Origin: Prorocentrum cordatum
Taxonomy: Eukaryota; Sar; Dinophyceae; Prorocentrales; Prorocentraceae
Assembly (NCBI GenBank): GCA_963575745.1
Contig: CAUYUJ010003059.1
Coordinates: forward strand, 1-64,000
Direction of reading: 5' to 3'
DNA length: 64,000 nucleotides
Position 1 is the stretch's first letter, and every line of letters begins with the position of its first letter. The translations under genes and the position numbers were made by a program. Shown here in pieces: positions 1-64,000 of the stretch. The notes under the pieces were generated by a model. The model was given only the letters and a program-made list of their open reading frames with translations. It was not told where the DNA came from and did not search any database.

Positions 1-690
1 GTCGCCTACGTCGTCCTCTGTCTTTCCTCGTGTTTGTCGTCGTCGTCCTCTTTGGCGTCGTGGTCGTTTCCGTCGTCGTTGTCGCCGTGGTCGTCTTTCC
101 TCCTCCTCCCACGTCGTCGTCGTCGTCGTCCGTCGTCGGCGTCTCGTCGTCGTCCCTCCTATTTCGTCGCCGTCGTCGTCGTCGTCGTTGTCGTCGTCGT
201 CTTCCCTCCTCCCTCATCGTTGTCGTCGTCGGCGTCGCCGTCCTTCCTCCTTCTTCGTCGTTCGCGTCGTCGCCGTCCTCCCTCCTCCCTCGTCGTTGTC
301 GTCGTTGTCGCCGTCGTCGTCCTCCCTCCTTCCTCGTTGTCTTCGTTGGCGACGTCGTCGTCGACTTCGTCGTCGTCGTCGGCGTCGGCGTCGTTGTCGT
401 CTTCGTCCGCGTCGACGTCGGGGGCGTCGTCGTCGCGTCGCCGTCGTCGTCGACGTCCGTCGGCGTCGTTGACGTCGTCCGTCGTGTCGTCGTGTCGTTG
501 TTGTCGTCGTCGGCGTCGTCCATCGAAGCCGTCGTTGTCATCGTCGTCCGTCGCGGCGTCGTCGTCGTCGTCGTCGTCGTTGTCTGTGTCGTCGAAGTCG
601 TTGGAGACGTCGTCGGTGTCGTCGTAGTCGTTGTTGGCGGCGTCGTCGTCGTCGTTGTCGCTGTCGTCGTCGGCGTCGCTGTCGTTGCCA
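1..690. repeat. (GTC)n imperfect microsatellite, copy 1
   Basis: Nearly pure GTC/CGT trinucleotides with interspersed CCTCC blocks. All plus-strand frames give runs of Ser, Val or Arg. The minus frame gives Asp-rich runs. Reading frames break at different places in the three copies, so I treat it as non-coding repeat. Its length and interruptions differ from copies 2 and 3 more than the rest of the unit does. Confidence 0.9.
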
Positions 691-830
691 AGTGCCATTT
701 GGTACCCACCGTCACGGTCTGAAGAGATTTTGCAAACCAAGTTGCGGGTGGGTGGGTGGGATGTTTGCGCGAGCAGTGGAGTGGACAACTCACTGCGAAC
801 AGAAATTATTGCACCAAGAGACTGCACCAA
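691..830. other. Short unique spacer between GTC tract and CCAAGAC spacer, copy 1
   Basis: About 140 bases of ordinary complexity sequence, conserved at 28354-28490 and 55590-55730. It contains a GGGTGGGTGGGTGGG run (four G-triplets spaced by T, at about 746-760). No gene is recognised. Confidence 0.6.
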
Positions 831-1375
831 GCAATTAATGCCTAGAAAACCAACGGCTAGAAGTTGCAATGTTCCCGTTTCCCTGACCCTCTCGCTTAAA
901 TTGTTCCAAAGGGCGTTTAAAGGAGACCAAATTCTACCCAAGTAGGGCGCAGCAAACAATCAGACTGCCTCAGGAACGGCCTGGGAAAGCGCCTCAAGAC
1001 GGGCCAAGACGGAGGGCTAAGACAGCACACGAGAGCCCCTGCAAAGGCCCGAGAAAGCAGACAGCACACGAGAATCCTGCATGGCCCAAGAAAGCCCCAA
1101 GAGGCCGCCAATGCAGCCTCAAGGGAACCCCACACGACCGAGAGGGGCCAAAGACAGCCTCGAAGCTGCCCAAAGCAGCCCCACGACAGCCCAAAGACGG
1201 TCCGAAAGGAGCACAAGACAGCCCCAAGATGGCCTGGATAGGCATCCTCACCCCCCGCCGACTTGGGCCAGAGAGCCACCCCGGACTCCTCTGGTCCCGC
1301 ACCAGACCCCCACCGAACCCCCACCAAACCCCGCTCTGAACCCCGCTCCAGGCCCCGCCCCGGGCACCGCTCCGG
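830..1375. repeat. CCAAGAC/CCCAAGA-rich spacer, copy 1
   Basis: Degenerate short tandem repeats built on CCAAGACGG and GCCCCAAGA. The segment from about 860 to 1245 is homologous to 21560-21915 of the same unit, so it is also a dispersed duplicate. The part before about 1080 in copy 1 has many single-base indels against copies 2 and 3. Plus-strand open frames here are Pro/Gln/Arg repeat translations. Confidence 0.8.
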
Positions 1376-2070
1376 ATCCCAGCGGATCCCGGCGGGCCAC
1401 ATCGGAGCCCAGCGGGCCCCAGCGGGCCCCAGCGATCCCCCGCGGACCGAAGCGGACCGCAGCGGACCCCAGCGGACCGCAGCGGACCGCAGCGGACCCT
1501 GGCGGACCCCAGCGGACCCTAGCAGACCCTAGCGGACCCCAACGAACACTAGTGGACCCCAGCGGACCGCAGCAGACCGCAGCGGCCCGCAGTGGACCGC
1601 AGCGAACCACAGCGGACCGCAGCGGACCGCAGCGGACCGCAGCGGGCCGCAGAGGACCCCAGCGAACCCCAGCGGACCGTGGCGGACCCTAGCGGACCCC
1701 AGCGGACCGCAGCGGACACTGGCCGACACTGGCGAATCCAAGCAAACCCGAACGGACACTAGCGGACCCCAGCGTACCCTAGCGGACCCTAGCGGTCCCC
1801 AGCGAACCCTAGCAAACCCCAGCGAACCCCAGCGAACCCCAACAGACCCCAGCGGACCCCAGCGGACCCCAGCGGACCCTAGCGGACCCTAGCGGACCCC
1901 AGCGGACTCTAGCGGACCTTAGTGGACCCTGGCGGACCGCAGCGGACCCTAGCGGACCCCAGCGGGCCCCAGCGAACCCTGGCGGAGACTGGCGGACCCT
2001 AACGGACCCCAGCGGACCCCAGAGGACCGCAGCGGACCCAGGCAGACCCCAGCGGACCCCAAGGGGCCCC
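1376..2070. repeat. 10-bp minisatellite (AGCGGACCCC), copy 1
   Basis: About 69 head-to-tail decamers with core AGCGGACC followed by CC, CT or GC; variants include AGCGAACCCC and AGCGGGCCCC. Because 10 bp times 3 gives 10 codons, all frames yield 10-residue periodic peptides and stay open by chance. The decamer register is unusually well kept over 690 bases. Confidence 0.93.
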
Positions 2071-2381
2071 CAGAGGCCACGAACGCGCAGGCAGACGCCT
2101 GCGCTGGCACAGTACGGGCCGGCGGAATGAGCGAAGCGATGGAATGATCGGAGGCATGTGCCCGCAAACCCTACCCGCGCCCGACGCGCGCTGTACCCCT
2201 GCCAACGACCTGCTACATACACGTTGCTATGACACGTCGGAAGTTCTTCATCGAATCACAGAAGGGTGACAGCCGGAATGCCACGCAGTCCCTGGCAGGG
2301 GGGCGGCTCGCCCAGTCCGACGGATGCGCGGATCGCAGCGGCCTCTGCGGCCCGGTCTGTCGAAAGGGTCAGGGCGCCTTC
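2071..2381. other. Spacer downstream of the SRCR/GDPHL gene, copy 1
   Basis: About 300 bases with no gene. It contains a segment (GTACGGGCCGGCGGAATGAG at about 2112) that recurs at 26189 and 53487 in another part of the unit, so it is a small dispersed repeat. It would hold the 3' UTR of the minus-strand gene that ends at 2382. Counterparts: 29736-30046 and 56972-57282. Confidence 0.6.
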
Positions 2382-4084
2382 TCACGCGAGGCTTGCCACT
2401 GCAACTGAAGCCGCGGAGCGGCCGCCAGGCGCCCCCGCTGCCAGGGCCAAACGCTGCGCGCAAGCTTCCGAAGGGATGCTCACGTCCCCGTGGTCATCTT
2501 CTCCCAGTAGCCCTCCGACTGCCACCCCAGCTCGCCCCAGATGCTTCACATACAGATTCAGGTACAGGAGGCCGCTGTCCGTGCGTCCACGAACGACTTT
2601 GAGCTCGACCTTGTCAAAGGCAACCCAGCCAGGAGTCTCGGCATCATGTTGAGCCACGGCGTAATGATACCCTCCAGCGCGCTTGTCCTCTGCCCAAGAC
2701 CCCGTCACATTCAACTCTTGGAAGTACATGTCCGCACAGTGTCCACCCAATCGGCGCGCATCGGCCTGCACACGAAGCCAAGCGTTCTCCGCGACAGCTC
2801 CACGAGGGATACTTATCAGAACGTGCTTGCCCGCCTTCATCAGATCGAACCGCTCGCCATGGATATTCTGCAGATGGGGATCGCCGACTGCGGAAACTCC
2901 AGCACCTGCACCGCCCGCAACAGGTGGCGAAGTTGGCGATGGCGTCGCCTGGGCGGGCTCGCAAGCCTCAATGGAGTAGATCTGGGGGTTGTTTGGTGGT
3001 CGGTCACTTTGCGCATCGACGTGGCTCCATGTTGCACCATCAAGACGCCTTCAATTGTCCAACTGGCAGGCAATTTCTGGCACCACACCAGCAATCAAAC
3101 GATACCTCCACAGGAAAGTGTCCGAATGAAATGTGATGGACAACCTACGGCTTTCGCCGTTCCTCTGAGGGGACAAACTGCAACCAATTGGTGGCCCCGG
3201 GGTGAAACGACTTAAATAATAAGATCATCTCCGTACACCAGCGGCATTCTGTGCAATCGACGGCAGAAGGCAGGAATGCGCGTGAAGAATTGTCGTAAAT
3301 CGCCAAATCGTACGCCCATTCCGCCAAAACAATAATGCCCATCTGCGAGGCCGCCCTGAAACGTAAGGTCCATTTTTTGGTCCACCGTGAGCCGCCAATA
3401 ACTCGCAAGAAATTGCAAGCCGCTGAGAGCGCGTCGGGAGCTGTTGTCGGAACAGGCGTTGGAGCAGGCGTCCGGAGCTGGCGTTGGGGACGGAGTGAAA
3501 GATGACGTCGCCGCGGTGCACGAACGAACCACGCCAACGCCGGAGCATTGGACTTGCAAACCCACGTCCCAGCCTGCGTTGCACCATCCACCATGATAGT
3601 CGAGATTTCCCCATGCGTTACATCCACGGGTGCAATGCGTGAGAGGCTCTCCCGGCTGGCAGTAGCCTATGGGCATGGCATCAACGCTAGACGGTAAGTG
3701 GGTCTGGGTCAGTCCGCCGCCTGAGAAACCCAGCATCTGACAGACCGTGGACGCCCCATTGCCACTATCCCAAAAACAATGCCCGCAAATGGGGTACCAA
3801 GTGTTTGAATAAAGGATCCACGGATGGAACGGAACGCCAGCAGACACCGAACTTAGAACTGTGCCATCAGAATCAGCAGCCATTACGTCTCCGTCGGAGC
3901 ACGCCGCAGCCGCAGCCTGACGCCATCCGTGGTTGGCCGTGCTGTTCATCTGCGCCGTCAAGGCACGTCGCCATCCGTACTTGGCCGTGCTGTTCATCTG
4001 CGCTGTCAGGGCGGTCGCGGTGGGCATGCTGTAGACCAAGAGCGCAAGGCACACGGCGGGGGGTGCCTGCCAGACCGCAGCCAT
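2382..4084 (-). pseudogene. Secreted SRCR/discoidin-like/GDPHL protein, copy 1, frame broken
   Basis: Same gene as 30047-31741. The signal peptide, SRCR-like part and Pro/Thr linker (about 3480-4084) and the C-terminal GDPHL domain (2382-3030) are intact. Between about 3040 and 3480 there are more than a dozen single- or few-base insertions and deletions relative to copies 2 and 3, so the frame shifts several times inside the middle Cys-rich domain. Outside this patch copy 1 is essentially identical to copy 2. This clustering suggests either a local consensus error in the assembly or very recent damage. I cannot tell which from sequence alone. Confidence 0.75.
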
Positions 4085-4440
4085 TCCAAGAAGTCGAGCG
4101 ACAGGAGACCAGTCGCGCAGCGGAAGACAAGAAAGCTGAGTGCAGTTTGCGGTGCCCTGGCTGGTGCCAAAACGCTTGTTGACCCAAGTTGCTGAGGAAA
4201 CGCACCTCGACATTGATGACCAAAGCACTGAATCCACAATGCCAAATGCTGCCTGGTAGGGTTTCCGCGAGTCCTCTGCCCCCCCTCTGCACCTTACCAC
4301 GCTCAGGCGCAGGCCCCCCCCCTCCCTCCGGAGGATCCCTGGGTGGCCCGGCCCGACGCAGATGTGGCCCAACAAAGTCACAAAGCCACTCACAAAGATG
4401 GACCGACTTCCCCACATTCACGAAATGTCAACCCACAGCC
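4085..4440. other. 5' region of the SRCR/GDPHL gene, copy 1
   Basis: The minus-strand frame stays open from 4084 up to 4417 with no signal peptide of its own, so this may be 5' UTR or an N-terminal extension. The minus strand holds a GTAAGG donor-like site near 4299. No relict spliced leader is visible. Equivalent regions: 31742-32100 and 58978-59330. Confidence 0.45.
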
Positions 4441-5460
4441 CCTCAGGTGACTCGAAGAGGCGCCAATCAGCTTCCACGACACAAGAGAAAAGGATGAGAA
4501 GCCTTGAAGGAAGGCCACAGCCTTCCAAGCACCCACAAGAAATCGTCAAATCCCACCAGCCCTCTGCGCGTAGCTGGTTTAACGAACTCTTGTCTTCTCT
4601 CTTCCAAAATCCCTCCTTCCCCTGCTCGGGGGAGAAGGTTACCCCTCCATACCCCCTCCACTGGGCCCAGGAGGGGGAGGGGCGGAGAGTTAGAGCGTCC
4701 AAGATGGCCCAAGCTGTCTCCAAGAGGGTCTCCGGGAGCCCACGATGGGATGAGATGGTTGGATGATGGTGGTATATGGCCTCCAAGCTGAAAAGAAGAT
4801 GGATCAAGATACCTCACAGATGGCTCAAAGAACAGATATGCCTCAATCAAAAGAAGCAAGAAAAGAAAGAAAAAGAATGAGAAAGACAGAACTTAAAAGA
4901 CTAAGAGAAAAAGAATAAAAAAGAACAAAAAAGAAAGAAAAGGAAGAAAAGAAAGAAAAAAGGAAGAGACGGTCCCAAGACGGTTTCAAGTGCCTTCCGA
5001 GCCCTCCAAGGACCCCCCCAAGAGGTCAAAATGGCTCCCAAACTGAAGGAACATCCATGTGTTGTACCTTCTAGCCTTTCTGCTTCTGATGAGCTCTTGG
5101 GGCCTTACAACGGCCCCAAGACGGACCAAGAGAGCCCCAGGAGGAGCCAAAAAAGGCCCCAAGAGGGCCCCGAGAGCACCCAAGAGCCCCAAGGGCGCCC
5201 CAAGACGGTCCCAAGACACAATTGTTCAACCTCCGATGGGGGGGGACTGAATTTAGAGCCCCCCCCTCTTTTTGAACAGTGTGCCCAAAATTACCTCCAA
5301 AAAAAGCCTCCCAGACCCTCCAAAAGAGCTCCAACAGGGCCCCATGAACCCCTAAACGAGCCCCAACAGGGTCCCAAGAGTGCCCCAAATGGCTCCGCGA
5401 GGACCCCAAGAGAGACACAAGATGGCTCCAAAAGACCCCCGAAAAAAAAAAACGAATAAC
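4440..5460. repeat. CCAAGATGGC-type spacer, copy 1, with purine-rich insertion
   Basis: Degenerate CCAAGATGGC and CCCAAGACGG repeats with GC-rich polypyrimidine patches. Between about 4745 and 4975 copy 1 has roughly 172 extra bases, mostly A and G (runs such as AGAAAAGAAAG). This replaces a 75-base stretch that is regular in copies 2 and 3. Plus-strand open frames here (Pro/Arg/Gln-rich) are repeat translations. Confidence 0.8.
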
Positions 5461-5465
5461 AAATA

Positions 5466-5500
5466 TTATATATCTATATATATATATATATATATATAAC
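5466..5500. repeat. (TA)n microsatellite, copy 1
   Basis: TATATC followed by a TA run. The same length occurs in copy 2 (32943-32984), but it is about 20 bases shorter in copy 3 (60180-60200), giving a clear length difference between units. Confidence 0.85.
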
Positions 5501-5586
5501 AAAAAAAACCCAGGCGGCTGTTACACTGCATGCTTCTACACTTCCCTGGTCAAGGCACCTCGCCTGGCGATATGTTTCTAGATGGG

Positions 5587-5605
5587 CTGGTGGGGATATT
5601 TTTTG
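5587..5605 (-). promoter_or_regulatory. GTATCCCCACCAG-type element, hairpin subfamily, copy 1
   Basis: The plus strand shows CTGGTGGGGATATTTTTTG. On the minus strand this reads as an A-run, then TATCCCCACCAG, which looks like a pyrimidine-rich splice acceptor. Upstream on the minus strand it shares CTGTTCGCCGC and a GCGCT..TTCGC..GCGGC block with the element at 16738. No good ATG follows closely. Confidence 0.5.
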
Positions 5606-5835
5606 TATAGGGGGGGTCGCGGCCGCAAGCGAAGAGCGCAGGCGGCGAACAGGGTGTCCGGGCCGACGGGCAAGCCTAATTAGCTACTGGGCGCGACACA
5701 GGCCGGCCGGGCCAGCTCACAAGGCGGCACCTGCGCAGCAGGGCGGGGGCTGGCTGGCTGAACTGGAACGCCCAGGGAAGCTCGAGCAACGTGCAGCCCT
5801 AACAAAATGCCAGGGAATTCTGTGTTACGCGCTGG

Positions 5836-5855
5836 CTGGTGGGGATACTTTTTGG
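5836..5855 (-). promoter_or_regulatory. GTATCCCCACCAG-type element, CTGGACTTT subfamily, copy 1
   Basis: The minus strand reads GCCGCCGACCAAAAAGTATC then CCCACCAG. Further upstream (about 5896-5908) is CTGGACTTTGCC, shared with the element at 13924. No ATG occurs on the minus strand before the next element at 5587. Confidence 0.5.
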
Positions 5856-5899
5856 TCGGCGGCCGCGCGACAACGGTCTGGCGGCGAGAGGCAAAGTCC

Positions 5900-7020
5900 A
5901 GGGCGTGCGGCACGATGCAAAAACACCGCCGCCACGTCGGCAAGCCGGTTCGCACCTGCACAACAAGCGCAGTTGCACACGCACAATACAAAACGAAACG
6001 AATTCCAAGCGAACGCACATAGGCGCCGCAGTGTAAACCGAGGTGGACAAGCGGCAGAGTGTGCGAATCAGAAACAAAACCGAGGGTTGTACAAGCGTAG
6101 CAGGCTGAACCACACGGCGCCCAGACCTCAGCAATCCGCACCCCAGTGCCAGGTGGAGCCATGCGGCTGTGTCCAAGACGCAACTGCGATGCCGATCCCT
6201 GAAGCGAAGAGATCCGCAGGCGTGGAGCACCGCCGTCTACTGGTGAAGCGCCTGCGCAGCCTGCCAGGGGGGGTCCTGCTGCAGTGGAGGCAAGTGGGAG
6301 GCCGGTGGAGTGAGTCGCCTGCGGGGCGCCAGACTCCGAACGCCCGCGACGACGTCTGCAAGCCAAGCAGTTGTCGCGGATGAGGCGGCGCACTGGCCGG
6401 CAGCTGGTGGGAGCCTGGGTGCTGTCCTGCCGCGGAAGGCTGAACCACTCCGTGGCGACCCAACACCCGAGTGACCACTCCACAGGGCAAGGGGGAGACA
6501 AGCGACTGTGGGCCACGCAGCGCGTGCCGGCACGGCGCCAGGCCTCAGAGAGGGGGGGGGGGCCCGCAGGCGGGGACGCACCGCCTGCGGAGGAGTGAGG
6601 GGGGGGGGGGGGGGGTGAGGGGGGGGCGGCACTGGTGGTAGTGCTGCCTCCTGCGGCGTCAAAGGTCGAGGCGCCTGGGGGAGCTGCACGGTGGAGGACA
6701 CGTGGGCCAGGAGGCAAGCCACGCCCAGTCCGCCGATTGTCACTGTCCCCAAAACCCGAGACCCTACACACACACACCACGAGGTCCTCCAGGGCCGAAG
6801 CACACTCCGCAGAGAGGGAGAGCCAGACCACGAAGCGCGGAACACGGGCGGCCCTGGGAGGGGGGGCAACCACCCCGACGTCTGATAGCACGTCTGGCAG
6901 GCCCCGAGGCCGAGGGCGGGGGACACCCGCCAGGCCCGACAGGGGAGAGGCGAGGAAAAGCACCGCCGCACCCCTCGGCCAGGCCCCGAATCCGAGGTCT
7001 AAGGGGCCATGGTCATATCC
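5900..7020. other. GC-rich stretch with weak minus-strand ORFs, copy 1
   Basis: No gene is recognised. Overlapping minus-strand frames are open (for example 5680-7065 in copy 1), but the 461-residue frame exists only because copy 1 has about 19 extra bases in a G-run near 6600. In copies 2 and 3 it splits into frames of about 278 residues (33165-34001, 60380-61216) and a second frame. The 278-residue frame also runs straight through the GTATCCCCACCAG element. It is rich in Pro, Ala, Arg and Ser without domain motifs. Confidence 0.5.
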
Positions 7021-7562
7021 TGGGACATTCTCGGGGGTCGGATCGCAGCTACTATCCGCAAGCACCTGCGTGGAAGAAAGGAGGGTCGCAGCTGACTGCC
7101 GCTAGGATACATGTTACATCGATGGGCGCAGCTACTCGCAGCTGAGGTCTCTGTTGAATGTGCACTTCTCGCCGAGATCACCTGCGCTGAGAGAGGGGGG
7201 TGCAGCTAACCGCCGCAAAGCACCATTTACATTGTGTGAGCCAGCAGCAAGATGCGCCTTTGGGGGGGCAGCTGACCGCCGCCTGGAACCATTAACATCG
7301 TGGGGGGTCGCAGTAACTTGCCGCTGAGAGTGGTGGGGAAGCTGATCGCCGCTATGATGAGAGCCCCATCTATGCTACATCGACCTTTCGTTGACACGGG
7401 GGGCGCAGCTAACCGCCGCAGAACACGATTTGATGGAAAGTGTGTCTGCGAGAGCCCCATCTATGATTGGATAGTGCCTCCGCCTCTGCTCTCTCAGCGC
7501 CGCAATTGATGGCAGTGAGCGCACTTGCCGCTGAGAGCGGTGGGGAAGCTGATCGCCGCTAC
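7020..7562. repeat. Cluster of GCAGCTAxCCGCCGC motifs, copy 1
   Basis: A degenerate core (GGGG..GCAGCTA.CCGCCGC..) recurs roughly every 50-70 bases, for example near 7037, 7086, 7129, 7203, 7269, 7309, 7330 and 7408. The same core continues inside the 1.15-kb units that follow. No gene is recognised. Confidence 0.7.
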
Positions 7563-10500
7563 GATGTCCCTTTTATTTCCTCGGGGGTCGCAGCTACTCG
7601 CCGCTGGGATCCTGGGGGTCGCAGCTACTCACCGCGAGCACCTGCGTGGAAGGACGGGGGGAGCAGCTGCCAGCCGCTAGGAAGCACTGTACAACCCAGC
7701 GCTGCCACTGACGACGCGGGCACCAACTTAGCATCCCACATCCCAGCGATGCGCCGGAGCCTGTGGATCACGATTGCAAGGATGGTGCCTCCGCCACCGC
7801 TGAACCGACAGCACAGGAATGCAAGGGTACCTGAGCCCCAGGGCGGACCCGAGCCCAGCAGCAGACACCCCAGGGAGGACAGCGCCAGGATGCGAAAGCC
7901 CCGGGGGGAACCCGCGGGACGCGGGGCACGCACCCAGACCCAACTGCAGACACAGAACACGTTGGCCACCTGCCGCCATGCTAGGCAGGGAGGAAATGCA
8001 GCCAGTGTACACCCTTTACGCACGTGCTCTCGGCGCAGCAACTGGTGACAGTGGGCGCTACGAAGACGAAGCGTGCACGGGGGGGTGGCGAAGGGCGGCC
8101 CTTGGCTGCCAGGGCAGGGATGCGAGAGTGCCTTGAGCCCCCGTGGAAAGCCCCGAGCCCGTGGTCCAGGCAGGCCCTTGCGTGCGTCCAGGGTGGCTGA
8201 GCCCGGTGGCGGTCCTTTTCGCTGACTCCGTCGAACGGGAACAGTACTTGCAGCCATTGACAACCTGACGGTCTGAGGCCCCTTTCGTTGGCTGCCGCCA
8301 TGCTGGGCGGGGAGGAGCTGCAGCCAGTGCACACCCTTCACGCATCTGTTCTCAGTGCAGCAACCGGAGACAGTGGGCGCTGCGAAGACGAAGCGTGCAC
8401 GGGTGGGGGGCGAAGGACGGCCCTTGGCAGCCAGAGCAGGGATGCGAGAGTGCCTTGTGCCCCCGTGAGAGGCCCCGAGCCCGTGGTCCAGGCATCCCTG
8501 GCGTGCGTCCAGGGCCGCGGAGCCTGGTGGCGGTCTCCTTCGTTGACACGGGGGGCGCAGCTAACCGCCGCATAACACGATTCGATGGAAAGTGTGTCTG
8601 CGAGGGCCCCAGCTATGAATGGATAGTGCCTCCGCCTCTGCTCTCAGCACTCTATAGATGACAGTGAGCGCATTTGCCGCTCAGAACGGTGGGGAAGCTG
8701 ATCACCGCTATGATGTCCCTTTTATCTCCTCGGGGGTTGCAACTACTCGTCGCTGAGATTCTGGGGGTCGCAGCTAGTCGCCACGAGCACCTGCGTGGAA
8801 GGACGGGGGGAGCAGGTGCCCGCCGCTAGGAAACATTTTACAACCCAGCGCTGCCACTGACGACGCGGGCACTAACTTAGCACCCCACATCCCAGCGATG
8901 CGCCGGAGCCTGTGGATCACGATTCACGGATGGTGCCTCCGCCACCGCTGAACCGACAGCACAGGGACGCAAGAGTACCTGAGCCCCAGGGCGGACCCGA
9001 GCCCAGCAGCAGACACCCCAGGGAGGACAGCGCCAGGATGCGAAAGCCCCGGGGGGAACCCGCGGGACGCGGGGCACGCACCCAGACCCAACTGCAGACA
9101 CAGAACACGTTGGCCACCTGCCGCCATGCTGGGCGGGGAGGAGCAGCAGCCAGCGCACACCCTTCACGCACCTGCTCTCGGCGCAGCAACTGGTGACAGT
9201 GGGCGTTGCGAAGACGAAGCGCGCACGGGGGGGTGGCGAAGGGCGGCCCTTGGCTGCCAGGGCAGGGATGCGAGAGTGCCTTGAGCCCCCGTGAAAGGCC
9301 CCGAGCCCGTGGTCCAGGCAGGCCCCTGCGTGGGTCCAGGGTGGCTGAGCCCGGTGGCGGTCCCTTTCGCTAACTCCGTCGAGCGGGAACAGTACTTGTA
9401 GCCATTGACAACCTGACGGTCTGAGGTCCCTTTCGTTGGCTGCCGCCATGCTGGGCGGGGAGGAGCTGCAGCCAGTGCACACCCTTCACGCACCTGCTCT
9501 CAACGCAGCAACCGGAGACAGTGGGCGCTATGAAGACGAAGCGTGCACGGGTGGGGGGCGAAGGACGGCCCTTGGCAGCCAGAGCAGGGATGCGAGAGTG
9601 CTTTGCGCCCCCGTGAAAGGCCCCGAGCCCGTGGTCCAGGCAGCCCCGGCGTGCGTCCAGGGCCGCGGAGCCCGGTGGCGGTCTCTTTCGTTGACACGGG
9701 GGGCGCAGCTAACCGCCGCATAACACGATTTGATGGAGAGTGTGTCTGCGAGAGCCCCAGCTATGAATGGATAGTGCCTCCGCCTCTGCTCTCAGCACTC
9801 TATAGATGACAGTGAGCGCATTTGCCGCTCAGAATGGTGGGGAAGCTGATCACCGCTATGATGTCCCTTTTATCTCCTCGGGGGTTGCAACTACTCGTCG
9901 CTGAGATTCTGGGGGTCGCAGCTAGTCGCCACGAGCACCTGCGTGGAAGGACGGGGGGAGCAGGTGCCCGCCGCTAGGAAACATTTTACAACCCAGCGCT
10001 GCCGACTGACCACGCGGAGGCACTAACTTAAAAAGCACCCCAACATCCCCAGCGATGCGCCGGAGCCTGTGGATTCACGATTCACGGAGGTGCCTCCGCC
10101 ACCGCTGAACCGACAGCACAGGGACGCAAGAGTACCTGAGCCCCAGGGCGGACCCGAGCCCAGCAGCAGACACCCCAGGGAGGACAGCGCCAGGATGCGA
10201 AAGCCCCGGAGGGAACCCGCGGGACGCGGGGCACGCACCCAGACCCAACTGCAGACACAGAACACGTTGGCCACCTGCCGCCATGCTAGGCAGGGAGGAG
10301 CAGCAGCCAGTGCACACCCTTCACGCACCTGCTCTCGGCGCAGCAACTGGTGACAGTGGGCGCTGCGAAGACGAAGCGCGCACGGGGGGGTGGCGAAGGA
10401 CGGCCCTTGGCTGCCAGGGCAGGGATGCGAGAGTGCCTTGAGCCCCCGTGAAAGGCCCCGAGCCCGTGGTCCAGGCAGGCCCCTGCGTGGGTCCAGGGTG

Positions 10501-10990
10501 GCTGAGCCCGGTGGCGGTCCCTTTCGCTGACTCCGTCGAACGGGAACAGTACTTGCAGCCATTGACAACCTGACGGTCTGAGGTCCCTTTCGTTGGCTGC
10601 CGCCATGCTGGGCGGGGAGGAGCTGCAGCCAGTGCACACCCTTCACGCACCTGCTCTCAACGCAGCAACCGGAGACAGTGGGCGCTATGAAGACGAAGCG
10701 TGCACGGGTGGGGGGCGAAGGACGGCCCTTGGCAGCCAGAGCAGGGATGCGAGAGTGCTTTGCGCCCCCGTGAAAGGCCCCGAGCCCGTGGTCCAGGCAG
10801 CCCCGGCGTGCGTCCAGGGTCGCGGAGCCCGGTGGCTGCCCCTTTCGTTGACACGGGGGGCGCAGCTAACCGCCGCATAACACGATTTGATGGAGAGTGT
10901 GTCTGCGAGAGCCCCATCTATGAAACATCGACCTTTCGTTGACACGGGGGGGTTAACACGATTGCATGAAAAGTGTGTCTGCGAGAGCCC
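7563..10990. repeat. Nested 1.15-kb tandem repeat array (three units), copy 1
   Basis: Units start at GATGTCCCTTTTAT at 7563, 8712 and 9860 (periods 1149 and 1148); the third degrades after about 10920. Each unit contains two related halves starting at CTGCCGCCATGCT (7974/8297, 9122/9443, 10278/10600), about 320 bases apart. Short indels in copy 1 lie between 9990 and 10090. Many frames are open on both strands, but they are periodic with the repeat, so I do not call genes. Minus-strand translations share words such as ALSHPCPGSQGP from unit to unit. Confidence 0.9.
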
Positions 10991-13806
10991 CATCTATGGT
11001 TGGATAGTGCCTCCGCCTCTGCTCCCAGCGCTGCAATTGATGACAGCGAGCGCCGCGAAGACGAAACGCGCACGGGGGGGGGCGAAGGATGGCCCGTGGC
11101 TGCCAGAACTGGGATGCGAGAGTGCCTTGAGCCCCGGTGGGGGGCCCCGGCCCGTGGCACAGGCAGGCCCCCGCGCGCGCCCAGGGCCGCCGTGTCCGGT
11201 CGCGGCCAAGACGAAGCGCGCACGGGGGGGAGGCGAAGAAAAGCCCTTGGCAGCCAGAACGGGGATGCGAGGGCGCCTTGACCCCCCGAGGGAGGCCCTG
11301 GGCCCGAGGTACAGCAGCCCCCGCGTGCGCCCAGGGCCGCAGGGTCCGGATGCATCCCTATCGCAGGCCGCGTTTTGCTGGGCAGCAACGGGCCTGCTGC
11401 CAGTGACCATCCTCCTCGCACCTGGTCCCCGCGCGTGCGATGCCACGATTTGGGGCGGCAACGGAAACTGCGGGGAGACGGCCGGCCATTGTTTTTTGCC
11501 CTTCCTGGGTGCCCGGTGGCCCTTTGCCGCGCGGCGACCCCTGCTCGCTCCGCCGCTTCGACCCGGGCGCAGATGCCACGGCCGAGTCCAGTCGACGTCG
11601 AGGCCCAGCGCGTCGCTGACGACCCGTACGTCGCACTTGTGGCTGCGGAAGGATTCCAGGAGGAGGCGGCAGGTTTGCGGGTCGCGCCGAAGCGGGTCGC
11701 GCCGAAGCGGGTCGAGCGCGCCTTTGCTGCCAGGCACGGACTGCCGCTTGGCGAAAGCATGCCAGGTGCCTGTGAACATTGTTGCCAGTGTGACTTGGAG
11801 CCGCCCCATGGCCTCGCCGGGTGTCTCCCCGGGCAGGTCCCACTGGATGTTGTTGATTTCTGTTTTGCACAGCTGCTGCCCCGCGTCGGGGTCCGCGGGC
11901 TCTGGCCATTGGCGCGGGTCAAGCCATTGGTGCTGCCGTGTATCCTGGCCGCAAGTCTCCAGCGCACCCGCCTCGCTGTCCTGGCCGGAGCTCGCGATCT
12001 GCTCGCGACAGTTCCAGCTGCACGCCTGGCGGGGTTCCGCGGGGAGAGGCGGGCCGCGCGGTTGGCCGCCGGGCTGTGCCAGGCGCGCGCGCGTGCCAGA
12101 GCACAAGATTCTCTGTCAGTCGTGCCCTGGACGTCTGGAGAGAGCGCCCGGGGTTCGCCGCCCGTTAGAGCGGGTTCACTGGCAGGGGAAGGGGGGCGAA
12201 TAGGCGCGAAGGGGTTTCTCCCGACGAGCCAATGGATGGTTTCGCTGTCCTGCGTCTGGACGGTTGGTCCATGGCCCCCCTGATGGGTCTGCGGCGCCCC
12301 CAGAGGCCTGCTGACGGTCTGTTTGTTTTGAAGGGGAGGGGGGGGGGGGGGCACGGCATGGCAAGCGAGCCCCTGTTGTTCCGGGATCTCGCTTAGCTGA
12401 CTGTCGCGGCTGCCGTCGGCACTTTCGGGGGCCACCCCCTGCCCACCCGGCTCTAATCCAGAAACACGGACGAAGGCTCGTGCCACTTCCGCACCTTCAG
12501 AGGCTTCCGCCGCTTCGGGCCCCCGATACTCCGCGGCCTCCGCAGCCTCCGCCGACTCCGCCGCGGCCCCCCTCTCCTTTTCTCTGCGCCGCTGCTGCTG
12601 CTGAGGGAGCATGGGTACCTCTGAGTCTTCTCGCGGGTTCTGCTGGCTCCCAGAGGTGCCTAGGAGGCTGTCAGGGAGCAGGGGCCCCGCCTTCTGGTCG
12701 TCAGAGAGGGTACTTTGAGGCTCGCGGGTCTCTCGTCCCCGGGGAGGGTCTGCTGCTGCTGGGGCTGCTGTTGCTGCTGCTGCAGCACCTGTCGCTGGTG
12801 GTGCGGCTGTGTTTGTGGGTGATGCGGCGGTTGCTGTGGCTGCTGAGGGGGGTGTTGTTGCTGCTGCAGCTGCGGGGTGCTGTTGCTGCAGCACCTGTAG
12901 CTGCTGCGCTGCGGCTGTGGTCGGGGGTGCTGCCGCTGTCGCAGCCGCTGCTGCGGTTGCCGCTGCTGCTGCTGGAGCTGCCGGGGTATGTTGCTGATGC
13001 TGCTGCTGCGGCTGTTGCTGCTGCTGCTGCTGCCCTGCTGCTGCGGCTGCTGCTGTTGCTGCTGTCGCGGCTGCAGTTGCAGCAGCTGCGGCTGCTGCTG
13101 CAGGTACTGCTGCTGCGGCTGCTGCTGCCGCCGCTGCTGCTGCGGCTGTTGTTGCTGCTGCTGTCGCTGCTGCCGCTGCTGCTGCTCCTGCAGGTACAGC
13201 TGCAGCGGCGGCGGCCGCGGCGCCCGCGGCGGCGGGCCCAAGGGCGGCCGCGCGGGACGGCGGCCGCGGCGCCGGCTGCGCGACCCGCGGCCGCCGCGTG
13301 CGGCCGGCCGTCCGCCACGGCGGCGGCGGGCGGGCGGCGGCGGCAGCCGCAGCGCCGGCGGCCGCAGGGGCGGCGCGGCGGCGCCGGCCGCCGACCCGCG
13401 CGCCGCCCAGCGCGCGCGGCGCCGCGTCGCCCGCGGCGCCCCGGCCAGCGCCGGCGGCGGCGGCACCAGCGTCGCGCCCAGCGCCCACGGCGCCATCGGC
13501 GCTGGCGGCACCGCGCCGCCGTCTGCGTCGTGCCGAAGCAGTCTCCAGGGACTGCGCCTGAGGTGCGCGGACTGCGCCGCGGCCCGCCCGCGTCGGCGGC
13601 CGGCCGGCGGCCTCCGGAGGCGGCCAGCCTGCGGCGGCCTGCCAGGCGGCCCTCGGCCGCGGCGTCGCCCCGCCGAGGGAAGCTGCAGCCTCCGCCCACT
13701 GGTCAGAGGGGGGCGCCCTCGGCCCCATTGCTCTCCTGCCTGCTGCCAGCGGCCGGAAGAGCCTGCGGCAGCGCGGCCGTTCCAGCCCCCACGAATGCAG
13801 AGCCAT
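10918..13806 (-). CDS. Ala/Gln-rich hypothetical protein with relict-spliced-leader 5' end, copy 1
   Basis: The ATG at 13806 is the first on the minus strand after the relict spliced leaders (13859-13921), so I take it as the start; the frame is open upstream to a GTG at 13842. From it, 962 codons stay open. Order: an N-terminal Arg/Ala/Pro region; a GC-extreme Arg/Ala stretch (13200-13520); long Ala runs with a short Gln run (CAG/GCA tract, 12745-13200); then a mixed, acidic, ordinary-looking part (about 12180-12740) with Glu/Ala-rich and Pro-run segments. Beyond about 12100 the better coding signal moves to another frame (see 10994-12106), implying an intron or frameshift. No known domain. 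Possibly an intrinsically disordered nuclear or RNA-associated protein; this is only inference from composition. Confidence 0.55.
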   Translation of the reverse strand: MALHSWGLERPRCRRLFRPLAAGRRAMGPRAPPSDQWAEAAASLGGATPRPRAAWQAAAGWPPPEAAGRPPTRAGRGAVRAPQAQSLETASARRRRRRGAASADGAVGAGRDAGAAAAGAGRGAAGDAAPRALGGARVGGRRRRAAPAAAGAAAAAAARPPPPWRTAGRTRRPRVAQPAPRPPSRAAALGPAAAGAAAAAAAAVPAGAAAAAAATAAATTAAAAAAAAAAAAAVPAAAAAAAATAAATAATAAAAAAGQQQQQQQPQQQHQQHTPAAPAAAAATAAAAATAAAPPTTAAAQQLQVLQQQHPAAAAATTPPSAATATAASPTNTAAPPATGAAAAATAAPAAADPPRGRETREPQSTLSDDQKAGPLLPDSLLGTSGSQQNPREDSEVPMLPQQQQRRREKERGAAAESAEAAEAAEYRGPEAAEASEGAEVARAFVRVSGLEPGGQGVAPESADGSRDSQLSEIPEQQGLACHAVPPPPPPLQNKQTVSRPLGAPQTHQGGHGPTVQTQDSETIHWLVGRNPFAPIRPPSPASEPALTGGEPRALSPDVQGTTDRESCALARARAWHSPAANRAARLSPRNPARRAAGTVASRSRAPARTARRVRWRLAARIHGSTNGLTRANGQSPRTPTRGSSCAKQKSTTSSGTCPGRHPARPWGGSKSHWQQCSQAPGMLSPSGSPCLAAKARSTRFGATRFGATRKPAASSWNPSAATSATYGSSATRWASTSTGLGRGICARVEAAERAGVAARQRATGHPGRAKNNGRPSPRSFRCRPKSWHRTRGDQVRGGWSLAAGPLLPSKTRPAIGMHPDPAALGARGGCCTSGPGPPSGGQGALASPFWLPRAFLRLPPVRASSWPRPDTAALGARGGLPVPRAGAPHRGSRHSRIPVLAATGHPSPPPVRVSSSRRSLSSIAALGAEAEALSNHRWGSRRHTFHAIVLTPPCQRKVDVS
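10994..12106 (-). CDS. Probable 3' coding part of the Ala/Gln-rich gene, copy 1
   Basis: A minus-strand frame with ordinary protein composition between about 11580 and 12060. Its middle reads like a folded domain (for example CKTEINNIQWDLPGETPGEA and FRSHKCDVRVVSDALGLDVD). It overlaps the 10918-13806 frame and is probably the genuine continuation after an intron or shift near 12100. A tandem pentapeptide (DPLRR twice) falls at about 11690-11720. Below about 11480 it runs into repeat-derived sequence. No family recognised. Confidence 0.45.
   Translation of the reverse strand: MCSGTRARLAQPGGQPRGPPLPAEPRQACSWNCREQIASSGQDSEAGALETCGQDTRQHQWLDPRQWPEPADPDAGQQLCKTEINNIQWDLPGETPGEAMGRLQVTLATMFTGTWHAFAKRQSVPGSKGALDPLRRDPLRRDPQTCRLLLESFRSHKCDVRVVSDALGLDVDWTRPWHLRPGRSGGASRGRRAAKGHRAPRKGKKQWPAVSPQFPLPPQIVASHARGPGARRMVTGSRPVAAQQNAACDRDASGPCGPGRTRGLLYLGPRASLGGSRRPRIPVLAAKGFSSPPPRARFVLAATGHGGPGRARGPACATGRGPPPGLKALSHPSSGSHGPSFAPPRARFVFAALAVINCSAGSRGGGTIQP
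12745..13200. repeat. CTG/CAG trinucleotide tract, copy 1
   Basis: Imperfect (GCTGCT)n with interruptions on the plus strand. On the minus strand one frame gives Gln runs, another Ala runs and the third Ser runs. It lies inside the coding region of the relict-SL gene, which is why the real frame is hard to choose. Confidence 0.88.
13201..13520. repeat. Extreme-GC segment (GGC/GCC-rich), copy 1
   Basis: About 320 bases with almost no A or T, made of GGCGGC and GCCGCC words and many potential hairpins. The central 200 bases differ in arrangement from copy 2 although both flanks are identical. Confidence 0.8.
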
Positions 13807-13858
13807 CGCGGCCGAGAAGTAGCAGCTCCGGCAGGCGCGCACCTGAAAGGGGGGCGTG

Positions 13859-13921
13859 CTCGAGCCGAGATGGCTTGAGCCAAGGGGGCTTGAGCCAGGC
13901 TTGAGCCAGAGGGGCTACGGA
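13859..13921 (-). other. Four contiguous relict trans-spliced leaders, copy 1
   Basis: Read on the minus strand: a full 22-nt leader relic (13900-13921; begins TCCGTAGCC, ends TGGCTCAAG, 3 mismatches to the dinoflagellate leader), then CCTGGCTCAAG (13889-13899), CCCCCTTGGCTCAAG (13874-13888) and CCATCTCGGCTCGAG (13859-13873). They abut with no gap. Fifteen nucleotides is what remains when trans-splicing reuses the internal TAG of an older leader (CCGTAG, then CCATTTTGGCTCAAG). This is the known signature of mRNA recycling by retroposition in dinoflagellates and implies at least four leader additions. Confidence 0.88.
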
Positions 13922-13923
13922 CG

Positions 13924-13952
13924 CTGGTGGGGGGCACTTTTTTTGTTCGGCG
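13924..13952 (-). promoter_or_regulatory. GTATCCCCACCAG-type element at the relict-SL gene, copy 1
   Basis: The minus strand reads GCCGCCGAACAAAAAAAGTG then CCCCCCACCAG, directly followed (after CG) by the relict spliced leaders at 13859-13921. CTGGACTTTTCC lies upstream at about 13961-13972. The position fits a trans-splice acceptor for the gene whose ATG is at 13806, 118 nt downstream. Confidence 0.6.
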
Positions 13953-13979
13953 GCCCGCAAGGAAAAGTCCAGAGGGCGC

Positions 13980-14480
13980 GTCAATCACAGGCAATGGGGC
14001 GCAATGCCAGATAATTAGCGAGGGCCAGGCCACGCAAGAAGGAAGCCGCCAAGAGGGCGCCAACCCACGCACGCGCAACACGTAGAACAGGACGACAGCG
14101 GCACCATGCCAGAATATTAGACCGACCGACCCGACAACAGCCGACCAGACCAGCAGGCGAACACATACCCTGCACGGGACAAATTCTAGAGAGCGGACCG
14201 CCCTGACGACAGCCAGCCGCGCCGGCAGGAAGGCACACAACCAACCCTGCACGAAACAAATACCAGAAGGCCAGGCGGCGAGAGAAGGAAGGCAGCCGAG
14301 AGGGCGCCAACCCACGCACGCGCAGCATGCAAACCGGGACGACTGAGGCGCCCACCCAGAATATTAGTCGGGCTGCCCTAACAACAGCCGAACACACGGA
14401 CACGCAGGCGCACGCCCCACGAGACATGGCCAGGAAGCAATGCGCGCCAAGGAAGAAGGCCGCGATGCAAGCCGGCCTCT
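13980..14480. repeat. 247-bp imperfect duplication upstream of the relict-SL gene, copy 1
   Basis: GAGGGCGCC followed by AACCCACGCACGCGC occurs at 14053 and 14300, each followed about 60 bases later by CAGAATATTAG. Minus-strand frames across it are hydrophobic (LIFW, VLRVRGLAPS words repeated in two frames) but not convincing genes. Confidence 0.75.
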
Positions 14481-14598
14481 AAAAGGCGGCGAAAAAGGGG
14501 GCGGCACGAGCGTGGCGCAGCGGGGGGGCCAACGGCCAGCCGCCACAGAACACCAAAGTGAGAGCCCAGGCAGACGATGCGGGACCAGGCGATTGTGA

Positions 14599-16660
14599 CC
14601 AAGGCCGAAGTGAGCCGTGGGATGGGTCATTTCAGCCAGGCCTACGGGCTAAGCCCACGACAGTGGGGGCCTCAGGAGTGAAACTGAGCACCTGGCTCCC
14701 AGGTGGGCCAAGGGCGAAGAAAGGGGGAGGCGGCAGAAGAACGAAGGAGGGGTAGAAAAGCAGGTGGCCTCACTCACTGAGCACCATGTGCTCGCTGGCG
14801 AGTCGACAGGGCCCAATCACGGGCGGACACCACATCACCGTGCCCGAGTCAGACAGGTCTGCCACGCCGGGGGGCAACGTCGGCCAGGAGAAGCGCGAAC
14901 CTGGCACAATATGCACCACATGAACTGGAAGTCGCACTCCAGAGCGACGGCGCCGAAGAGCGGAACGGCCAAGACGAGGAGGGCCAGGCCTGCAAGACGC
15001 CACTGGCCGAAAGCCCACGCCATCCAAGCGAGCACAGCATCATCCCGCAATGCGAGAGGGAAGCACCTCATCCCCAGGAGGTGTCCCAAGGTATTGGCCA
15101 GAGCCACGCTGCGGGCGTCGTCACCCCTCAGAAGTCGCTGGCGGCGTCAGGAGGGGAGGAGAGGAGGCGCGGCCGATAGCCGCAGAACATTTGAATAAAT
15201 GGAGAGGAGGCGTCGGATGCAAACGCCCCCAGACGAGGACCCAACACGCGAAGTGGGCAAGTCGCGGCGCGCGGCGCCGTCGAGGGGGGGGAGAATCCAC
15301 GCGGGCAAGGCCGTCGGACTTCAGGAGCGCGGAGCGCATGGGGGGGGCCCTTGGCCCGCCGCCCCGGCCATTCAAAGAGAGCGCCCCAGCGGGCGACGCG
15401 GGCCCATGACAGCGACGCCAAAGAGAGCCGTGGGCAGGGTCATTGCAGCCAGACCGCACGGGCTCAGAGCCCAAGGAATACCGTGGGGGGTCAAAAGCAG
15501 TGCGAGCGTGCACCTCGCCCCCAGGAGGTAGCATGCGCATTAAGGCCGGGGCCTGTCACTGCGGTGAAACGAGCCCCCTTCATGAAGGGACATCCCACTG
15601 CCGTTGCGGCCCGCGGGGGGCCATCTGTCCCCGGCGTCATCCCCTCACCCGAGGCTTGCCTGTGGGCGGCCAAGGGACTTACTATGACCATGGTGGCCCC
15701 TTCCTATGTGGAGCAGGTCTGTGAACGTCACACGTGGTCGGTCCGACACCATAGTCGACGAGGGCGTCAGGAGGGAGGGGAGGGAGGCGCAGCCGATAGC
15801 CGCAGAGCATTTGAATAAAAGGGGGGAGATGAGCCAGAGGCTCGCACCGTTATTGAGGACCCAACACGCGCGGTGGGCATGTCGTCGGCGCGTGGCGCCG
15901 CCTGGCGGGTGAGAGCCAACAGCGCGGGGCAGTCGGACGTCGAGGGTGCGGAGCGCATGCGGGGGGGGGCCTGAGGCCTGCCGCCCAGCCGTCCGAAGTG
16001 CGCGCTCTGTCGGGCGAATCGGGCTCATGTCCTCGTGGACAAGGCCAGAGTGAGCCGCGGGCAGGATTATTGCAGCCACACCACACGAGCTAAGGGCCCA
16101 AGAGGACCTGCGGGAGTCTATACGCTATGTGAGTTGTGCACCTCACTCCCAGGAGGTGACACGGGCATGAAGGTTGCTGCCTGTCACTGCGGTGAAACGG
16201 GCCCCCCCTTGGTCACGGGACAGCTCTTAGGCGATGTGGCCCGAGGGGGTCTTCCGCCCGCGCCATCTCGCCCTCCCCGGATGCGTGTCTGTGCGCCGCA
16301 AAGGGGCGCTCGAGGACCATGGGGCTGCCGACCCATTCGGCCCCGCATGGCACGTCGGGGGCCCATGTGGCCCACAGAGTCAGCGCGATGGATGCCACTC
16401 TGTATAGTTGGGTGGCCGCTGCACCCAGCTGACCGAGGTCGCTCTCTTCAAGAAAGCACGCTTTGCGCCCCGAGACAGGCTGAGTGGCAACACGGAGTAT
16501 CGACATGAACGGGGGGAAGGTGAGCAATGCCGCGGCCTGGGGTTCCGTGGGTGTGGAACGAGGCTCGAGCCGTAGACGTGCACTGACAATCGCCCGACGG
16601 GGAGCCAAGGGAGCGGGACAGCGACCGGGAGCGTGACCCTTGGCCGCGTGGCCCTCGATG
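14599..16660. repeat. Three degenerate repeats of about 620-800 bp, copy 1
   Basis: A block with core GAGCCGYGGG..GGRTYATTKCAGCCA recurs at about 14608, 15426 and 16051. In the last two it is followed by AGGAGGT and CTGTCACTGCGGTGAAACG. A second shared block, GCCGATAGCCGCAGARCATT, is at about 15172 and 15793. Minus-strand peptides from two units are alike (AAHRHASGEG, AAHRQASGEG). This could be duplicated exon-intron modules of one gene. Confidence 0.7.
14835..15107 (-). CDS. Membrane-like coding fragment, copy 1
   Basis: A 90-residue minus-strand frame with a strongly hydrophobic stretch (core WRLAGLALLVLAVPLFGAVA) that could be one or two transmembrane segments, followed by Cys-containing residues. 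It is probably an internal exon and not a whole gene; the upstream candidate start is at 16711. No family recognised. Confidence 0.3.
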   Translation of the reverse strand: MALANTLGHLLGMRCFPLALRDDAVLAWMAWAFGQWRLAGLALLVLAVPLFGAVALECDFQFMWCILCQVRASPGRRCPPAWQTCLTRAR

Positions 16661-16711
16661 ACGGGGCGAGCCTTTCCTGGGCCTGGAGCCGAGACCTCGC
16701 GTCTTGGCCAT
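16448..16711 (-). CDS. Candidate 5' exon, Arg/Ser-rich hypothetical protein, copy 1
   Basis: The ATG at 16711 is 27 nt downstream of the GTATCCCCACCAG element at 16738. It opens an 87-residue frame rich in Arg, Ser and Gly (GSRSRSLSRSLGS at about residues 30-42). After about residue 48 a different frame (16213-16608) reads more like ordinary protein, so an intron or frame change is likely. The gene probably continues toward 14800. Function unknown. Confidence 0.35.
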   Translation of the reverse strand: MAKTRGLGSRPRKGSPRHRGPRGQGSRSRSLSRSLGSPSGDCQCTSTARASFHTHGTPGRGIAHLPPVHVDTPCCHSACLGAQSVLS

Positions 16712-16737
16712 ACCCGACGGCGTCACTTGCGGTCGAA

Positions 16738-16788
16738 CTGGTGGGGATACTTCTTTTTTTTACAGCCGCAGGCGGAAGCGCCTGCGGC
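16738..16788 (-). promoter_or_regulatory. GTATCCCCACCAG-type element with perfect hairpin, copy 1
   Basis: The minus strand carries a perfect 10-bp inverted repeat with a 4-base loop (16765-16788; arms GCCGCAGGCG and CGCCTGCGGC), then an A-rich run, then GTATCCCCACCAG. An ATG lies 27 nt downstream at 16711. Confidence 0.6.
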
Positions 16789-16864
16789 GAACAGTCACGG
16801 TCGGGCTGCGGCCGCGACTAAATTCCCGAGCGCGCGCGGGGCCGCGGATCAGGCGGCAAGCAGC

Positions 16865-17105
16865 GGCAACCCAGGGCGTCTGAGAGGCCAGAGGTCGTGC
16901 AACCCCAGGGAGTCTGAAAGGTCAGTCACCTGAGACGGTCGCGCAAGCTGCAACCCAGGGAGTCTGAAAGGTCAGCCCTCGGGCGAGCCAGGCGCAGCCA
17001 AAATGGCGCGCAGTACGTCCCAGGCCGCGACCGAGTAGAGACGACCGCGCGGTAGGGAACGGCCCCCGTGCGGGAAAGTCAACCCAGGGAGTCTGACGGG
17101 CATGG
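16865..17105. repeat. CCCAGGGAGTCTGA motif cluster, copy 1
   Basis: Four occurrences of CAACCCAGGGxGTCTGA (first with C, then three with A; about 16867, 16902, 16950, 17081), two followed by AAGGTCAG. On the minus strand two read CTTTCAGACTCCCTGGGTT, so each resembles a splice acceptor. The rest of 16800-17380 shows no recognised gene. Confidence 0.65.
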
Positions 17106-17380
17106 GCAGGCAGTAACTGGTGACGGCGTCCAGCAGGAGAAAGGTTCTGACGGCGCCAGCGAACCGTCGCAGCATCAGAGAAAGCATCCACGCAAGGGGA
17201 AGCCTAAGCCAGAGCAGTCAAAGGAGACCCAACCACTGCTGAGCGATGCGCCTGCGCACAGAGGACCAGCGAACTGGTCAGGACGCAGTAGGGGTACACG
17301 GGTAGCCACAGCGAGAACGCGGGGTCGCTCGGGAGTGACGTACACCGAACAACTATGTGACGTAGCGCCAGGCGACTAAC

Positions 17381-17791
17381 TCAACCATGTGGGGGCGCTC
17401 GGAAGGACAACAACCGTCGTATACCCAAGACAGCAAGTCCCTCACAGTCACAGAGTCCCAGGGAGTTCCGCACACCTGAATGCGCGGGAGAGCAACGAGG
17501 AAGAGCCGGACCGTCATACTCCGAAACCGTGCAGCAGCCAGGGTAGTGACGCGTGGCATCGGTGGGCGGAACTGATCGGGCGAGGCCGTCGGCCCAGTCA
17601 GAGAGGCGGCGGGCCAGGTGAGTCTTCCGCCCTTCGGCGTAGCAAACCGCGACGATGGACCGCCCATCCATCCGTGTCTCGTTACTCCCAGGAGAATGGG
17701 GTAGGACGGCTGAAGGCCGTAGTAACTTTGAAGCCCCGGGGAGAGTGCGCAGTTCTGGGCACGGGGCGGAAACCGCCACGTCGTCGGCCAC
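17381..17791 (-). CDS. Small minus-strand ORF (136 aa), copy 1
   Basis: Lies downstream of the 939-aa gene on the same strand. Mixed composition with a stretch (DGRSIVAVCYAEGRKTHLAR) that looks more protein-like than repeat-like. It may be a downstream exon of the 939-aa gene. A second frame across the same bases (17353-17979) is also open, so confidence is low. Confidence 0.25.
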   Translation of the reverse strand: MADDVAVSAPCPELRTLPGASKLLRPSAVLPHSPGSNETRMDGRSIVAVCYAEGRKTHLARRLSDWADGLARSVPPTDATRHYPGCCTVSEYDGPALPRCSPAHSGVRNSLGLCDCEGLAVLGIRRLLSFRAPPHG

Positions 17792-18250
17792 AGAAGCTGC
17801 GCGCCAGGCAGGCCCGCCAGGGTGAAAACAGCTTCAGTGGGGCACGGGGCCACTATGGCCACACGCAACACGAGGTAGCAGTGTGGACGGTATTGCTGGC
17901 ACACGCACTCGGGTCCAAAGGCAGGAAGTGCGTGTACCAGGAGGGGCGGCGGAATGCTGCAAGCGGGTCCGAAGTCCAAAGCACGGCTGAAGGCCGTCGT
18001 CTGATAGAGAATCCCAGGGTGCAGGTACGCTCAGGAGTGAGCCCCGATCGGCCCCAGGGCAGCTTAGCCGAGCACAGGACCATTCGGGCCACTGGTGAGA
18101 ACCACTACAGCGGGGCCAGGGGCCAGCTAGGGTCTGCAGGCTATGCCCCCCTACGCAGCGAGGCAGATGGTATTGCTGGTCGGCACACTTGGGACCAAAG
18201 GCAGGAAGTGCGCGGACCAGGGAGGGTGGGCAGCCTGGCTGGTCGTCGGG
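17700..18250. repeat. Imperfect 280-bp duplication at the 3' end of the 939-aa gene, copy 1
   Basis: CCAAAGGCAGGAAGTGCG occurs at about 17918 and 18196, preceded in both by a related stretch (GTGAAAAC..CAGTGGGG / GTGAGAAC..CAGCGGGG) and TATTGCTGG. The minus-strand long frame reads through the copy at 18196, so the C-terminal 130 residues of that ORF are repeat-derived. Confidence 0.7.
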
Positions 18251-20653
18251 TCTGCCTCCCCCCCGCTTGCCACCCGTCTGCCAGCGATCGTCGCGCCAGC
18301 CTTCACTCCAGTCGCTCTGCCAGCTACCCCAGGTGCCCCAGGAGCTCGTAGCACGGTCTCGCCAGCTGCTCTGCTGGAGGTTGCCCTTGCCCCTGCCGCC
18401 GGGTCGGGCGTGTCGCAGGTAGTCGGCCCGCAGTTTGTCCCAGTCAATGTGATAGCCGCACCTCGCGCCCATCAGGCAGGCGTTGTACCCGCAGCCCTTC
18501 CAGTCGTCAAGGAACTTGTTGATGGTCGCTTCCGCGTGCTGTCTCGGGTCTGATTTGGGCCCCCTGGATCCAGGGCGCCAAATGCGCTGCGTGTGCGCGG
18601 TCCACAGCGCGCGGAAAACTGCGCCCAACTCCGACTGGTACCTGGCGAGGCGTCTGGCGGGTGTCTCGTCGCTACGCTCCAAATCCACCGTGCCCAGCCA
18701 GACCTTGTACATGGGCCCCCCATGTGAGTCGGTCAACAGGTTGAGCGCATCGCGCTCCGTCGAGCCTGTTGGGCGAGGGTAGGTAGGTCTATATCCAGGG
18801 ACCTGTGGGGTACGCAGTGGGGGGCGCTCGGTCCGCACGTCGCCCCTGTCGCGGGCGCTCTCATCGTCCTCAGATCCCCTGGCAACACTGGTGTTTTGGT
18901 CGGGGTTAGCCGGGCCATCCCCGGCAGCAGTCGGGTCACGTTCGGAGCCGGGTTCAGAACTGTCTGCCGATGGGCTCCGCTGAGGCGCCTTGTCGCCTGG
19001 GCCGTTCTCGTCGACCTCCGTGGCCGAGTCCGAGCAGGATACAGGAGGAGGGGGCTCGCCTTCTCCGTAGTCGGGTGGCTCCACCTTCTCCGTAGGGGGG
19101 ATCACGTCTTCACCGCTCTCGTCCTTGACCGTGTGGTCGGGCGGGTCCGGGAGGCCCAGACGGGAGTCATTGTCTCTCGTGCCCAGGGACTTGTCTGTGT
19201 CGGCCGCCGTAGGGGTGTCCGGCCTGTCCTCACTCATGGTCTGCACGACTGGTGGAGGTGACTCGGCCAAGGAAGTGATGGACGTGGAGGCGAGGGCATC
19301 GGCACTGAGGCTGAGTAGGAAGCTCGTCAGCGCGCCCACTTCGTGTCTGATAGGACTAAGGCCACTTGCCGGGGCCAGGGTCGCGGCGCACCTCACCCAG
19401 GCCTCCCCATGCTTCTCGCCGTCGGTGAGGTGGGCGACGACTCGCGCAGCGGCCACCCGCTTACCCTCCCAGCGCTGGTTGGGCGGGACGCAGTTCTCAG
19501 GGATGCATTGGACGTACACCGTCCTGAGAAAATCAGTCAGACGCCCGTCCGGCCAGGAGGTTTCATCACAACTCTGCTCTGGGATGCTGCTGTTGCGGTT
19601 GGTGAAACAGAACTGTCTCCAGGTGTAGTCCAGCCCAGGGTGGAAGTCACGGAGGTAGGTCACGAGCTGTCGCTGTGCGGACAGTCCTCCACTGCCTGGT
19701 CCGCTCCTGGGGTCGTTTGGGCCCAGCGTGGGGTTGTTGACGTCCCTGTTGTCCAGGAGCGGGCCCTGCGGTACTGGCAGGTCTGGCAGGAGCTCCATGA
19801 GCTGTGCTAGGGACCTGGGAGCTCGCTCAGCCGCGGCGGCCGCACCACCCGCGGCGCTAGACCCAAGGAGGTTGCTCGCTCCGGCCTTGGTGAAGCGATC
19901 CTGGGCCTTGGCGTCCGCGCCTAGCCACGGGAGAGACTCCCATATGTCCACTGATACATCAGCTCCGATCTGGCTGCTGAGCGTCGGAAGGACAGGGGCC
20001 TCGGCTGGGTATAGCGCTCTAAAATCCCAATCCAGGATGTGGTCCAGGGTAGCAGGACCGATGTTCCATACCGGGACCAGGCAGCGTCGACAGCACCAGG
20101 TGGCGTTCCACTTGCGTTCCCACCAGGCTATGGCTCGTTTGTCGATGGGAGGCAGCCCTGCCTGCTCAGGCACCCCTATCCCTTCCGCTGGCTTCCATAT
20201 GAAGCAGCCCAGGGGCGGGGCTCCTGCTTTCCAGACGAGGAGCGGAGCCCCCGGGGGGCATGTGTCGCACCGAGCGGAGTAGCTCTGGCTCTGGGCAGCT
20301 TTGAGGCCGAACCGTTCGTCTCGGATCCGTAGGATGGGAATGGTGGTGATGGCACGCTCAGGGATCTTCATGCCCATCGGCGTCATGATGAGGTCCGATA
20401 GCGTTCTGGTGTCCGCCTGGGGGCTGCATCCGTAGCCGAGTGGGAGGTGACCCGGGGAGGGGAGAGCATCCGCCTTGTCGTTGCTAGCGGAACCCATCCT
20501 CTGCTGCTCGTGTTCCTTGACCTTGTCGGCAATCGTCGCCCCTGTCGGAGCTGGAATGCCCTGATCCTCCAGGTGTCGAATCCAGCAGGTCTCGCAGTGC
20601 CATCCCATGTTAGCGCCGTTGAGGTAGGCCTGGGGCCTATTCTGAGCGACCAT
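17834..20653 (-). CDS. Large hypothetical protein with Cys-pair motifs and disordered linker (939 aa), copy 1
   Basis: I chose the ATG at 20653, the first in-frame ATG, 51 nt after the GTATCCCCACCAG acceptor-like element; the frame is open upstream to a GTG at 20752. Visible parts in 939-aa numbering: Cys pairs CETC (20-23), CDTC (129-132) and WCCRRC (186-191), which could bind zinc; a compact middle region (about 225-455) with aromatic motifs (LRDFHPGLDYTWRQF); an acidic, Pro-rich, probably disordered linker (about 465-625); a second folded-looking block (640-750, LARYQSELGAVFRALWTAHT, CGYNACLMGARCGYH); then a Trp/Ser/Gly and RGG-like stretch (760-805). The tail after about 805 reads into a duplicated repeat and may be an intron or UTR. 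No family recognised; nucleic-acid binding is a guess from Cys pairs and the RGG-like tail. Confidence 0.65.
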   Translation of the reverse strand: MVAQNRPQAYLNGANMGWHCETCWIRHLEDQGIPAPTGATIADKVKEHEQQRMGSASNDKADALPSPGHLPLGYGCSPQADTRTLSDLIMTPMGMKIPERAITTIPILRIRDERFGLKAAQSQSYSARCDTCPPGAPLLVWKAGAPPLGCFIWKPAEGIGVPEQAGLPPIDKRAIAWWERKWNATWCCRRCLVPVWNIGPATLDHILDWDFRALYPAEAPVLPTLSSQIGADVSVDIWESLPWLGADAKAQDRFTKAGASNLLGSSAAGGAAAAAERAPRSLAQLMELLPDLPVPQGPLLDNRDVNNPTLGPNDPRSGPGSGGLSAQRQLVTYLRDFHPGLDYTWRQFCFTNRNSSIPEQSCDETSWPDGRLTDFLRTVYVQCIPENCVPPNQRWEGKRVAAARVVAHLTDGEKHGEAWVRCAATLAPASGLSPIRHEVGALTSFLLSLSADALASTSITSLAESPPPVVQTMSEDRPDTPTAADTDKSLGTRDNDSRLGLPDPPDHTVKDESGEDVIPPTEKVEPPDYGEGEPPPPVSCSDSATEVDENGPGDKAPQRSPSADSSEPGSERDPTAAGDGPANPDQNTSVARGSEDDESARDRGDVRTERPPLRTPQVPGYRPTYPRPTGSTERDALNLLTDSHGGPMYKVWLGTVDLERSDETPARRLARYQSELGAVFRALWTAHTQRIWRPGSRGPKSDPRQHAEATINKFLDDWKGCGYNACLMGARCGYHIDWDKLRADYLRHARPGGRGKGNLQQSSWRDRATSSWGTWGSWQSDWSEGWRDDRWQTGGKRGGGRPDDQPGCPPSLVRALPAFGPKCADQQYHLPRCVGGHSLQTLAGPWPRCSGSHQWPEWSCARLSCPGADRGSLLSVPAPWDSLSDDGLQPCFGLRTRLQHSAAPPGTRTSCLWTRVRVPAIPSTLLPRVACGHSGPVPH

Positions 20654-20703
20654 CTGGCGCGTGTCGTCGGAGATCCACGTGCCATCGGGGGAGCGTAGCT
20701 GAA

Positions 20704-20716
20704 CTGGTGGGGATAC
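20704..20716 (-). promoter_or_regulatory. GTATCCCCACCAG element upstream of the 939-aa gene, copy 1
   Basis: The minus strand reads GCGTATCCCCACCAG with no A-run. The first in-frame ATG of the long ORF is 51 nt downstream at 20653. About 60-70 nt upstream is CCTTTTTAAACC, which could be a dinoflagellate TTTT-type promoter box (inference). Confidence 0.6.
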
Positions 20717-20814
20717 GCGATGCGTCGAGAATTCCACAAACGGCGCTTGCACTTTAGGAATCTTACTTGGTTTAAAAAGGAATTGGGCCTGTGTGTCGGT
20801 CAGGCCGGCTTGCT

Positions 20815-21000
20815 GTCACCGTCGCCGCCCGTCGCCGCCGTCCGTCGCCGCTGCTTCTGGGCCTGGGTGTCAGTCGCCGCGCTCGTCGTCGCCGCCCGTC
20901 GCCGCCGTCCGTCGCCGCTCCGTTGCGCCTGGGTGTTGGTCGACAGGCTGGTGGTCACCGTCGCCGCATCGTCGCCGCCCGTCGCCGCAGCCCCGTGCCC
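20815..21000. repeat. GTCGCCGCC-rich dispersed repeat A, copy 1
   Basis: About 185 bases of GTCGCCGCCCGTCGCCGCC type with embedded GCTTCTGGGCCTG and GTCGACAGGCT. The same block recurs at 26236-26400 in the same unit with small changes, each time followed by TTGCACCACA satellite. Confidence 0.8.
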
Positions 21001-21004
21001 CCCC

Positions 21005-21545
21005 CGCGTTGTATCGCAATCGAGTGCAATCGATTGCAATAGGTTGCGCCACATGGGTTGCAACACATAGCTTACATAACACCGAATGCACCACCTGTAT
21101 TGCGCTAAGTAGCTTACGCCACGTAGCACTACATACCTCACACCTCGTGGCTCACACCGCATATGTTGCACCACAAAGCTTACACCACAATATGTTGTAC
21201 CAGGTCGATTGTACACATAACTTATACCACCTACTATTGCACCACATGTAGTGCCCTGCCTCGCTCACGCCCCGTAGATGTGACCACATTAAATTCACAC
21301 CATGGCTTACACCACATTGCTCACGCCACACAGATGAGCACGTTAGCTAGACACATACTGCACCACATAGATTGCACCACACATATTGCATCACATAGAT
21401 TGCACAACTTAGAGTGCACGCCACGCATGTTGCAACACAAAGCTCCACTACACGTGTTGCACCACGTAGATTGCACCACAACGCTTACACCACATAGACA
21501 GCACCACATCAGATTGCACCACGTAGACTGCACCCCGCAAGTATG
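21005..21545. repeat. TTGCACCACATAGA satellite, copy 1
   Basis: Degenerate head-to-tail monomers of about 15-17 bases (TTGCACCACATAGA, GCTTACACCACATAG and relatives). AT-richer than its surroundings. No coding signal on either strand. Confidence 0.85.
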
Positions 21546-21920
21546 CTAGAACGTACTGCTAGAAGTTGCAAAGATCCCCTTTTCCTGACCCTCTCGGCTT
21601 AAGATTGTTCCAAGAGGGCGTTCGAAGAGCTTAAAAGGAACCAAATTAGCCCAAGGAGGGGCGCGCCAAACAAACGGACGGCTCAGGACGGGGGTAGGGA
21701 AGCGCCTTAAGACGGGCCAAGACGGACCAAGGACAGCACAAAAGAGCCCCTGCATGGCCCAAGAAAGCCCTAAGAGACCGCCAATGCAGCCTCGAGGGAA
21801 CCACACACGGCCGAGAGGGGCCAAAGACAGCCTCGAAGCTGCCCAAAACAGCCCCACGACGACCCAAAGACGGTCCGAAAGGAACACAAGACAGCCCCAA
21901 GATGGCCTGGGCAGGCATCC
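21546..21920. repeat. CCAAGAC spacer, second occurrence in unit, copy 1
   Basis: Closely related to 860-1245 of the same unit (shares TTCCTGACCCTCTCGGCTTA and the following 300 bases), so this block exists twice per 27-kb unit, each time next to satellite sequence. Confidence 0.8.
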
Positions 21921-22980
21921 TGAGATCCCCCCGAGGAGTAGCTACGAGAGGTGCTGCATGATACCACCTTTTTGCGCTGGCACGGCGACGGAACTTGCCA
22001 CAGGCATCTGGATATGCTAACTCCGAGCCAGAACTCTGATGATTTGCGATGCCAATCGGGTTAATGGAAAACGCGAAAAAAATACATCTAGTGGACCCTC
22101 TCGGGCGCCCATGCACACTCACTCGGATAAGGCCTACGTCCGCGTCTGCAAGCGCACCGCCGGCCAGATAGCACTGAACATAAACCCAGGCACGTGCGCA
22201 TTTCGGTAGCCACCCCCCACATCAGCCACGACGTAGGCACGCCCGCGATAGTTCCAGCCGACGGCGCGTGCTAATGATTCTCCTCATTCCCCTCCCAACT
22301 CTCGTGCTCCTCGTCCTGAGTGCAACGCTTGGGGGGGCCAGCTCAGGGTGAGAAACATAGCTGGGGACCAGATAGCAAAACCTCACGCTCCTGGGCGGGG
22401 TGGGCTTTCAGGCCCCGGTCGGCGAGTCGGAAAGGAATGGGCGATTGGGGTCGATAAGCTACCCCTCCGATTCTGGTTACTCCACCCACCGCTGCCCCAA
22501 ACGTCCTCTCGTCGAGTTTCGCCCCTTTCTCTCTCCCCCATATGCATGCCCTTCGCTACGTCAACCCAGAGGCACCGACACCGCTACTCCCCGGGCCTCT
22601 CCCGGGGTGCGGCGTTCTGAACAGAATGTCGAGGAGGACCCAACCATGGCAACGAAAGCTTTCCAGGACGAGCAGCGGCATCCGTACACTTGTTTTTCCT
22701 CTGACTCGCGGGGCGCCCCAGAGACAGGGGGGCAGCGGCAAAGGCGAAGGGCCGTCGAGCCCACCTGTGGCTTTATCATCCGCGACAACGCCCATGACCA
22801 GCCCCGCTCCCTGCCCCCATCCCCTTTTCCCCTGGTCGCGTCACGATCCGTGCTCGCGCCGTCTGGGAACTCGTCACAGTTGCGCACTATGCCTCCACAT
22901 TTGGAACATGCGCAGCCAACCCGACGCGCCCCCCCCCATCATCCCTGCCAAAAAATAATACAAAGTGTACCTTAATACAT
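21921..22980. other. Stretch without recognised features, copy 1
   Basis: About 1 kb of moderate complexity. Open frames exist on both strands (for example plus 22400-22975, 191 codons), but composition gives no preference and no domain is visible. I see no repeats, relict leaders or GTATCCCCACCAG element here. Counterpart: 49379-50438. Confidence 0.4.
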
Positions 22981-22984
22981 GTTC

Positions 22985-23265
22985 GTGAGGCCCGCGGGCA
23001 TGTTGTATCGTTTTTGACAGGGACGGCGGGGCGTCAGCAGATCGCCTGCTGTACGCAGGGCATCTATCCCTAACAAAAAAACCGTCGGAAGTGCACTTCG
23101 CGGCAAAATCTGGATCGTGCGCGGCCATCCCGCGATGACTGTCAAGTGGTTTTGACACGGACGGCGGGGGGGACGGCGTATGGCCTGCTGTGCGCAGGCC
23201 CACCACACACAATGATGGGCATTGCTTTTCGACACGGATGGTAGTGGCCAACACGTTTCCCGATG
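22985..23265. repeat. TTTTGACACGGACGG repeats, copy 1
   Basis: Three related blocks starting at about 23009, 23142 and 23226. The first two are followed by GCCTGCTGTxCGCAGG, a short inverted repeat. Confidence 0.6.
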
Positions 23266-23294
23266 TGCGCTGTCACGTGCGCAAGCGCACCTGA

Positions 23295-23465
23295 CACAGT
23301 CTGCACGTGCCCCGAACGTGGCGCACCTGGCGCGGCTGGAATATGCGGCACACCTGGCGCACGCGGGGCACGTGGCGCACCCGGCGCACCAGGCGTGCTT
23401 GGCACGTTCGGGCCCCAAGGGTGCCTGGCGCGCATGGCACGCCTGGCACGCGTGGCGCACCCCGC
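23295..23465. repeat. TGGCGCACC 9-bp minisatellite, copy 1
   Basis: About 17 imperfect 9-bp units (TGGCGCACC, TGGCACGCC, GGGGCACG). Because 9 is divisible by 3, every frame gives a three-residue periodic peptide, which explains several open frames here. Confidence 0.75.
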
Positions 23466-23674
23466 CCCAGCGTCGCGCACACGGGGTCGGTTTTTGGTGC
23501 CCAGTAGCTGCCCATCCAAAGACGACCGCTGCACACGCTGAGGCTCGGGTGTTGCTTACGTGTTGGGAAGGAAGTGAGAGCGAGCTAGACGGCTTGCTAT
23601 CTAGGGAGTGTTTTGCCCCTCCCCCACACCCCGCCCCCTGGGCCTGGGACGGGGGACGGCGGAGGGGTTAGGGC

Positions 23675-23850
23675 GCCCAAGATGGCCCAAGATGTCTCCA
23701 AAAGGGTCTCAGCAAGCCCACGATGGCCTCCAAGATGGTTCCAGATTCCTCAAGATGGCTCAAAATAACCCCTGACAAACACCCAAAGAGGTCTTATGAC
23801 GGCCCCAAGACGGTTTCAAGTGCCCTCTGAACCCTCCAAGAGGGAGAACG
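23675..23850. repeat. CCAAGATGGC spacer, second occurrence in unit, copy 1
   Basis: Shares CCAAGATGGCCCAAGATGTC and CAAGACGGTTTCAAGTGCC with the spacer at about 4700-5010 of the same unit. Confidence 0.7.
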
Positions 23851-24039
23851 GCCGCGGATGCGTTCGCTCCTGCATTGCCTCCGCCTGCTGGCACGGCGGA
23901 AAATCCCCTTCAAGTCGGGATGGGGGGGCGAAGCGCATCGCAACGGCAAGGCAGGCTCATAGTGTGACTCCATATTCAAATTATGTAAACATAAGAGAGA
24001 ACGCGTTTCACGGGCGCTCGCCTTGGGAACATTCGGCGG

Positions 24040-24400
24040 CGCGTTTCGAACCGGGGGGTGGGCCCCCCTCCCAACACTCGGCGCCGTCGATCAAAACAGG
24101 GGGGGCCCCCCTCTCCCCAAACCCCCCCCTCCCGAACCCCCCCCCCTCCCAAAGGGGGGAGGGGAGTTTGAAACCACCACCCCAAGCGCCAGCGCCGGCA
24201 GCCGCCAGCAGCGCCGACGGCGGGGACGCAGCGACGATGAGCAGAGGCAGCCCACGTGGGGGGGGGGGGGTGCGTTTCAAACCCCTCCCCCTCAGGCGCC
24301 GGGGGGAGGGGGATTTCAGGCCCACCCGCCCCCCTGGCGCCGACGCGCTGGCGGCGGCCAGCAGCGCCGGTGCTTGCGCCGGCGACGGCGAGGACGCAGC
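24040..24400. repeat. Homopolymer G/C runs and GACGCAGCGACGAT duplication, copy 1
   Basis: Several runs of 8-12 G or C, with GTTTCAAACCCC or TTTGAAACC at the run edges. GGACGCAGCGACGAT occurs at about 24224 and 24393, each preceded by GGCSGCCAGCAGCGCCG. Confidence 0.7.
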
Positions 24401-24404
24401 GACG

Positions 24405-25060
24405 ATAACCACCACTACCACCACCACCACCACTACCACCACCACCACCACCACCACCGCCTCAACCCACCGCCACCACCACCAACCCACCACACAACCA
24501 CCACCACCACCACAGCCACCACCACCACCACCACCACCACAACCCACCACCACAAAACTCCACCACAACCACCACCACCACCACCACAACTCACCATCAC
24601 CACTACCACCACTACCACCACTAAAACCCACCATCACTACCACCACCACCACCACCACCAACACCACCACCACAACCACCACTACAGTCTACCACGCCAC
24701 CACCACCACCACCACAACCACCACCACTGCCAGCAGCACAACCCACCACCACCGCACCACCACTACCACCACCGCCACCACCACCACCACCAGCAGCACC
24801 ACCTCAACAAACCACCGCCACCACCACAACCCACCACCACCACCCCCACCACCACCACAAACACCCACCACACCACCACCAAACCACCACCACCACCACA
24901 ACCCACCACCACCACCACCACAAACCACCACCACACCACCACCACACCACCACCACCACAACAAACCACCACACCACCACCACCACAACCACCACCACCG
25001 CCACCACCACCACCACCACCGCCACCACCACCACCACAAACCACCACCTCCACCATCACC
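24405..25060. repeat. (CAC)n microsatellite, about 650 bp, copy 1
   Basis: Imperfect CCA/CAC trinucleotides with CAACCCAC interruptions. It gives Thr, His or Pro runs on the plus strand and Val, Trp or Gly runs on the minus strand. The 609- and 585-codon plus-strand frames across it are products of the repeat. Confidence 0.93.
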
Positions 25061-25440
25061 ACCGTCGTCCTCGTCGACGCTCCCCGCCGCCGCCGCCCGC
25101 CGCCGCAGGCGCCGGCGCCGGCCCAGAAAAGGAAATGGTCATCCCCGCCGCCGCCGCCGGCCGAGGAGAGGGAGAGAGGAGCAGGAGGGGAGGGGGGGAG
25201 GTTCGAACTCCCCCCCCCCTCCGTCACGGGAGGGGGGGGGACTCGAACCCCTCCCCACCCCTCTCCATCCAGGGGGGGGGAGTCCGGTTCCAACCCCCCC
25301 CCTCCAAGCGACCACAGAACGCGCTCTTTCAAACATAACAAGACCTGCTCAGCTGCACGTCCATCGACGCAGGAGGCGGGGGGGGGTCTTGTCCCGCCGA
25401 GAGAGCAGCCGTCGGCCGTTCCTCTGGCGCAACGGGCGTC
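25061..25440. other. GC-rich transition between CAC tract and CCAAGA spacer, copy 1
   Basis: CCGCCGCC runs, then several G/C homopolymers with edge words such as TTCGAACTC and ACTCGAACCCC. These superficially resemble a tRNA T-loop but lack any cloverleaf. No gene is supported. Counterpart: 52510-52889. Confidence 0.5.
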
Positions 25441-26000
25441 TCCTGCAGGTCGCCAAGAAGGTAGTCTCCGAGGGCTCCGAGACGCCACGAGATCGCTCCA
25501 AGAAGCCCAGGGTTGCCCCAAGACCACTCAAGAAGCCGCCCAGACGCCCCGAAAAGCCTCCCGAAGCACTCCCAAGAAGGTCCCAAGAAGTAAAACCCAT
25601 CGATGTTCATTGCATGTCTCTCTGATTTCCTCGTTCTCGCACGGTCAGCGTCTCGACGCTCCGAGACTGGCCACGACGCCCACAACCTCGCCCCAAGACG
25701 GCCAAAGAGGCGTCCGAGAAAGCCCCGACACGGCCCAACCGGGCGCCAAGACGGCCCAAGAGGCCTCCAAGACGGCCTAAAGAGCCCCAGGACGGACCCG
25801 AGGAACCCGAACGGAAATTTTGACTCTTCGGCCCCAAGAGGCGCCCAGGAAGCCCCAAGATGCCTCTAAGAGCTCCCCAAGAGGCCCCAAGAGGCCCGCA
25901 AGAGGCCCCCAAGATGCCCCACCCCAAGAGAGCCCAGGAGGCCCCCCGGAGGCCCCACGAGGCCCTCAAACAAAAAAAAAAAAAAAGAAAAAATAAAAAA

Positions 26001-26081
<81 letters not shown>

Positions 26082-26200
26082 AAAAAGAAAAAAAAAAAAA
26101 TAAGAAGAAAAAATCCGAACAAACCCCACGAGACCCCCAAACGGTCCCCAACAGGCCCCAAGAGGCTACAAACGCCTGCGATGGTATAGTACGGGCCGGC
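25440..26200. repeat. CCAAGAGGCC spacer, copy 1, with poly-A insertion
   Basis: Degenerate GCCCCAAGAGG repeats, interrupted at 25971-26121 by about 150 bases of almost pure A that copy 2 lacks. Without the insertion the two flanks join as in copy 2 (CCCTCAAAAGACCCCACG). Confidence 0.85.
25971..26121. repeat. Poly-A insertion unique to copy 1
   Basis: Long A-run with rare G, C and T, absent from the equivalent site in copy 2 (about 53419). There is no obvious target-site duplication. It could be a retroposed tail, a tract expansion or an assembly artefact. Confidence 0.7.
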
Positions 26201-26235
26201 GGAATGAGCGAATCGATGGAACAAACGGAGGCACG

Positions 26236-26400
26236 TGCCGTCGCCGCCGTCCGTCGCCGCTGCTTCTGGGCCTGTGTGTCGGTCGCCGCGCTCGTCGTCG
26301 CCGCCCGTCGCCGCCGTCCGTCGCCGCTCCGTTGCGCCCGGGTGTCGGTCGACAGGCTTGTTGTCACCGTCGCCGCATCTTCGCCGCCCGTCGCCGCCCG
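26236..26400. repeat. GTCGCCGCC-rich dispersed repeat B, copy 1
   Basis: Second occurrence per unit of the block at 20815-21000. Confidence 0.8.
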
Positions 26401-26585
26401 TCACACAGATGAGCACGCTAGCTAGACTCATGTTGCACCACATCGATTGCACCACACATATTACATCACATAGATTGTACAACTTAGTGCACGCCACGCA
26501 TGTTGCAACACAAAGCTTACACCACGTGTTCCACCACGTAGATTGCACCACAAAGCTCACACCACATAGACAGCACCACATCAAT
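26400..26585. repeat. TTGCACCACATAGA satellite, second block, copy 1
   Basis: Same monomer family as 21005-21545 but shorter. Confidence 0.85.
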
Positions 26586-26647
26586 TCTCCTTTCTAAAGG
26601 AATAATAATTCTCCCCCCCTCCCCCCCCCCGGACTTATCGGTTCCCC

Positions 26648-26791
26648 CTGGGATGGTACGATGTCATGTATATGTATATATGCATACATACATACATACA
26701 TATATATACACATACATACATATACATATATATACACATACATACATATGCATATACGTATACATATACATATACATGTACATGCACATAT

Positions 26792-26826
<35 letters not shown>

Positions 26827-26830
26827 TACG

Positions 26831-26881
<51 letters not shown>

Positions 26882-26882
26882 G

Positions 26883-26963
<81 letters not shown>

Positions 26964-27041
26964 TTACATATACACATACATATATATATGTATGTATTAT
27001 GCACACTCGTCCATCCTAAATATAAAATCATACCATCCCAG
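26648..27041. repeat. (TATACA)n tract flanked by inverted repeats, copy 1
   Basis: About 330 bases of imperfect TATACA/CATATA hexanucleotides. The left flank is CTGGGATGGTACGATGT (26648-26664). The right flank is its reverse complement with 2 of 17 mismatches (27025-27041). Both sides sit next to GGTTCCCCC words. It may be a small non-autonomous inverted-repeat element whose core expanded, or a chance palindrome. Tyr/Ile/His open frames here are repeat translations. Confidence 0.75.
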
Positions 27042-27069
27042 CCAAATCGGGTTCCCCCCCCTGCGGTTC

Positions 27070-27070
27070 C

Positions 27071-27109
<39 letters not shown>

Positions 27110-27125
27110 CCCCTAAAAAAATTTT
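27070..27125. repeat. A-run / CCCCCC / A-run block unique to copy 1
   Basis: About 35 A, then a C-run, then seven A and a T/G run. Copy 2 has only TCTAAAAAAACACTATGCGG here (54360-54380). Confidence 0.7.
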
Positions 27126-27618
27126 GGGGGCGTGACATGTCTTGTTCAAACATAAACCTTGTTCACAGAACCCTTGAAAAAAAATGACGAAGTGCACACG
27201 CGCGCGCGTCGCGCGCGCATGCAGAACATCCTTCAAAAACCGACGGTGCCGAAGGATTTCGCATCGAGTTTCCAACACCTATTTGCTAAAAAAGCTTACG
27301 CGCGAGCCTCTTGCGAAATCTGAGGAAAAAACGATAGGTTTTTCATTGTGTTTCAAGATTTTCACAACATGCTACCAAACGGGCGTCGCGCGCGCGCATG
27401 TCGAAATCTGTCGAACGCCCTTGCGCGTGTGCCGTCGCGAGAATCCTCTGCAAAAAATCGGACGAAGTGCAGACGCGCGCGTCGTCGCGCGCGTATGCCG
27501 AAATCCTTCAAAACCCATCGGTTTTGGAAGGATTTTAAAATGTGCGTCCAAAAAAACCTACAAAAACACAAGGTTTCGCAACACGGATTTTCAACAAAAG
27601 CGTGCGCGCGCGCTCTTG
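27126..27618. repeat. CGCG-rich interspersed repeats, copy 1
   Basis: ACGAAGTGCASACGCGCGCG followed by CATGC..GAAATCCTTCAAAA occurs at about 27186 and 27463, with a related GGGCGTCGCGCGCGCGCATG at 27381. Alternating CG runs up to about 12 bases are prone to Z-DNA. No gene is recognised. Confidence 0.7.
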
Positions 27619-28353
27619 CGTCGTCGTCGTCGTCGTCGTCGCCGTCCTCCCTCCTCCCGCGTCGTCGTCGTCGTCGCCTACGTCGTCCTCTGTCTTTCCT
27701 CGTGTTTGTCGTCGTCGTCCTCTTTGGCGTCGTGGTCGTTTCCGTCGTCGTTGTCGCCGTTGTCGTCCTTCCTCCTCCTCCCTCGTCGTCGTCGTCGTCC
27801 GTCGTCGGCGTTTCGTCGTCGTCCCTTGTATTTCGTGGCCGTCGTCGTCGTCGTTGTCGTCGTCGTCGTTTTCTCTCCTCCCTCGTCGTTGTCGTCGTCG
27901 GCGTCGCCGTCCTTCCTCCTTCTTCGTCGTTCGCGTCGTCGCCGTCCTCCCTCCCTCCTCCCTCGTCGTTGTCGTCGTTGTCGCCGTCGTCGTCCTCCCT
28001 CCTCCCTCGTCGTCGTCTTCGTTGGCGACGTCGTCGTCGTCTTCGTCGTCGTCGTCGGCGTCGGCGCCGTCGTCGTCGTCGTCGTCGACGTCGGCGTCGT
28101 CGTCGTCGCCGCCGTCGTCGTCGACGTCGTCGGCGTCGTTGACGTCGTCGTCGTGGTCGTCGGTGTCGTTGTTGTCGTCGTCGTCGGCGTCGTCATCGAA
28201 GTCGTCGTTGTCATCGTCGTCGTCGTCGTCGGCGTCGGCGTCGTCGTCGTCGTCGGCGTCGTCGAAGTCGTTGGAGACGTCGTCGGTGTCGTCGTACTCG
28301 TTGTCGGCGTCGTCGTCGTCGTGTCGCTGTCGTCGTCGGCGTCGCTATCGTTG
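27619..28353. repeat. (GTC)n imperfect microsatellite, copy 2
   Basis: Same tract as at the window start, here seen in full from its junction with the CGCG-rich block. It ends in a short unique stretch (about 28354-28470) that is conserved in all three copies. Confidence 0.9.
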
Positions 28354-28489
28354 CCAAGTGCCATTTGGTACCCACCGTCACGGTCTGAAGAGATTTTGCA
28401 AACCAAGTTGCGGGTGGGTGGGTGGGATGTTTGCGCGAGCAGTGGAGTGGACAACTCACTGCGAACAGAAATTAGTTGCACCACGTAGA

Positions 28490-29041
28490 CTGCACCAAGC
28501 AATTATGCTAGAAAACACTGCTAGAAGTTGCAAGTGTTCCCGTTTCCTGACCCTCTCGGCTTAAGATTGTTCCAAGAGGGCGTTTAAAGGGAACCAAATT
28601 AGCCCAAGGAGGGGCGCAGCAAACAAACAGACTGCTCAGGACGGGCCTGGGCAAGCGCCTCAAGACGGGCCAAGACGGGCTAAGGACAGCACACGAGAGC
28701 CCCTGCATGGCCCGAGAAAGCAGGACAGCACACGAGAATCCCTGCATGGCCCAAGAAAGCCCCAAGAGGCCGCCAATGCAGCCTCAAGGGAACCCCACAC
28801 GACCGAGAGGGGCCAAAGACAGCCTCGAAGCTGCCCAAAGCAGCCCCACGACAGCCCAAAGACGGTCCGAAAGGAGCACAAGACAGCCCCAAGATGGCCT
28901 GGATAGGCATCCTCACCCCCCGCCGACTTGGGCCAGAGAGCCACCCCGGACTCCACTGGTCCCGCACCAGACCCCCACCGAACCCCCACCAAACCCCGCT
29001 CTGAACCCCACTCCAGGCCCCGCCCCGGGCACCGCTCCGGA
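28490..29041. repeat. CCAAGAC/CCCAAGA-rich spacer, copy 2
   Basis: Counterpart of 830-1375 without the indel-rich patch. It begins with one TTGCACCACGTAGACTGC satellite monomer at about 28474. Confidence 0.8.
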
Positions 29042-29735
29042 TCCCAGCGGATCCCGGCGGGCCACATCGGAGCCCAGCGGGCCCCAGCGGGCCCCAGCGA
29101 TCCCCCGCGGACCGAAGCGGACCGCAGCGGACCCCAGCGGACCGCAGCGGACCGCAGCGGACCCTGGCGGACCCCAGCGGACCCTAGCAGACCCTAGCGG
29201 ACCCCAACGGACACTAGTGGACCCCAGCGGACCGCAGCAGACCGCAGCGGCCCGCAATGGACCGCAGCGAACCACAGCGGACCGCAGCGGACCGCAGCGG
29301 ACCGCAGCGGGCCGCAGAGGACCCCAGCGACCCCCAGCGGACCGCGGCGGACCCTAGCGGACCCCAGCGGACCGCAGCGGACACTGGCCGACACTGGCGA
29401 ATCCAAGCAAACCCGAACGGACACTAGCGGACCCCAGCGTACCCTAGCGGACCCTAGCGGTCCCCAGCGAACCCTAGCAAACCCCAGCGAACCCCAGCGA
29501 ACCCCAACAGACCCCAGCGGACCCCAGCGGACCCCAGCGGACCCTAGCGGACCCTAGCGGACCCCAGCGGACTCTAGCGGACCTTAGTGGACCCTGGCGG
29601 ACCGCAGCGGACCCTAGCGGACCCCAGCGGGCCCCAGCGAACCCTGGCGGAGACTGGCGGACCCTAACGGACCCCAGCGGACCCCAGAGGACCGCAGCGG
29701 ACCCAGGCAGACCCCAGCGGACCCCAAGGGGCCCC
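29042..29735. repeat. 10-bp minisatellite (AGCGGACCCC), copy 2
   Basis: Same array and same length. It differs from copies 1 and 3, which agree with each other, at several monomers (for example A at 28955 just upstream and G at 29210). Confidence 0.93.
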
Positions 29736-30046
29736 CAGAGGCCACGAACGCGCAGGCAGACGCCTGCGCTGGCACAGTACGGGCCGGCGGAATGAGCGAA
29801 GCGATGGAATGATCGGAGGCATGTGCCCGCAAACCCTACCCGCGCCCGACGCGCGCTGTACCCCTGCCAACGACCTGCTACATACACGTTGCTATGACAC
29901 GTCGGAAGTTCTTCATCGAATCACAGAAGGGTGACAGCCGGAATGCCACGCAGTCCCTGGCAGGGGGGCGGCTCGCCCAGTCCGACGGATGCGCGGATCG
30001 CAGCGGCCTCTGCGGCCCGGTCTGTCGAAAGGGTCAGGGCGCCTTC

Positions 30047-31741
30047 TCACGCGAGGCTTGCCACTGCAACTGAAGCCGCGGAGCGGCCGCCAGGCGCCCC
30101 CGCTGCCAGGGCCAAACGCTGCGCGCAAGCTTCCGAAGGGATGCTCACGTCCCCGTGGTCATCTTCTCCCAGTAGCCCTCCGACTGCCACCCCAGCTCGC
30201 CCCAGATGCTTCACATACAGATTCAGGTACAGGAGGCCGCTGTCCGTGCGTCCACGAACGACTTTGAGCTCGACCTTGTCAAAGGCAACCCAGCCAGGAG
30301 TCTCGGCATCATGTTGAGCCACGGCGTAATGATACCCTCCAGCGCGCTTGTCCTCTGCCCAAGACCCCGTCACATTCAACTCTTGGAAGTACATGTCCGC
30401 ACAGTGTCCACCCAATCGGCGCGCATCGGCCTGCACACGAAGCCAAGCGTTCTCCGCGACAGCTCCACGAGGGATACTTATCAGAACGTGCTTGCCCGCC
30501 TTCATCAGATCGAACCGCTCGCCATGGATATTCTGCAGATGGGGATCGCCGACTGCGGAAACTCCAGCACCTGCACCGCCCGCAACAGGTGGCGAAGTTG
30601 GCGATGGCGTCGCCTGGGCGGGCTCGCAAGCCTCAATGGAGTAGATCTGGGGGTTGTTTGGTGGTCGGTCACTTTGCGCATCGACGTGGCTCCATGTTGC
30701 ACCATCAAGGGACGCTTCAATTGTCCAACTGGCAGGGCAATTGCTGGCACCACCGCAATCAAAACGATACTCCACAGGAACAGTGTCCGAATGAAATGTG
30801 ATGGTCACTACGCTTCGGCCGTTCCTCTGAGGGGACCAAACGCACCAATGGTGCCCCTGGGTGAACGACTTAAATAATAGATCATCTCCGTACGACCAGC
30901 GGCATTCTGTGCAATCGACGGCAGAAGGCAGAATGCGCGTGGAAGAATTGTCGTAAATCGCAAATCCGTACGGCCCATATCCGCCAAAACAATAATGCCC
31001 ATCTGCGAGGCCGCCTGAACCGTAAGTCCCGCCTTTGGTCACCGTGAGCCTCCAATATCTCGCAAGAGAATTGCAAGCCGCTGGAGCTGGCGTCGGAGCT
31101 GTTGTCGGAACTGGCGTTGGAGCTGGCGTCGGAGCTGGCGTTGGGGACGGAGTGAAAGATGACGTCGCCGCGGTGCACGAACGAACCACGCCAACGCCGG
31201 AGCATTGGACTTGCAAACCCACGTCCCAGCCTGCGTTGCACCATCCACCATGATAGTCGAGATTTCCCCATGCGTTACATCCACGGGTGCAATGCGTGAG
31301 AGGCTCTCCCGGCTGGCAGTAGCCTATGGGCATGGCATCAACGCTAGACGGTAAGTGGGTCTGGGTCAGTCCGCCGCCTGAGAAACCCAGCATCTGACAG
31401 ACCGTGGACGCCCCATTGCCACTATCCCAAAAACAATGCCCGCAAATGGGGTACCAAGTGTTTGAATAAAGGATCCACGGATGGAACGGAACGCCAGCAG
31501 ACACCGAACTTAGAACTGTGCCATCAGAATCAGCAGCCATTACGTCTCCGTCGGAGCACGCCGCAGCCGCAGCCTGACGCCATCCGTGGTTGGCCGTGCT
31601 GTTCATCTGCGCCGTCAAGGCACGTCGCCATCCGTACTTGGCCGTGCTGTTCATCTGCGCTGTCAGGGCGGTCGCGGTGGGCATGCTGTAGACCAAGAGC
31701 GCAAGGCACACGGCGGGGGGTGCCTGCCAGACCGCAGCCAT
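30047..31741 (-). CDS. Secreted multidomain protein: SRCR-like, discoidin-like, GDPHL/VWD-like (564 aa), copy 2
   Basis: Start: the frame is open upstream to an ATG at 32074, but I prefer the internal ATG at 31741 because it begins a clear signal peptide (hydrophobic residues 9-20, small residues to about 25). Domains in 564-aa numbering: a 16-residue direct duplication with core LTAQMNSTA (26-57); SRCR-like Cys-rich region (about 62-180, with VCQMLGFSGG at 114-123); Pro/Thr linker (197-220); Cys-rich F5/8C-like region (222-372); C-terminal domain with GDPHL at 398-402 and conserved HGERFDLMKAGKH (to about 540). The last domain resembles a VWD-type module repeated in many dinoflagellate predicted proteins (family knowledge). 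Likely secreted or surface-bound and possibly adhesive or ligand-binding; the ligand is unknown. No introns are needed. Confidence 0.8.
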   Translation of the reverse strand: MAAVWQAPPAVCLALLVYSMPTATALTAQMNSTAKYGWRRALTAQMNSTANHGWRQAAAAACSDGDVMAADSDGTVLSSVSAGVPFHPWILYSNTWYPICGHCFWDSGNGASTVCQMLGFSGGGLTQTHLPSSVDAMPIGYCQPGEPLTHCTRGCNAWGNLDYHGGWCNAGWDVGLQVQCSGVGVVRSCTAATSSFTPSPTPAPTPAPTPVPTTAPTPAPAACNSLARYWRLTVTKGGTYGSGGLADGHYCFGGYGPYGFAIYDNSSTRILPSAVDCTECRWSYGDDLLFKSFTQGHHWCVWSPQRNGRSVVTITFHSDTVPVEYRFDCGGASNCPASWTIEASLDGATWSHVDAQSDRPPNNPQIYSIEACEPAQATPSPTSPPVAGGAGAGVSAVGDPHLQNIHGERFDLMKAGKHVLISIPRGAVAENAWLRVQADARRLGGHCADMYFQELNVTGSWAEDKRAGGYHYAVAQHDAETPGWVAFDKVELKVVRGRTDSGLLYLNLYVKHLGRAGVAVGGLLGEDDHGDVSIPSEACAQRLALAAGAPGGRSAASVAVASLA

Positions 31742-32099
31742 TCCAAGAAGTCGAGCGACAGGAGACCAGTCGCGCAGCGGAAGACAAGAAAGCTGAGTGC
31801 AGTTTGCGGTGCCCTGGCTGGTGCCAAAACGCTTGTTGACCCAAGTTGCTGAGGAAACGCACCTCGACATTGATGACCAAAGCACTGAATCCACAATGCC
31901 AAATGCTGCCTGGTAGGGTTTCCGCGAGTCCTCTGCCCCCCCTCTGCACCTTACCACGCTCAGGCGCAGGCCCCCCCCCTCCCTCCGGAGGATCCCTGGG
32001 TGGCCCGGCCCGACGCAGATGTGGCCCAACAAAGTCACAAAGCCACTCACAAAGATGGACCGACTTCCCCACATTCACGAAATGTCAACCCACAGCCCC

Positions 32100-32940
32100 T
32101 CAGGTGACTCGAAGAGGCGCCAATCAGCTTCCACGACACAAGAGAAAAGGATGAGAAGCCTTGAAGGAAGGCCACAGCCTTCCAAGCACCCACAAGAAAT
32201 CGTCAAATCCCACCAGCCCTCTGCGCGTAGCTGGTTTAACGAACTCTTGTCTTCTCTCTTCCAAAATCCCTCCTTCCCCTGCTCGGGGGAGAAGGTTACC
32301 CCTCCATACCCCCTCCACTGGGCCCAGGAGGGGGAGGGGCGGAGAGTTAGAGCGTCCAAGATGGCCCAAGCTGTCTCCAAGAGGGTCTCCGGGAGCCCAC
32401 GATGGCCTCCAAGATGGCTCAAGATACCTCACGATGGCTCAAGATGCCTCAAGACGGTCCCAAGACGGTTTCAAGTGCCTTCCGAGCCCTCCAAGGACCC
32501 CCCCAAGAGGTCAAAATGGCTCCCAAACTGAAGGAACATCCATGTGTTGTACCTTCTAGCCTTTCTGCTTCTGATGAGCTCTTGGGGCCTTACAACGGCC
32601 CCAAGACGGACCAAGAGAGCCCCAGGAGGAGCCAAAAAAGGCCCCAAGAGGGCCCCGAGAGCACCCAAGAGCCCCAAGGGCGCCCCAAGACGGTCCCAAG
32701 ACACAATTGTTCAACCTCCGATGGGGGGGGACTGAATTTAGAGCCCCCCCCTCTTTTTGAACAGTGTGCCCAAAATTACCTCCAAAAAAAGCCTCCCAGA
32801 CCCTCCAAAAGAGCTCCAACAGGGCCCCATGAACCCCTAAACGAGCCCCAACAGGGTCCCAAGAGTGCCCCAAATGGCTCCGCGAGGACCCCAAGAGAGA
32901 CACAAGATGGCTCCAAAAGACCCCCGAAAAAAAAAAACGA
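32100..32940. repeat. CCAAGATGGC-type spacer, copy 2
   Basis: Counterpart of 4440-5460 without the purine-rich insertion. It includes TGGCTCAAG words at about 32415 and 32440 that are part of the spacer repeat. Confidence 0.8.
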
Positions 32941-32942
32941 AT

Positions 32943-32984
32943 AACAAATATTATATATCTATATATATATATATATATATATAA
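32943..32984. repeat. (TA)n microsatellite, copy 2
   Basis: Same TA run as 5466-5500. Confidence 0.85.
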
Positions 32985-33071
32985 CAAAAAAAACCCAGGC
33001 GGCTGTTACACTGCATGCTTCTACACTTCCCTGGTCAAGGCACCTCGCCTGGCGATATGTTTCTAGATGGG

Positions 33072-33090
33072 CTGGTGGGGATATTTTTTG
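33072..33090 (-). promoter_or_regulatory. GTATCCCCACCAG-type element, copy 2 of 5587
   Basis: Identical to the element at 5587-5605. Confidence 0.5.
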
Positions 33091-33320
33091 TATAGGGGGG
33101 GTCGCGGCCGCAAGCGAAGAGCGCAGGCGGCGAACAGGGTGTCCGGGCCGACGGGCAAGCCTAATTAGCTACTGGGCGCGACACAGGCCGGCCGGGCCAG
33201 CTCACAAGGCGGCACCTGCGCAGCAGGGCGGGGGCTGGCTGGCTGAACTGGAACGCCCAGGGAAGCTCGAGCAACGTGCAGCCCTAACAAAATGCCAGGG
33301 AATTCTGTGTTACGCGCTGG

Positions 33321-33340
33321 CTGGTGGGGATACTTTTTGG
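33321..33340 (-). promoter_or_regulatory. GTATCCCCACCAG-type element, copy 2 of 5836
   Basis: Identical to the element at 5836-5855. Confidence 0.5.
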
Positions 33341-33384
33341 TCGGCGGCCGCGCGACAACGGTCTGGCGGCGAGAGGCAAAGTCC

Positions 33385-34487
33385 AGGGCGTGCGGCACGA
33401 TGCAAAAACACCGCCGCCACGTCGGCAAGCCGGTTCGCACCTGCACAACAAGCGCAGTTGCACACGCACAATACAAAACGAAACGAATTCCAAGCGAACG
33501 CACATAGGCGCCGCAGTGTAAACCGAGGTGGACAAGCGGCAGAGTGTGCGAATCAGAAACAAAACCGAGGGTTGTACAAGCGTAGCAGGCTGAACCACAC
33601 GGCGCCCAGACCTCAGCAATCCGCACCCCAGTGCCAGGTGGAGCCATGCGGCTGTGTCCAAGACGCAACTGCGATGCCGATCCCTGAAGCGAAGAGATCC
33701 GCAGGCGTGGAGCACCGCCGTCTACTGGTGAAGCGCCTGCGCAGCCTGCCAGGGGGGGTCCTGCTGCAGTGGAGGCAAGTGGGAGGCCGGTGGAGTGAGT
33801 CGCCTGCGGGGCGCCAGACTCCGAACGCCCGCGACGACGTCTGCAAGCCAAGCAGTTGTCGCGGATGAGGCGGCGCACTGGCCGGCAGCTGGTGGGAGCC
33901 TGGGTGCTGTCCTGCCGCGGAAGGCTGAACCACTCCGTGGCGACCCAACACCCGAGTGACCACTCCACAGGGCAAGGGGGAGACAAGCGACTGTGGGCCA
34001 CGCAGCGCGTGCCGGCACGGCGCCAGGCCTCAGAGAGGGGGGGGGGGCCCGCAGGCGGGGACGCACCGCCTGCGGAGGAGTGAGGGGGGGGGCGGCACTG
34101 GTGGTAGTGCTGCCTCCTGCGGCGTCAAAGGTCGAGGCGCCTGGGGGAGCTGCACGGTGGAGGACACGTGGGCCAGGAGGCAAGCCACGCCCAGTCCGCC
34201 GATTGTCACTGTCCCCAAAACCCGAGACCCTACACACACACACCACGAGGTCCTCCAGGGCCGAAGCACACTCCGCAGAGAGGGAGAGCCAGACCACGAA
34301 GCGCGGAACACGGGCGGCCCTGGGAGGGGGGGCAACCACCCCGACGTCTGATAGCACGTCTGGCAGGCCCCGAGGCCGAGGGCGGGGGACACCCGCCAGG
34401 CCCGACAGGGGAGAGGCGAGGAAAAGCACCGCCGCACCCCTCGGCCAGGCCCCGAATCCGAGGTCTAAGGGGCCATGGTCATATCCT
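33385..34487. other. GC-rich stretch with weak minus-strand ORFs, copy 2
   Basis: Counterpart of 5900-7020 with a shorter G-run near 34083. The open frame 33165-34001 is conserved in copy 3 but shows no recognisable domain. Confidence 0.5.
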
Positions 34488-35028
34488 GGGACATTCTCGG
34501 GGGTCGGATCGCAGCTACTATCCGCAAGCACCTGCGTGGAAGAAAGGAGGGTCGCAGCTGACTGCCGCTAGGATACATGTTACATCGATGGGCGCAGCTA
34601 CTCGCAGCTGAGGTCTCTGTTGAATGTGCACTTCTCGCCGAGATCACCTGCGCTGAGAGAGGGGGGTGCAGCTAACCGCCGCAAAGCACCATTTACATTG
34701 TGTGAGCCAGCAGCAAGATGCGCCTTTGGGGGGGCAGCTGACCGCCGCCTGGAACCATTAACATCGTGGGGGGTCGCAGTAACTTGCCGCTGAGAGTGGT
34801 GGGGAAGCTGATCGCCGCTATGATGAGAGCCCCATCTATGCTACATCGACCTTTCGTTGACACGGGGGGCGCAGCTAACCGCCGCAGAACACGATTTGAT
34901 GGAAAGTGTGTCTGCGAGAGCCCCATCTATGATTGGATAGTGCCTCCGCCTCTGCTCTCTCAGCGCCGCAATTGATGGCAGTGAGCGCACTTGCCGCTGA
35001 GAGCGGTGGGGAAGCTGATCGCCGCTAC
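34487..35028. repeat. Cluster of GCAGCTAxCCGCCGC motifs, copy 2
   Basis: Identical counterpart of 7020-7562. Confidence 0.7.
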
Positions 35029-38000
35029 GATGTCCCTTTTATTTCCTCGGGGGTCGCAGCTACTCGCCGCTGGGATCCTGGGGGTCGCAGCTACTCACCG
35101 CGAGCACCTGCGTGGAAGGACGGGGGGAGCAGCTGCCAGCCGCTAGGAAGCACTGTACAACCCAGCGCTGCCACTGACGACGCGGGCACCAACTTAGCAT
35201 CCCACATCCCAGCGATGCGCCGGAGCCTGTGGATCACGATTGCAAGGATGGTGCCTCCGCCACCGCTGAACCGACAGCACAGGAATGCAAGGGTACCTGA
35301 GCCCCAGGGCGGACCCGAGCCCAGCAGCAGACACCCCAGGGAGGACAGCGCCAGGATGCGAAAGCCCCGGGGGGAACCCGCGGGACGCGGGGCACGCACC
35401 CAGACCCAACTGCAGACACAGAACACGTTGGCCACCTGCCGCCATGCTAGGCAGGGAGGAAATGCAGCCAGTGTACACCCTTTACGCACGTGCTCTCGGC
35501 GCAGCAACTGGTGACAGTGGGCGCTACGAAGACGAAGCGTGCACGGGGGGGTGGCGAAGGGCGGCCCTTGGCTGCCAGGGCAGGGATGCGAGAGTGCCTT
35601 GAGCCCCCGTGGAAAGCCCCGAGCCCGTGGTCCAGGCAGGCCCTTGCGTGCGTCCAGGGTGGCTGAGCCCGGTGGCGGTCCTTTTCGCTGACTCCGTCGA
35701 ACGGGAACAGTACTTGCAGCCATTGACAACCTGACGGTCTGAGGCCCCTTTCGTTGGCTGCCGCCATGCTGGGCGGGGAGGAGCTGCAGCCAGTGCACAC
35801 CCTTCACGCATCTGTTCTCAGTGCAGCAACCGGAGACAGTGGGCGCTGCGAAGACGAAGCGTGCACGGGTGGGGGGCGAAGGACGGCCCTTGGCAGCCAG
35901 AGCAGGGATGCGAGAGTGCCTTGTGCCCCCGTGAGAGGCCCCGAGCCCGTGGTCCAGGCATCCCTGGCGTGCGTCCAGGGCCGCGGAGCCTGGTGGCGGT
36001 CTCCTTCGTTGACACGGGGGGCGCAGCTAACCGCCGCATAACACGATTCGATGGAAAGTGTGTCTGCGAGGGCCCCAGCTATGAATGGATAGTGCCTCCG
36101 CCTCTGCTCTCAGCACTCTATAGATGACAGTGAGCGCATTTGCCGCTCAGAACGGTGGGGAAGCTGATCACCGCTATGATGTCCCTTTTATCTCCTCGGG
36201 GGTTGCAACTACTCGTCGCTGAGATTCTGGGGGTCGCAGCTAGTCGCCACGAGCACCTGCGTGGAAGGACGGGGGGAGCAGGTGCCCGCCGCTAGGAAAC
36301 ATTTTACAACCCAGCGCTGCCACTGACGACGCGGGCACTAACTTAGCACCCCACATCCCAGCGATGCGCCGGAGCCTGTGGATCACGATTCACGGATGGT
36401 GCCTCCGCCACCGCTGAACCGACAGCACAGGGACGCAAGAGTACCTGAGCCCCAGGGCGGACCCGAGCCCAGCAGCAGACACCCCAGGGAGGACAGCGCC
36501 AGGATGCGAAAGCCCCGGGGGGAACCCGCGGGACGCGGGGCACGCACCCAGACCCAACTGCAGACACAGAACACGTTGGCCACCTGCCGCCATGCTGGGC
36601 GGGGAGGAGCAGCAGCCAGCGCACACCCTTCACGCACCTGCTCTCGGCGCAGCAACTGGTGACAGTGGGCGTTGCGAAGACGAAGCGCGCACGGGGGGGT
36701 GGCGAAGGGCGGCCCTTGGCTGCCAGGGCAGGGATGCGAGAGTGCCTTGAGCCCCCGTGAAAGGCCCCGAGCCCGTGGTCCAGGCAGGCCCCTGCGTGGG
36801 TCCAGGGTGGCTGAGCCCGGTGGCGGTCCCTTTCGCTAACTCCGTCGAGCGGGAACAGTACTTGTAGCCATTGACAACCTGACGGTCTGAGGTCCCTTTC
36901 GTTGGCTGCCGCCATGCTGGGCGGGGAGGAGCTGCAGCCAGTGCACACCCTTCACGCACCTGCTCTCAACGCAGCAACCGGAGACAGTGGGCGCTATGAA
37001 GACGAAGCGTGCACGGGTGGGGGGCGAAGGACGGCCCTTGGCAGCCAGAGCAGGGATGCGAGAGTGCTTTGCGCCCCCGTGAAAGGCCCCGAGCCCGTGG
37101 TCCAGGCAGCCCCGGCGTGCGTCCAGGGCCGCGGAGCCCGGTGGCGGTCTCTTTCGTTGACACGGGGGGCGCAGCTAACCGCCGCATAACACGATTTGAT
37201 GGAGAGTGTGTCTGCGAGAGCCCCAGCTATGAATGGATAGTGCCTCCGCCTCTGCTCTCAGCACTCTATAGATGACAGTGAGCGCATTTGCCGCTCAGAA
37301 TGGTGGGGAAGCTGATCACCGCTATGATGTCCCTTTTATCTCCTCGGGGGTTGCAACTACTCGTCGCTGAGATTCTGGGGGTCGCAGCTAGTCGCCACGA
37401 GCACCTGCGTGGAAGGACGGGGGGAGCAGGTGCCCGCCGCTAGGAAACATTTTACAACCCAGCGCTGCCACTGACGACGCGGGCACTAACTTAGCACCCC
37501 ACATCCCAGCGATGCGCCGGAGCCTGTGGATCACGATTCACGGATGGTGCCTCCGCCACCGCTGAACCGACAGCACAGGGACGCAAGAGTACCTGAGCCC
37601 CAGGGCGGACCCGAGCCCAGCAGCAGACACCCCAGGGAGGACAGCGCCAGGATGCGAAAGCCCCGGAGGGAACCCGCGGGACGCGGGGCACGCACCCAGA
37701 CCCAACTGCAGACACAGAACACGTTGGCCACCTGCCGCCATGCTAGGCAGGGAGGAGCAGCAGCCAGTGCACACCCTTCACGCACCTGCTCTCGGCGCAG
37801 CAACTGGTGACAGTGGGCGCTGCGAAGACGAAGCGCGCACGGGGGGGTGGCGAAGGACGGCCCTTGGCTGCCAGGGCAGGGATGCGAGAGTGCCTTGAGC
37901 CCCCGTGAAAGGCCCCGAGCCCGTGGTCCAGGCAGGCCCCTGCGTGGGTCCAGGGTGGCTGAGCCCGGTGGCGGTCCCTTTCGCTGACTCCGTCGAACGG

Positions 38001-38450
38001 GAACAGTACTTGCAGCCATTGACAACCTGACGGTCTGAGGTCCCTTTCGTTGGCTGCCGCCATGCTGGGCGGGGAGGAGCTGCAGCCAGTGCACACCCTT
38101 CACGCACCTGCTCTCAACGCAGCAACCGGAGACAGTGGGCGCTATGAAGACGAAGCGTGCACGGGTGGGGGGCGAAGGACGGCCCTTGGCAGCCAGAGCA
38201 GGGATGCGAGAGTGCTTTGCGCCCCCGTGAAAGGCCCCGAGCCCGTGGTCCAGGCAGCCCCGGCGTGCGTCCAGGGTCGCGGAGCCCGGTGGCTGCCCCT
38301 TTCGTTGACACGGGGGGCGCAGCTAACCGCCGCATAACACGATTTGATGGAGAGTGTGTCTGCGAGAGCCCCATCTATGAAACATCGACCTTTCGTTGAC
38401 ACGGGGGGGTTAACACGATTGCATGAAAAGTGTGTCTGCGAGAGCCCCAT
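35029..38450. repeat. Nested 1.15-kb tandem repeat array (three units), copy 2
   Basis: Same architecture, with units starting at about 35029, 36178 and 37326. It lacks the short indels seen at 9990-10090. Confidence 0.9.
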
Positions 38451-41264
38451 CTATGGTTGGATAGTGCCTCCGCCTCTGCTCCCAGCGCTGCAATTGATGA
38501 CAGCGAGCGCCGCGAAGACGAAACGCGCACGGGGGGGGGCGAAGGATGGCCCGTGGCTGCCAGAACTGGGATGCGAGAGTGCCTTGAGCCCCGGTGGGGG
38601 GCCCCGGCCCGTGGCACAGGCAGGCCCCCGCGCGCGCCCAGGGCCGCCGTGTCCGGTCGCGGCCAAGACGAAGCGCGCACGGGGGGGAGGCGAAGAAAAG
38701 CCCTTGGCAGCCAGAACGGGGATGCGAGGGCGCCTTGACCCCCCGAGGGAGGCCCTGGGCCCGAGGTACAGCAGCCCCCGCGTGCGCCCAGGGCCGCAGG
38801 GTCCGGATGCATCCCTATCGCAGGCCGCGTTTTGCTGGGCAGCAACGGGCCTGCTGCCAGTGACCATCCTCCTCGCACCTGGTCCCCGCGCGTGCGATGC
38901 CACGATTTGGGGCGGCAACGGAAACTGCGGGGAGACGGCCGGCCATTGTTTTTTGCCCTTCCTGGGTGCCCGGTGGCCCTTTGCCGCGCGGCGACCCCTG
39001 CTCGCTCCGCCGCTTCGACCCGGGCGCAGATGCCACGGCCGAGTCCAGTCGACGTCGAGGCCCAGCGCGTCGCTGACGACCCGTACGTCGCACTTGTGGC
39101 TGCGGAAGGATTCCAGGAGGAGGCGGCAGGTTTGCGGGTCGCGCCGAAGCGGGTCGCGCCGAAGCGGGTCGAGCGCGCCTTTGCTGCCAGGCACGGACTG
39201 CCGCTTGGCGAAAGCATGCCAGGTGCCTGTGAACATTGTTGCCAGTGTGACTTGGAGCCGCCCCATGGCCTCGCCGGGTGTCTCCCCGGGCAGGTCCCAC
39301 TGGATGTTGTTGATTTCTGTTTTGCACAGCTGCTGCCCCGCGTCGGGGTCCGCGGGCTCTGGCCATTGGCGCGGGTCAAGCCATTGGTGCTGCCGTGTAT
39401 CCTGGCCGCAAGTCTCCAGCGCACCCGCCTCGCTGTCCTGGCCGGAGCTCGCGATCTGCTCGCGACAGTTCCAGCTGCACGCCTGGCGGGGTTCCGCGGG
39501 GAGAGGCGGGCCGCGCGGTTGGCCGCCGGGCTGTGCCAGGCGCGCGCGCGTGCCAGAGCACAAGATTCTCTGTCAGTCGTGCCCTGGACGTCTGGAGAGA
39601 GCGCCCGGGGTTCGCCGCCCGTTAGAGCGGGTTCACTGGCAGGGGAAGGGGGGCGAATAGGCGCGAAGGGGTTTCTCCCGACGAGCCAATGGATGGTTTC
39701 GCTGTCCTGCGTCTGGACGGTTGGTCCATGGCCCCCCTGATGGGTCTGCGGCGCCCCCAGAGGCCTGCTGACGGTCTGTTTGTTTTGAAGGGGAGGGGGG
39801 GGGGGGGGCACGGCATGGCAAGCGAGCCCCTGTTGTTCCGGGATCTCGCTTAGCTGACTGTCGCGGCTGCCGTCGGCACTTTCGGGGGCCACCCCCTGCC
39901 CACCCGGCTCTAATCCAGAAACACGGACGAAGGCTCGTGCCACTTCCGCACCTTCAGAGGCTTCCGCCGCTTCGGGCCCCCGATACTCCGCGGCCTCCGC
40001 AGCCTCCGCCGACTCCGCCGCGGCCCCCCTCTCCTTTTCTCTGCGCCGCTGCTGCTGCTGAGGGAGCATGGGTACCTCTGAGTCTTCTCGCGGGTTCTGC
40101 TGGCTCCCAGAGGTGCCTAGGAGGCTGTCAGGGAGCAGGGGCCCCGCCTTCTGGTCGTCAGAGAGGGTACTTTGAGGCTCGCGGGTCTCTCGTCCCCGGG
40201 GAGGGTCTGCTGCTGCTGGGGCTGCTGTTGCTGCTGCTGCAGCACCTGTCGCTGGTGGTGCGGCTGTGTTTGTGGGTGATGCGGCGGTTGCTGTGGCTGC
40301 TGAGGGGGGTGTTGTTGCTGCTGCAGCTGCGGGGTGCTGTTGCTGCAGCACCTGTAGCTGCTGCGCTGCGGCTGTGGTCGGGGGTGCTGCCGCTGTCGCA
40401 GCCGCTGCTGCGGTTGCCGCTGCTGCTGCTGGAGCTGCCGGGGTATGTTGCTGATGCTGCTGCTGCGGCTGTTGCTGCTGCTGCTGCTGCCCTGCTGCTG
40501 CGGCTGCTGCTGTTGCTGCTGTCGCGGCTGCAGTTGCAGCAGCTGCGGCTGCTGCTGCAGGTACTGCTGCTGCGGCTGCTGCTGCCGCCGCTGCTGCTGC
40601 GGCTGTTGTTGCTGCTGCTGTCGCTGCTGCCGCTGCTGCTGCTCCTGCAGGTACAGCTGCAGCGGCGGCGGCCGCGGCGCCCGCGGCGGCGGGCCCAAGG
40701 GCGGCCGCGCGGGACGGCGGCCGCGGCGCCGGCTGCGCGACCCGCGGCCGCCGCGGCGGCCGCCTCCGCCACGGCGGCGGCGGCGGCGGCGGCGGCAGCC
40801 GCAGCGCCGGCGGCCGCAGGGCGGCGGCGGCGGCGCCGGCCGCCGAGCCCGCGGCGCCGGCCCCAGCGGCGCCGGCGCGCCGGCGGCGCCCGCGGCGCCC
40901 GCGGCCCCGCCGCGGCGGCGGCACCAGCGTCGCGCCCAGCGCCCACGGCGCCATCGGCGCTGGCGGCACCGCGCCGCCGTCTGCGTCGTGCCGAAGCAGT
41001 CTCCAGGGACTGCGCCTGAGGTGCGCGGACTGCGCCGCGGCCCGCCCGCGTCGGCGGCCGGCCGGCGGCCTCCGGAGGCGGCCAGCCTGCGGCGGCCTGC
41101 CAGGCGGCCCTCGGCCGCGGCGTCGCCCCGCCGAGGGAAGCTGCAGCCTCCGCCCACTGGTCAGAGGGGGGCGCCCTCGGCCCCATTGCTCTCCTGCCTG
41201 CTGCCAGCGGCCGGAAGAGCCTGCGGCAGCGCGGCCGTTCCAGCCCCCACGAATGCAGAGCCAT
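38375..41264 (-). CDS. Ala/Gln-rich hypothetical protein with relict-spliced-leader 5' end, copy 2 (frame shifted)
   Basis: Same locus as 10918-13806, starting at the equivalent ATG (41264). The GC-extreme segment (about 40740-40925) has a different arrangement and is 1 nt longer than in copy 1. The start frame therefore continues into a Ser/Gly/Arg-rich translation of the CAG tract and ends at 40158. The Ala-run frame in this copy instead joins a frame running back to 41773 through the relict leaders and the acceptor element, which I consider accidental. Either one copy is broken or the GC-extreme segment is misassembled in one of them. Confidence 0.45.
38451..39563 (-). CDS. Probable 3' coding part of the Ala/Gln-rich gene, copy 2
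   Basis: Identical in sequence to 10994-12106. Conservation is uninformative because the two units are nearly identical throughout. Confidence 0.45.
   Translation of the reverse strand: MCSGTRARLAQPGGQPRGPPLPAEPRQACSWNCREQIASSGQDSEAGALETCGQDTRQHQWLDPRQWPEPADPDAGQQLCKTEINNIQWDLPGETPGEAMGRLQVTLATMFTGTWHAFAKRQSVPGSKGALDPLRRDPLRRDPQTCRLLLESFRSHKCDVRVVSDALGLDVDWTRPWHLRPGRSGGASRGRRAAKGHRAPRKGKKQWPAVSPQFPLPPQIVASHARGPGARRMVTGSRPVAAQQNAACDRDASGPCGPGRTRGLLYLGPRASLGGSRRPRIPVLAAKGFSSPPPRARFVLAATGHGGPGRARGPACATGRGPPPGLKALSHPSSGSHGPSFAPPRARFVFAALAVINCSAGSRGGGTIQP
40202..40657. repeat. CTG/CAG trinucleotide tract, copy 2
   Basis: Identical counterpart of 12745-13200. Confidence 0.88.
40658..40978. repeat. 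Extreme-GC segment (GGC/GCC-rich), copy 2
   Basis: Counterpart of 13201-13520, one base longer and rearranged in the middle. Confidence 0.8.
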
Positions 41265-41316
41265 CGCGGCCGAGAAGTAGCAGCTCCGGCAGGCGCGCAC
41301 CTGAAAGGGGGGCGTG

Positions 41317-41379
41317 CTCGAGCCGAGATGGCTTGAGCCAAGGGGGCTTGAGCCAGGCTTGAGCCAGAGGGGCTACGGA
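41317..41379 (-). other. Four contiguous relict trans-spliced leaders, copy 2
   Basis: Identical to 13859-13921, so the retroposition events predate the 27-kb tandem duplication. Confidence 0.88.
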
Positions 41380-41381
41380 CG

Positions 41382-41410
41382 CTGGTGGGGGGCACTTTTT
41401 TTGTTCGGCG
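41382..41410 (-). promoter_or_regulatory. GTATCCCCACCAG-type element at the relict-SL gene, copy 2
   Basis: Identical to 13924-13952, again directly upstream of the relict spliced leaders. Confidence 0.6.
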
Positions 41411-41437
41411 GCCCGCAAGGAAAAGTCCAGAGGGCGC

Positions 41438-41940
41438 GTCAATCACAGGCAATGGGGCGCAATGCCAGATAATTAGCGAGGGCCAGGCCACGCAAGAAGG
41501 AAGCCGCCAAGAGGGCGCCAACCCACGCACGCGCAACACGTAGAACAGGACGACAGCGGCACCATGCCAGAATATTAGACCGACCGACCCGACAACAGCC
41601 GACCAGACCAGCAGGCGAACACATACCCTGCACGGGACAAATTCTAGAGAGCGGACCGCCCTGACGACAGCCAGCCGCGCCGGCAGGAAGGCACACAACC
41701 AACCCTGCACGAAACAAATACCAGAAGGCCAGGCGGCGAGAGAAGGAAGGCAGCCGAGAGGGCGCCAACCCACGCACGCGCAGCATGCAAACCGGGACGA
41801 CTGAGGCGCCCACCCAGAATATTAGTCGGGCTGCCCTAACAACAGCCGAACACACGGACACGCAGGCGCACGCCCCACGAGACATGGCCAGGAAGCAATG
41901 CGCGCCAAGGAAGAAGGCCGCGATGCAAGCCGGCCTCTAA
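41438..41940. repeat. 247-bp imperfect duplication, copy 2
   Basis: Identical counterpart of 13980-14480. Confidence 0.75.
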
Positions 41941-42056
41941 AAGGCGGCGAAAAAGGGGGCGGCACGAGCGTGGCGCAGCGGGGGGGCCAACGGCCAGCCG
42001 CCACAGAACACCAAAGTGAGAGCCCAGGCAGACGATGCGGGACCAGGCGATTGTGA

Positions 42057-44118
42057 CCAAGGCCGAAGTGAGCCGTGGGATGGGTCATTTCAGCCAGGCC
42101 TACGGGCTAAGCCCACGACAGTGGGGGCCTCAGGAGTGAAACTGAGCACCTGGCTCCCAGGTGGGCCAAGGGCGAAGAAAGGGGGAGGCGGCAGAAGAAC
42201 GAAGGAGGGGTAGAAAAGCAGGTGGCCTCACTCACTGAGCACCATGTGCTCGCTGGCGAGTCGACAGGGCCCAATCACGGGCGGACACCACATCACCGTG
42301 CCCGAGTCAGACAGGTCTGCCACGCCGGGGGGCAACGTCGGCCAGGAGAAGCGCGAACCTGGCACAATATGCACCACATGAACTGGAAGTCGCACTCCAG
42401 AGCGACGGCGCCGAAGAGCGGAACGGCCAAGACGAGGAGGGCCAGGCCTGCAAGACGCCACTGGCCGAAAGCCCACGCCATCCAAGCGAGCACAGCATCA
42501 TCCCGCAATGCGAGAGGGAAGCACCTCATCCCCAGGAGGTGTCCCAAGGTATTGGCCAGAGCCACGCTGCGGGCGTCGTCACCCCTCAGAAGTCGCTGGC
42601 GGCGTCAGGAGGGGAGGAGAGGAGGCGCGGCCGATAGCCGCAGAACATTTGAATAAATGGAGAGGAGGCGTCGGATGCAAACGCCCCCAGACGAGGACCC
42701 AACACGCGAAGTGGGCAAGTCGCGGCGCGCGGCGCCGTCGAGGGGGGGGAGAATCCACGCGGGCAAGGCCGTCGGACTTCAGGAGCGCGGAGCGCATGGG
42801 GGGGGCCCTTGGCCCGCCGCCCCGGCCATTCAAAGAGAGCGCCCCAGCGGGCGACGCGGGCCCATGACAGCGACGCCAAAGAGAGCCGTGGGCAGGGTCA
42901 TTGCAGCCAGACCGCACGGGCTCAGAGCCCAAGGAATACCGTGGGGGGTCAAAAGCAGTGCGAGCGTGCACCTCGCCCCCAGGAGGTAGCATGCGCATTA
43001 AGGCCGGGGCCTGTCACTGCGGTGAAACGAGCCCCCTTCATGAAGGGACATCCCACTGCCGTTGCGGCCCGCGGGGGGCCATCTGTCCCCGGCGTCATCC
43101 CCTCACCCGAGGCTTGCCTGTGGGCGGCCAAGGGACTTACTATGACCATGGTGGCCCCTTCCTATGTGGAGCAGGTCTGTGAACGTCACACGTGGTCGGT
43201 CCGACACCATAGTCGACGAGGGCGTCAGGAGGGAGGGGAGGGAGGCGCAGCCGATAGCCGCAGAGCATTTGAATAAAAGGGGGGAGATGAGCCAGAGGCT
43301 CGCACCGTTATTGAGGACCCAACACGCGCGGTGGGCATGTCGTCGGCGCGTGGCGCCGCCTGGCGGGTGAGAGCCAACAGCGCGGGGCAGTCGGACGTCG
43401 AGGGTGCGGAGCGCATGCGGGGGGGGGCCTGAGGCCTGCCGCCCAGCCGTCCGAAGTGCGCGCTCTGTCGGGCGAATCGGGCTCATGTCCTCGTGGACAA
43501 GGCCAGAGTGAGCCGCGGGCAGGATTATTGCAGCCACACCACACGAGCTAAGGGCCCAAGAGGACCTGCGGGAGTCTATACGCTATGTGAGTTGTGCACC
43601 TCACTCCCAGGAGGTGACACGGGCATGAAGGTTGCTGCCTGTCACTGCGGTGAAACGGGCCCCCCCTTGGTCACGGGACAGCTCTTAGGCGATGTGGCCC
43701 GAGGGGGTCTTCCGCCCGCGCCATCTCGCCCTCCCCGGATGCGTGTCTGTGCGCCGCAAAGGGGCGCTCGAGGACCATGGGGCTGCCGACCCATTCGGCC
43801 CCGCATGGCACGTCGGGGGCCCATGTGGCCCACAGAGTCAGCGCGATGGATGCCACTCTGTATAGTTGGGTGGCCGCTGCACCCAGCTGACCGAGGTCGC
43901 TCTCTTCAAGAAAGCACGCTTTGCGCCCCGAGACAGGCTGAGTGGCAACACGGAGTATCGACATGAACGGGGGGAAGGTGAGCAATGCCGCGGCCTGGGG
44001 TTCCGTGGGTGTGGAACGAGGCTCGAGCCGTAGACGTGCACTGACAATCGCCCGACGGGGAGCCAAGGGAGCGGGACAGCGACCGGGAGCGTGACCCTTG
44101 GCCGCGTGGCCCTCGATG
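42057..44118. repeat. Three degenerate repeats of about 620-800 bp, copy 2
   Basis: Identical counterpart of 14599-16660. Confidence 0.7.
42293..42565 (-). CDS. Membrane-like coding fragment, copy 2
   Basis: Identical to 14835-15107. Confidence 0.3.
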   Translation of the reverse strand: MALANTLGHLLGMRCFPLALRDDAVLAWMAWAFGQWRLAGLALLVLAVPLFGAVALECDFQFMWCILCQVRASPGRRCPPAWQTCLTRAR

Positions 44119-44169
44119 ACGGGGCGAGCCTTTCCTGGGCCTGGAGCCGAGACCTCGCGTCTTGGCCAT
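43906..44169 (-). CDS. Candidate 5' exon, Arg/Ser-rich hypothetical protein, copy 2
   Basis: Identical to 16448-16711, with the equivalent ATG at 44169. Confidence 0.35.
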   Translation of the reverse strand: MAKTRGLGSRPRKGSPRHRGPRGQGSRSRSLSRSLGSPSGDCQCTSTARASFHTHGTPGRGIAHLPPVHVDTPCCHSACLGAQSVLS

Positions 44170-44195
44170 ACCCGACGGCGTCACTTGCGGTCGAA

Positions 44196-44246
44196 CTGGT
44201 GGGGATACTTCTTTTTTTTACAGCCGCAGGCGGAAGCGCCTGCGGC
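44196..44246 (-). promoter_or_regulatory. GTATCCCCACCAG-type element with perfect hairpin, copy 2
   Basis: Identical to 16738-16788; the hairpin is at 44223-44246. Confidence 0.6.
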
Positions 44247-44322
44247 GAACAGTCACGGTCGGGCTGCGGCCGCGACTAAATTCCCGAGCGCGCGCGGGGC
44301 CGCGGATCAGGCGGCAAGCAGC

Positions 44323-44563
44323 GGCAACCCAGGGCGTCTGAGAGGCCAGAGGTCGTGCAACCCCAGGGAGTCTGAAAGGTCAGTCACCTGAGACGGTCGC
44401 GCAAGCTGCAACCCAGGGAGTCTGAAAGGTCAGCCCTCGGGCGAGCCAGGCGCAGCCAAAATGGCGCGCAGTACGTCCCAGGCCGCGACCGAGTAGAGAC
44501 GACCGCGCGGTAGGGAACGGCCCCCGTGCGGGAAAGTCAACCCAGGGAGTCTGACGGGCATGG
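44323..44563. repeat. CCCAGGGAGTCTGA motif cluster, copy 2
   Basis: Identical counterpart of 16865-17105. Confidence 0.65.
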
Positions 44564-44838
44564 GCAGGCAGTAACTGGTGACGGCGTCCAGCAGGAGAAA
44601 GGTTCTGACGGCGCCAGCGAACCGTCGCAGCATCAGAGAAAGCATCCACGCAAGGGGAAGCCTAAGCCAGAGCAGTCAAAGGAGACCCAACCACTGCTGA
44701 GCGATGCGCCTGCGCACAGAGGACCAGCGAACTGGTCAGGACGCAGTAGGGGTACACGGGTAGCCACAGCGAGAACGCGGGGTCGCTCGGGAGTGACGTA
44801 CACCGAACAACTATGTGACGTAGCGCCAGGCGACTAAC

Positions 44839-45249
44839 TCAACCATGTGGGGGCGCTCGGAAGGACAACAACCGTCGTATACCCAAGACAGCAAGTCCCT
44901 CACAGTCACAGAGTCCCAGGGAGTTCCGCACACCTGAATGCGCGGGAGAGCAACGAGGAAGAGCCGGACCGTCATACTCCGAAACCGTGCAGCAGCCAGG
45001 GTAGTGACGCGTGGCATCGGTGGGCGGAACTGATCGGGCGAGGCCGTCGGCCCAGTCAGAGAGGCGGCGGGCCAGGTGAGTCTTCCGCCCTTCGGCGTAG
45101 CAAACCGCGACGATGGACCGCCCATCCATCCGTGTCTCGTTACTCCCAGGAGAATGGGGTAGGACGGCTGAAGGCCGTAGTAACTTTGAAGCCCCGGGGA
45201 GAGTGCGCAGTTCTGGGCACGGGGCGGAAACCGCCACGTCGTCGGCCAC
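44839..45249 (-). CDS. Small minus-strand ORF (136 aa), copy 2
   Basis: Identical to 17381-17791. Confidence 0.25.
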   Translation of the reverse strand: MADDVAVSAPCPELRTLPGASKLLRPSAVLPHSPGSNETRMDGRSIVAVCYAEGRKTHLARRLSDWADGLARSVPPTDATRHYPGCCTVSEYDGPALPRCSPAHSGVRNSLGLCDCEGLAVLGIRRLLSFRAPPHG

Positions 45250-45708
45250 AGAAGCTGCGCGCCAGGCAGGCCCGCCAGGGTGAAAACAGCTTCAGTGGGG
45301 CACGGGGCCACTATGGCCACACGCAACACGAGGTAGCAGTGTGGACGGTATTGCTGGCACACGCACTCGGGTCCAAAGGCAGGAAGTGCGTGTACCAGGA
45401 GGGGCGGCGGAATGCTGCAAGCGGGTCCGAAGTCCAAAGCACGGCTGAAGGCCGTCGTCTGATAGAGAATCCCAGGGTGCAGGTACGCTCAGGAGTGAGC
45501 CCCGATCGGCCCCAGGGCAGCTTAGCCGAGCACAGGACCATTCGGGCCACTGGTGAGAACCACTACAGCGGGGCCAGGGGCCAGCTAGGGTCTGCAGGCT
45601 ATGCCCCCCTACGCAGCGAGGCAGATGGTATTGCTGGTCGGCACACTTGGGACCAAAGGCAGGAAGTGCGCGGACCAGGGAGGGTGGGCAGCCTGGCTGG
45701 TCGTCGGG
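45158..45708. repeat. Imperfect 280-bp duplication, copy 2
   Basis: Identical counterpart of 17700-18250. Confidence 0.7.
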
Positions 45709-48111
45709 TCTGCCTCCCCCCCGCTTGCCACCCGTCTGCCAGCGATCGTCGCGCCAGCCTTCACTCCAGTCGCTCTGCCAGCTACCCCAGGTGCCCCAGG
45801 AGCTCGTAGCACGGTCTCGCCAGCTGCTCTGCTGGAGGTTGCCCTTGCCCCTGCCGCCGGGTCGGGCGTGTCGCAGGTAGTCGGCCCGCAGTTTGTCCCA
45901 GTCAATGTGATAGCCGCACCTCGCGCCCATCAGGCAGGCGTTGTACCCGCAGCCCTTCCAGTCGTCAAGGAACTTGTTGATGGTCGCTTCCGCGTGCTGT
46001 CTCGGGTCTGATTTGGGCCCCCTGGATCCAGGGCGCCAAATGCGCTGCGTGTGCGCGGTCCACAGCGCGCGGAAAACTGCGCCCAACTCCGACTGGTACC
46101 TGGCGAGGCGTCTGGCGGGTGTCTCGTCGCTACGCTCCAAATCCACCGTGCCCAGCCAGACCTTGTACATGGGCCCCCCATGTGAGTCGGTCAACAGGTT
46201 GAGCGCATCGCGCTCCGTCGAGCCTGTTGGGCGAGGGTAGGTAGGTCTATATCCAGGGACCTGTGGGGTACGCAGTGGGGGGCGCTCGGTCCGCACGTCG
46301 CCCCTGTCGCGGGCGCTCTCATCGTCCTCAGATCCCCTGGCAACACTGGTGTTTTGGTCGGGGTTAGCCGGGCCATCCCCGGCAGCAGTCGGGTCACGTT
46401 CGGAGCCGGGTTCAGAACTGTCTGCCGATGGGCTCCGCTGAGGCGCCTTGTCGCCTGGGCCGTTCTCGTCGACCTCCGTGGCCGAGTCCGAGCAGGATAC
46501 AGGAGGAGGGGGCTCGCCTTCTCCGTAGTCGGGTGGCTCCACCTTCTCCGTAGGGGGGATCACGTCTTCACCGCTCTCGTCCTTGACCGTGTGGTCGGGC
46601 GGGTCCGGGAGGCCCAGACGGGAGTCATTGTCTCTCGTGCCCAGGGACTTGTCTGTGTCGGCCGCCGTAGGGGTGTCCGGCCTGTCCTCACTCATGGTCT
46701 GCACGACTGGTGGAGGTGACTCGGCCAAGGAAGTGATGGACGTGGAGGCGAGGGCATCGGCACTGAGGCTGAGTAGGAAGCTCGTCAGCGCGCCCACTTC
46801 GTGTCTGATAGGACTAAGGCCACTTGCCGGGGCCAGGGTCGCGGCGCACCTCACCCAGGCCTCCCCATGCTTCTCGCCGTCGGTGAGGTGGGCGACGACT
46901 CGCGCAGCGGCCACCCGCTTACCCTCCCAGCGCTGGTTGGGCGGGACGCAGTTCTCAGGGATGCATTGGACGTACACCGTCCTGAGAAAATCAGTCAGAC
47001 GCCCGTCCGGCCAGGAGGTTTCATCACAACTCTGCTCTGGGATGCTGCTGTTGCGGTTGGTGAAACAGAACTGTCTCCAGGTGTAGTCCAGCCCAGGGTG
47101 GAAGTCACGGAGGTAGGTCACGAGCTGTCGCTGTGCGGACAGTCCTCCACTGCCTGGTCCGCTCCTGGGGTCGTTTGGGCCCAGCGTGGGGTTGTTGACG
47201 TCCCTGTTGTCCAGGAGCGGGCCCTGCGGTACTGGCAGGTCTGGCAGGAGCTCCATGAGCTGTGCTAGGGACCTGGGAGCTCGCTCAGCCGCGGCGGCCG
47301 CACCACCCGCGGCGCTAGACCCAAGGAGGTTGCTCGCTCCGGCCTTGGTGAAGCGATCCTGGGCCTTGGCGTCCGCGCCTAGCCACGGGAGAGACTCCCA
47401 TATGTCCACTGATACATCAGCTCCGATCTGGCTGCTGAGCGTCGGAAGGACAGGGGCCTCGGCTGGGTATAGCGCTCTAAAATCCCAATCCAGGATGTGG
47501 TCCAGGGTAGCAGGACCGATGTTCCATACCGGGACCAGGCAGCGTCGACAGCACCAGGTGGCGTTCCACTTGCGTTCCCACCAGGCTATGGCTCGTTTGT
47601 CGATGGGAGGCAGCCCTGCCTGCTCAGGCACCCCTATCCCTTCCGCTGGCTTCCATATGAAGCAGCCCAGGGGCGGGGCTCCTGCTTTCCAGACGAGGAG
47701 CGGAGCCCCCGGGGGGCATGTGTCGCACCGAGCGGAGTAGCTCTGGCTCTGGGCAGCTTTGAGGCCGAACCGTTCGTCTCGGATCCGTAGGATGGGAATG
47801 GTGGTGATGGCACGCTCAGGGATCTTCATGCCCATCGGCGTCATGATGAGGTCCGATAGCGTTCTGGTGTCCGCCTGGGGGCTGCATCCGTAGCCGAGTG
47901 GGAGGTGACCCGGGGAGGGGAGAGCATCCGCCTTGTCGTTGCTAGCGGAACCCATCCTCTGCTGCTCGTGTTCCTTGACCTTGTCGGCAATCGTCGCCCC
48001 TGTCGGAGCTGGAATGCCCTGATCCTCCAGGTGTCGAATCCAGCAGGTCTCGCAGTGCCATCCCATGTTAGCGCCGTTGAGGTAGGCCTGGGGCCTATTC
48101 TGAGCGACCAT
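45292..48111 (-). CDS. Large hypothetical protein with Cys-pair motifs (939 aa), copy 2
   Basis: Same length and same translation as 17834-20653, with the equivalent ATG at 48111. An open frame of this size in mixed-composition sequence is the second best coding evidence in the window after the SRCR/GDPHL gene. Confidence 0.65.
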   Translation of the reverse strand: MVAQNRPQAYLNGANMGWHCETCWIRHLEDQGIPAPTGATIADKVKEHEQQRMGSASNDKADALPSPGHLPLGYGCSPQADTRTLSDLIMTPMGMKIPERAITTIPILRIRDERFGLKAAQSQSYSARCDTCPPGAPLLVWKAGAPPLGCFIWKPAEGIGVPEQAGLPPIDKRAIAWWERKWNATWCCRRCLVPVWNIGPATLDHILDWDFRALYPAEAPVLPTLSSQIGADVSVDIWESLPWLGADAKAQDRFTKAGASNLLGSSAAGGAAAAAERAPRSLAQLMELLPDLPVPQGPLLDNRDVNNPTLGPNDPRSGPGSGGLSAQRQLVTYLRDFHPGLDYTWRQFCFTNRNSSIPEQSCDETSWPDGRLTDFLRTVYVQCIPENCVPPNQRWEGKRVAAARVVAHLTDGEKHGEAWVRCAATLAPASGLSPIRHEVGALTSFLLSLSADALASTSITSLAESPPPVVQTMSEDRPDTPTAADTDKSLGTRDNDSRLGLPDPPDHTVKDESGEDVIPPTEKVEPPDYGEGEPPPPVSCSDSATEVDENGPGDKAPQRSPSADSSEPGSERDPTAAGDGPANPDQNTSVARGSEDDESARDRGDVRTERPPLRTPQVPGYRPTYPRPTGSTERDALNLLTDSHGGPMYKVWLGTVDLERSDETPARRLARYQSELGAVFRALWTAHTQRIWRPGSRGPKSDPRQHAEATINKFLDDWKGCGYNACLMGARCGYHIDWDKLRADYLRHARPGGRGKGNLQQSSWRDRATSSWGTWGSWQSDWSEGWRDDRWQTGGKRGGGRPDDQPGCPPSLVRALPAFGPKCADQQYHLPRCVGGHSLQTLAGPWPRCSGSHQWPEWSCARLSCPGADRGSLLSVPAPWDSLSDDGLQPCFGLRTRLQHSAAPPGTRTSCLWTRVRVPAIPSTLLPRVACGHSGPVPH

Positions 48112-48161
48112 CTGGCGCGTGTCGTCGGAGATCCACGTGCCATCGGGGGAGCGTAGCTGAA

Positions 48162-48174
48162 CTGGTGGGGATAC
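48162..48174 (-). promoter_or_regulatory. GTATCCCCACCAG element upstream of the 939-aa gene, copy 2
   Basis: Identical to 20704-20716. Confidence 0.6.
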
Positions 48175-48272
48175 GCGATGCGTCGAGAATTCCACAAACG
48201 GCGCTTGCACTTTAGGAATCTTACTTGGTTTAAAAAGGAATTGGGCCTGTGTGTCGGTCAGGCCGGCTTGCT

Positions 48273-48458
48273 GTCACCGTCGCCGCCCGTCGCCGCCGTC
48301 CGTCGCCGCTGCTTCTGGGCCTGGGTGTCAGTCGCCGCGCTCGTCGTCGCCGCCCGTCGCCGCCGTCCGTCGCCGCTCCGTTGCGCCTGGGTGTTGGTCG
48401 ACAGGCTGGTGGTCACCGTCGCCGCATCGTCGCCGCCCGTCGCCGCAGCCCCGTGCCC
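48273..48458. repeat. GTCGCCGCC-rich dispersed repeat A, copy 2
   Basis: Identical to 20815-21000. Confidence 0.8.
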
Positions 48459-48462
48459 CCCC

Positions 48463-49003
48463 CGCGTTGTATCGCAATCGAGTGCAATCGATTGCAATAG
48501 GTTGCGCCACATGGGTTGCAACACATAGATTACATAACACCGAATGCACCACCTGTATTGCGCTAAGTAGCTTACGCCACGTAGCACTACATACCTCACA
48601 CCTCGTGGCTCACACCGCATATGTTGCACCACAAAGCTTACACCACAATATGTTGTACCAGGTCGATTGCACACATAACTTATACCACCTACTATTGCAC
48701 CACATGTAGTGCCCTGCCTCGCTCACGCCCCGTAGATGTGACCACATTAAATTCACACCATGGCTTACACCACATTGCTCACGCCACACAGATGAGCACG
48801 TTAGCTAGACACATACTGCACCACATAGATTGCACCACACATATTGCATCACATAGATTGCACAACTTAGAGTGCACGCCACGCATGTTGCAACACAAAG
48901 CTCCACTACACGTGTTGCACCACGTAGATTGCACCACAACGCTTACACCACATAGACAGCACCACATCAGATTGCACCACGTAGACTGCACCCCGCAAGT
49001 ATG
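48463..49003. repeat. TTGCACCACATAGA satellite, copy 2
   Basis: Same satellite with two single-base differences from copy 1 (21069 C versus 48527 A, and a T/C change near 21208/48670). Confidence 0.85.
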
Positions 49004-49378
49004 CTAGAACGTACTGCTAGAAGTTGCAAAGATCCCCTTTTCCTGACCCTCTCGGCTTAAGATTGTTCCAAGAGGGCGTTCGAAGAGCTTAAAAGGAACC
49101 AAATTAGCCCAAGGAGGGGCGCGCCAAACAAACGGACGGCTCAGGACGGGGGTAGGGAAGCGCCTTAAGACGGGCCAAGACGGACCAAGGACAGCACAAA
49201 AGAGCCCCTGCATGGCCCAAGAAAGCCCTAAGAGACCGCCAATGCAGCCTCGAGGGAACCACACACGGCCGAGAGGGGCCAAAGACAGCCTCGAAGCTGC
49301 CCAAAACAGCCCCACGACGACCCAAAGACGGTCCGAAAGGAACACAAGACAGCCCCAAGATGGCCTGGGCAGGCATCC
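49004..49378. repeat. CCAAGAC spacer, second occurrence in unit, copy 2
   Basis: Identical to 21546-21920. Confidence 0.8.
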
Positions 49379-50438
49379 TGAGATCCCCCCGAGGAGTAGC
49401 TACGAGAGGTGCTGCATGATACCACCTTTTTGCGCTGGCACGGCGACGGAACTTGCCACAGGCATCTGGATATGCTAACTCCGAGCCAGAACTCTGATGA
49501 TTTGCGATGCCAATCGGGTTAATGGAAAACGCGAAAAAAATACATCTAGTGGACCCTCTCGGGCGCCCATGCACACTCACTCGGATAAGGCCTACGTCCG
49601 CGTCTGCAAGCGCACCGCCGGCCAGATAGCACTGAACATAAACCCAGGCACGTGCGCATTTCGGTAGCCACCCCCCACATCAGCCACGACGTAGGCACGC
49701 CCGCGATAGTTCCAGCCGACGGCGCGTGCTAATGATTCTCCTCATTCCCCTCCCAACTCTCGTGCTCCTCGTCCTGAGTGCAACGCTTGGGGGGGCCAGC
49801 TCAGGGTGAGAAACATAGCTGGGGACCAGATAGCAAAACCTCACGCTCCTGGGCGGGGTGGGCTTTCAGGCCCCGGTCGGCGAGTCGGAAAGGAATGGGC
49901 GATTGGGGTCGATAAGCTACCCCTCCGATTCTGGTTACTCCACCCACCGCTGCCCCAAACGTCCTCTCGTCGAGTTTCGCCCCTTTCTCTCTCCCCCATA
50001 TGCATGCCCTTCGCTACGTCAACCCAGAGGCACCGACACCGCTACTCCCCGGGCCTCTCCCGGGGTGCGGCGTTCTGAACAGAATGTCGAGGAGGACCCA
50101 ACCATGGCAACGAAAGCTTTCCAGGACGAGCAGCGGCATCCGTACACTTGTTTTTCCTCTGACTCGCGGGGCGCCCCAGAGACAGGGGGGCAGCGGCAAA
50201 GGCGAAGGGCCGTCGAGCCCACCTGTGGCTTTATCATCCGCGACAACGCCCATGACCAGCCCCGCTCCCTGCCCCCATCCCCTTTTCCCCTGGTCGCGTC
50301 ACGATCCGTGCTCGCGCCGTCTGGGAACTCGTCACAGTTGCGCACTATGCCTCCACATTTGGAACATGCGCAGCCAACCCGACGCGCCCCCCCCCATCAT
50401 CCCTGCCAAAAAATAATACAAAGTGTACCTTAATACAT
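49379..50438. other. Stretch without recognised features, copy 2
   Basis: Identical to 21921-22980. Confidence 0.4.
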
Positions 50439-50442
50439 GTTC

Positions 50443-50723
50443 GTGAGGCCCGCGGGCATGTTGTATCGTTTTTGACAGGGACGGCGGGGCGTCAGCAGAT
50501 CGCCTGCTGTACGCAGGGCATCTATCCCTAACAAAAAAACCGTCGGAAGTGCACTTCGCGGCAAAATCTGGATCGTGCGCGGCCATCCCGCGATGACTGT
50601 CAAGTGGTTTTGACACGGACGGCGGGGGGGACGGCGTATGGCCTGCTGTGCGCAGGCCCACCACACACAATGATGGGCATTGCTTTTCGACACGGATGGT
50701 AGTGGCCAACACGTTTCCCGATG
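50443..50723. repeat. TTTTGACACGGACGG repeats, copy 2
   Basis: Identical counterpart of 22985-23265. Confidence 0.6.
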
Positions 50724-50752
50724 TGCGCTGTCACGTGCGCAAGCGCACCTGA

Positions 50753-50923
50753 CACAGTCTGCACGTGCCCCGAACGTGGCGCACCTGGCGCGGCTGGAAT
50801 ATGCGGCACACCTGGCGCACGCGGGGCACGTGGCGCACCCGGCGCACCAGGCGTGCTTGGCACGTTCGGGCCCCAAGGGTGCCTGGCGCGCATGGCACGC
50901 CTGGCACGCGTGGCGCACCCCGC
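50753..50923. repeat. TGGCGCACC 9-bp minisatellite, copy 2
   Basis: Identical counterpart of 23295-23465. Confidence 0.75.
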
Positions 50924-51132
50924 CCCAGCGTCGCGCACACGGGGTCGGTTTTTGGTGCCCAGTAGCTGCCCATCCAAAGACGACCGCTGCACACGCTGAG
51001 GCTCGGGTGTTGCTTACGTGTTGGGAAGGAAGTGAGAGCGAGCTAGACGGCTTGCTATCTAGGGAGTGTTTTGCCCCTCCCCCACACCCCGCCCCCTGGG
51101 CCTGGGACGGGGGACGGCGGAGGGGTTAGGGC

Positions 51133-51308
51133 GCCCAAGATGGCCCAAGATGTCTCCAAAAGGGTCTCAGCAAGCCCACGATGGCCTCCAAGATGGTTCC
51201 AGATTCCTCAAGATGGCTCAAAATAACCCCTGACAAACACCCAAAGAGGTCTTATGACGGCCCCAAGACGGTTTCAAGTGCCCTCTGAACCCTCCAAGAG
51301 GGAGAACG
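51133..51308. repeat. CCAAGATGGC spacer, second occurrence in unit, copy 2
   Basis: Identical counterpart of 23675-23850. Confidence 0.7.
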
Positions 51309-51497
51309 GCCGCGGATGCGTTCGCTCCTGCATTGCCTCCGCCTGCTGGCACGGCGGAAAATCCCCTTCAAGTCGGGATGGGGGGGCGAAGCGCATCGCA
51401 ACGGCAAGGCAGGCTCATAGTGTGACTCCATATTCAAATTATGTAAACATAAGAGAGAACGCGTTTCACGGGCGCTCGCCTTGGGAACATTCGGCGG

Positions 51498-51858
51498 CGC
51501 GTTTCGAACCGGGGGGTGGGCCCCCCTCCCAACACTCGGCGCCGTCGATCAAAACAGGGGGGGCCCCCCTCTCCCCAAACCCCCCCCTCCCGAACCCCCC
51601 CCCCTCCCAAAGGGGGGAGGGGAGTTTGAAACCACCACCCCAAGCGCCAGCGCCGGCAGCCGCCAGCAGCGCCGACGGCGGGGACGCAGCGACGATGAGC
51701 AGAGGCAGCCCACGTGGGGGGGGGGGGGTGCGTTTCAAACCCCTCCCCCTCAGGCGCCGGGGGGAGGGGGATTTCAGGCCCACCCGCCCCCCTGGCGCCG
51801 ACGCGCTGGCGGCGGCCAGCAGCGCCGGTGCTTGCGCCGGCGACGGCGAGGACGCAGC
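51498..51858. repeat. Homopolymer G/C runs and GACGCAGCGACGAT duplication, copy 2
   Basis: Identical counterpart of 24040-24400. Confidence 0.7.
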
Positions 51859-51862
51859 GACG

Positions 51863-52509
51863 ATAACCACCACTACCACCACCACCACCACTACCACCAC
51901 CACCACCACCACCACCGCCTCAACCCACCGCCACCACCACCAACCCACCACACAACCACCACCACCACCACAGCCACCACCACCACCACCACCACCACAA
52001 CCCACCACCACAAAACTCCACCACAACCACCACCACCACCACCACAACTCACCATCACCACTACCACCACTACCACCACTAAAACCCACCATCACTACCA
52101 CCACCACCACCACCACCAACACCACCACCACAACCACCACTACAGTCTACCACGCCACCACCACCACCACCACAACCACCACCACTGCCAGCAGCACAAC
52201 CCACCACCACCGCACCACCACTACCACCACCGCCACCACCACCACCACCAGCAGCACCACCTCAACAAACCACCGCCACCACCACAACCCACCACCACCA
52301 CCCCCACCACCACCACAAACACCCACCACACCACCACCAAACCACCACCACCACCACAACCCACCACCACCACCACCACAAACCACCACCACACCACCAC
52401 CACACCACCACCACCACAACAAACCACCACACCACCACCACCACAACCACCACCGCCACCACCACCACCGCCACCACCACCACCACAAACCACCACCTCC
52501 ACCATCACC
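51863..52509. repeat. (CAC)n microsatellite, copy 2
   Basis: Same tract, 9 bases shorter than copy 1 near its end. Confidence 0.93.
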
Positions 52510-52888
52510 ACCGTCGTCCTCGTCGACGCTCCCCGCCGCCGCCGCCCGCCGCCGCAGGCGCCGGCGCCGGCCCAGAAAAGGAAATGGTCATCCCCGCCGC
52601 CGCCGCCGGCCGAGGAGAGGGAGAGAGGAGCAGGAGGGGAGGGGGGGAGGTTCGAACTCCCCCCCCCCTCCGTCACGGGAGGGGGGGGGACTCGAACCCC
52701 TCCCCACCCCTCTCCATCCAGGGGGGGGGAGTCCGGTTCCAACCCCCCCCCTCCAAGCGACCACAGAACGCGCTCTTTCAAACATAACAAGACCTGCTCA
52801 GCTGCACGTCCATCGACGCAGGAGGCGGGGGGGGGTCTTGTCCCGCCGAGAGAGCAGCCGTCGGCCGTTCCTCTGGCGCAACGGGCGT

Positions 52889-53490
52889 CTCCTGCAGGTC
52901 GCCAAGAAGGTAGTCTCCGAGGGCTCCGAGACGCCACGAGATCGCTCCAAGAAGCCCAGGGTTGCCCCAAGACCACTCAAGAAGCCGCCCAGACGCCCCG
53001 AAAAGCCTCCCGAAGCACTCCCAAGAAGGTCCCAAGAAGTAAAACCCATCGATGTTCATTGCATGTCTCTCTGATTTCCTCGTTCTCGCACGGTCAGCGT
53101 CTCGACGCTCCGAGACTGGCCACGACGCCCACAACCTCGCCCCAAGACGGCCAAAGAGGCGTCCGAGAAAGCCCCGACACGGCCCAACCGGGCGCCAAGA
53201 CGGCCCAAGAGGCCTCCAAGACGGCCTAAAGAGCCCCAGGACGGACCCGAGGAACCCGAACGGAAATTTTGACTCTTCGGCCCCAAGAGGCGCCCAGGAA
53301 GCCCCAAGATGCCTCTAAGAGCTCCCCAAGAGGCCCCAAGAGGCCCGCAAGAGGCCCCCAAGATGCCCCACCCCAAGAGAGCCCAGGAGGCCCCCCGGAG
53401 GCCCCACGAGGCCCTCAAAAGACCCCACGAGACCCCCAAACGGTCCCCAACAGGCCCCAAGAGGCCACAAACGCCTGCGATGGTACAGTA
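52889..53490. repeat. CCAAGAGGCC spacer, copy 2 (no poly-A)
   Basis: Uninterrupted version of the spacer at 25440-26200. Confidence 0.85.
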
Positions 53491-53534
53491 CGGGCCGGCG
53501 GAATGAGCGAATCGATGGAACAAACGGAGGCACG

Positions 53535-53700
53535 TGCCGTCGCCGCCGTCCGTCGCCGCTGCTTCTGGGCCTGTGTGTCGGTCGCCGCGCTCGTCGTCGC
53601 CGCCCGTCGCCGCCGTCCGTCGCCGCTCCGTTGCGCCCGGGTGTCGGTCGACAGGCTTGTTGTCACCGTCGCCGCATCTTCGCCGCCCGTCGCCGCCCGT
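53535..53700. repeat. GTCGCCGCC-rich dispersed repeat B, copy 2
   Basis: Counterpart of 26236-26400; it ends in CGTTACAAAG where copy 1 has CGTCACACAG. Confidence 0.8.
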
Positions 53701-53885
53701 TACAAAGATGAGCACGCTAGCTAGACTCATGTTGCACCACATCGATTGCACCACACATATTACATCACATAGATTGCACAACTTAGTGCACGCCACGCAT
53801 GTTGCAACACAAAGCTACACCACGTGTTCCACCACGTAGATTGCACCACAAAGCTCACACCACATACACAGCACCACCTCAATTC
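53701..53885. repeat. TTGCACCACATAGA satellite, second block, copy 2
   Basis: Counterpart of 26400-26585 with a few substitutions and a missing T. Confidence 0.85.
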
Positions 53886-53943
53886 TCCTTTCTAAAGGAA
53901 TAATAATTCTACCCCCTCCCCCCCCCGGACGTATCGGTTCCCC

Positions 53944-54113
53944 CTGGGATGGTACGATGTTATGTATGTGTATATATAGGTTCATATATATATATATATA
54001 TATGCACATACATACATATACATATACATATGCATATGCCTATACATATACATATACATGTATACACACATATACATATACATATACGTATACATGTACA
54101 TCTACATATATAC

Positions 54114-54168
<55 letters not shown>

Positions 54169-54173
54169 AATAA

Positions 54174-54244
<71 letters not shown>

Positions 54245-54329
54245 AACATATACATCTAGATCTACATATATATATATATATGTATTATGCACATTCTTCC
54301 GTCCTAACTATAAAATCATACCATCCCAG
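53944..54329. repeat. (TATACA)n tract flanked by inverted repeats, copy 2
   Basis: Same arrangement with a differently interrupted core; inverted flanks are at 53944-53960 and 54313-54329. Confidence 0.75.
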
Positions 54330-54379
54330 CCAAGCCGGGTTCCCCCCCCTGCGGTTCCCGTCTAAAAAAACACTATGCG

Positions 54380-54859
54380 GTGACATGTCTTGTTCTAACA
54401 TAACACTTGTTCACGAATCCCTTGCAAAAAATGGGACGAAGTGCACACGCGCGCGTCGTCGCGCGCGCATGCCGAAATCCTTCAAAAACCGTCGGTGCCG
54501 GAAGGATTTCGCAATCGAGTTTCCAACACTGATTTGCTAAAAAAGCTTACGCGCGAGCTCTTGCGAAATCTGAGGAAAAACCATAGGTTTTTCAAGATTT
54601 TCACAACATGCTACCAAACGGGCGTCGCGCGCGCGCATGTCGAAATCTGTCGAACGCCCTTGCGCGTGTGCCGTCGCGAGAATCCTCTGCAAAAAATCAG
54701 ACGAAGTGCAGACGCGCGCGTCGTCGCGCGCGTACGCCGAAATCCTTCAAAACCCATCGGTTTCGGAAGGATTTCAAAATCGTGCGTCCAAAAAACCTAC
54801 AAAAACACAAGGTTTCGCAACACGGATTTTCAACAAAAGCGTGCGCGCGCGCTCTTGCG
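54380..54859. repeat. CGCG-rich interspersed repeats, copy 2
   Basis: Counterpart of 27126-27618 with several substitutions and small indels; this junction region is less conserved than the unit interior. Confidence 0.7.
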
Positions 54860-55589
54860 GCGTCGTCGTCGTCGTCGTCGCCGTCCTCCCTCCTCCCGCG
54901 TCGTCGTCGTCGTCGCCTACGTCGTCCTCTGTCTTTCCTCGTGTTTGTCGTCGTCGTCCTCTTTGGCGTCGTGGTCGTTTCCGTCGTCGTTGTCGCCGTT
55001 GTCGTCCTTCCTCCTCCTCCCTCGTCGTCGTCGTCGTCCGTCGTCGGCGTTTCGTCGTCGTCCCTTGTATTTCGTGGCCGTCGTCGTCGTCGTTGTCGTC
55101 GTCGTCGTTTTCTCTCCTCCCTCGTCGTTGTCGTCGTCGGCGTCGCCGTCCTTCCTCCTTCTTCGTCGTTCGCGTCGTCGCCGTCCTCCCTCCTCCCTCG
55201 TCGTTGTCGTCGTTGTCGCCGTCGTCGTCCTCCCTCCTCCCTCGTCGTCGTCTTCGTTGGCGACGTCGTCGTCGTCTTCGTCGTCGTCGTCGGCGTCGGC
55301 GCCGTCGTCGTCCTCGTCGTCGACGTCGGCGTCGTCGTCGTCGCCGCCGTCGTCGTCGACGTCGTCGGCGTCGTTGACGTCGTCGTCGTGGTCGTCGGTG
55401 TCGTTGTTGTCGTCGTCGGCGTCGTCATCGAAGTCGTCGTTGTCATCGTCGTCGTCGTCGGCGTCGGCGTCGTCGTCGTCGTCGTCGTCGGCGTCGTCGA
55501 AGTCGTTGGAGACGTCGTCGGTGTCGTCGTACTCGTTGTCGGCGTCGTTGTCGTCGTTGTCGCTGTCGTCGTCGGCGTCGCTATCGTTG
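54860..55589. repeat. (GTC)n imperfect microsatellite, copy 3
   Basis: Same tract. In this copy a minus-strand frame stays open for 273 codons (54917-55738), with a long Asp-rich stretch. The corresponding frame is broken in copies 1 and 2, so a coding role is not supported. Confidence 0.9.
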
Positions 55590-55729
55590 CCAAGTGCCAT
55601 TTGGTACCCACCGTCACGGTCTGAAGAGATTTTGCAAACCAAGTTGCGGGTGGGTGGGTGGGATGTTTGCGCGAGCAGTGGAGTGGACAACTCACTGCGA
55701 ACAGAAATTAGTTGCACCACGTAGACTGC

Positions 55730-56277
55730 ACCAAGCAATTCTGCTAGAAAACACTGCTAGAAGTTGCAAGTGTTCCCGTTTCCTGACCCTCTCGGCTTAA
55801 GATTGTTCCAAGAGGGCGTTTAAAGGGAACCAAATTAGCCCAAGGAGGGGCGCACCAGACAAACAGACTGCTCAGGACGGGCCTGGGCAAGCGCCTCAAG
55901 ACGGGCCAAGACGGGCTAAGGACGGCACACGAGAGCCCCTGCATGGCCCGAGAAAGCAGGACAGCACACGAGAACCCCTGCATGGCCCAAGAAAGCCCCA
56001 AGAGGCCGCCAATGCAGCCTCAAGGGAACCCCACACGACCGAGAGGGGCCAAAGACAGCCTCGAAGCTGCCCAAAGCAGCCCCACGACAGCCCAAAGACG
56101 GTCCGAAAGGAGCACAAGACAGCCCCAAGATGGCCTGGATAGGCATCCTCACCCCCCGCCGACTTGGGCCAGAGAGCCACCCCGGACTCCTCTGGTCCCG
56201 CACCAGACCCCCACCGAACCCCCACCAAACCCCGCTCTGAACCCCGCTCCAGGCCCCGCCCCGGGCACCGCTCCGGA
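55730..56277. repeat. CCAAGAC/CCCAAGA-rich spacer, copy 3
   Basis: Counterpart of 28490-29041 with a handful of substitutions. Confidence 0.8.
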
Positions 56278-56971
56278 TCCCAGCGGATCCCGGCGGGCCA
56301 CATCGGAGCCCAGCGGGCCCCAGCGGGCCCCAGCGATCCCCCGCGGACCGAAGCGGACCGCAGCGGACCCCAGCGGACCGCAGCGGACCGCAGCGGACCC
56401 TGGCGGACCCCAGCGGACCCTAGCAGACCCTAGCGGACCCCAACGAACACTAGTGGACCCCAGCGGACCGCAGCAGACCGCAGCGGCCCGCAGTGGACCG
56501 CAGCGAACCACAGCGGACCGCAGCGGACCGCAGCGGACCGCAGCGGGCCGCAGAGGACCCCAGCGAACCCCAGCGGACCGTGGCGGACCCTAGCGGACCC
56601 CAGCGGACCGCAGCGGACACTGGCCGACACTGGCGAATCCAAGCAAACCCGAACGGACACTAGCGGACCCCAGCGTACCCTAGCGGACCCTAGCGGTCCC
56701 CAGCGAACCCTAGCAAACCCCAGCGAACCCCAGCGAACCCCAACAGACCCCAGCGGACCCCAGCGGACCCCAGCGGACCCTAGCGGACCCTAGCGGACCC
56801 CAGCGGACTCTAGCGGACCTTAGTGGACCCTGGCGGACCGCAGCGGACCCTAGCGGACCCCAGCGGGCCCCAGCGAACCCTGGCGGAGACTGGCGGACCC
56901 TAACGGACCCCAGCGGACCCCAGAGGACCGCAGCGGACCCAGGCAGACCCCAGCGGACCCCAAGGGGCCCC
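56278..56971. repeat. 10-bp minisatellite (AGCGGACCCC), copy 3
   Basis: Same array. Monomer variants match copy 1 where copy 2 differs (T at 56191 just upstream, A at 56446). Confidence 0.93.
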
Positions 56972-57282
56972 CAGAGGCCACGAACGCGCAGGCAGACGCC
57001 TGCGCTGGCACAGTACGGGCCGGCGGAATGAGCGAAGCGATGGAATGATCGGAGGCATGTGCCCGCAAACCCTACCCGCGCCCGACGCGCGCTGTACCCC
57101 TGCCAACGACCTGCTACATACACGTTGCTATGACACGTCGGAAGTTCTTCATCGAATCACAGAAGGGTGACAGCCGGAATGCCACGCAGTCCCTGGCAGG
57201 GGGGCGGCTCGCCCAGTCCGACGGATGCGCGGATCGCAGCGGCCTCTGCGGCCCGGTCTGTCGAAAGGATCAGGGCGCCTTC

Positions 57283-58977
57283 TCACGCGAGGCTTGCCAC
57301 TGCAAGTGAAGCCGCGGAGCGGCCGCCAGGCGCCCCCGCTGCCAGGGCCAAACGCTGCGCGCAAGCTTCCGAAGGGATGCTCACGTCCCCGTGGTCATCT
57401 TCTCCCAGTAGCCCTCCGACTGCCACCCCAGCTCGCCCCAAATGCTTCACATACAGATTCAGGTATAGGAGGCCGCTGTCCGTACGTCCACGAACGACTT
57501 TGAGCTCGACCTTGTCAAAGGCAACCCAGCCAGGAGTCTCGGCATCATGTTGAGCCACGGCGTAATGATACCCTCCAGCGCGCTTGTCCTCTGCCCAAGA
57601 CCCCGTCACATTCAACTCTTGGAAGTACATGTCCGCACAGTGTCCACCCAATCGGCGCGCATCGGCCTGCACACGAAGCCAAGCGTTCTCCGCGACAGCT
57701 CCACGAGGGATACTTATCAGAACGTGCTTGCCCGCCTTCATCAGATCGAACCGCTCGCCATGGATATTCTGCAGATGGGGATCGCCGACTGCGGAAACTC
57801 CAGCACCTGCACCGCCCGCAACAGGTGGCGAAGTTGGCGATGGCGTCGCCTGGGCGGGCTCGCAAGCCTCAATGGAGTAGATCTGGGGGTTGTTTGGTGG
57901 TCGGTCACTTTGCGCATCGACGTGGCTCCATGTTGCACCATCAAGGGACGCTTCAATTGTCCAACTGGCAGGGCAATTGCTGGCACCACCGCAATCAAAA
58001 CGATATTCCACAGGAACAGTGTCCGAATGAAATGTGATGGTCACTACGCTTCGGCCGTTCCTCTGAGGGGACCAAACGCACCAATGGTGCCCCTGGGTGA
58101 ACGACTTAAATAATAGATCATCTCCGTACGACCAGCGGCATTCTGTGCAATCGACGGCAGAAGGCAGAATGCGCGTGGAAGAATTGTCGTAAATCGCAAA
58201 TCCGTACGGCCCATATCCGCCAAAACAATAATGCCCATCTGCGAGGCCGCCTGAACCGTAAGTCCCGCCTTTGGTCACCGTGAGCCTCCAATATCTCGCA
58301 GGAGAATTGCAAGCCGCTGGAGGTGGCGTCGGAGCTGTTGTCGGAACTGGCGTTGGAGCTGGCGTCGGAGCTGGCGTTGGGGACGGAGTGAAAGATGACG
58401 TCGCCGCGGTGCACGAACGAACCACGCCAACGCCGGAGCATTGGACTTGCAAACCCACGTCCCAGCCTGCGTTGCACCATCCACCATGATAGTCGAGATT
58501 TCCCCATGCGTTACATCCACGGGTGCAATGCGTGAGAGGCTCTCCCGGCTGGCAGTAGCCTATGGGCATGGCATCAACGCTAGACGGTAAGTGGGTCTGG
58601 GTCAGTCCGCCGCCTGAGAAACCCAGCATCTGACAGACCGTGGACGCCCCATAGCCACTATCCCAAAAACAATGCCCGCAAATGGGGTACCAAGTGTTTG
58701 AATAAAGGATCCACGGATGGAACGGAACGCCAGCAGACACCGAACTTAGAACTGTGCCATCAGAATCAGCAGCCATTACGTCTCCGTCGGAGCACGCCGC
58801 AGCCGCAGCCTGACGCCATCCGTGGTTGGCCGTGCTGTTCATCTGCGCCGTCAAGGCACGTCGCCATCCGTACTTGGCCGTGCTGTTCATCTGCGCTGTC
58901 AGGGCGGTCGCGGTGGGCATGCTGTAGACCAAGAGCGCAAGGCACACGGCGCGGGGTGCCTGCCAGACCGCAGCCAT
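57283..58977 (-). CDS. Secreted multidomain protein: SRCR-like, discoidin-like, GDPHL/VWD-like (564 aa), copy 3
   Basis: Intact full-length copy of the gene at 30047-31741. The frame is also open upstream to an ATG at 59310. It has a few amino-acid changes: Pro to Arg in the signal region, Asn to Tyr before the VCQML motif, two in or next to the Pro/Thr linker, and Val to Leu near the C-terminus. There are also silent changes. The intact frame despite substitutions suggests the protein is maintained. Confidence 0.8.
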   Translation of the reverse strand: MAAVWQAPRAVCLALLVYSMPTATALTAQMNSTAKYGWRRALTAQMNSTANHGWRQAAAAACSDGDVMAADSDGTVLSSVSAGVPFHPWILYSNTWYPICGHCFWDSGYGASTVCQMLGFSGGGLTQTHLPSSVDAMPIGYCQPGEPLTHCTRGCNAWGNLDYHGGWCNAGWDVGLQVQCSGVGVVRSCTAATSSFTPSPTPAPTPAPTPVPTTAPTPPPAACNSPARYWRLTVTKGGTYGSGGLADGHYCFGGYGPYGFAIYDNSSTRILPSAVDCTECRWSYGDDLLFKSFTQGHHWCVWSPQRNGRSVVTITFHSDTVPVEYRFDCGGASNCPASWTIEASLDGATWSHVDAQSDRPPNNPQIYSIEACEPAQATPSPTSPPVAGGAGAGVSAVGDPHLQNIHGERFDLMKAGKHVLISIPRGAVAENAWLRVQADARRLGGHCADMYFQELNVTGSWAEDKRAGGYHYAVAQHDAETPGWVAFDKVELKVVRGRTDSGLLYLNLYVKHLGRAGVAVGGLLGEDDHGDVSIPSEACAQRLALAAGAPGGRSAASLAVASLA

Positions 58978-59329
58978 TCCAAGAAGTCGAGCGACAGGAG
59001 ACCAGTCGCGCAGCGGAAGACAAGAAAGCTGAGTGCAGTTTGCGGTGCCCTGGCTGGTGCCAAAACGCTTGTTGACCCAAGTTGCTGAGGAAACGCACCT
59101 CGACATTGATGACCAAAGCACTGAATCCACAATGCCAAATGCTGCCTGGTAGGGTTTCCGCGAGTCCTCTGCCCCCCCTCTGCACCTTACCACGCTCAGG
59201 CGCAGGCCCCCCCCATCCCTCCGGAGGATCCCTGGGTGGCCCGGCCCGACGCAGATGTGGCCCAACAAAGTCACAAAGCCACTCACAAAGATGGACCGAC
59301 TTCCCCACATTCACGAAATGTCAACCCAC

Positions 59330-60175
59330 AGCCCCTCAGGTGACTCGAAGAGGCGCCAATCAGCTTCCACGACACAAGAGAAAAGGATGAGAAGCCTTGA
59401 AGGAAGGCCACAGCCTTCCAAGTACCCACAAGAAATCGTCAAATCCCACCAGCCCTCTGCGCGTAGCTGGTTTAACGAACTCTTGTCTTCTCTCTTCCAA
59501 AATCCCTCCTTCCCTGCTCGGGGGAGAAGGTTACCCCTCCATACCCCCTCCCCTGGGCCCAGGAGGGGGAGGGGCGGAGAGTTAGAGCGTCCAAGATGGC
59601 CCAAGATGTCTCCAAGAGGGTCTCCGGGAGCCCACGATGGCCTCCAAGATGGCTCAAGATACCTCACGATGGCTCAAGATGCCTCAAGACGGTCCCAAGA
59701 CGGTTTCAAGTGCCTTCCGAGCCCTCCAAGGACCCCCCCAAGAGGTCAAAATGGCTCCCAAACTGAAGGAACATCCATGTGTTGTACCTTCTAGCCTTTC
59801 TGCTTCTGATGAGCTCTTGGGGCCTTACAACGGCCCCAAGACGGACCAAGAGAGCCCCAGGAGGAGCCAAAAAAGGCCCCAAGAGGGCCCCGAGAGCACC
59901 CAAGAGCCCCAAGGGCGCCCCAAGACGGTCCCAAGACACAATTGTTCAACCTCCGATGGGGGGGGACTGAATTTAGAGCCCCCCCCTCTTTTTGAACAGT
60001 GTGCCCAAAATTACCTCAAAAAAAAGCCTCCCAGACCCTCCAAAAGAGCTCCAACAGGGCCCCAAGAACCCCTAAACGAGCCCCAACAGGGTCCCAAGAG
60101 TGCCCCAAATGGCTCCGCGAGGACCCCAAGAGAGACCCAAGATGGCTCCAAAAGACCCCCGAAAAAAAACGAATA
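59330..60175. repeat. CCAAGATGGC-type spacer, copy 3
   Basis: Counterpart of 32100-32940 with small substitutions and single-base length changes in the A-runs near 60017 and 60165. Confidence 0.8.
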
Positions 60176-60179
60176 ACAA

Positions 60180-60200
60180 ATATTATATATCTATATATAA
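60180..60200. repeat. (TA)n microsatellite, copy 3 (contracted)
   Basis: Contracted version of the TA run; it accounts for the drop in offset from 27235 to 27215. Confidence 0.8.
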
Positions 60201-60286
60201 CAAAAAATCCCAGGCGGCTGTTACACTGCATGCTTCTACACTTCCCTGGTCAAGGCACCTCGCCTGGCGATATGTTTCTAGATGGG

Positions 60287-60305
60287 CTGGTGAGGATATT
60301 TTTTG
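60287..60305 (-). promoter_or_regulatory. GTATCCCCACCAG-type element, copy 3 of 5587
   Basis: Same element with one substitution (CTGGTGAGGATA on the plus strand), inside the C-run of the putative acceptor. Confidence 0.45.
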
Positions 60306-60535
60306 TATAGGGGGGGTCGCGGCCGCAAGCGAAGAGCGCAGGCGGCGAACAGGGTGTCCGGGCCGACGGGCAAGCCTAATTAGCTACTGGGCGCGACACA
60401 GGCCGGCCGGGCCAGCTCACAAGGCGGCACCTGCGCAGCAGGGCGGGGGCTGGCTGGCTGAACTGGAACGCCCAGGGAAGCTCGAGCAACGTGCAGCCCT
60501 AACAAAATGCCAGGGAATTCTGTGTTACGCGCTGG

Positions 60536-60555
60536 CTGGTGGGGATACTTTTTGG
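60536..60555 (-). promoter_or_regulatory. GTATCCCCACCAG-type element, copy 3 of 5836
   Basis: Identical to 5836-5855. Confidence 0.5.
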
Positions 60556-60599
60556 TCGGCGGCCGCGCGACAACGGTCTGGCGGCGAGAGGCAAAGTCC

Positions 60600-61700
60600 A
60601 GGGCGTGCGGCACGATGCAAAAACACCGCCGCCACGTCGGCAAGCCGGTTCGCACCTGCACAACAAGCGCAGTTGCACACGCACAATACAAAACGAAACG
60701 AATTCCAAGCGAACGCACATAGGCGCCGCAGTGTAAACCGAGGTGGACAAGCGGCAGAGTGTGCGAATCAGAAACAAAACCGAGGGCTGTACAAGCGTAG
60801 CAGGCTGAACCACACGGCGCCCAGACCTCAGTAATCCGCACCCCAGTGCCAGGTGGAGCCATGCGGCTGTGTCCAAGACGCAACTGCGATGCCGATCCCT
60901 GAAGCGAAGAGATCCGCAGGCGTGGAGCACCGCCGTCTACTGGTGAAGCGCCTGCGCAGCCTGCCAGGGGGGGTCCTGCTGCAGTGGAGGCAAGTGGGAG
61001 GCCGGTGGAGTGAGTCGCCTGCGGGGCGCCAGACTCCGAACGCCCGCGACGACGTCTGCAAGCCAAGCAGTTGTCGCGGATGAGGCGGCGCACTGGCCGG
61101 CAGCTGGTGGGAGCCTGGGTGCTGTCCTGCCGCGGAAGGCTGAACCACTCCGTGGCGACCCAACACCCGAGTGACCACTCCACAGGGCAAGGGGGGGACA
61201 AGCGACTGTGGGCCACGCAGCGCGTGCCGGCACGGCGCCAGGCCTCAGAGAGGGGGGGGGGGCCCGCAGGCGGGGACGCACCGCCTGCGGAGGAGTGAGG
61301 GGGGGGGCGGCACTGGTGGTAGTGCTGCCTCCTGCGGTGTCAAAGGTCGAGGCGCCTGGGGGAGCTGCACGGTGGAGGACACGTGGGCCAGGAGGCAAGC
61401 CACGCCCAGTCCGCCGATTGTCACTGTCCCCAAAACCCGAGACCCTACACACACACCACGAGGTCCTCCAGGGCCGAAGCACACTCCGCAGAGAGGGAGA
61501 GCCAGACCACGAAGCGCGGAACACGGGCGGCCCTGGGAGGGGGGGCAACCACCCCGACGTCTGATAGCACGTCTGGCAGGCCCCGAGGCCGAGGGCGGGG
61601 GACACCCGCCAGGCCCGACAGGGGAGAGGCGAGGAAAAGCACCGCCGCACCCCTCGGCCAGGCCCCGAATCCGAGGTCTAAGGGGCCATGGTCATATCCT
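60600..61700. other. GC-rich stretch with weak minus-strand ORFs, copy 3
   Basis: Counterpart of 33385-34487 with substitutions and a two-base shorter ACAC run near 61450. Confidence 0.5.
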
Positions 61701-62241
61701 GGGACATTCTCGGGGGTCGGATCGCAGCTACTATCCGCAAGCACCTGCGTGGAAGAAAGGGGGGTCGCAGCTAACTGCCGCTAGGATACATGTTACATCG
61801 ATGGGCGCAGCTACTCGCAGCTGAGGTCTCTGTTGAATGTGCACTTCTCGCCGAGATCACCTGCGCTGAGAGAGGGGGGTGCAGCTAACCGCCGCAAAGC
61901 ACCATTTACATTGTGTGAGCCAGCAGCAAGATGCGCCTTTGGGGGGGCAGCTGACCGCCGCCTGGAACCATTAACATCGCGGGGGGTCGCAGTAACTTGC
62001 CGCTGAGAGTGGTGGGGAAGCTGATCGCCGCTATGATGAGAGCCCCATCTATGCTACATCGACCTTTCGTTGACACGGGGGGCGCAGCTAACCGCCGCAG
62101 AACACGATTTGATGGAAAGTGTGTCTGCGAGAGCCCCATCTATGATTGGATAGCGCCTCCGCCTCTGCTCTCTCAGCGCCGCAATTGATGGCAGTGAGCG
62201 CACTTGCCGCTGAGAGCGGTGGGGAAGCTGATCGCCGCTAC
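61700..62241. repeat. Cluster of GCAGCTAxCCGCCGC motifs, copy 3
   Basis: Counterpart with a few substitutions. Confidence 0.7.
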
Positions 62242-64000
62242 GATGTCCCTTTTATTTCCTCGGGGGTCGCAGCTACTCGCCGCTGGGATCCTGGGGGTCG
62301 CAGCTACTCACCGCGAGCACCTGCGTGGAAGGACGGGGGGGGCAGCTGCCAGCCGCTAGGAAGCACTGTACAACCCAGCGCTGCCACTGACGACGCGGGC
62401 ACAAACTTAGCATCCCACATCCCAGCGATGCGCCGGAGCCTGTGGATCACGATTGCAAGGATGGTGCCTCCGCCACCGCTGAACCGACAGCACAGGGATG
62501 CAAGAGTACCTGAGCCCCAGGGCGGACCCGAGCCCAGCAGCAGACACCCCAGGGAGGACAGCGCCAGGATGCGAAAGCCCCGGGGGGAACCCGCGGGACG
62601 CGGGGCACGCACCCAGACCCAACTGCAGACACAGAACACGTTGGCCACCTGCCGCCATGCTGGGCGGGGAGGAGATGCAGCCAGTGTACACCCTTTACGC
62701 ACGTGCTCTCGGCGCAGCAACTGGTGACAGTGGGCGCTACGAAGACGAAGCGTGCACGGGGGGGTGGCGAAGGGCGGCCCTGGGCTGCCAGGGCAGGGAT
62801 GCGAGAGTGCCTTGAGCCCCCGTGAAAGGCCCCAAGCCCGTGGTCCAGGCAGGCCCCTGCGTGGGTCCAGGGTGGCTGGGCCCGGTGGCGGTCCCTTTCG
62901 CTGACTCCGTCGAGCGGGAACAGTACTTGCAGCCATTGACAACCTGGCGGTCTGAGGTTCCTTTCGTTGGCTGCCGCCATGCTGGGCGAGGAGGAGCTGC
63001 AGCCAGTGTACACCCTGCACGCACCTGTTCTCAGTGCAGCAACCGGAGACAGTGGGCGCTGCGAAGACGAAGCGCGCACGGGTGGGGGGCGAAGGACGGC
63101 CCTTGGCAGCCAGAGCAGGGATGCGAGAGTGCCTTGTGCCCCCGTGAGAGGCCACGAGCCCGTGGTCCAGGCAGCCCTGGCGTGCGTCCAGGGCCGCGGA
63201 GCCCGGTGGCGGTCTCTTTCGTTGACACGGGGGGCGCAGCTAACCGCCGCAGAACACGATTTGATGGAAAGTGTGTCTGCGAGAGCCCCAGCTATGAATG
63301 GATAGTGTCTCCGCCTCTGCTCTCAGCACTCTATAGATGACAGTGAGCGCATTTGCCGCTCAGAATGGTGGGGAAGCTGATCACCGCTATGATGTCCCTT
63401 TTATCTCATCGGGGGTTGCAACTACTCGTCGCTGAGATTCTGGGGGTCGCAGCTAGTCGCCACGAGCACCTGCGTGGAAGGACGGGGGGAGCAGGTGCCC
63501 GCCGCTAGGAAACATTTTACAACCCAGCGCTGCCACTGACGACGCGGGCACTAACTTAGCACCCCACATCCCAGCGATGCGCCGGAGCCTGTGGATCACG
63601 TTTCACGGATGGTGCCTCCGCCACCGCTGAACCGACAGCACAGGGACGCAAGAGTACCTGAGCCCTAGGGCGGACCCGAGCCCAGCAGCAGACACCCCAG
63701 GGAGGACAGCGCCAGGATGCGAAAGCCCCGGGGGGAACCCGCGGGACGCGGGGCACGCACCCAGACCCCCCTGCAGACACAGAACACGTTGGCCACCTGC
63801 CGCCATGCTAGGCGGGGAGGAGCAGCAGCCAGCGCACACCCTTCACGCACCTGCTCTCGGCGCAGCAACTGGTGACAGTGGGCGTTGCGAAGACGAAGTG
63901 CGCACGGGGGGGGGGCGAAGGACGGCCCCTGGCTGCCAGGGCAGGGATGCGAGAGTGCCTTGAGCCCCCGTGAAAGGCCCAGAGCCCGTGGTCCAGGCAG
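62242..64000. repeat. Nested 1.15-kb tandem repeat array, copy 3 (cut by window end)
   Basis: First unit starts at 62242 and the second at 63391; the rest is outside the window. Variants at the first junction (for example AGAATGG at 63363, GCAGAACACG at 63249) resemble other units of the array more than their positional counterpart, suggesting exchange between units. Confidence 0.85.

Follow-up and report, generated by a model that had tools for sequence, protein, structure and literature searches.

The stack of four leader units at 13859-13921 (minus strand) of the 64,000-nt stretch of Prorocentrum cordatum DNA analysed here (the window, G000:C3059:1-64000) is probably the 5' end of an insert, R3, that belongs to a site-specific class of leader-tagged retroelements. 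Inserts with A-rich ends lie directly after the 13-nt sequence GTATCCCCACCAG (target T), a second copy of the site stands behind them, and they form head-to-tail rows. As read from the sequence layouts, T is the insertion site and is duplicated by insertion. A preliminary description of this DNA had presented the stack as the mark of a repeatedly retroposed gene; instead, R3 is one member of a head-to-tail row of four inserts, and the fixed 13-nt target that they occupy lies within a different repeat. All genome-wide counts refer to the 4,128,499,153-base P. cordatum assembly.

The gapless minus-strand arrangement of 22, 11, 15 and 15 nt that had been claimed for the stack was confirmed by unit-by-unit reading. 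The outermost unit 1 (22 nt, TCCGTAGCCCCTCTGGCTCAAG, 13900-13921) is followed by unit 2 (11 nt, CCTGGCTCAAG, 13889-13899), unit 3 (15 nt, CCCCCTTGGCTCAAG, 13874-13888) and the innermost unit 4 (15 nt, CCATCTCGGCTCGAG, 13859-13873), such that two of the three inner units have 15 nt and one has 11 nt. Against the dinoflagellate leader used as reference, DCCGUAGCCAUUUUGGCUCAAG (as given in the available part of PMC6050394), unit 1 matches at 19/22 positions (3 mismatches), unit 2 matches at 11/11 with one 4-nt gap where 4 nt are missing, and units 3 and 4 have 3 mismatches in 15 nt each. The nine mismatches comprise six T to C, in line with the prediction that most would be of this kind, two A to C and one A to G. 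Only the outermost unit keeps CCGTAG. The unit cores (CCTCT, T, CCCTT and ATCTC) are all different, which argues against simple local duplication, and none of them is the canonical ATTTT. Directly after the innermost unit stands CACGCC, which is neither a GT nor a GC donor. A search for GGCTCRAGCCNNNNNGGCTCRAG with up to 2 mismatches gave 8 matches in the window (both strands; two stack copies) vs. 0.02 expected, and 0/100 shuffles reached 8; the stack is beyond chance.

On the minus strand, the window carries four inserts head to tail between five target copies, and the left end M of the host repeat, the five T copies, the segment X and the right end H are all in one orientation. The row opens with M (AATTCTCGACGCATCGC, 20717..20733) and target copy T1 (GTATCCCCACCAG, 20704..20716), followed by insert R1 (3,953 nt, 16751..20703), which has no 5' leader and ends in a 3' stem-loop and an A-rich tail. 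Behind target copy T2 (GTATCCCCACCAG, 16738..16750) lies insert R2 (2,800 nt, 13938..16737), with no leader and an A7 end; its A-run (13938-13944) precedes target copy T3 (GTGCCCCCCACCAG, 13924..13937), which has 14 nt and is not identical to the 13-nt target. Two extra nucleotides, CG (13922..13923), separate T3 from leader nucleotide 1 at the head of R3 (8,075 nt, 5849..13923), the only one of the four inserts with leaders, which ends in ..GCCGCCGACCAAAAA. Next come target copy T4 (GTATCCCCACCAG, 5836..5848), insert R4 (236 nt, 5600..5835; no leader, 3' stem-loop and A-run), target copy T5 (ATATCCCCACCAG, one mismatch, 5587..5599) and the remainder of the host repeat, from X (CCCATCTAGAAACATATCGCCAGGCGAGG..) to H (..GCAGAGGGCTGGTGGGATT), at 4549..5586. 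With one mismatch allowed, the target matches 9 times in the window (T3 copies excluded) vs. 0.07 expected. An A-run at the 3' end is found on 4/4 inserts. A 3' stem-loop was tried as a further constant feature and was dropped after a shuffle test, in which the folds of R1 (z -5.5; 0/200 shuffles as good) and R4 (z -2.3; 1/200) exceeded the shuffles and those of R2 (z -1.5; 23/200) and R3 (z +0.4; 127/200) did not. Inside R3, a block of about 1.15 kb is also repeated in tandem to give three copies that are 93-96% alike (7385-10924, minus strand).

The target is pyrimidine-rich, ends in CAG and lies at the left end of an abundant transposon-like repeat with the order M-T-X-H. Genome-wide, 5,342 copies were counted of the 23-mer GACGCTTCGCGTATCCCCACCAG, in which T replaces an A of the M end (control 0), and target sites elsewhere in the genome were found empty, filled once and filled twice. 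Among the first 30 M loci listed, 25 are empty and run from T into X (CCC(A/G)TCCAGAAACGA.., up to 3 mismatches), and the right end H (a hairpin, ..GGGCTGGTGGGA) falls inside the locus in 22. The other five of these 30 include L086 and L099, which are filled and have a second T, and L092, which is filled with an insert whose 3' end lies beyond the locus. The X and H of the window resemble those in loci of L071-L100, and further copies of the host repeat occur in a tandem array with units of about 550 bp at C370, where about nine head-to-tail M-T-X-H copies were observed with each right end fused to the next left end (L101, G000:C370:349000-358900).

The filled sites show how the target is arranged around the inserts. 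L099 reads M-T, an insert ending in A9, T, a second insert ending in A12, T, and then X to H; L086 reads M-T, an insert ending in AAAAAAC, T and X; L112 reads M-T, an insert of about 290 nt with A8, a T lacking its G, and a leader stack; and in L113, the leader-tagged insert (about 7.1 kb) stands behind one T and ahead of a second, 2-mismatch T that leads into X. For L114 and L115, the approximately 8.9 kb fetched downstream of the leader contained no second T. The sequence AAAAAAGTATCCCCACCAG occurs 1,623 times genome-wide (control 1); among the 35 occurrences listed up to C392, 8 have a listed exact M 62-813 nt upstream on their own strand, and 0 have one within 5 kb downstream. Combined, the layouts of L099, L086, L112 and L113 and the placement of AAAAAAGTATCCCCACCAG show that T is duplicated on insertion. 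Two other roles for the left end were considered and rejected. M-T was tried as the promoter of a leader RNA gene, but it ends a repeat with 5,342 copies and, in 25 of the first 30 listed, runs on into X. The M motif was also tried as the terminal inverted repeat of a gene-carrying DNA transposon; inverted M partners (up to 5 mismatches) were present in 3/30 loci of about 3 kb (L080 and L081, which form one pair, and L094), and target duplication explains the data better. Helentrons were compared because of the hairpin at the end of the host repeat, which was placed in no superfamily.

Leaders directly abut the target throughout the genome. The pattern CCCCACCAGN{0,4}CCGTAGCC, i.e. a leader abutting the target, matched 551 times vs. 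20 for the control. At the 49 junctions read among the matches listed (0-4 nt allowed), 0 to 3 extra nucleotides stand before the leader's first base, and some junctions lack that base or have C in its place; CG followed by the leader's first T, as in the window, is the commonest junction (10 of the 49). Exact copies of the canonical 21-nt leader number 14,218 (control 0), and only 15 of them have the exact target upstream. A GT after the canonical leader had been tried as a way to identify leader RNA genes; it was dropped, as its 973/14,218 occurrences are near the 1-in-16 chance level.

The upstream context of stacks was read in a sample of 68, taken from 72 distinct places behind 78 GGCTCAAGCCTGGCTCAAGCC matches. 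Since an 11-nt-unit pattern was used to choose them, unit counts from this sample over-represent 11 nt as the length of the second unit; four of the loci (L004, L005, L006 and L012) are copies of the window unit. The leader is directly preceded by shared sequence in 42/68: in 24 this is ..GACGCTTCGC-GTATCCCCACCAG or close to it (type A), in 15, of which 4 are window-unit copies, an A-run leads into shared sequence of the GACGCTTCGC/GTATCCCCACCAG type (type B), and 3 were assigned to neither type. Type B, judged by its order of parts, represents an insert behind another insert. The remainder comprises 16 stacks without the target, about half of which adjoin a simple repeat (by eye), and 10 that were not parsed. 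The 16/68 stacks without the target, together with the 15/14,218 canonical copies that have it, suggest that the target is one route among several. A Blast comparison of stack flanks among the loci was dominated by GC-rich low-complexity matches and gave no usable signal. In L058, two full-length leaders stand in a row behind a target copy with one A between them, an arrangement that would fit the CAG of the target, and not the inner TAG, as the point of re-splicing.

Relict spliced-leader (DinoRL) retrogenes in dinoflagellates were reportedly first described by Slamovits and Keeling in 2008, and leader stacks and leader recycling as such are already known in these organisms and are not new here. 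In the published recycling model, as presented in the available part of PMC3229502, relics are cut after nucleotide 7 and stacked, with a fourth truncated repeat in one Alexandrium EST. Less biased samples than the 68 stacks are provided by L103-L112, which were picked by the target and stand outside the 68-stack counts, and by a search for close pairs of TGGCTCAAG (TGGCTCAAGN{0,22}TGGCTCAAG), which gave 6,123 matches vs. 449 for the reversed-pattern control. Among the first 100 stacks listed of the 6,123, the unit has 15 nt in 60, is exactly the canonical CCATTTTGGCTCAAG in 42 and has a pure pyrimidine middle in 6. This predominance of 15-nt units is expected if old leaders were re-spliced at their internal TAG, as the preliminary description had proposed; the spliced-leader origin of the units was likewise supported.

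The leaders at the target differ from the canonical leader in their core. Of the 551 targeted leaders, 449 continue to an exact GGCTCAAG within 8 nt (control 0) and thus have both flanks exact, and only 15 of these 449 have the canonical ATTTT, leaving 434 with a non-canonical core. The core letters were read for 49 of 100 targeted leaders listed: 45 are pure C/T of 1-7 nt, two are canonical, the others are ATTT and GCT, and 48/49 end in T. The 11-nt unit corresponds to CC-T-GGCTCAAG, the shortest member of this pyrimidine-core series; it had been taken for a leader remnant, yet it need not have been trimmed further, as it fits a length-variable series CC-Yn-TGGCTCAAG that extends to full-length leaders in the outermost position. 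The window's core variant is present 56 times genome-wide; among the 14 places up to C5345, comparison with the list of target-abutting leaders shows an exact target link for 7, and 2 more have one mismatch (L006, L012). Four of these 14 are copies of the window unit. Decay after insertion was rejected as the source of the odd cores, given that, for uniform decay, survival of the right flank (449/551) predicts about 88% intact cores, whereas 2/49 and 15/449 were seen. Most likely, the pyrimidine core originates or is maintained inside the class, either through errors in copying the leader or through inheritance, since a variant leader RNA serving all genes would not concentrate in this class. 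According to the available part of PMC12014239, a double methylcytosine in the leader is one likely reason for truncated libraries, and difficulties in copying the leader would agree with this. The claim that the stack records at least four cycles of transcription, trans-splicing and re-insertion is plausible as such but unsupported as a count, as it presumes that a canonical leader is added in each round and 434/449 outermost leaders of this class are non-canonical.

The mechanism that we propose for this class starts from RNA-derived inserts, as suggested by the A-runs, the leaders and the missing 5' parts. An endonuclease/reverse transcriptase of the LINE type would nick the target site, and reverse transcription would start at the A-rich tail of the RNA, in some inserts accompanied by a 3' stem-loop, and run up to the capped leader. 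Each new copy would then have T at its 5' edge, and T, being pyrimidine-rich and ending in CAG, is a candidate 3' splice acceptor. The transcript of an insert may gain a leader at the CAG of T or at the leader's own internal TAG, and re-splicing at the latter would leave 15-nt remnants, such that a stack builds up. Transcription, trans-splicing at T, retrotransposition and the enzyme itself are putative steps that we infer from the arrangement of these parts. One difficulty lies in the cores: a newly added leader should be canonical, and 434/449 are not. The lack of leaders on R1, R2 and R4, the deviating sequence of T3 and the 3' folds of R2 and R3, which do not exceed those of shuffles, also weigh against the proposal. 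A tentative extension, to which we give less than even weight, is that the element class has made the spliced leader part of its life cycle, with a trans-splice-acceptor site that ensures capping, a leader that has diverged and a stack that records generations. Under this extension, a free pyrimidine tract would replace the ATTTT core while the splice-relevant flanks stay fixed, either as a result of the reverse transcriptase stuttering at a modified stretch of the leader RNA or of the element carrying its own leader.

Four other explanations were weighed against the reading of the stack as the head of a site-specific insert. If the element itself encoded leader-like 5' repeats, as a mimic or as 5'-UTR monomers subject to slippage in the pyrimidine tract, the stack would count repeats and not splicing rounds. 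The non-canonical core between exact flanks in 434/449 targeted leaders would follow directly from this, as would the frequent target linkage of the window core variant (7/14 exact, 2/14 with one mismatch) compared with 15/14,218 canonical copies. We nevertheless regard it as somewhat unlikely, given that 15 targeted copies do have a canonical leader, that CCGTAG is missing from the inner units exactly where re-splicing would cut, and that the four window cores differ from each other. An ordinary dinoflagellate retrogene, in which a host mRNA was retroposed at least four times and its leader re-spliced at TAG in each round, is an unlikely account of the whole structure and can be partly true alongside the site-specific reading. 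It draws on the 15-nt units (60 among the first 100 stacks listed), the 14,218 exact canonical 21-nt leader copies in the genome and the one Alexandrium EST with a fourth truncated repeat (available part of PMC3229502), but a fixed, duplicated target with several families downstream indicates a class of elements rather than a single gene, the ATG frame discussed below is broken between near-identical copies, and the outermost leader is not canonical.

The two remaining explanations would each produce the stack in a simpler way. A single trans-splicing event from a tandem-leader RNA gene, as proposed for Fugacium, where such genes were found (available part of PMC6616646), could deliver a whole stack at once; it is highly improbable here, as units differ within one stack, stacks differ between siblings of one family and the CACGCC after the innermost window unit lacks a GT or GC donor. 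That a single relic was duplicated locally in tandem, by slippage, is just as hard to credit for the window, where adjacent units differ, as they do in L106, L108 and L112, and 15 nt is the commonest unit in the unselected stack listing. Slippage would, in turn, explain the identical adjacent 11-nt units of L019, L024, L031, L037, L064 and L067, as well as those loci in which the outer leader has the one-T core of the next unit (e.g., L013, L021, L027, L033), with the reservation that all of these belong to the sample selected for an 11-nt second unit.

A coding gene in R3 is unproven on the frames examined. As the preliminary description had stated, an ATG follows the stack, starting at the 53rd nucleotide after it (13804..13806, minus strand). 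The frame that it opens reads MALHSWGLERPRC.. in copies 1 and 2 of the tandem unit described below and MALHSWDWNGRAA.. in copy 3 and on contig C4065, a shift caused by one missing base, the 17th counted from the A of ATG. The frame opened by this ATG is thus not kept between near-identical copies. Among the ten window ORFs that were scanned (a subset; four overlap R3 and run in its direction), none had a Pfam match above the cut-off and no endonuclease/reverse transcriptase was found. Siblings with a similar inner unit and different outer stacks were found. The region after the outer units is common to 15 loci (picked by eye; two are window-unit copies), with CCGTCTCGGCTCGAG exact in 5 and with one difference in 7 more, and an ATG at a similar distance in 13; a common inner region with varying outer units suggests the 5' region of a multi-copy family.

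Other inserts do carry longer reading frames. Most of a 993-aa ORF (17837-20815, minus strand) lies within R1; its relatives are two P. cordatum proteins, which cover 18% (at 71% identity) and 15% (at 78% identity) of the ORF and one of which is ion transport domain-containing according to UniRef, and a structure search for this ORF returned no solved structure below E 0.2. L114 and L115 are leader-tagged, target-linked inserts of one family, other than that of the window: L115 holds an ORF of 1,302 aa with a RING finger (PF13639), and L114 holds a 362-aa ORF with a RING finger and a 1,441-aa ORF without a significant match. The P. cordatum protein P0004 has 39 residues (87%) in common with the L115 ORF and 146 residues (78%) in common with the 993-aa ORF of R1. 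In the insert at T in L092, one piece matches the endonuclease-reverse transcriptase entry PF14529 below the Pfam cut-off (E 0.0014). This piece carries GGDAN, SQID and SDH and, further on, PGVDGVPYEAF, which we take to be LINE endonuclease and reverse-transcriptase signatures. Its one PDB match (E 1.1) has an unrelated name, and a protein search gave one relative, from a Pyramimonas data set, with no function name. No complete reverse-transcriptase ORF was found at the target, the L092 insert being cut by the end of the locus.

Links between retrotransposons and spliced leaders are known from SLACS/CRE, which target leader genes and for which the leader exon is the target. The site-specific NeSL retrotransposons, as covered in the available part of PMC4640811, are likewise linked to spliced leaders and use the leader exon as their target, whereas in the present class the insert carries the leader and the target lies in the repeat M-T-X-H. 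The same portion of that source lists transposons as one kind of sequence hit by target-specific APE-type non-LTR retrotransposons (Tx1 and R1 clades), which resemble the present class in the use of one sequence inside a multicopy repeat, a short target duplication and an A-rich 3' end; the truncated copy with an endonuclease-like match at T adds to this likeness. Unlike them, as far as that text describes them, the inserts here carry host-type spliced leaders and their target ends in a splice-acceptor-like CAG. The inserts need not themselves be the LINE, and the window insert possibly uses, rather than is, such a machine. With the DinoRL retrogenes, as described in the available parts of PMC3229502, PMC6050394 and PMC12014239, the class shares a leader at the 5' end of a retro-copy, inner units of the 15 nt left by a cut after nucleotide 7 (in the window stack two of three, the third having 11 nt) and multi-unit stacks; it differs from them in its fixed, duplicated target, in the pyrimidine core in place of ATTTT and in that a coding gene is unproven. 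The tandem-leader and SL-like genes of Fugacium kawagutii (available part of PMC6616646) also have several leader units in tandem in genomic DNA, whereas the window stack lacks a donor after its innermost unit and has units of unequal lengths and cores.

A literature search covering titles and the starts of abstracts, with few subscription journals, returned no site-specific retroelement tied to dinoflagellate leader relics; in the literature searched, no description was found of the fixed, duplicated, apparently acceptor-like target, the rows of inserts or the seemingly class-specific core. In the available part of PMC12014239, genomic re-entry of leader-tagged RNAs is described as 'likely mediated by retrotransposons'. 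With a fixed 13-nt landing site that is found both empty and filled, this re-entry acquires a DNA address from which the machine can be sought and insertions dated. The number of leader units should not be equated with the number of retroposition rounds, and a leader tag alone does not show a gene. Additionally, why this class has lost the ATTTT core is a testable puzzle that could concern leader RNA modification, copying fidelity or element-encoded leaders.

A tandem unit of 27.46 kb fills the window about two and a third times. Several minor features of this unit were observed. A 675-aa ORF at 30050-32074 (minus strand), with a Thr/Pro-rich spacer and a VGDPHLQNIHGERFDL stretch, gave only Pfam matches below the cut-off, and its counterpart in unit 1 (3215-4417 and 2385-3050) is broken into shorter ORFs. 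ARAGORN called tRNAs on the minus strand at 25187-25305, 52636-52754 and 40826-40915 (overlapping His/Ser, and Arg), which are repeat-rich and probably false; Rfam returned nothing at the gathering score. Contig C3059 (82,555 nt) consists almost exactly of three 27.5-kb tandem units, with aligned blocks 96.9-99.7% alike, and carries three stacks, the second of which (41317..41379, minus strand) is identical to the first and lies 27,458 nt from it in the next unit; a fourth is on contig C4065. The stack is the same in all four copies (near-identical by another reading of the C4065 copy), which suggests that it is probably older than the tandem duplication, and with a near-identical stack on C4065 the array may be longer than contig C3059.
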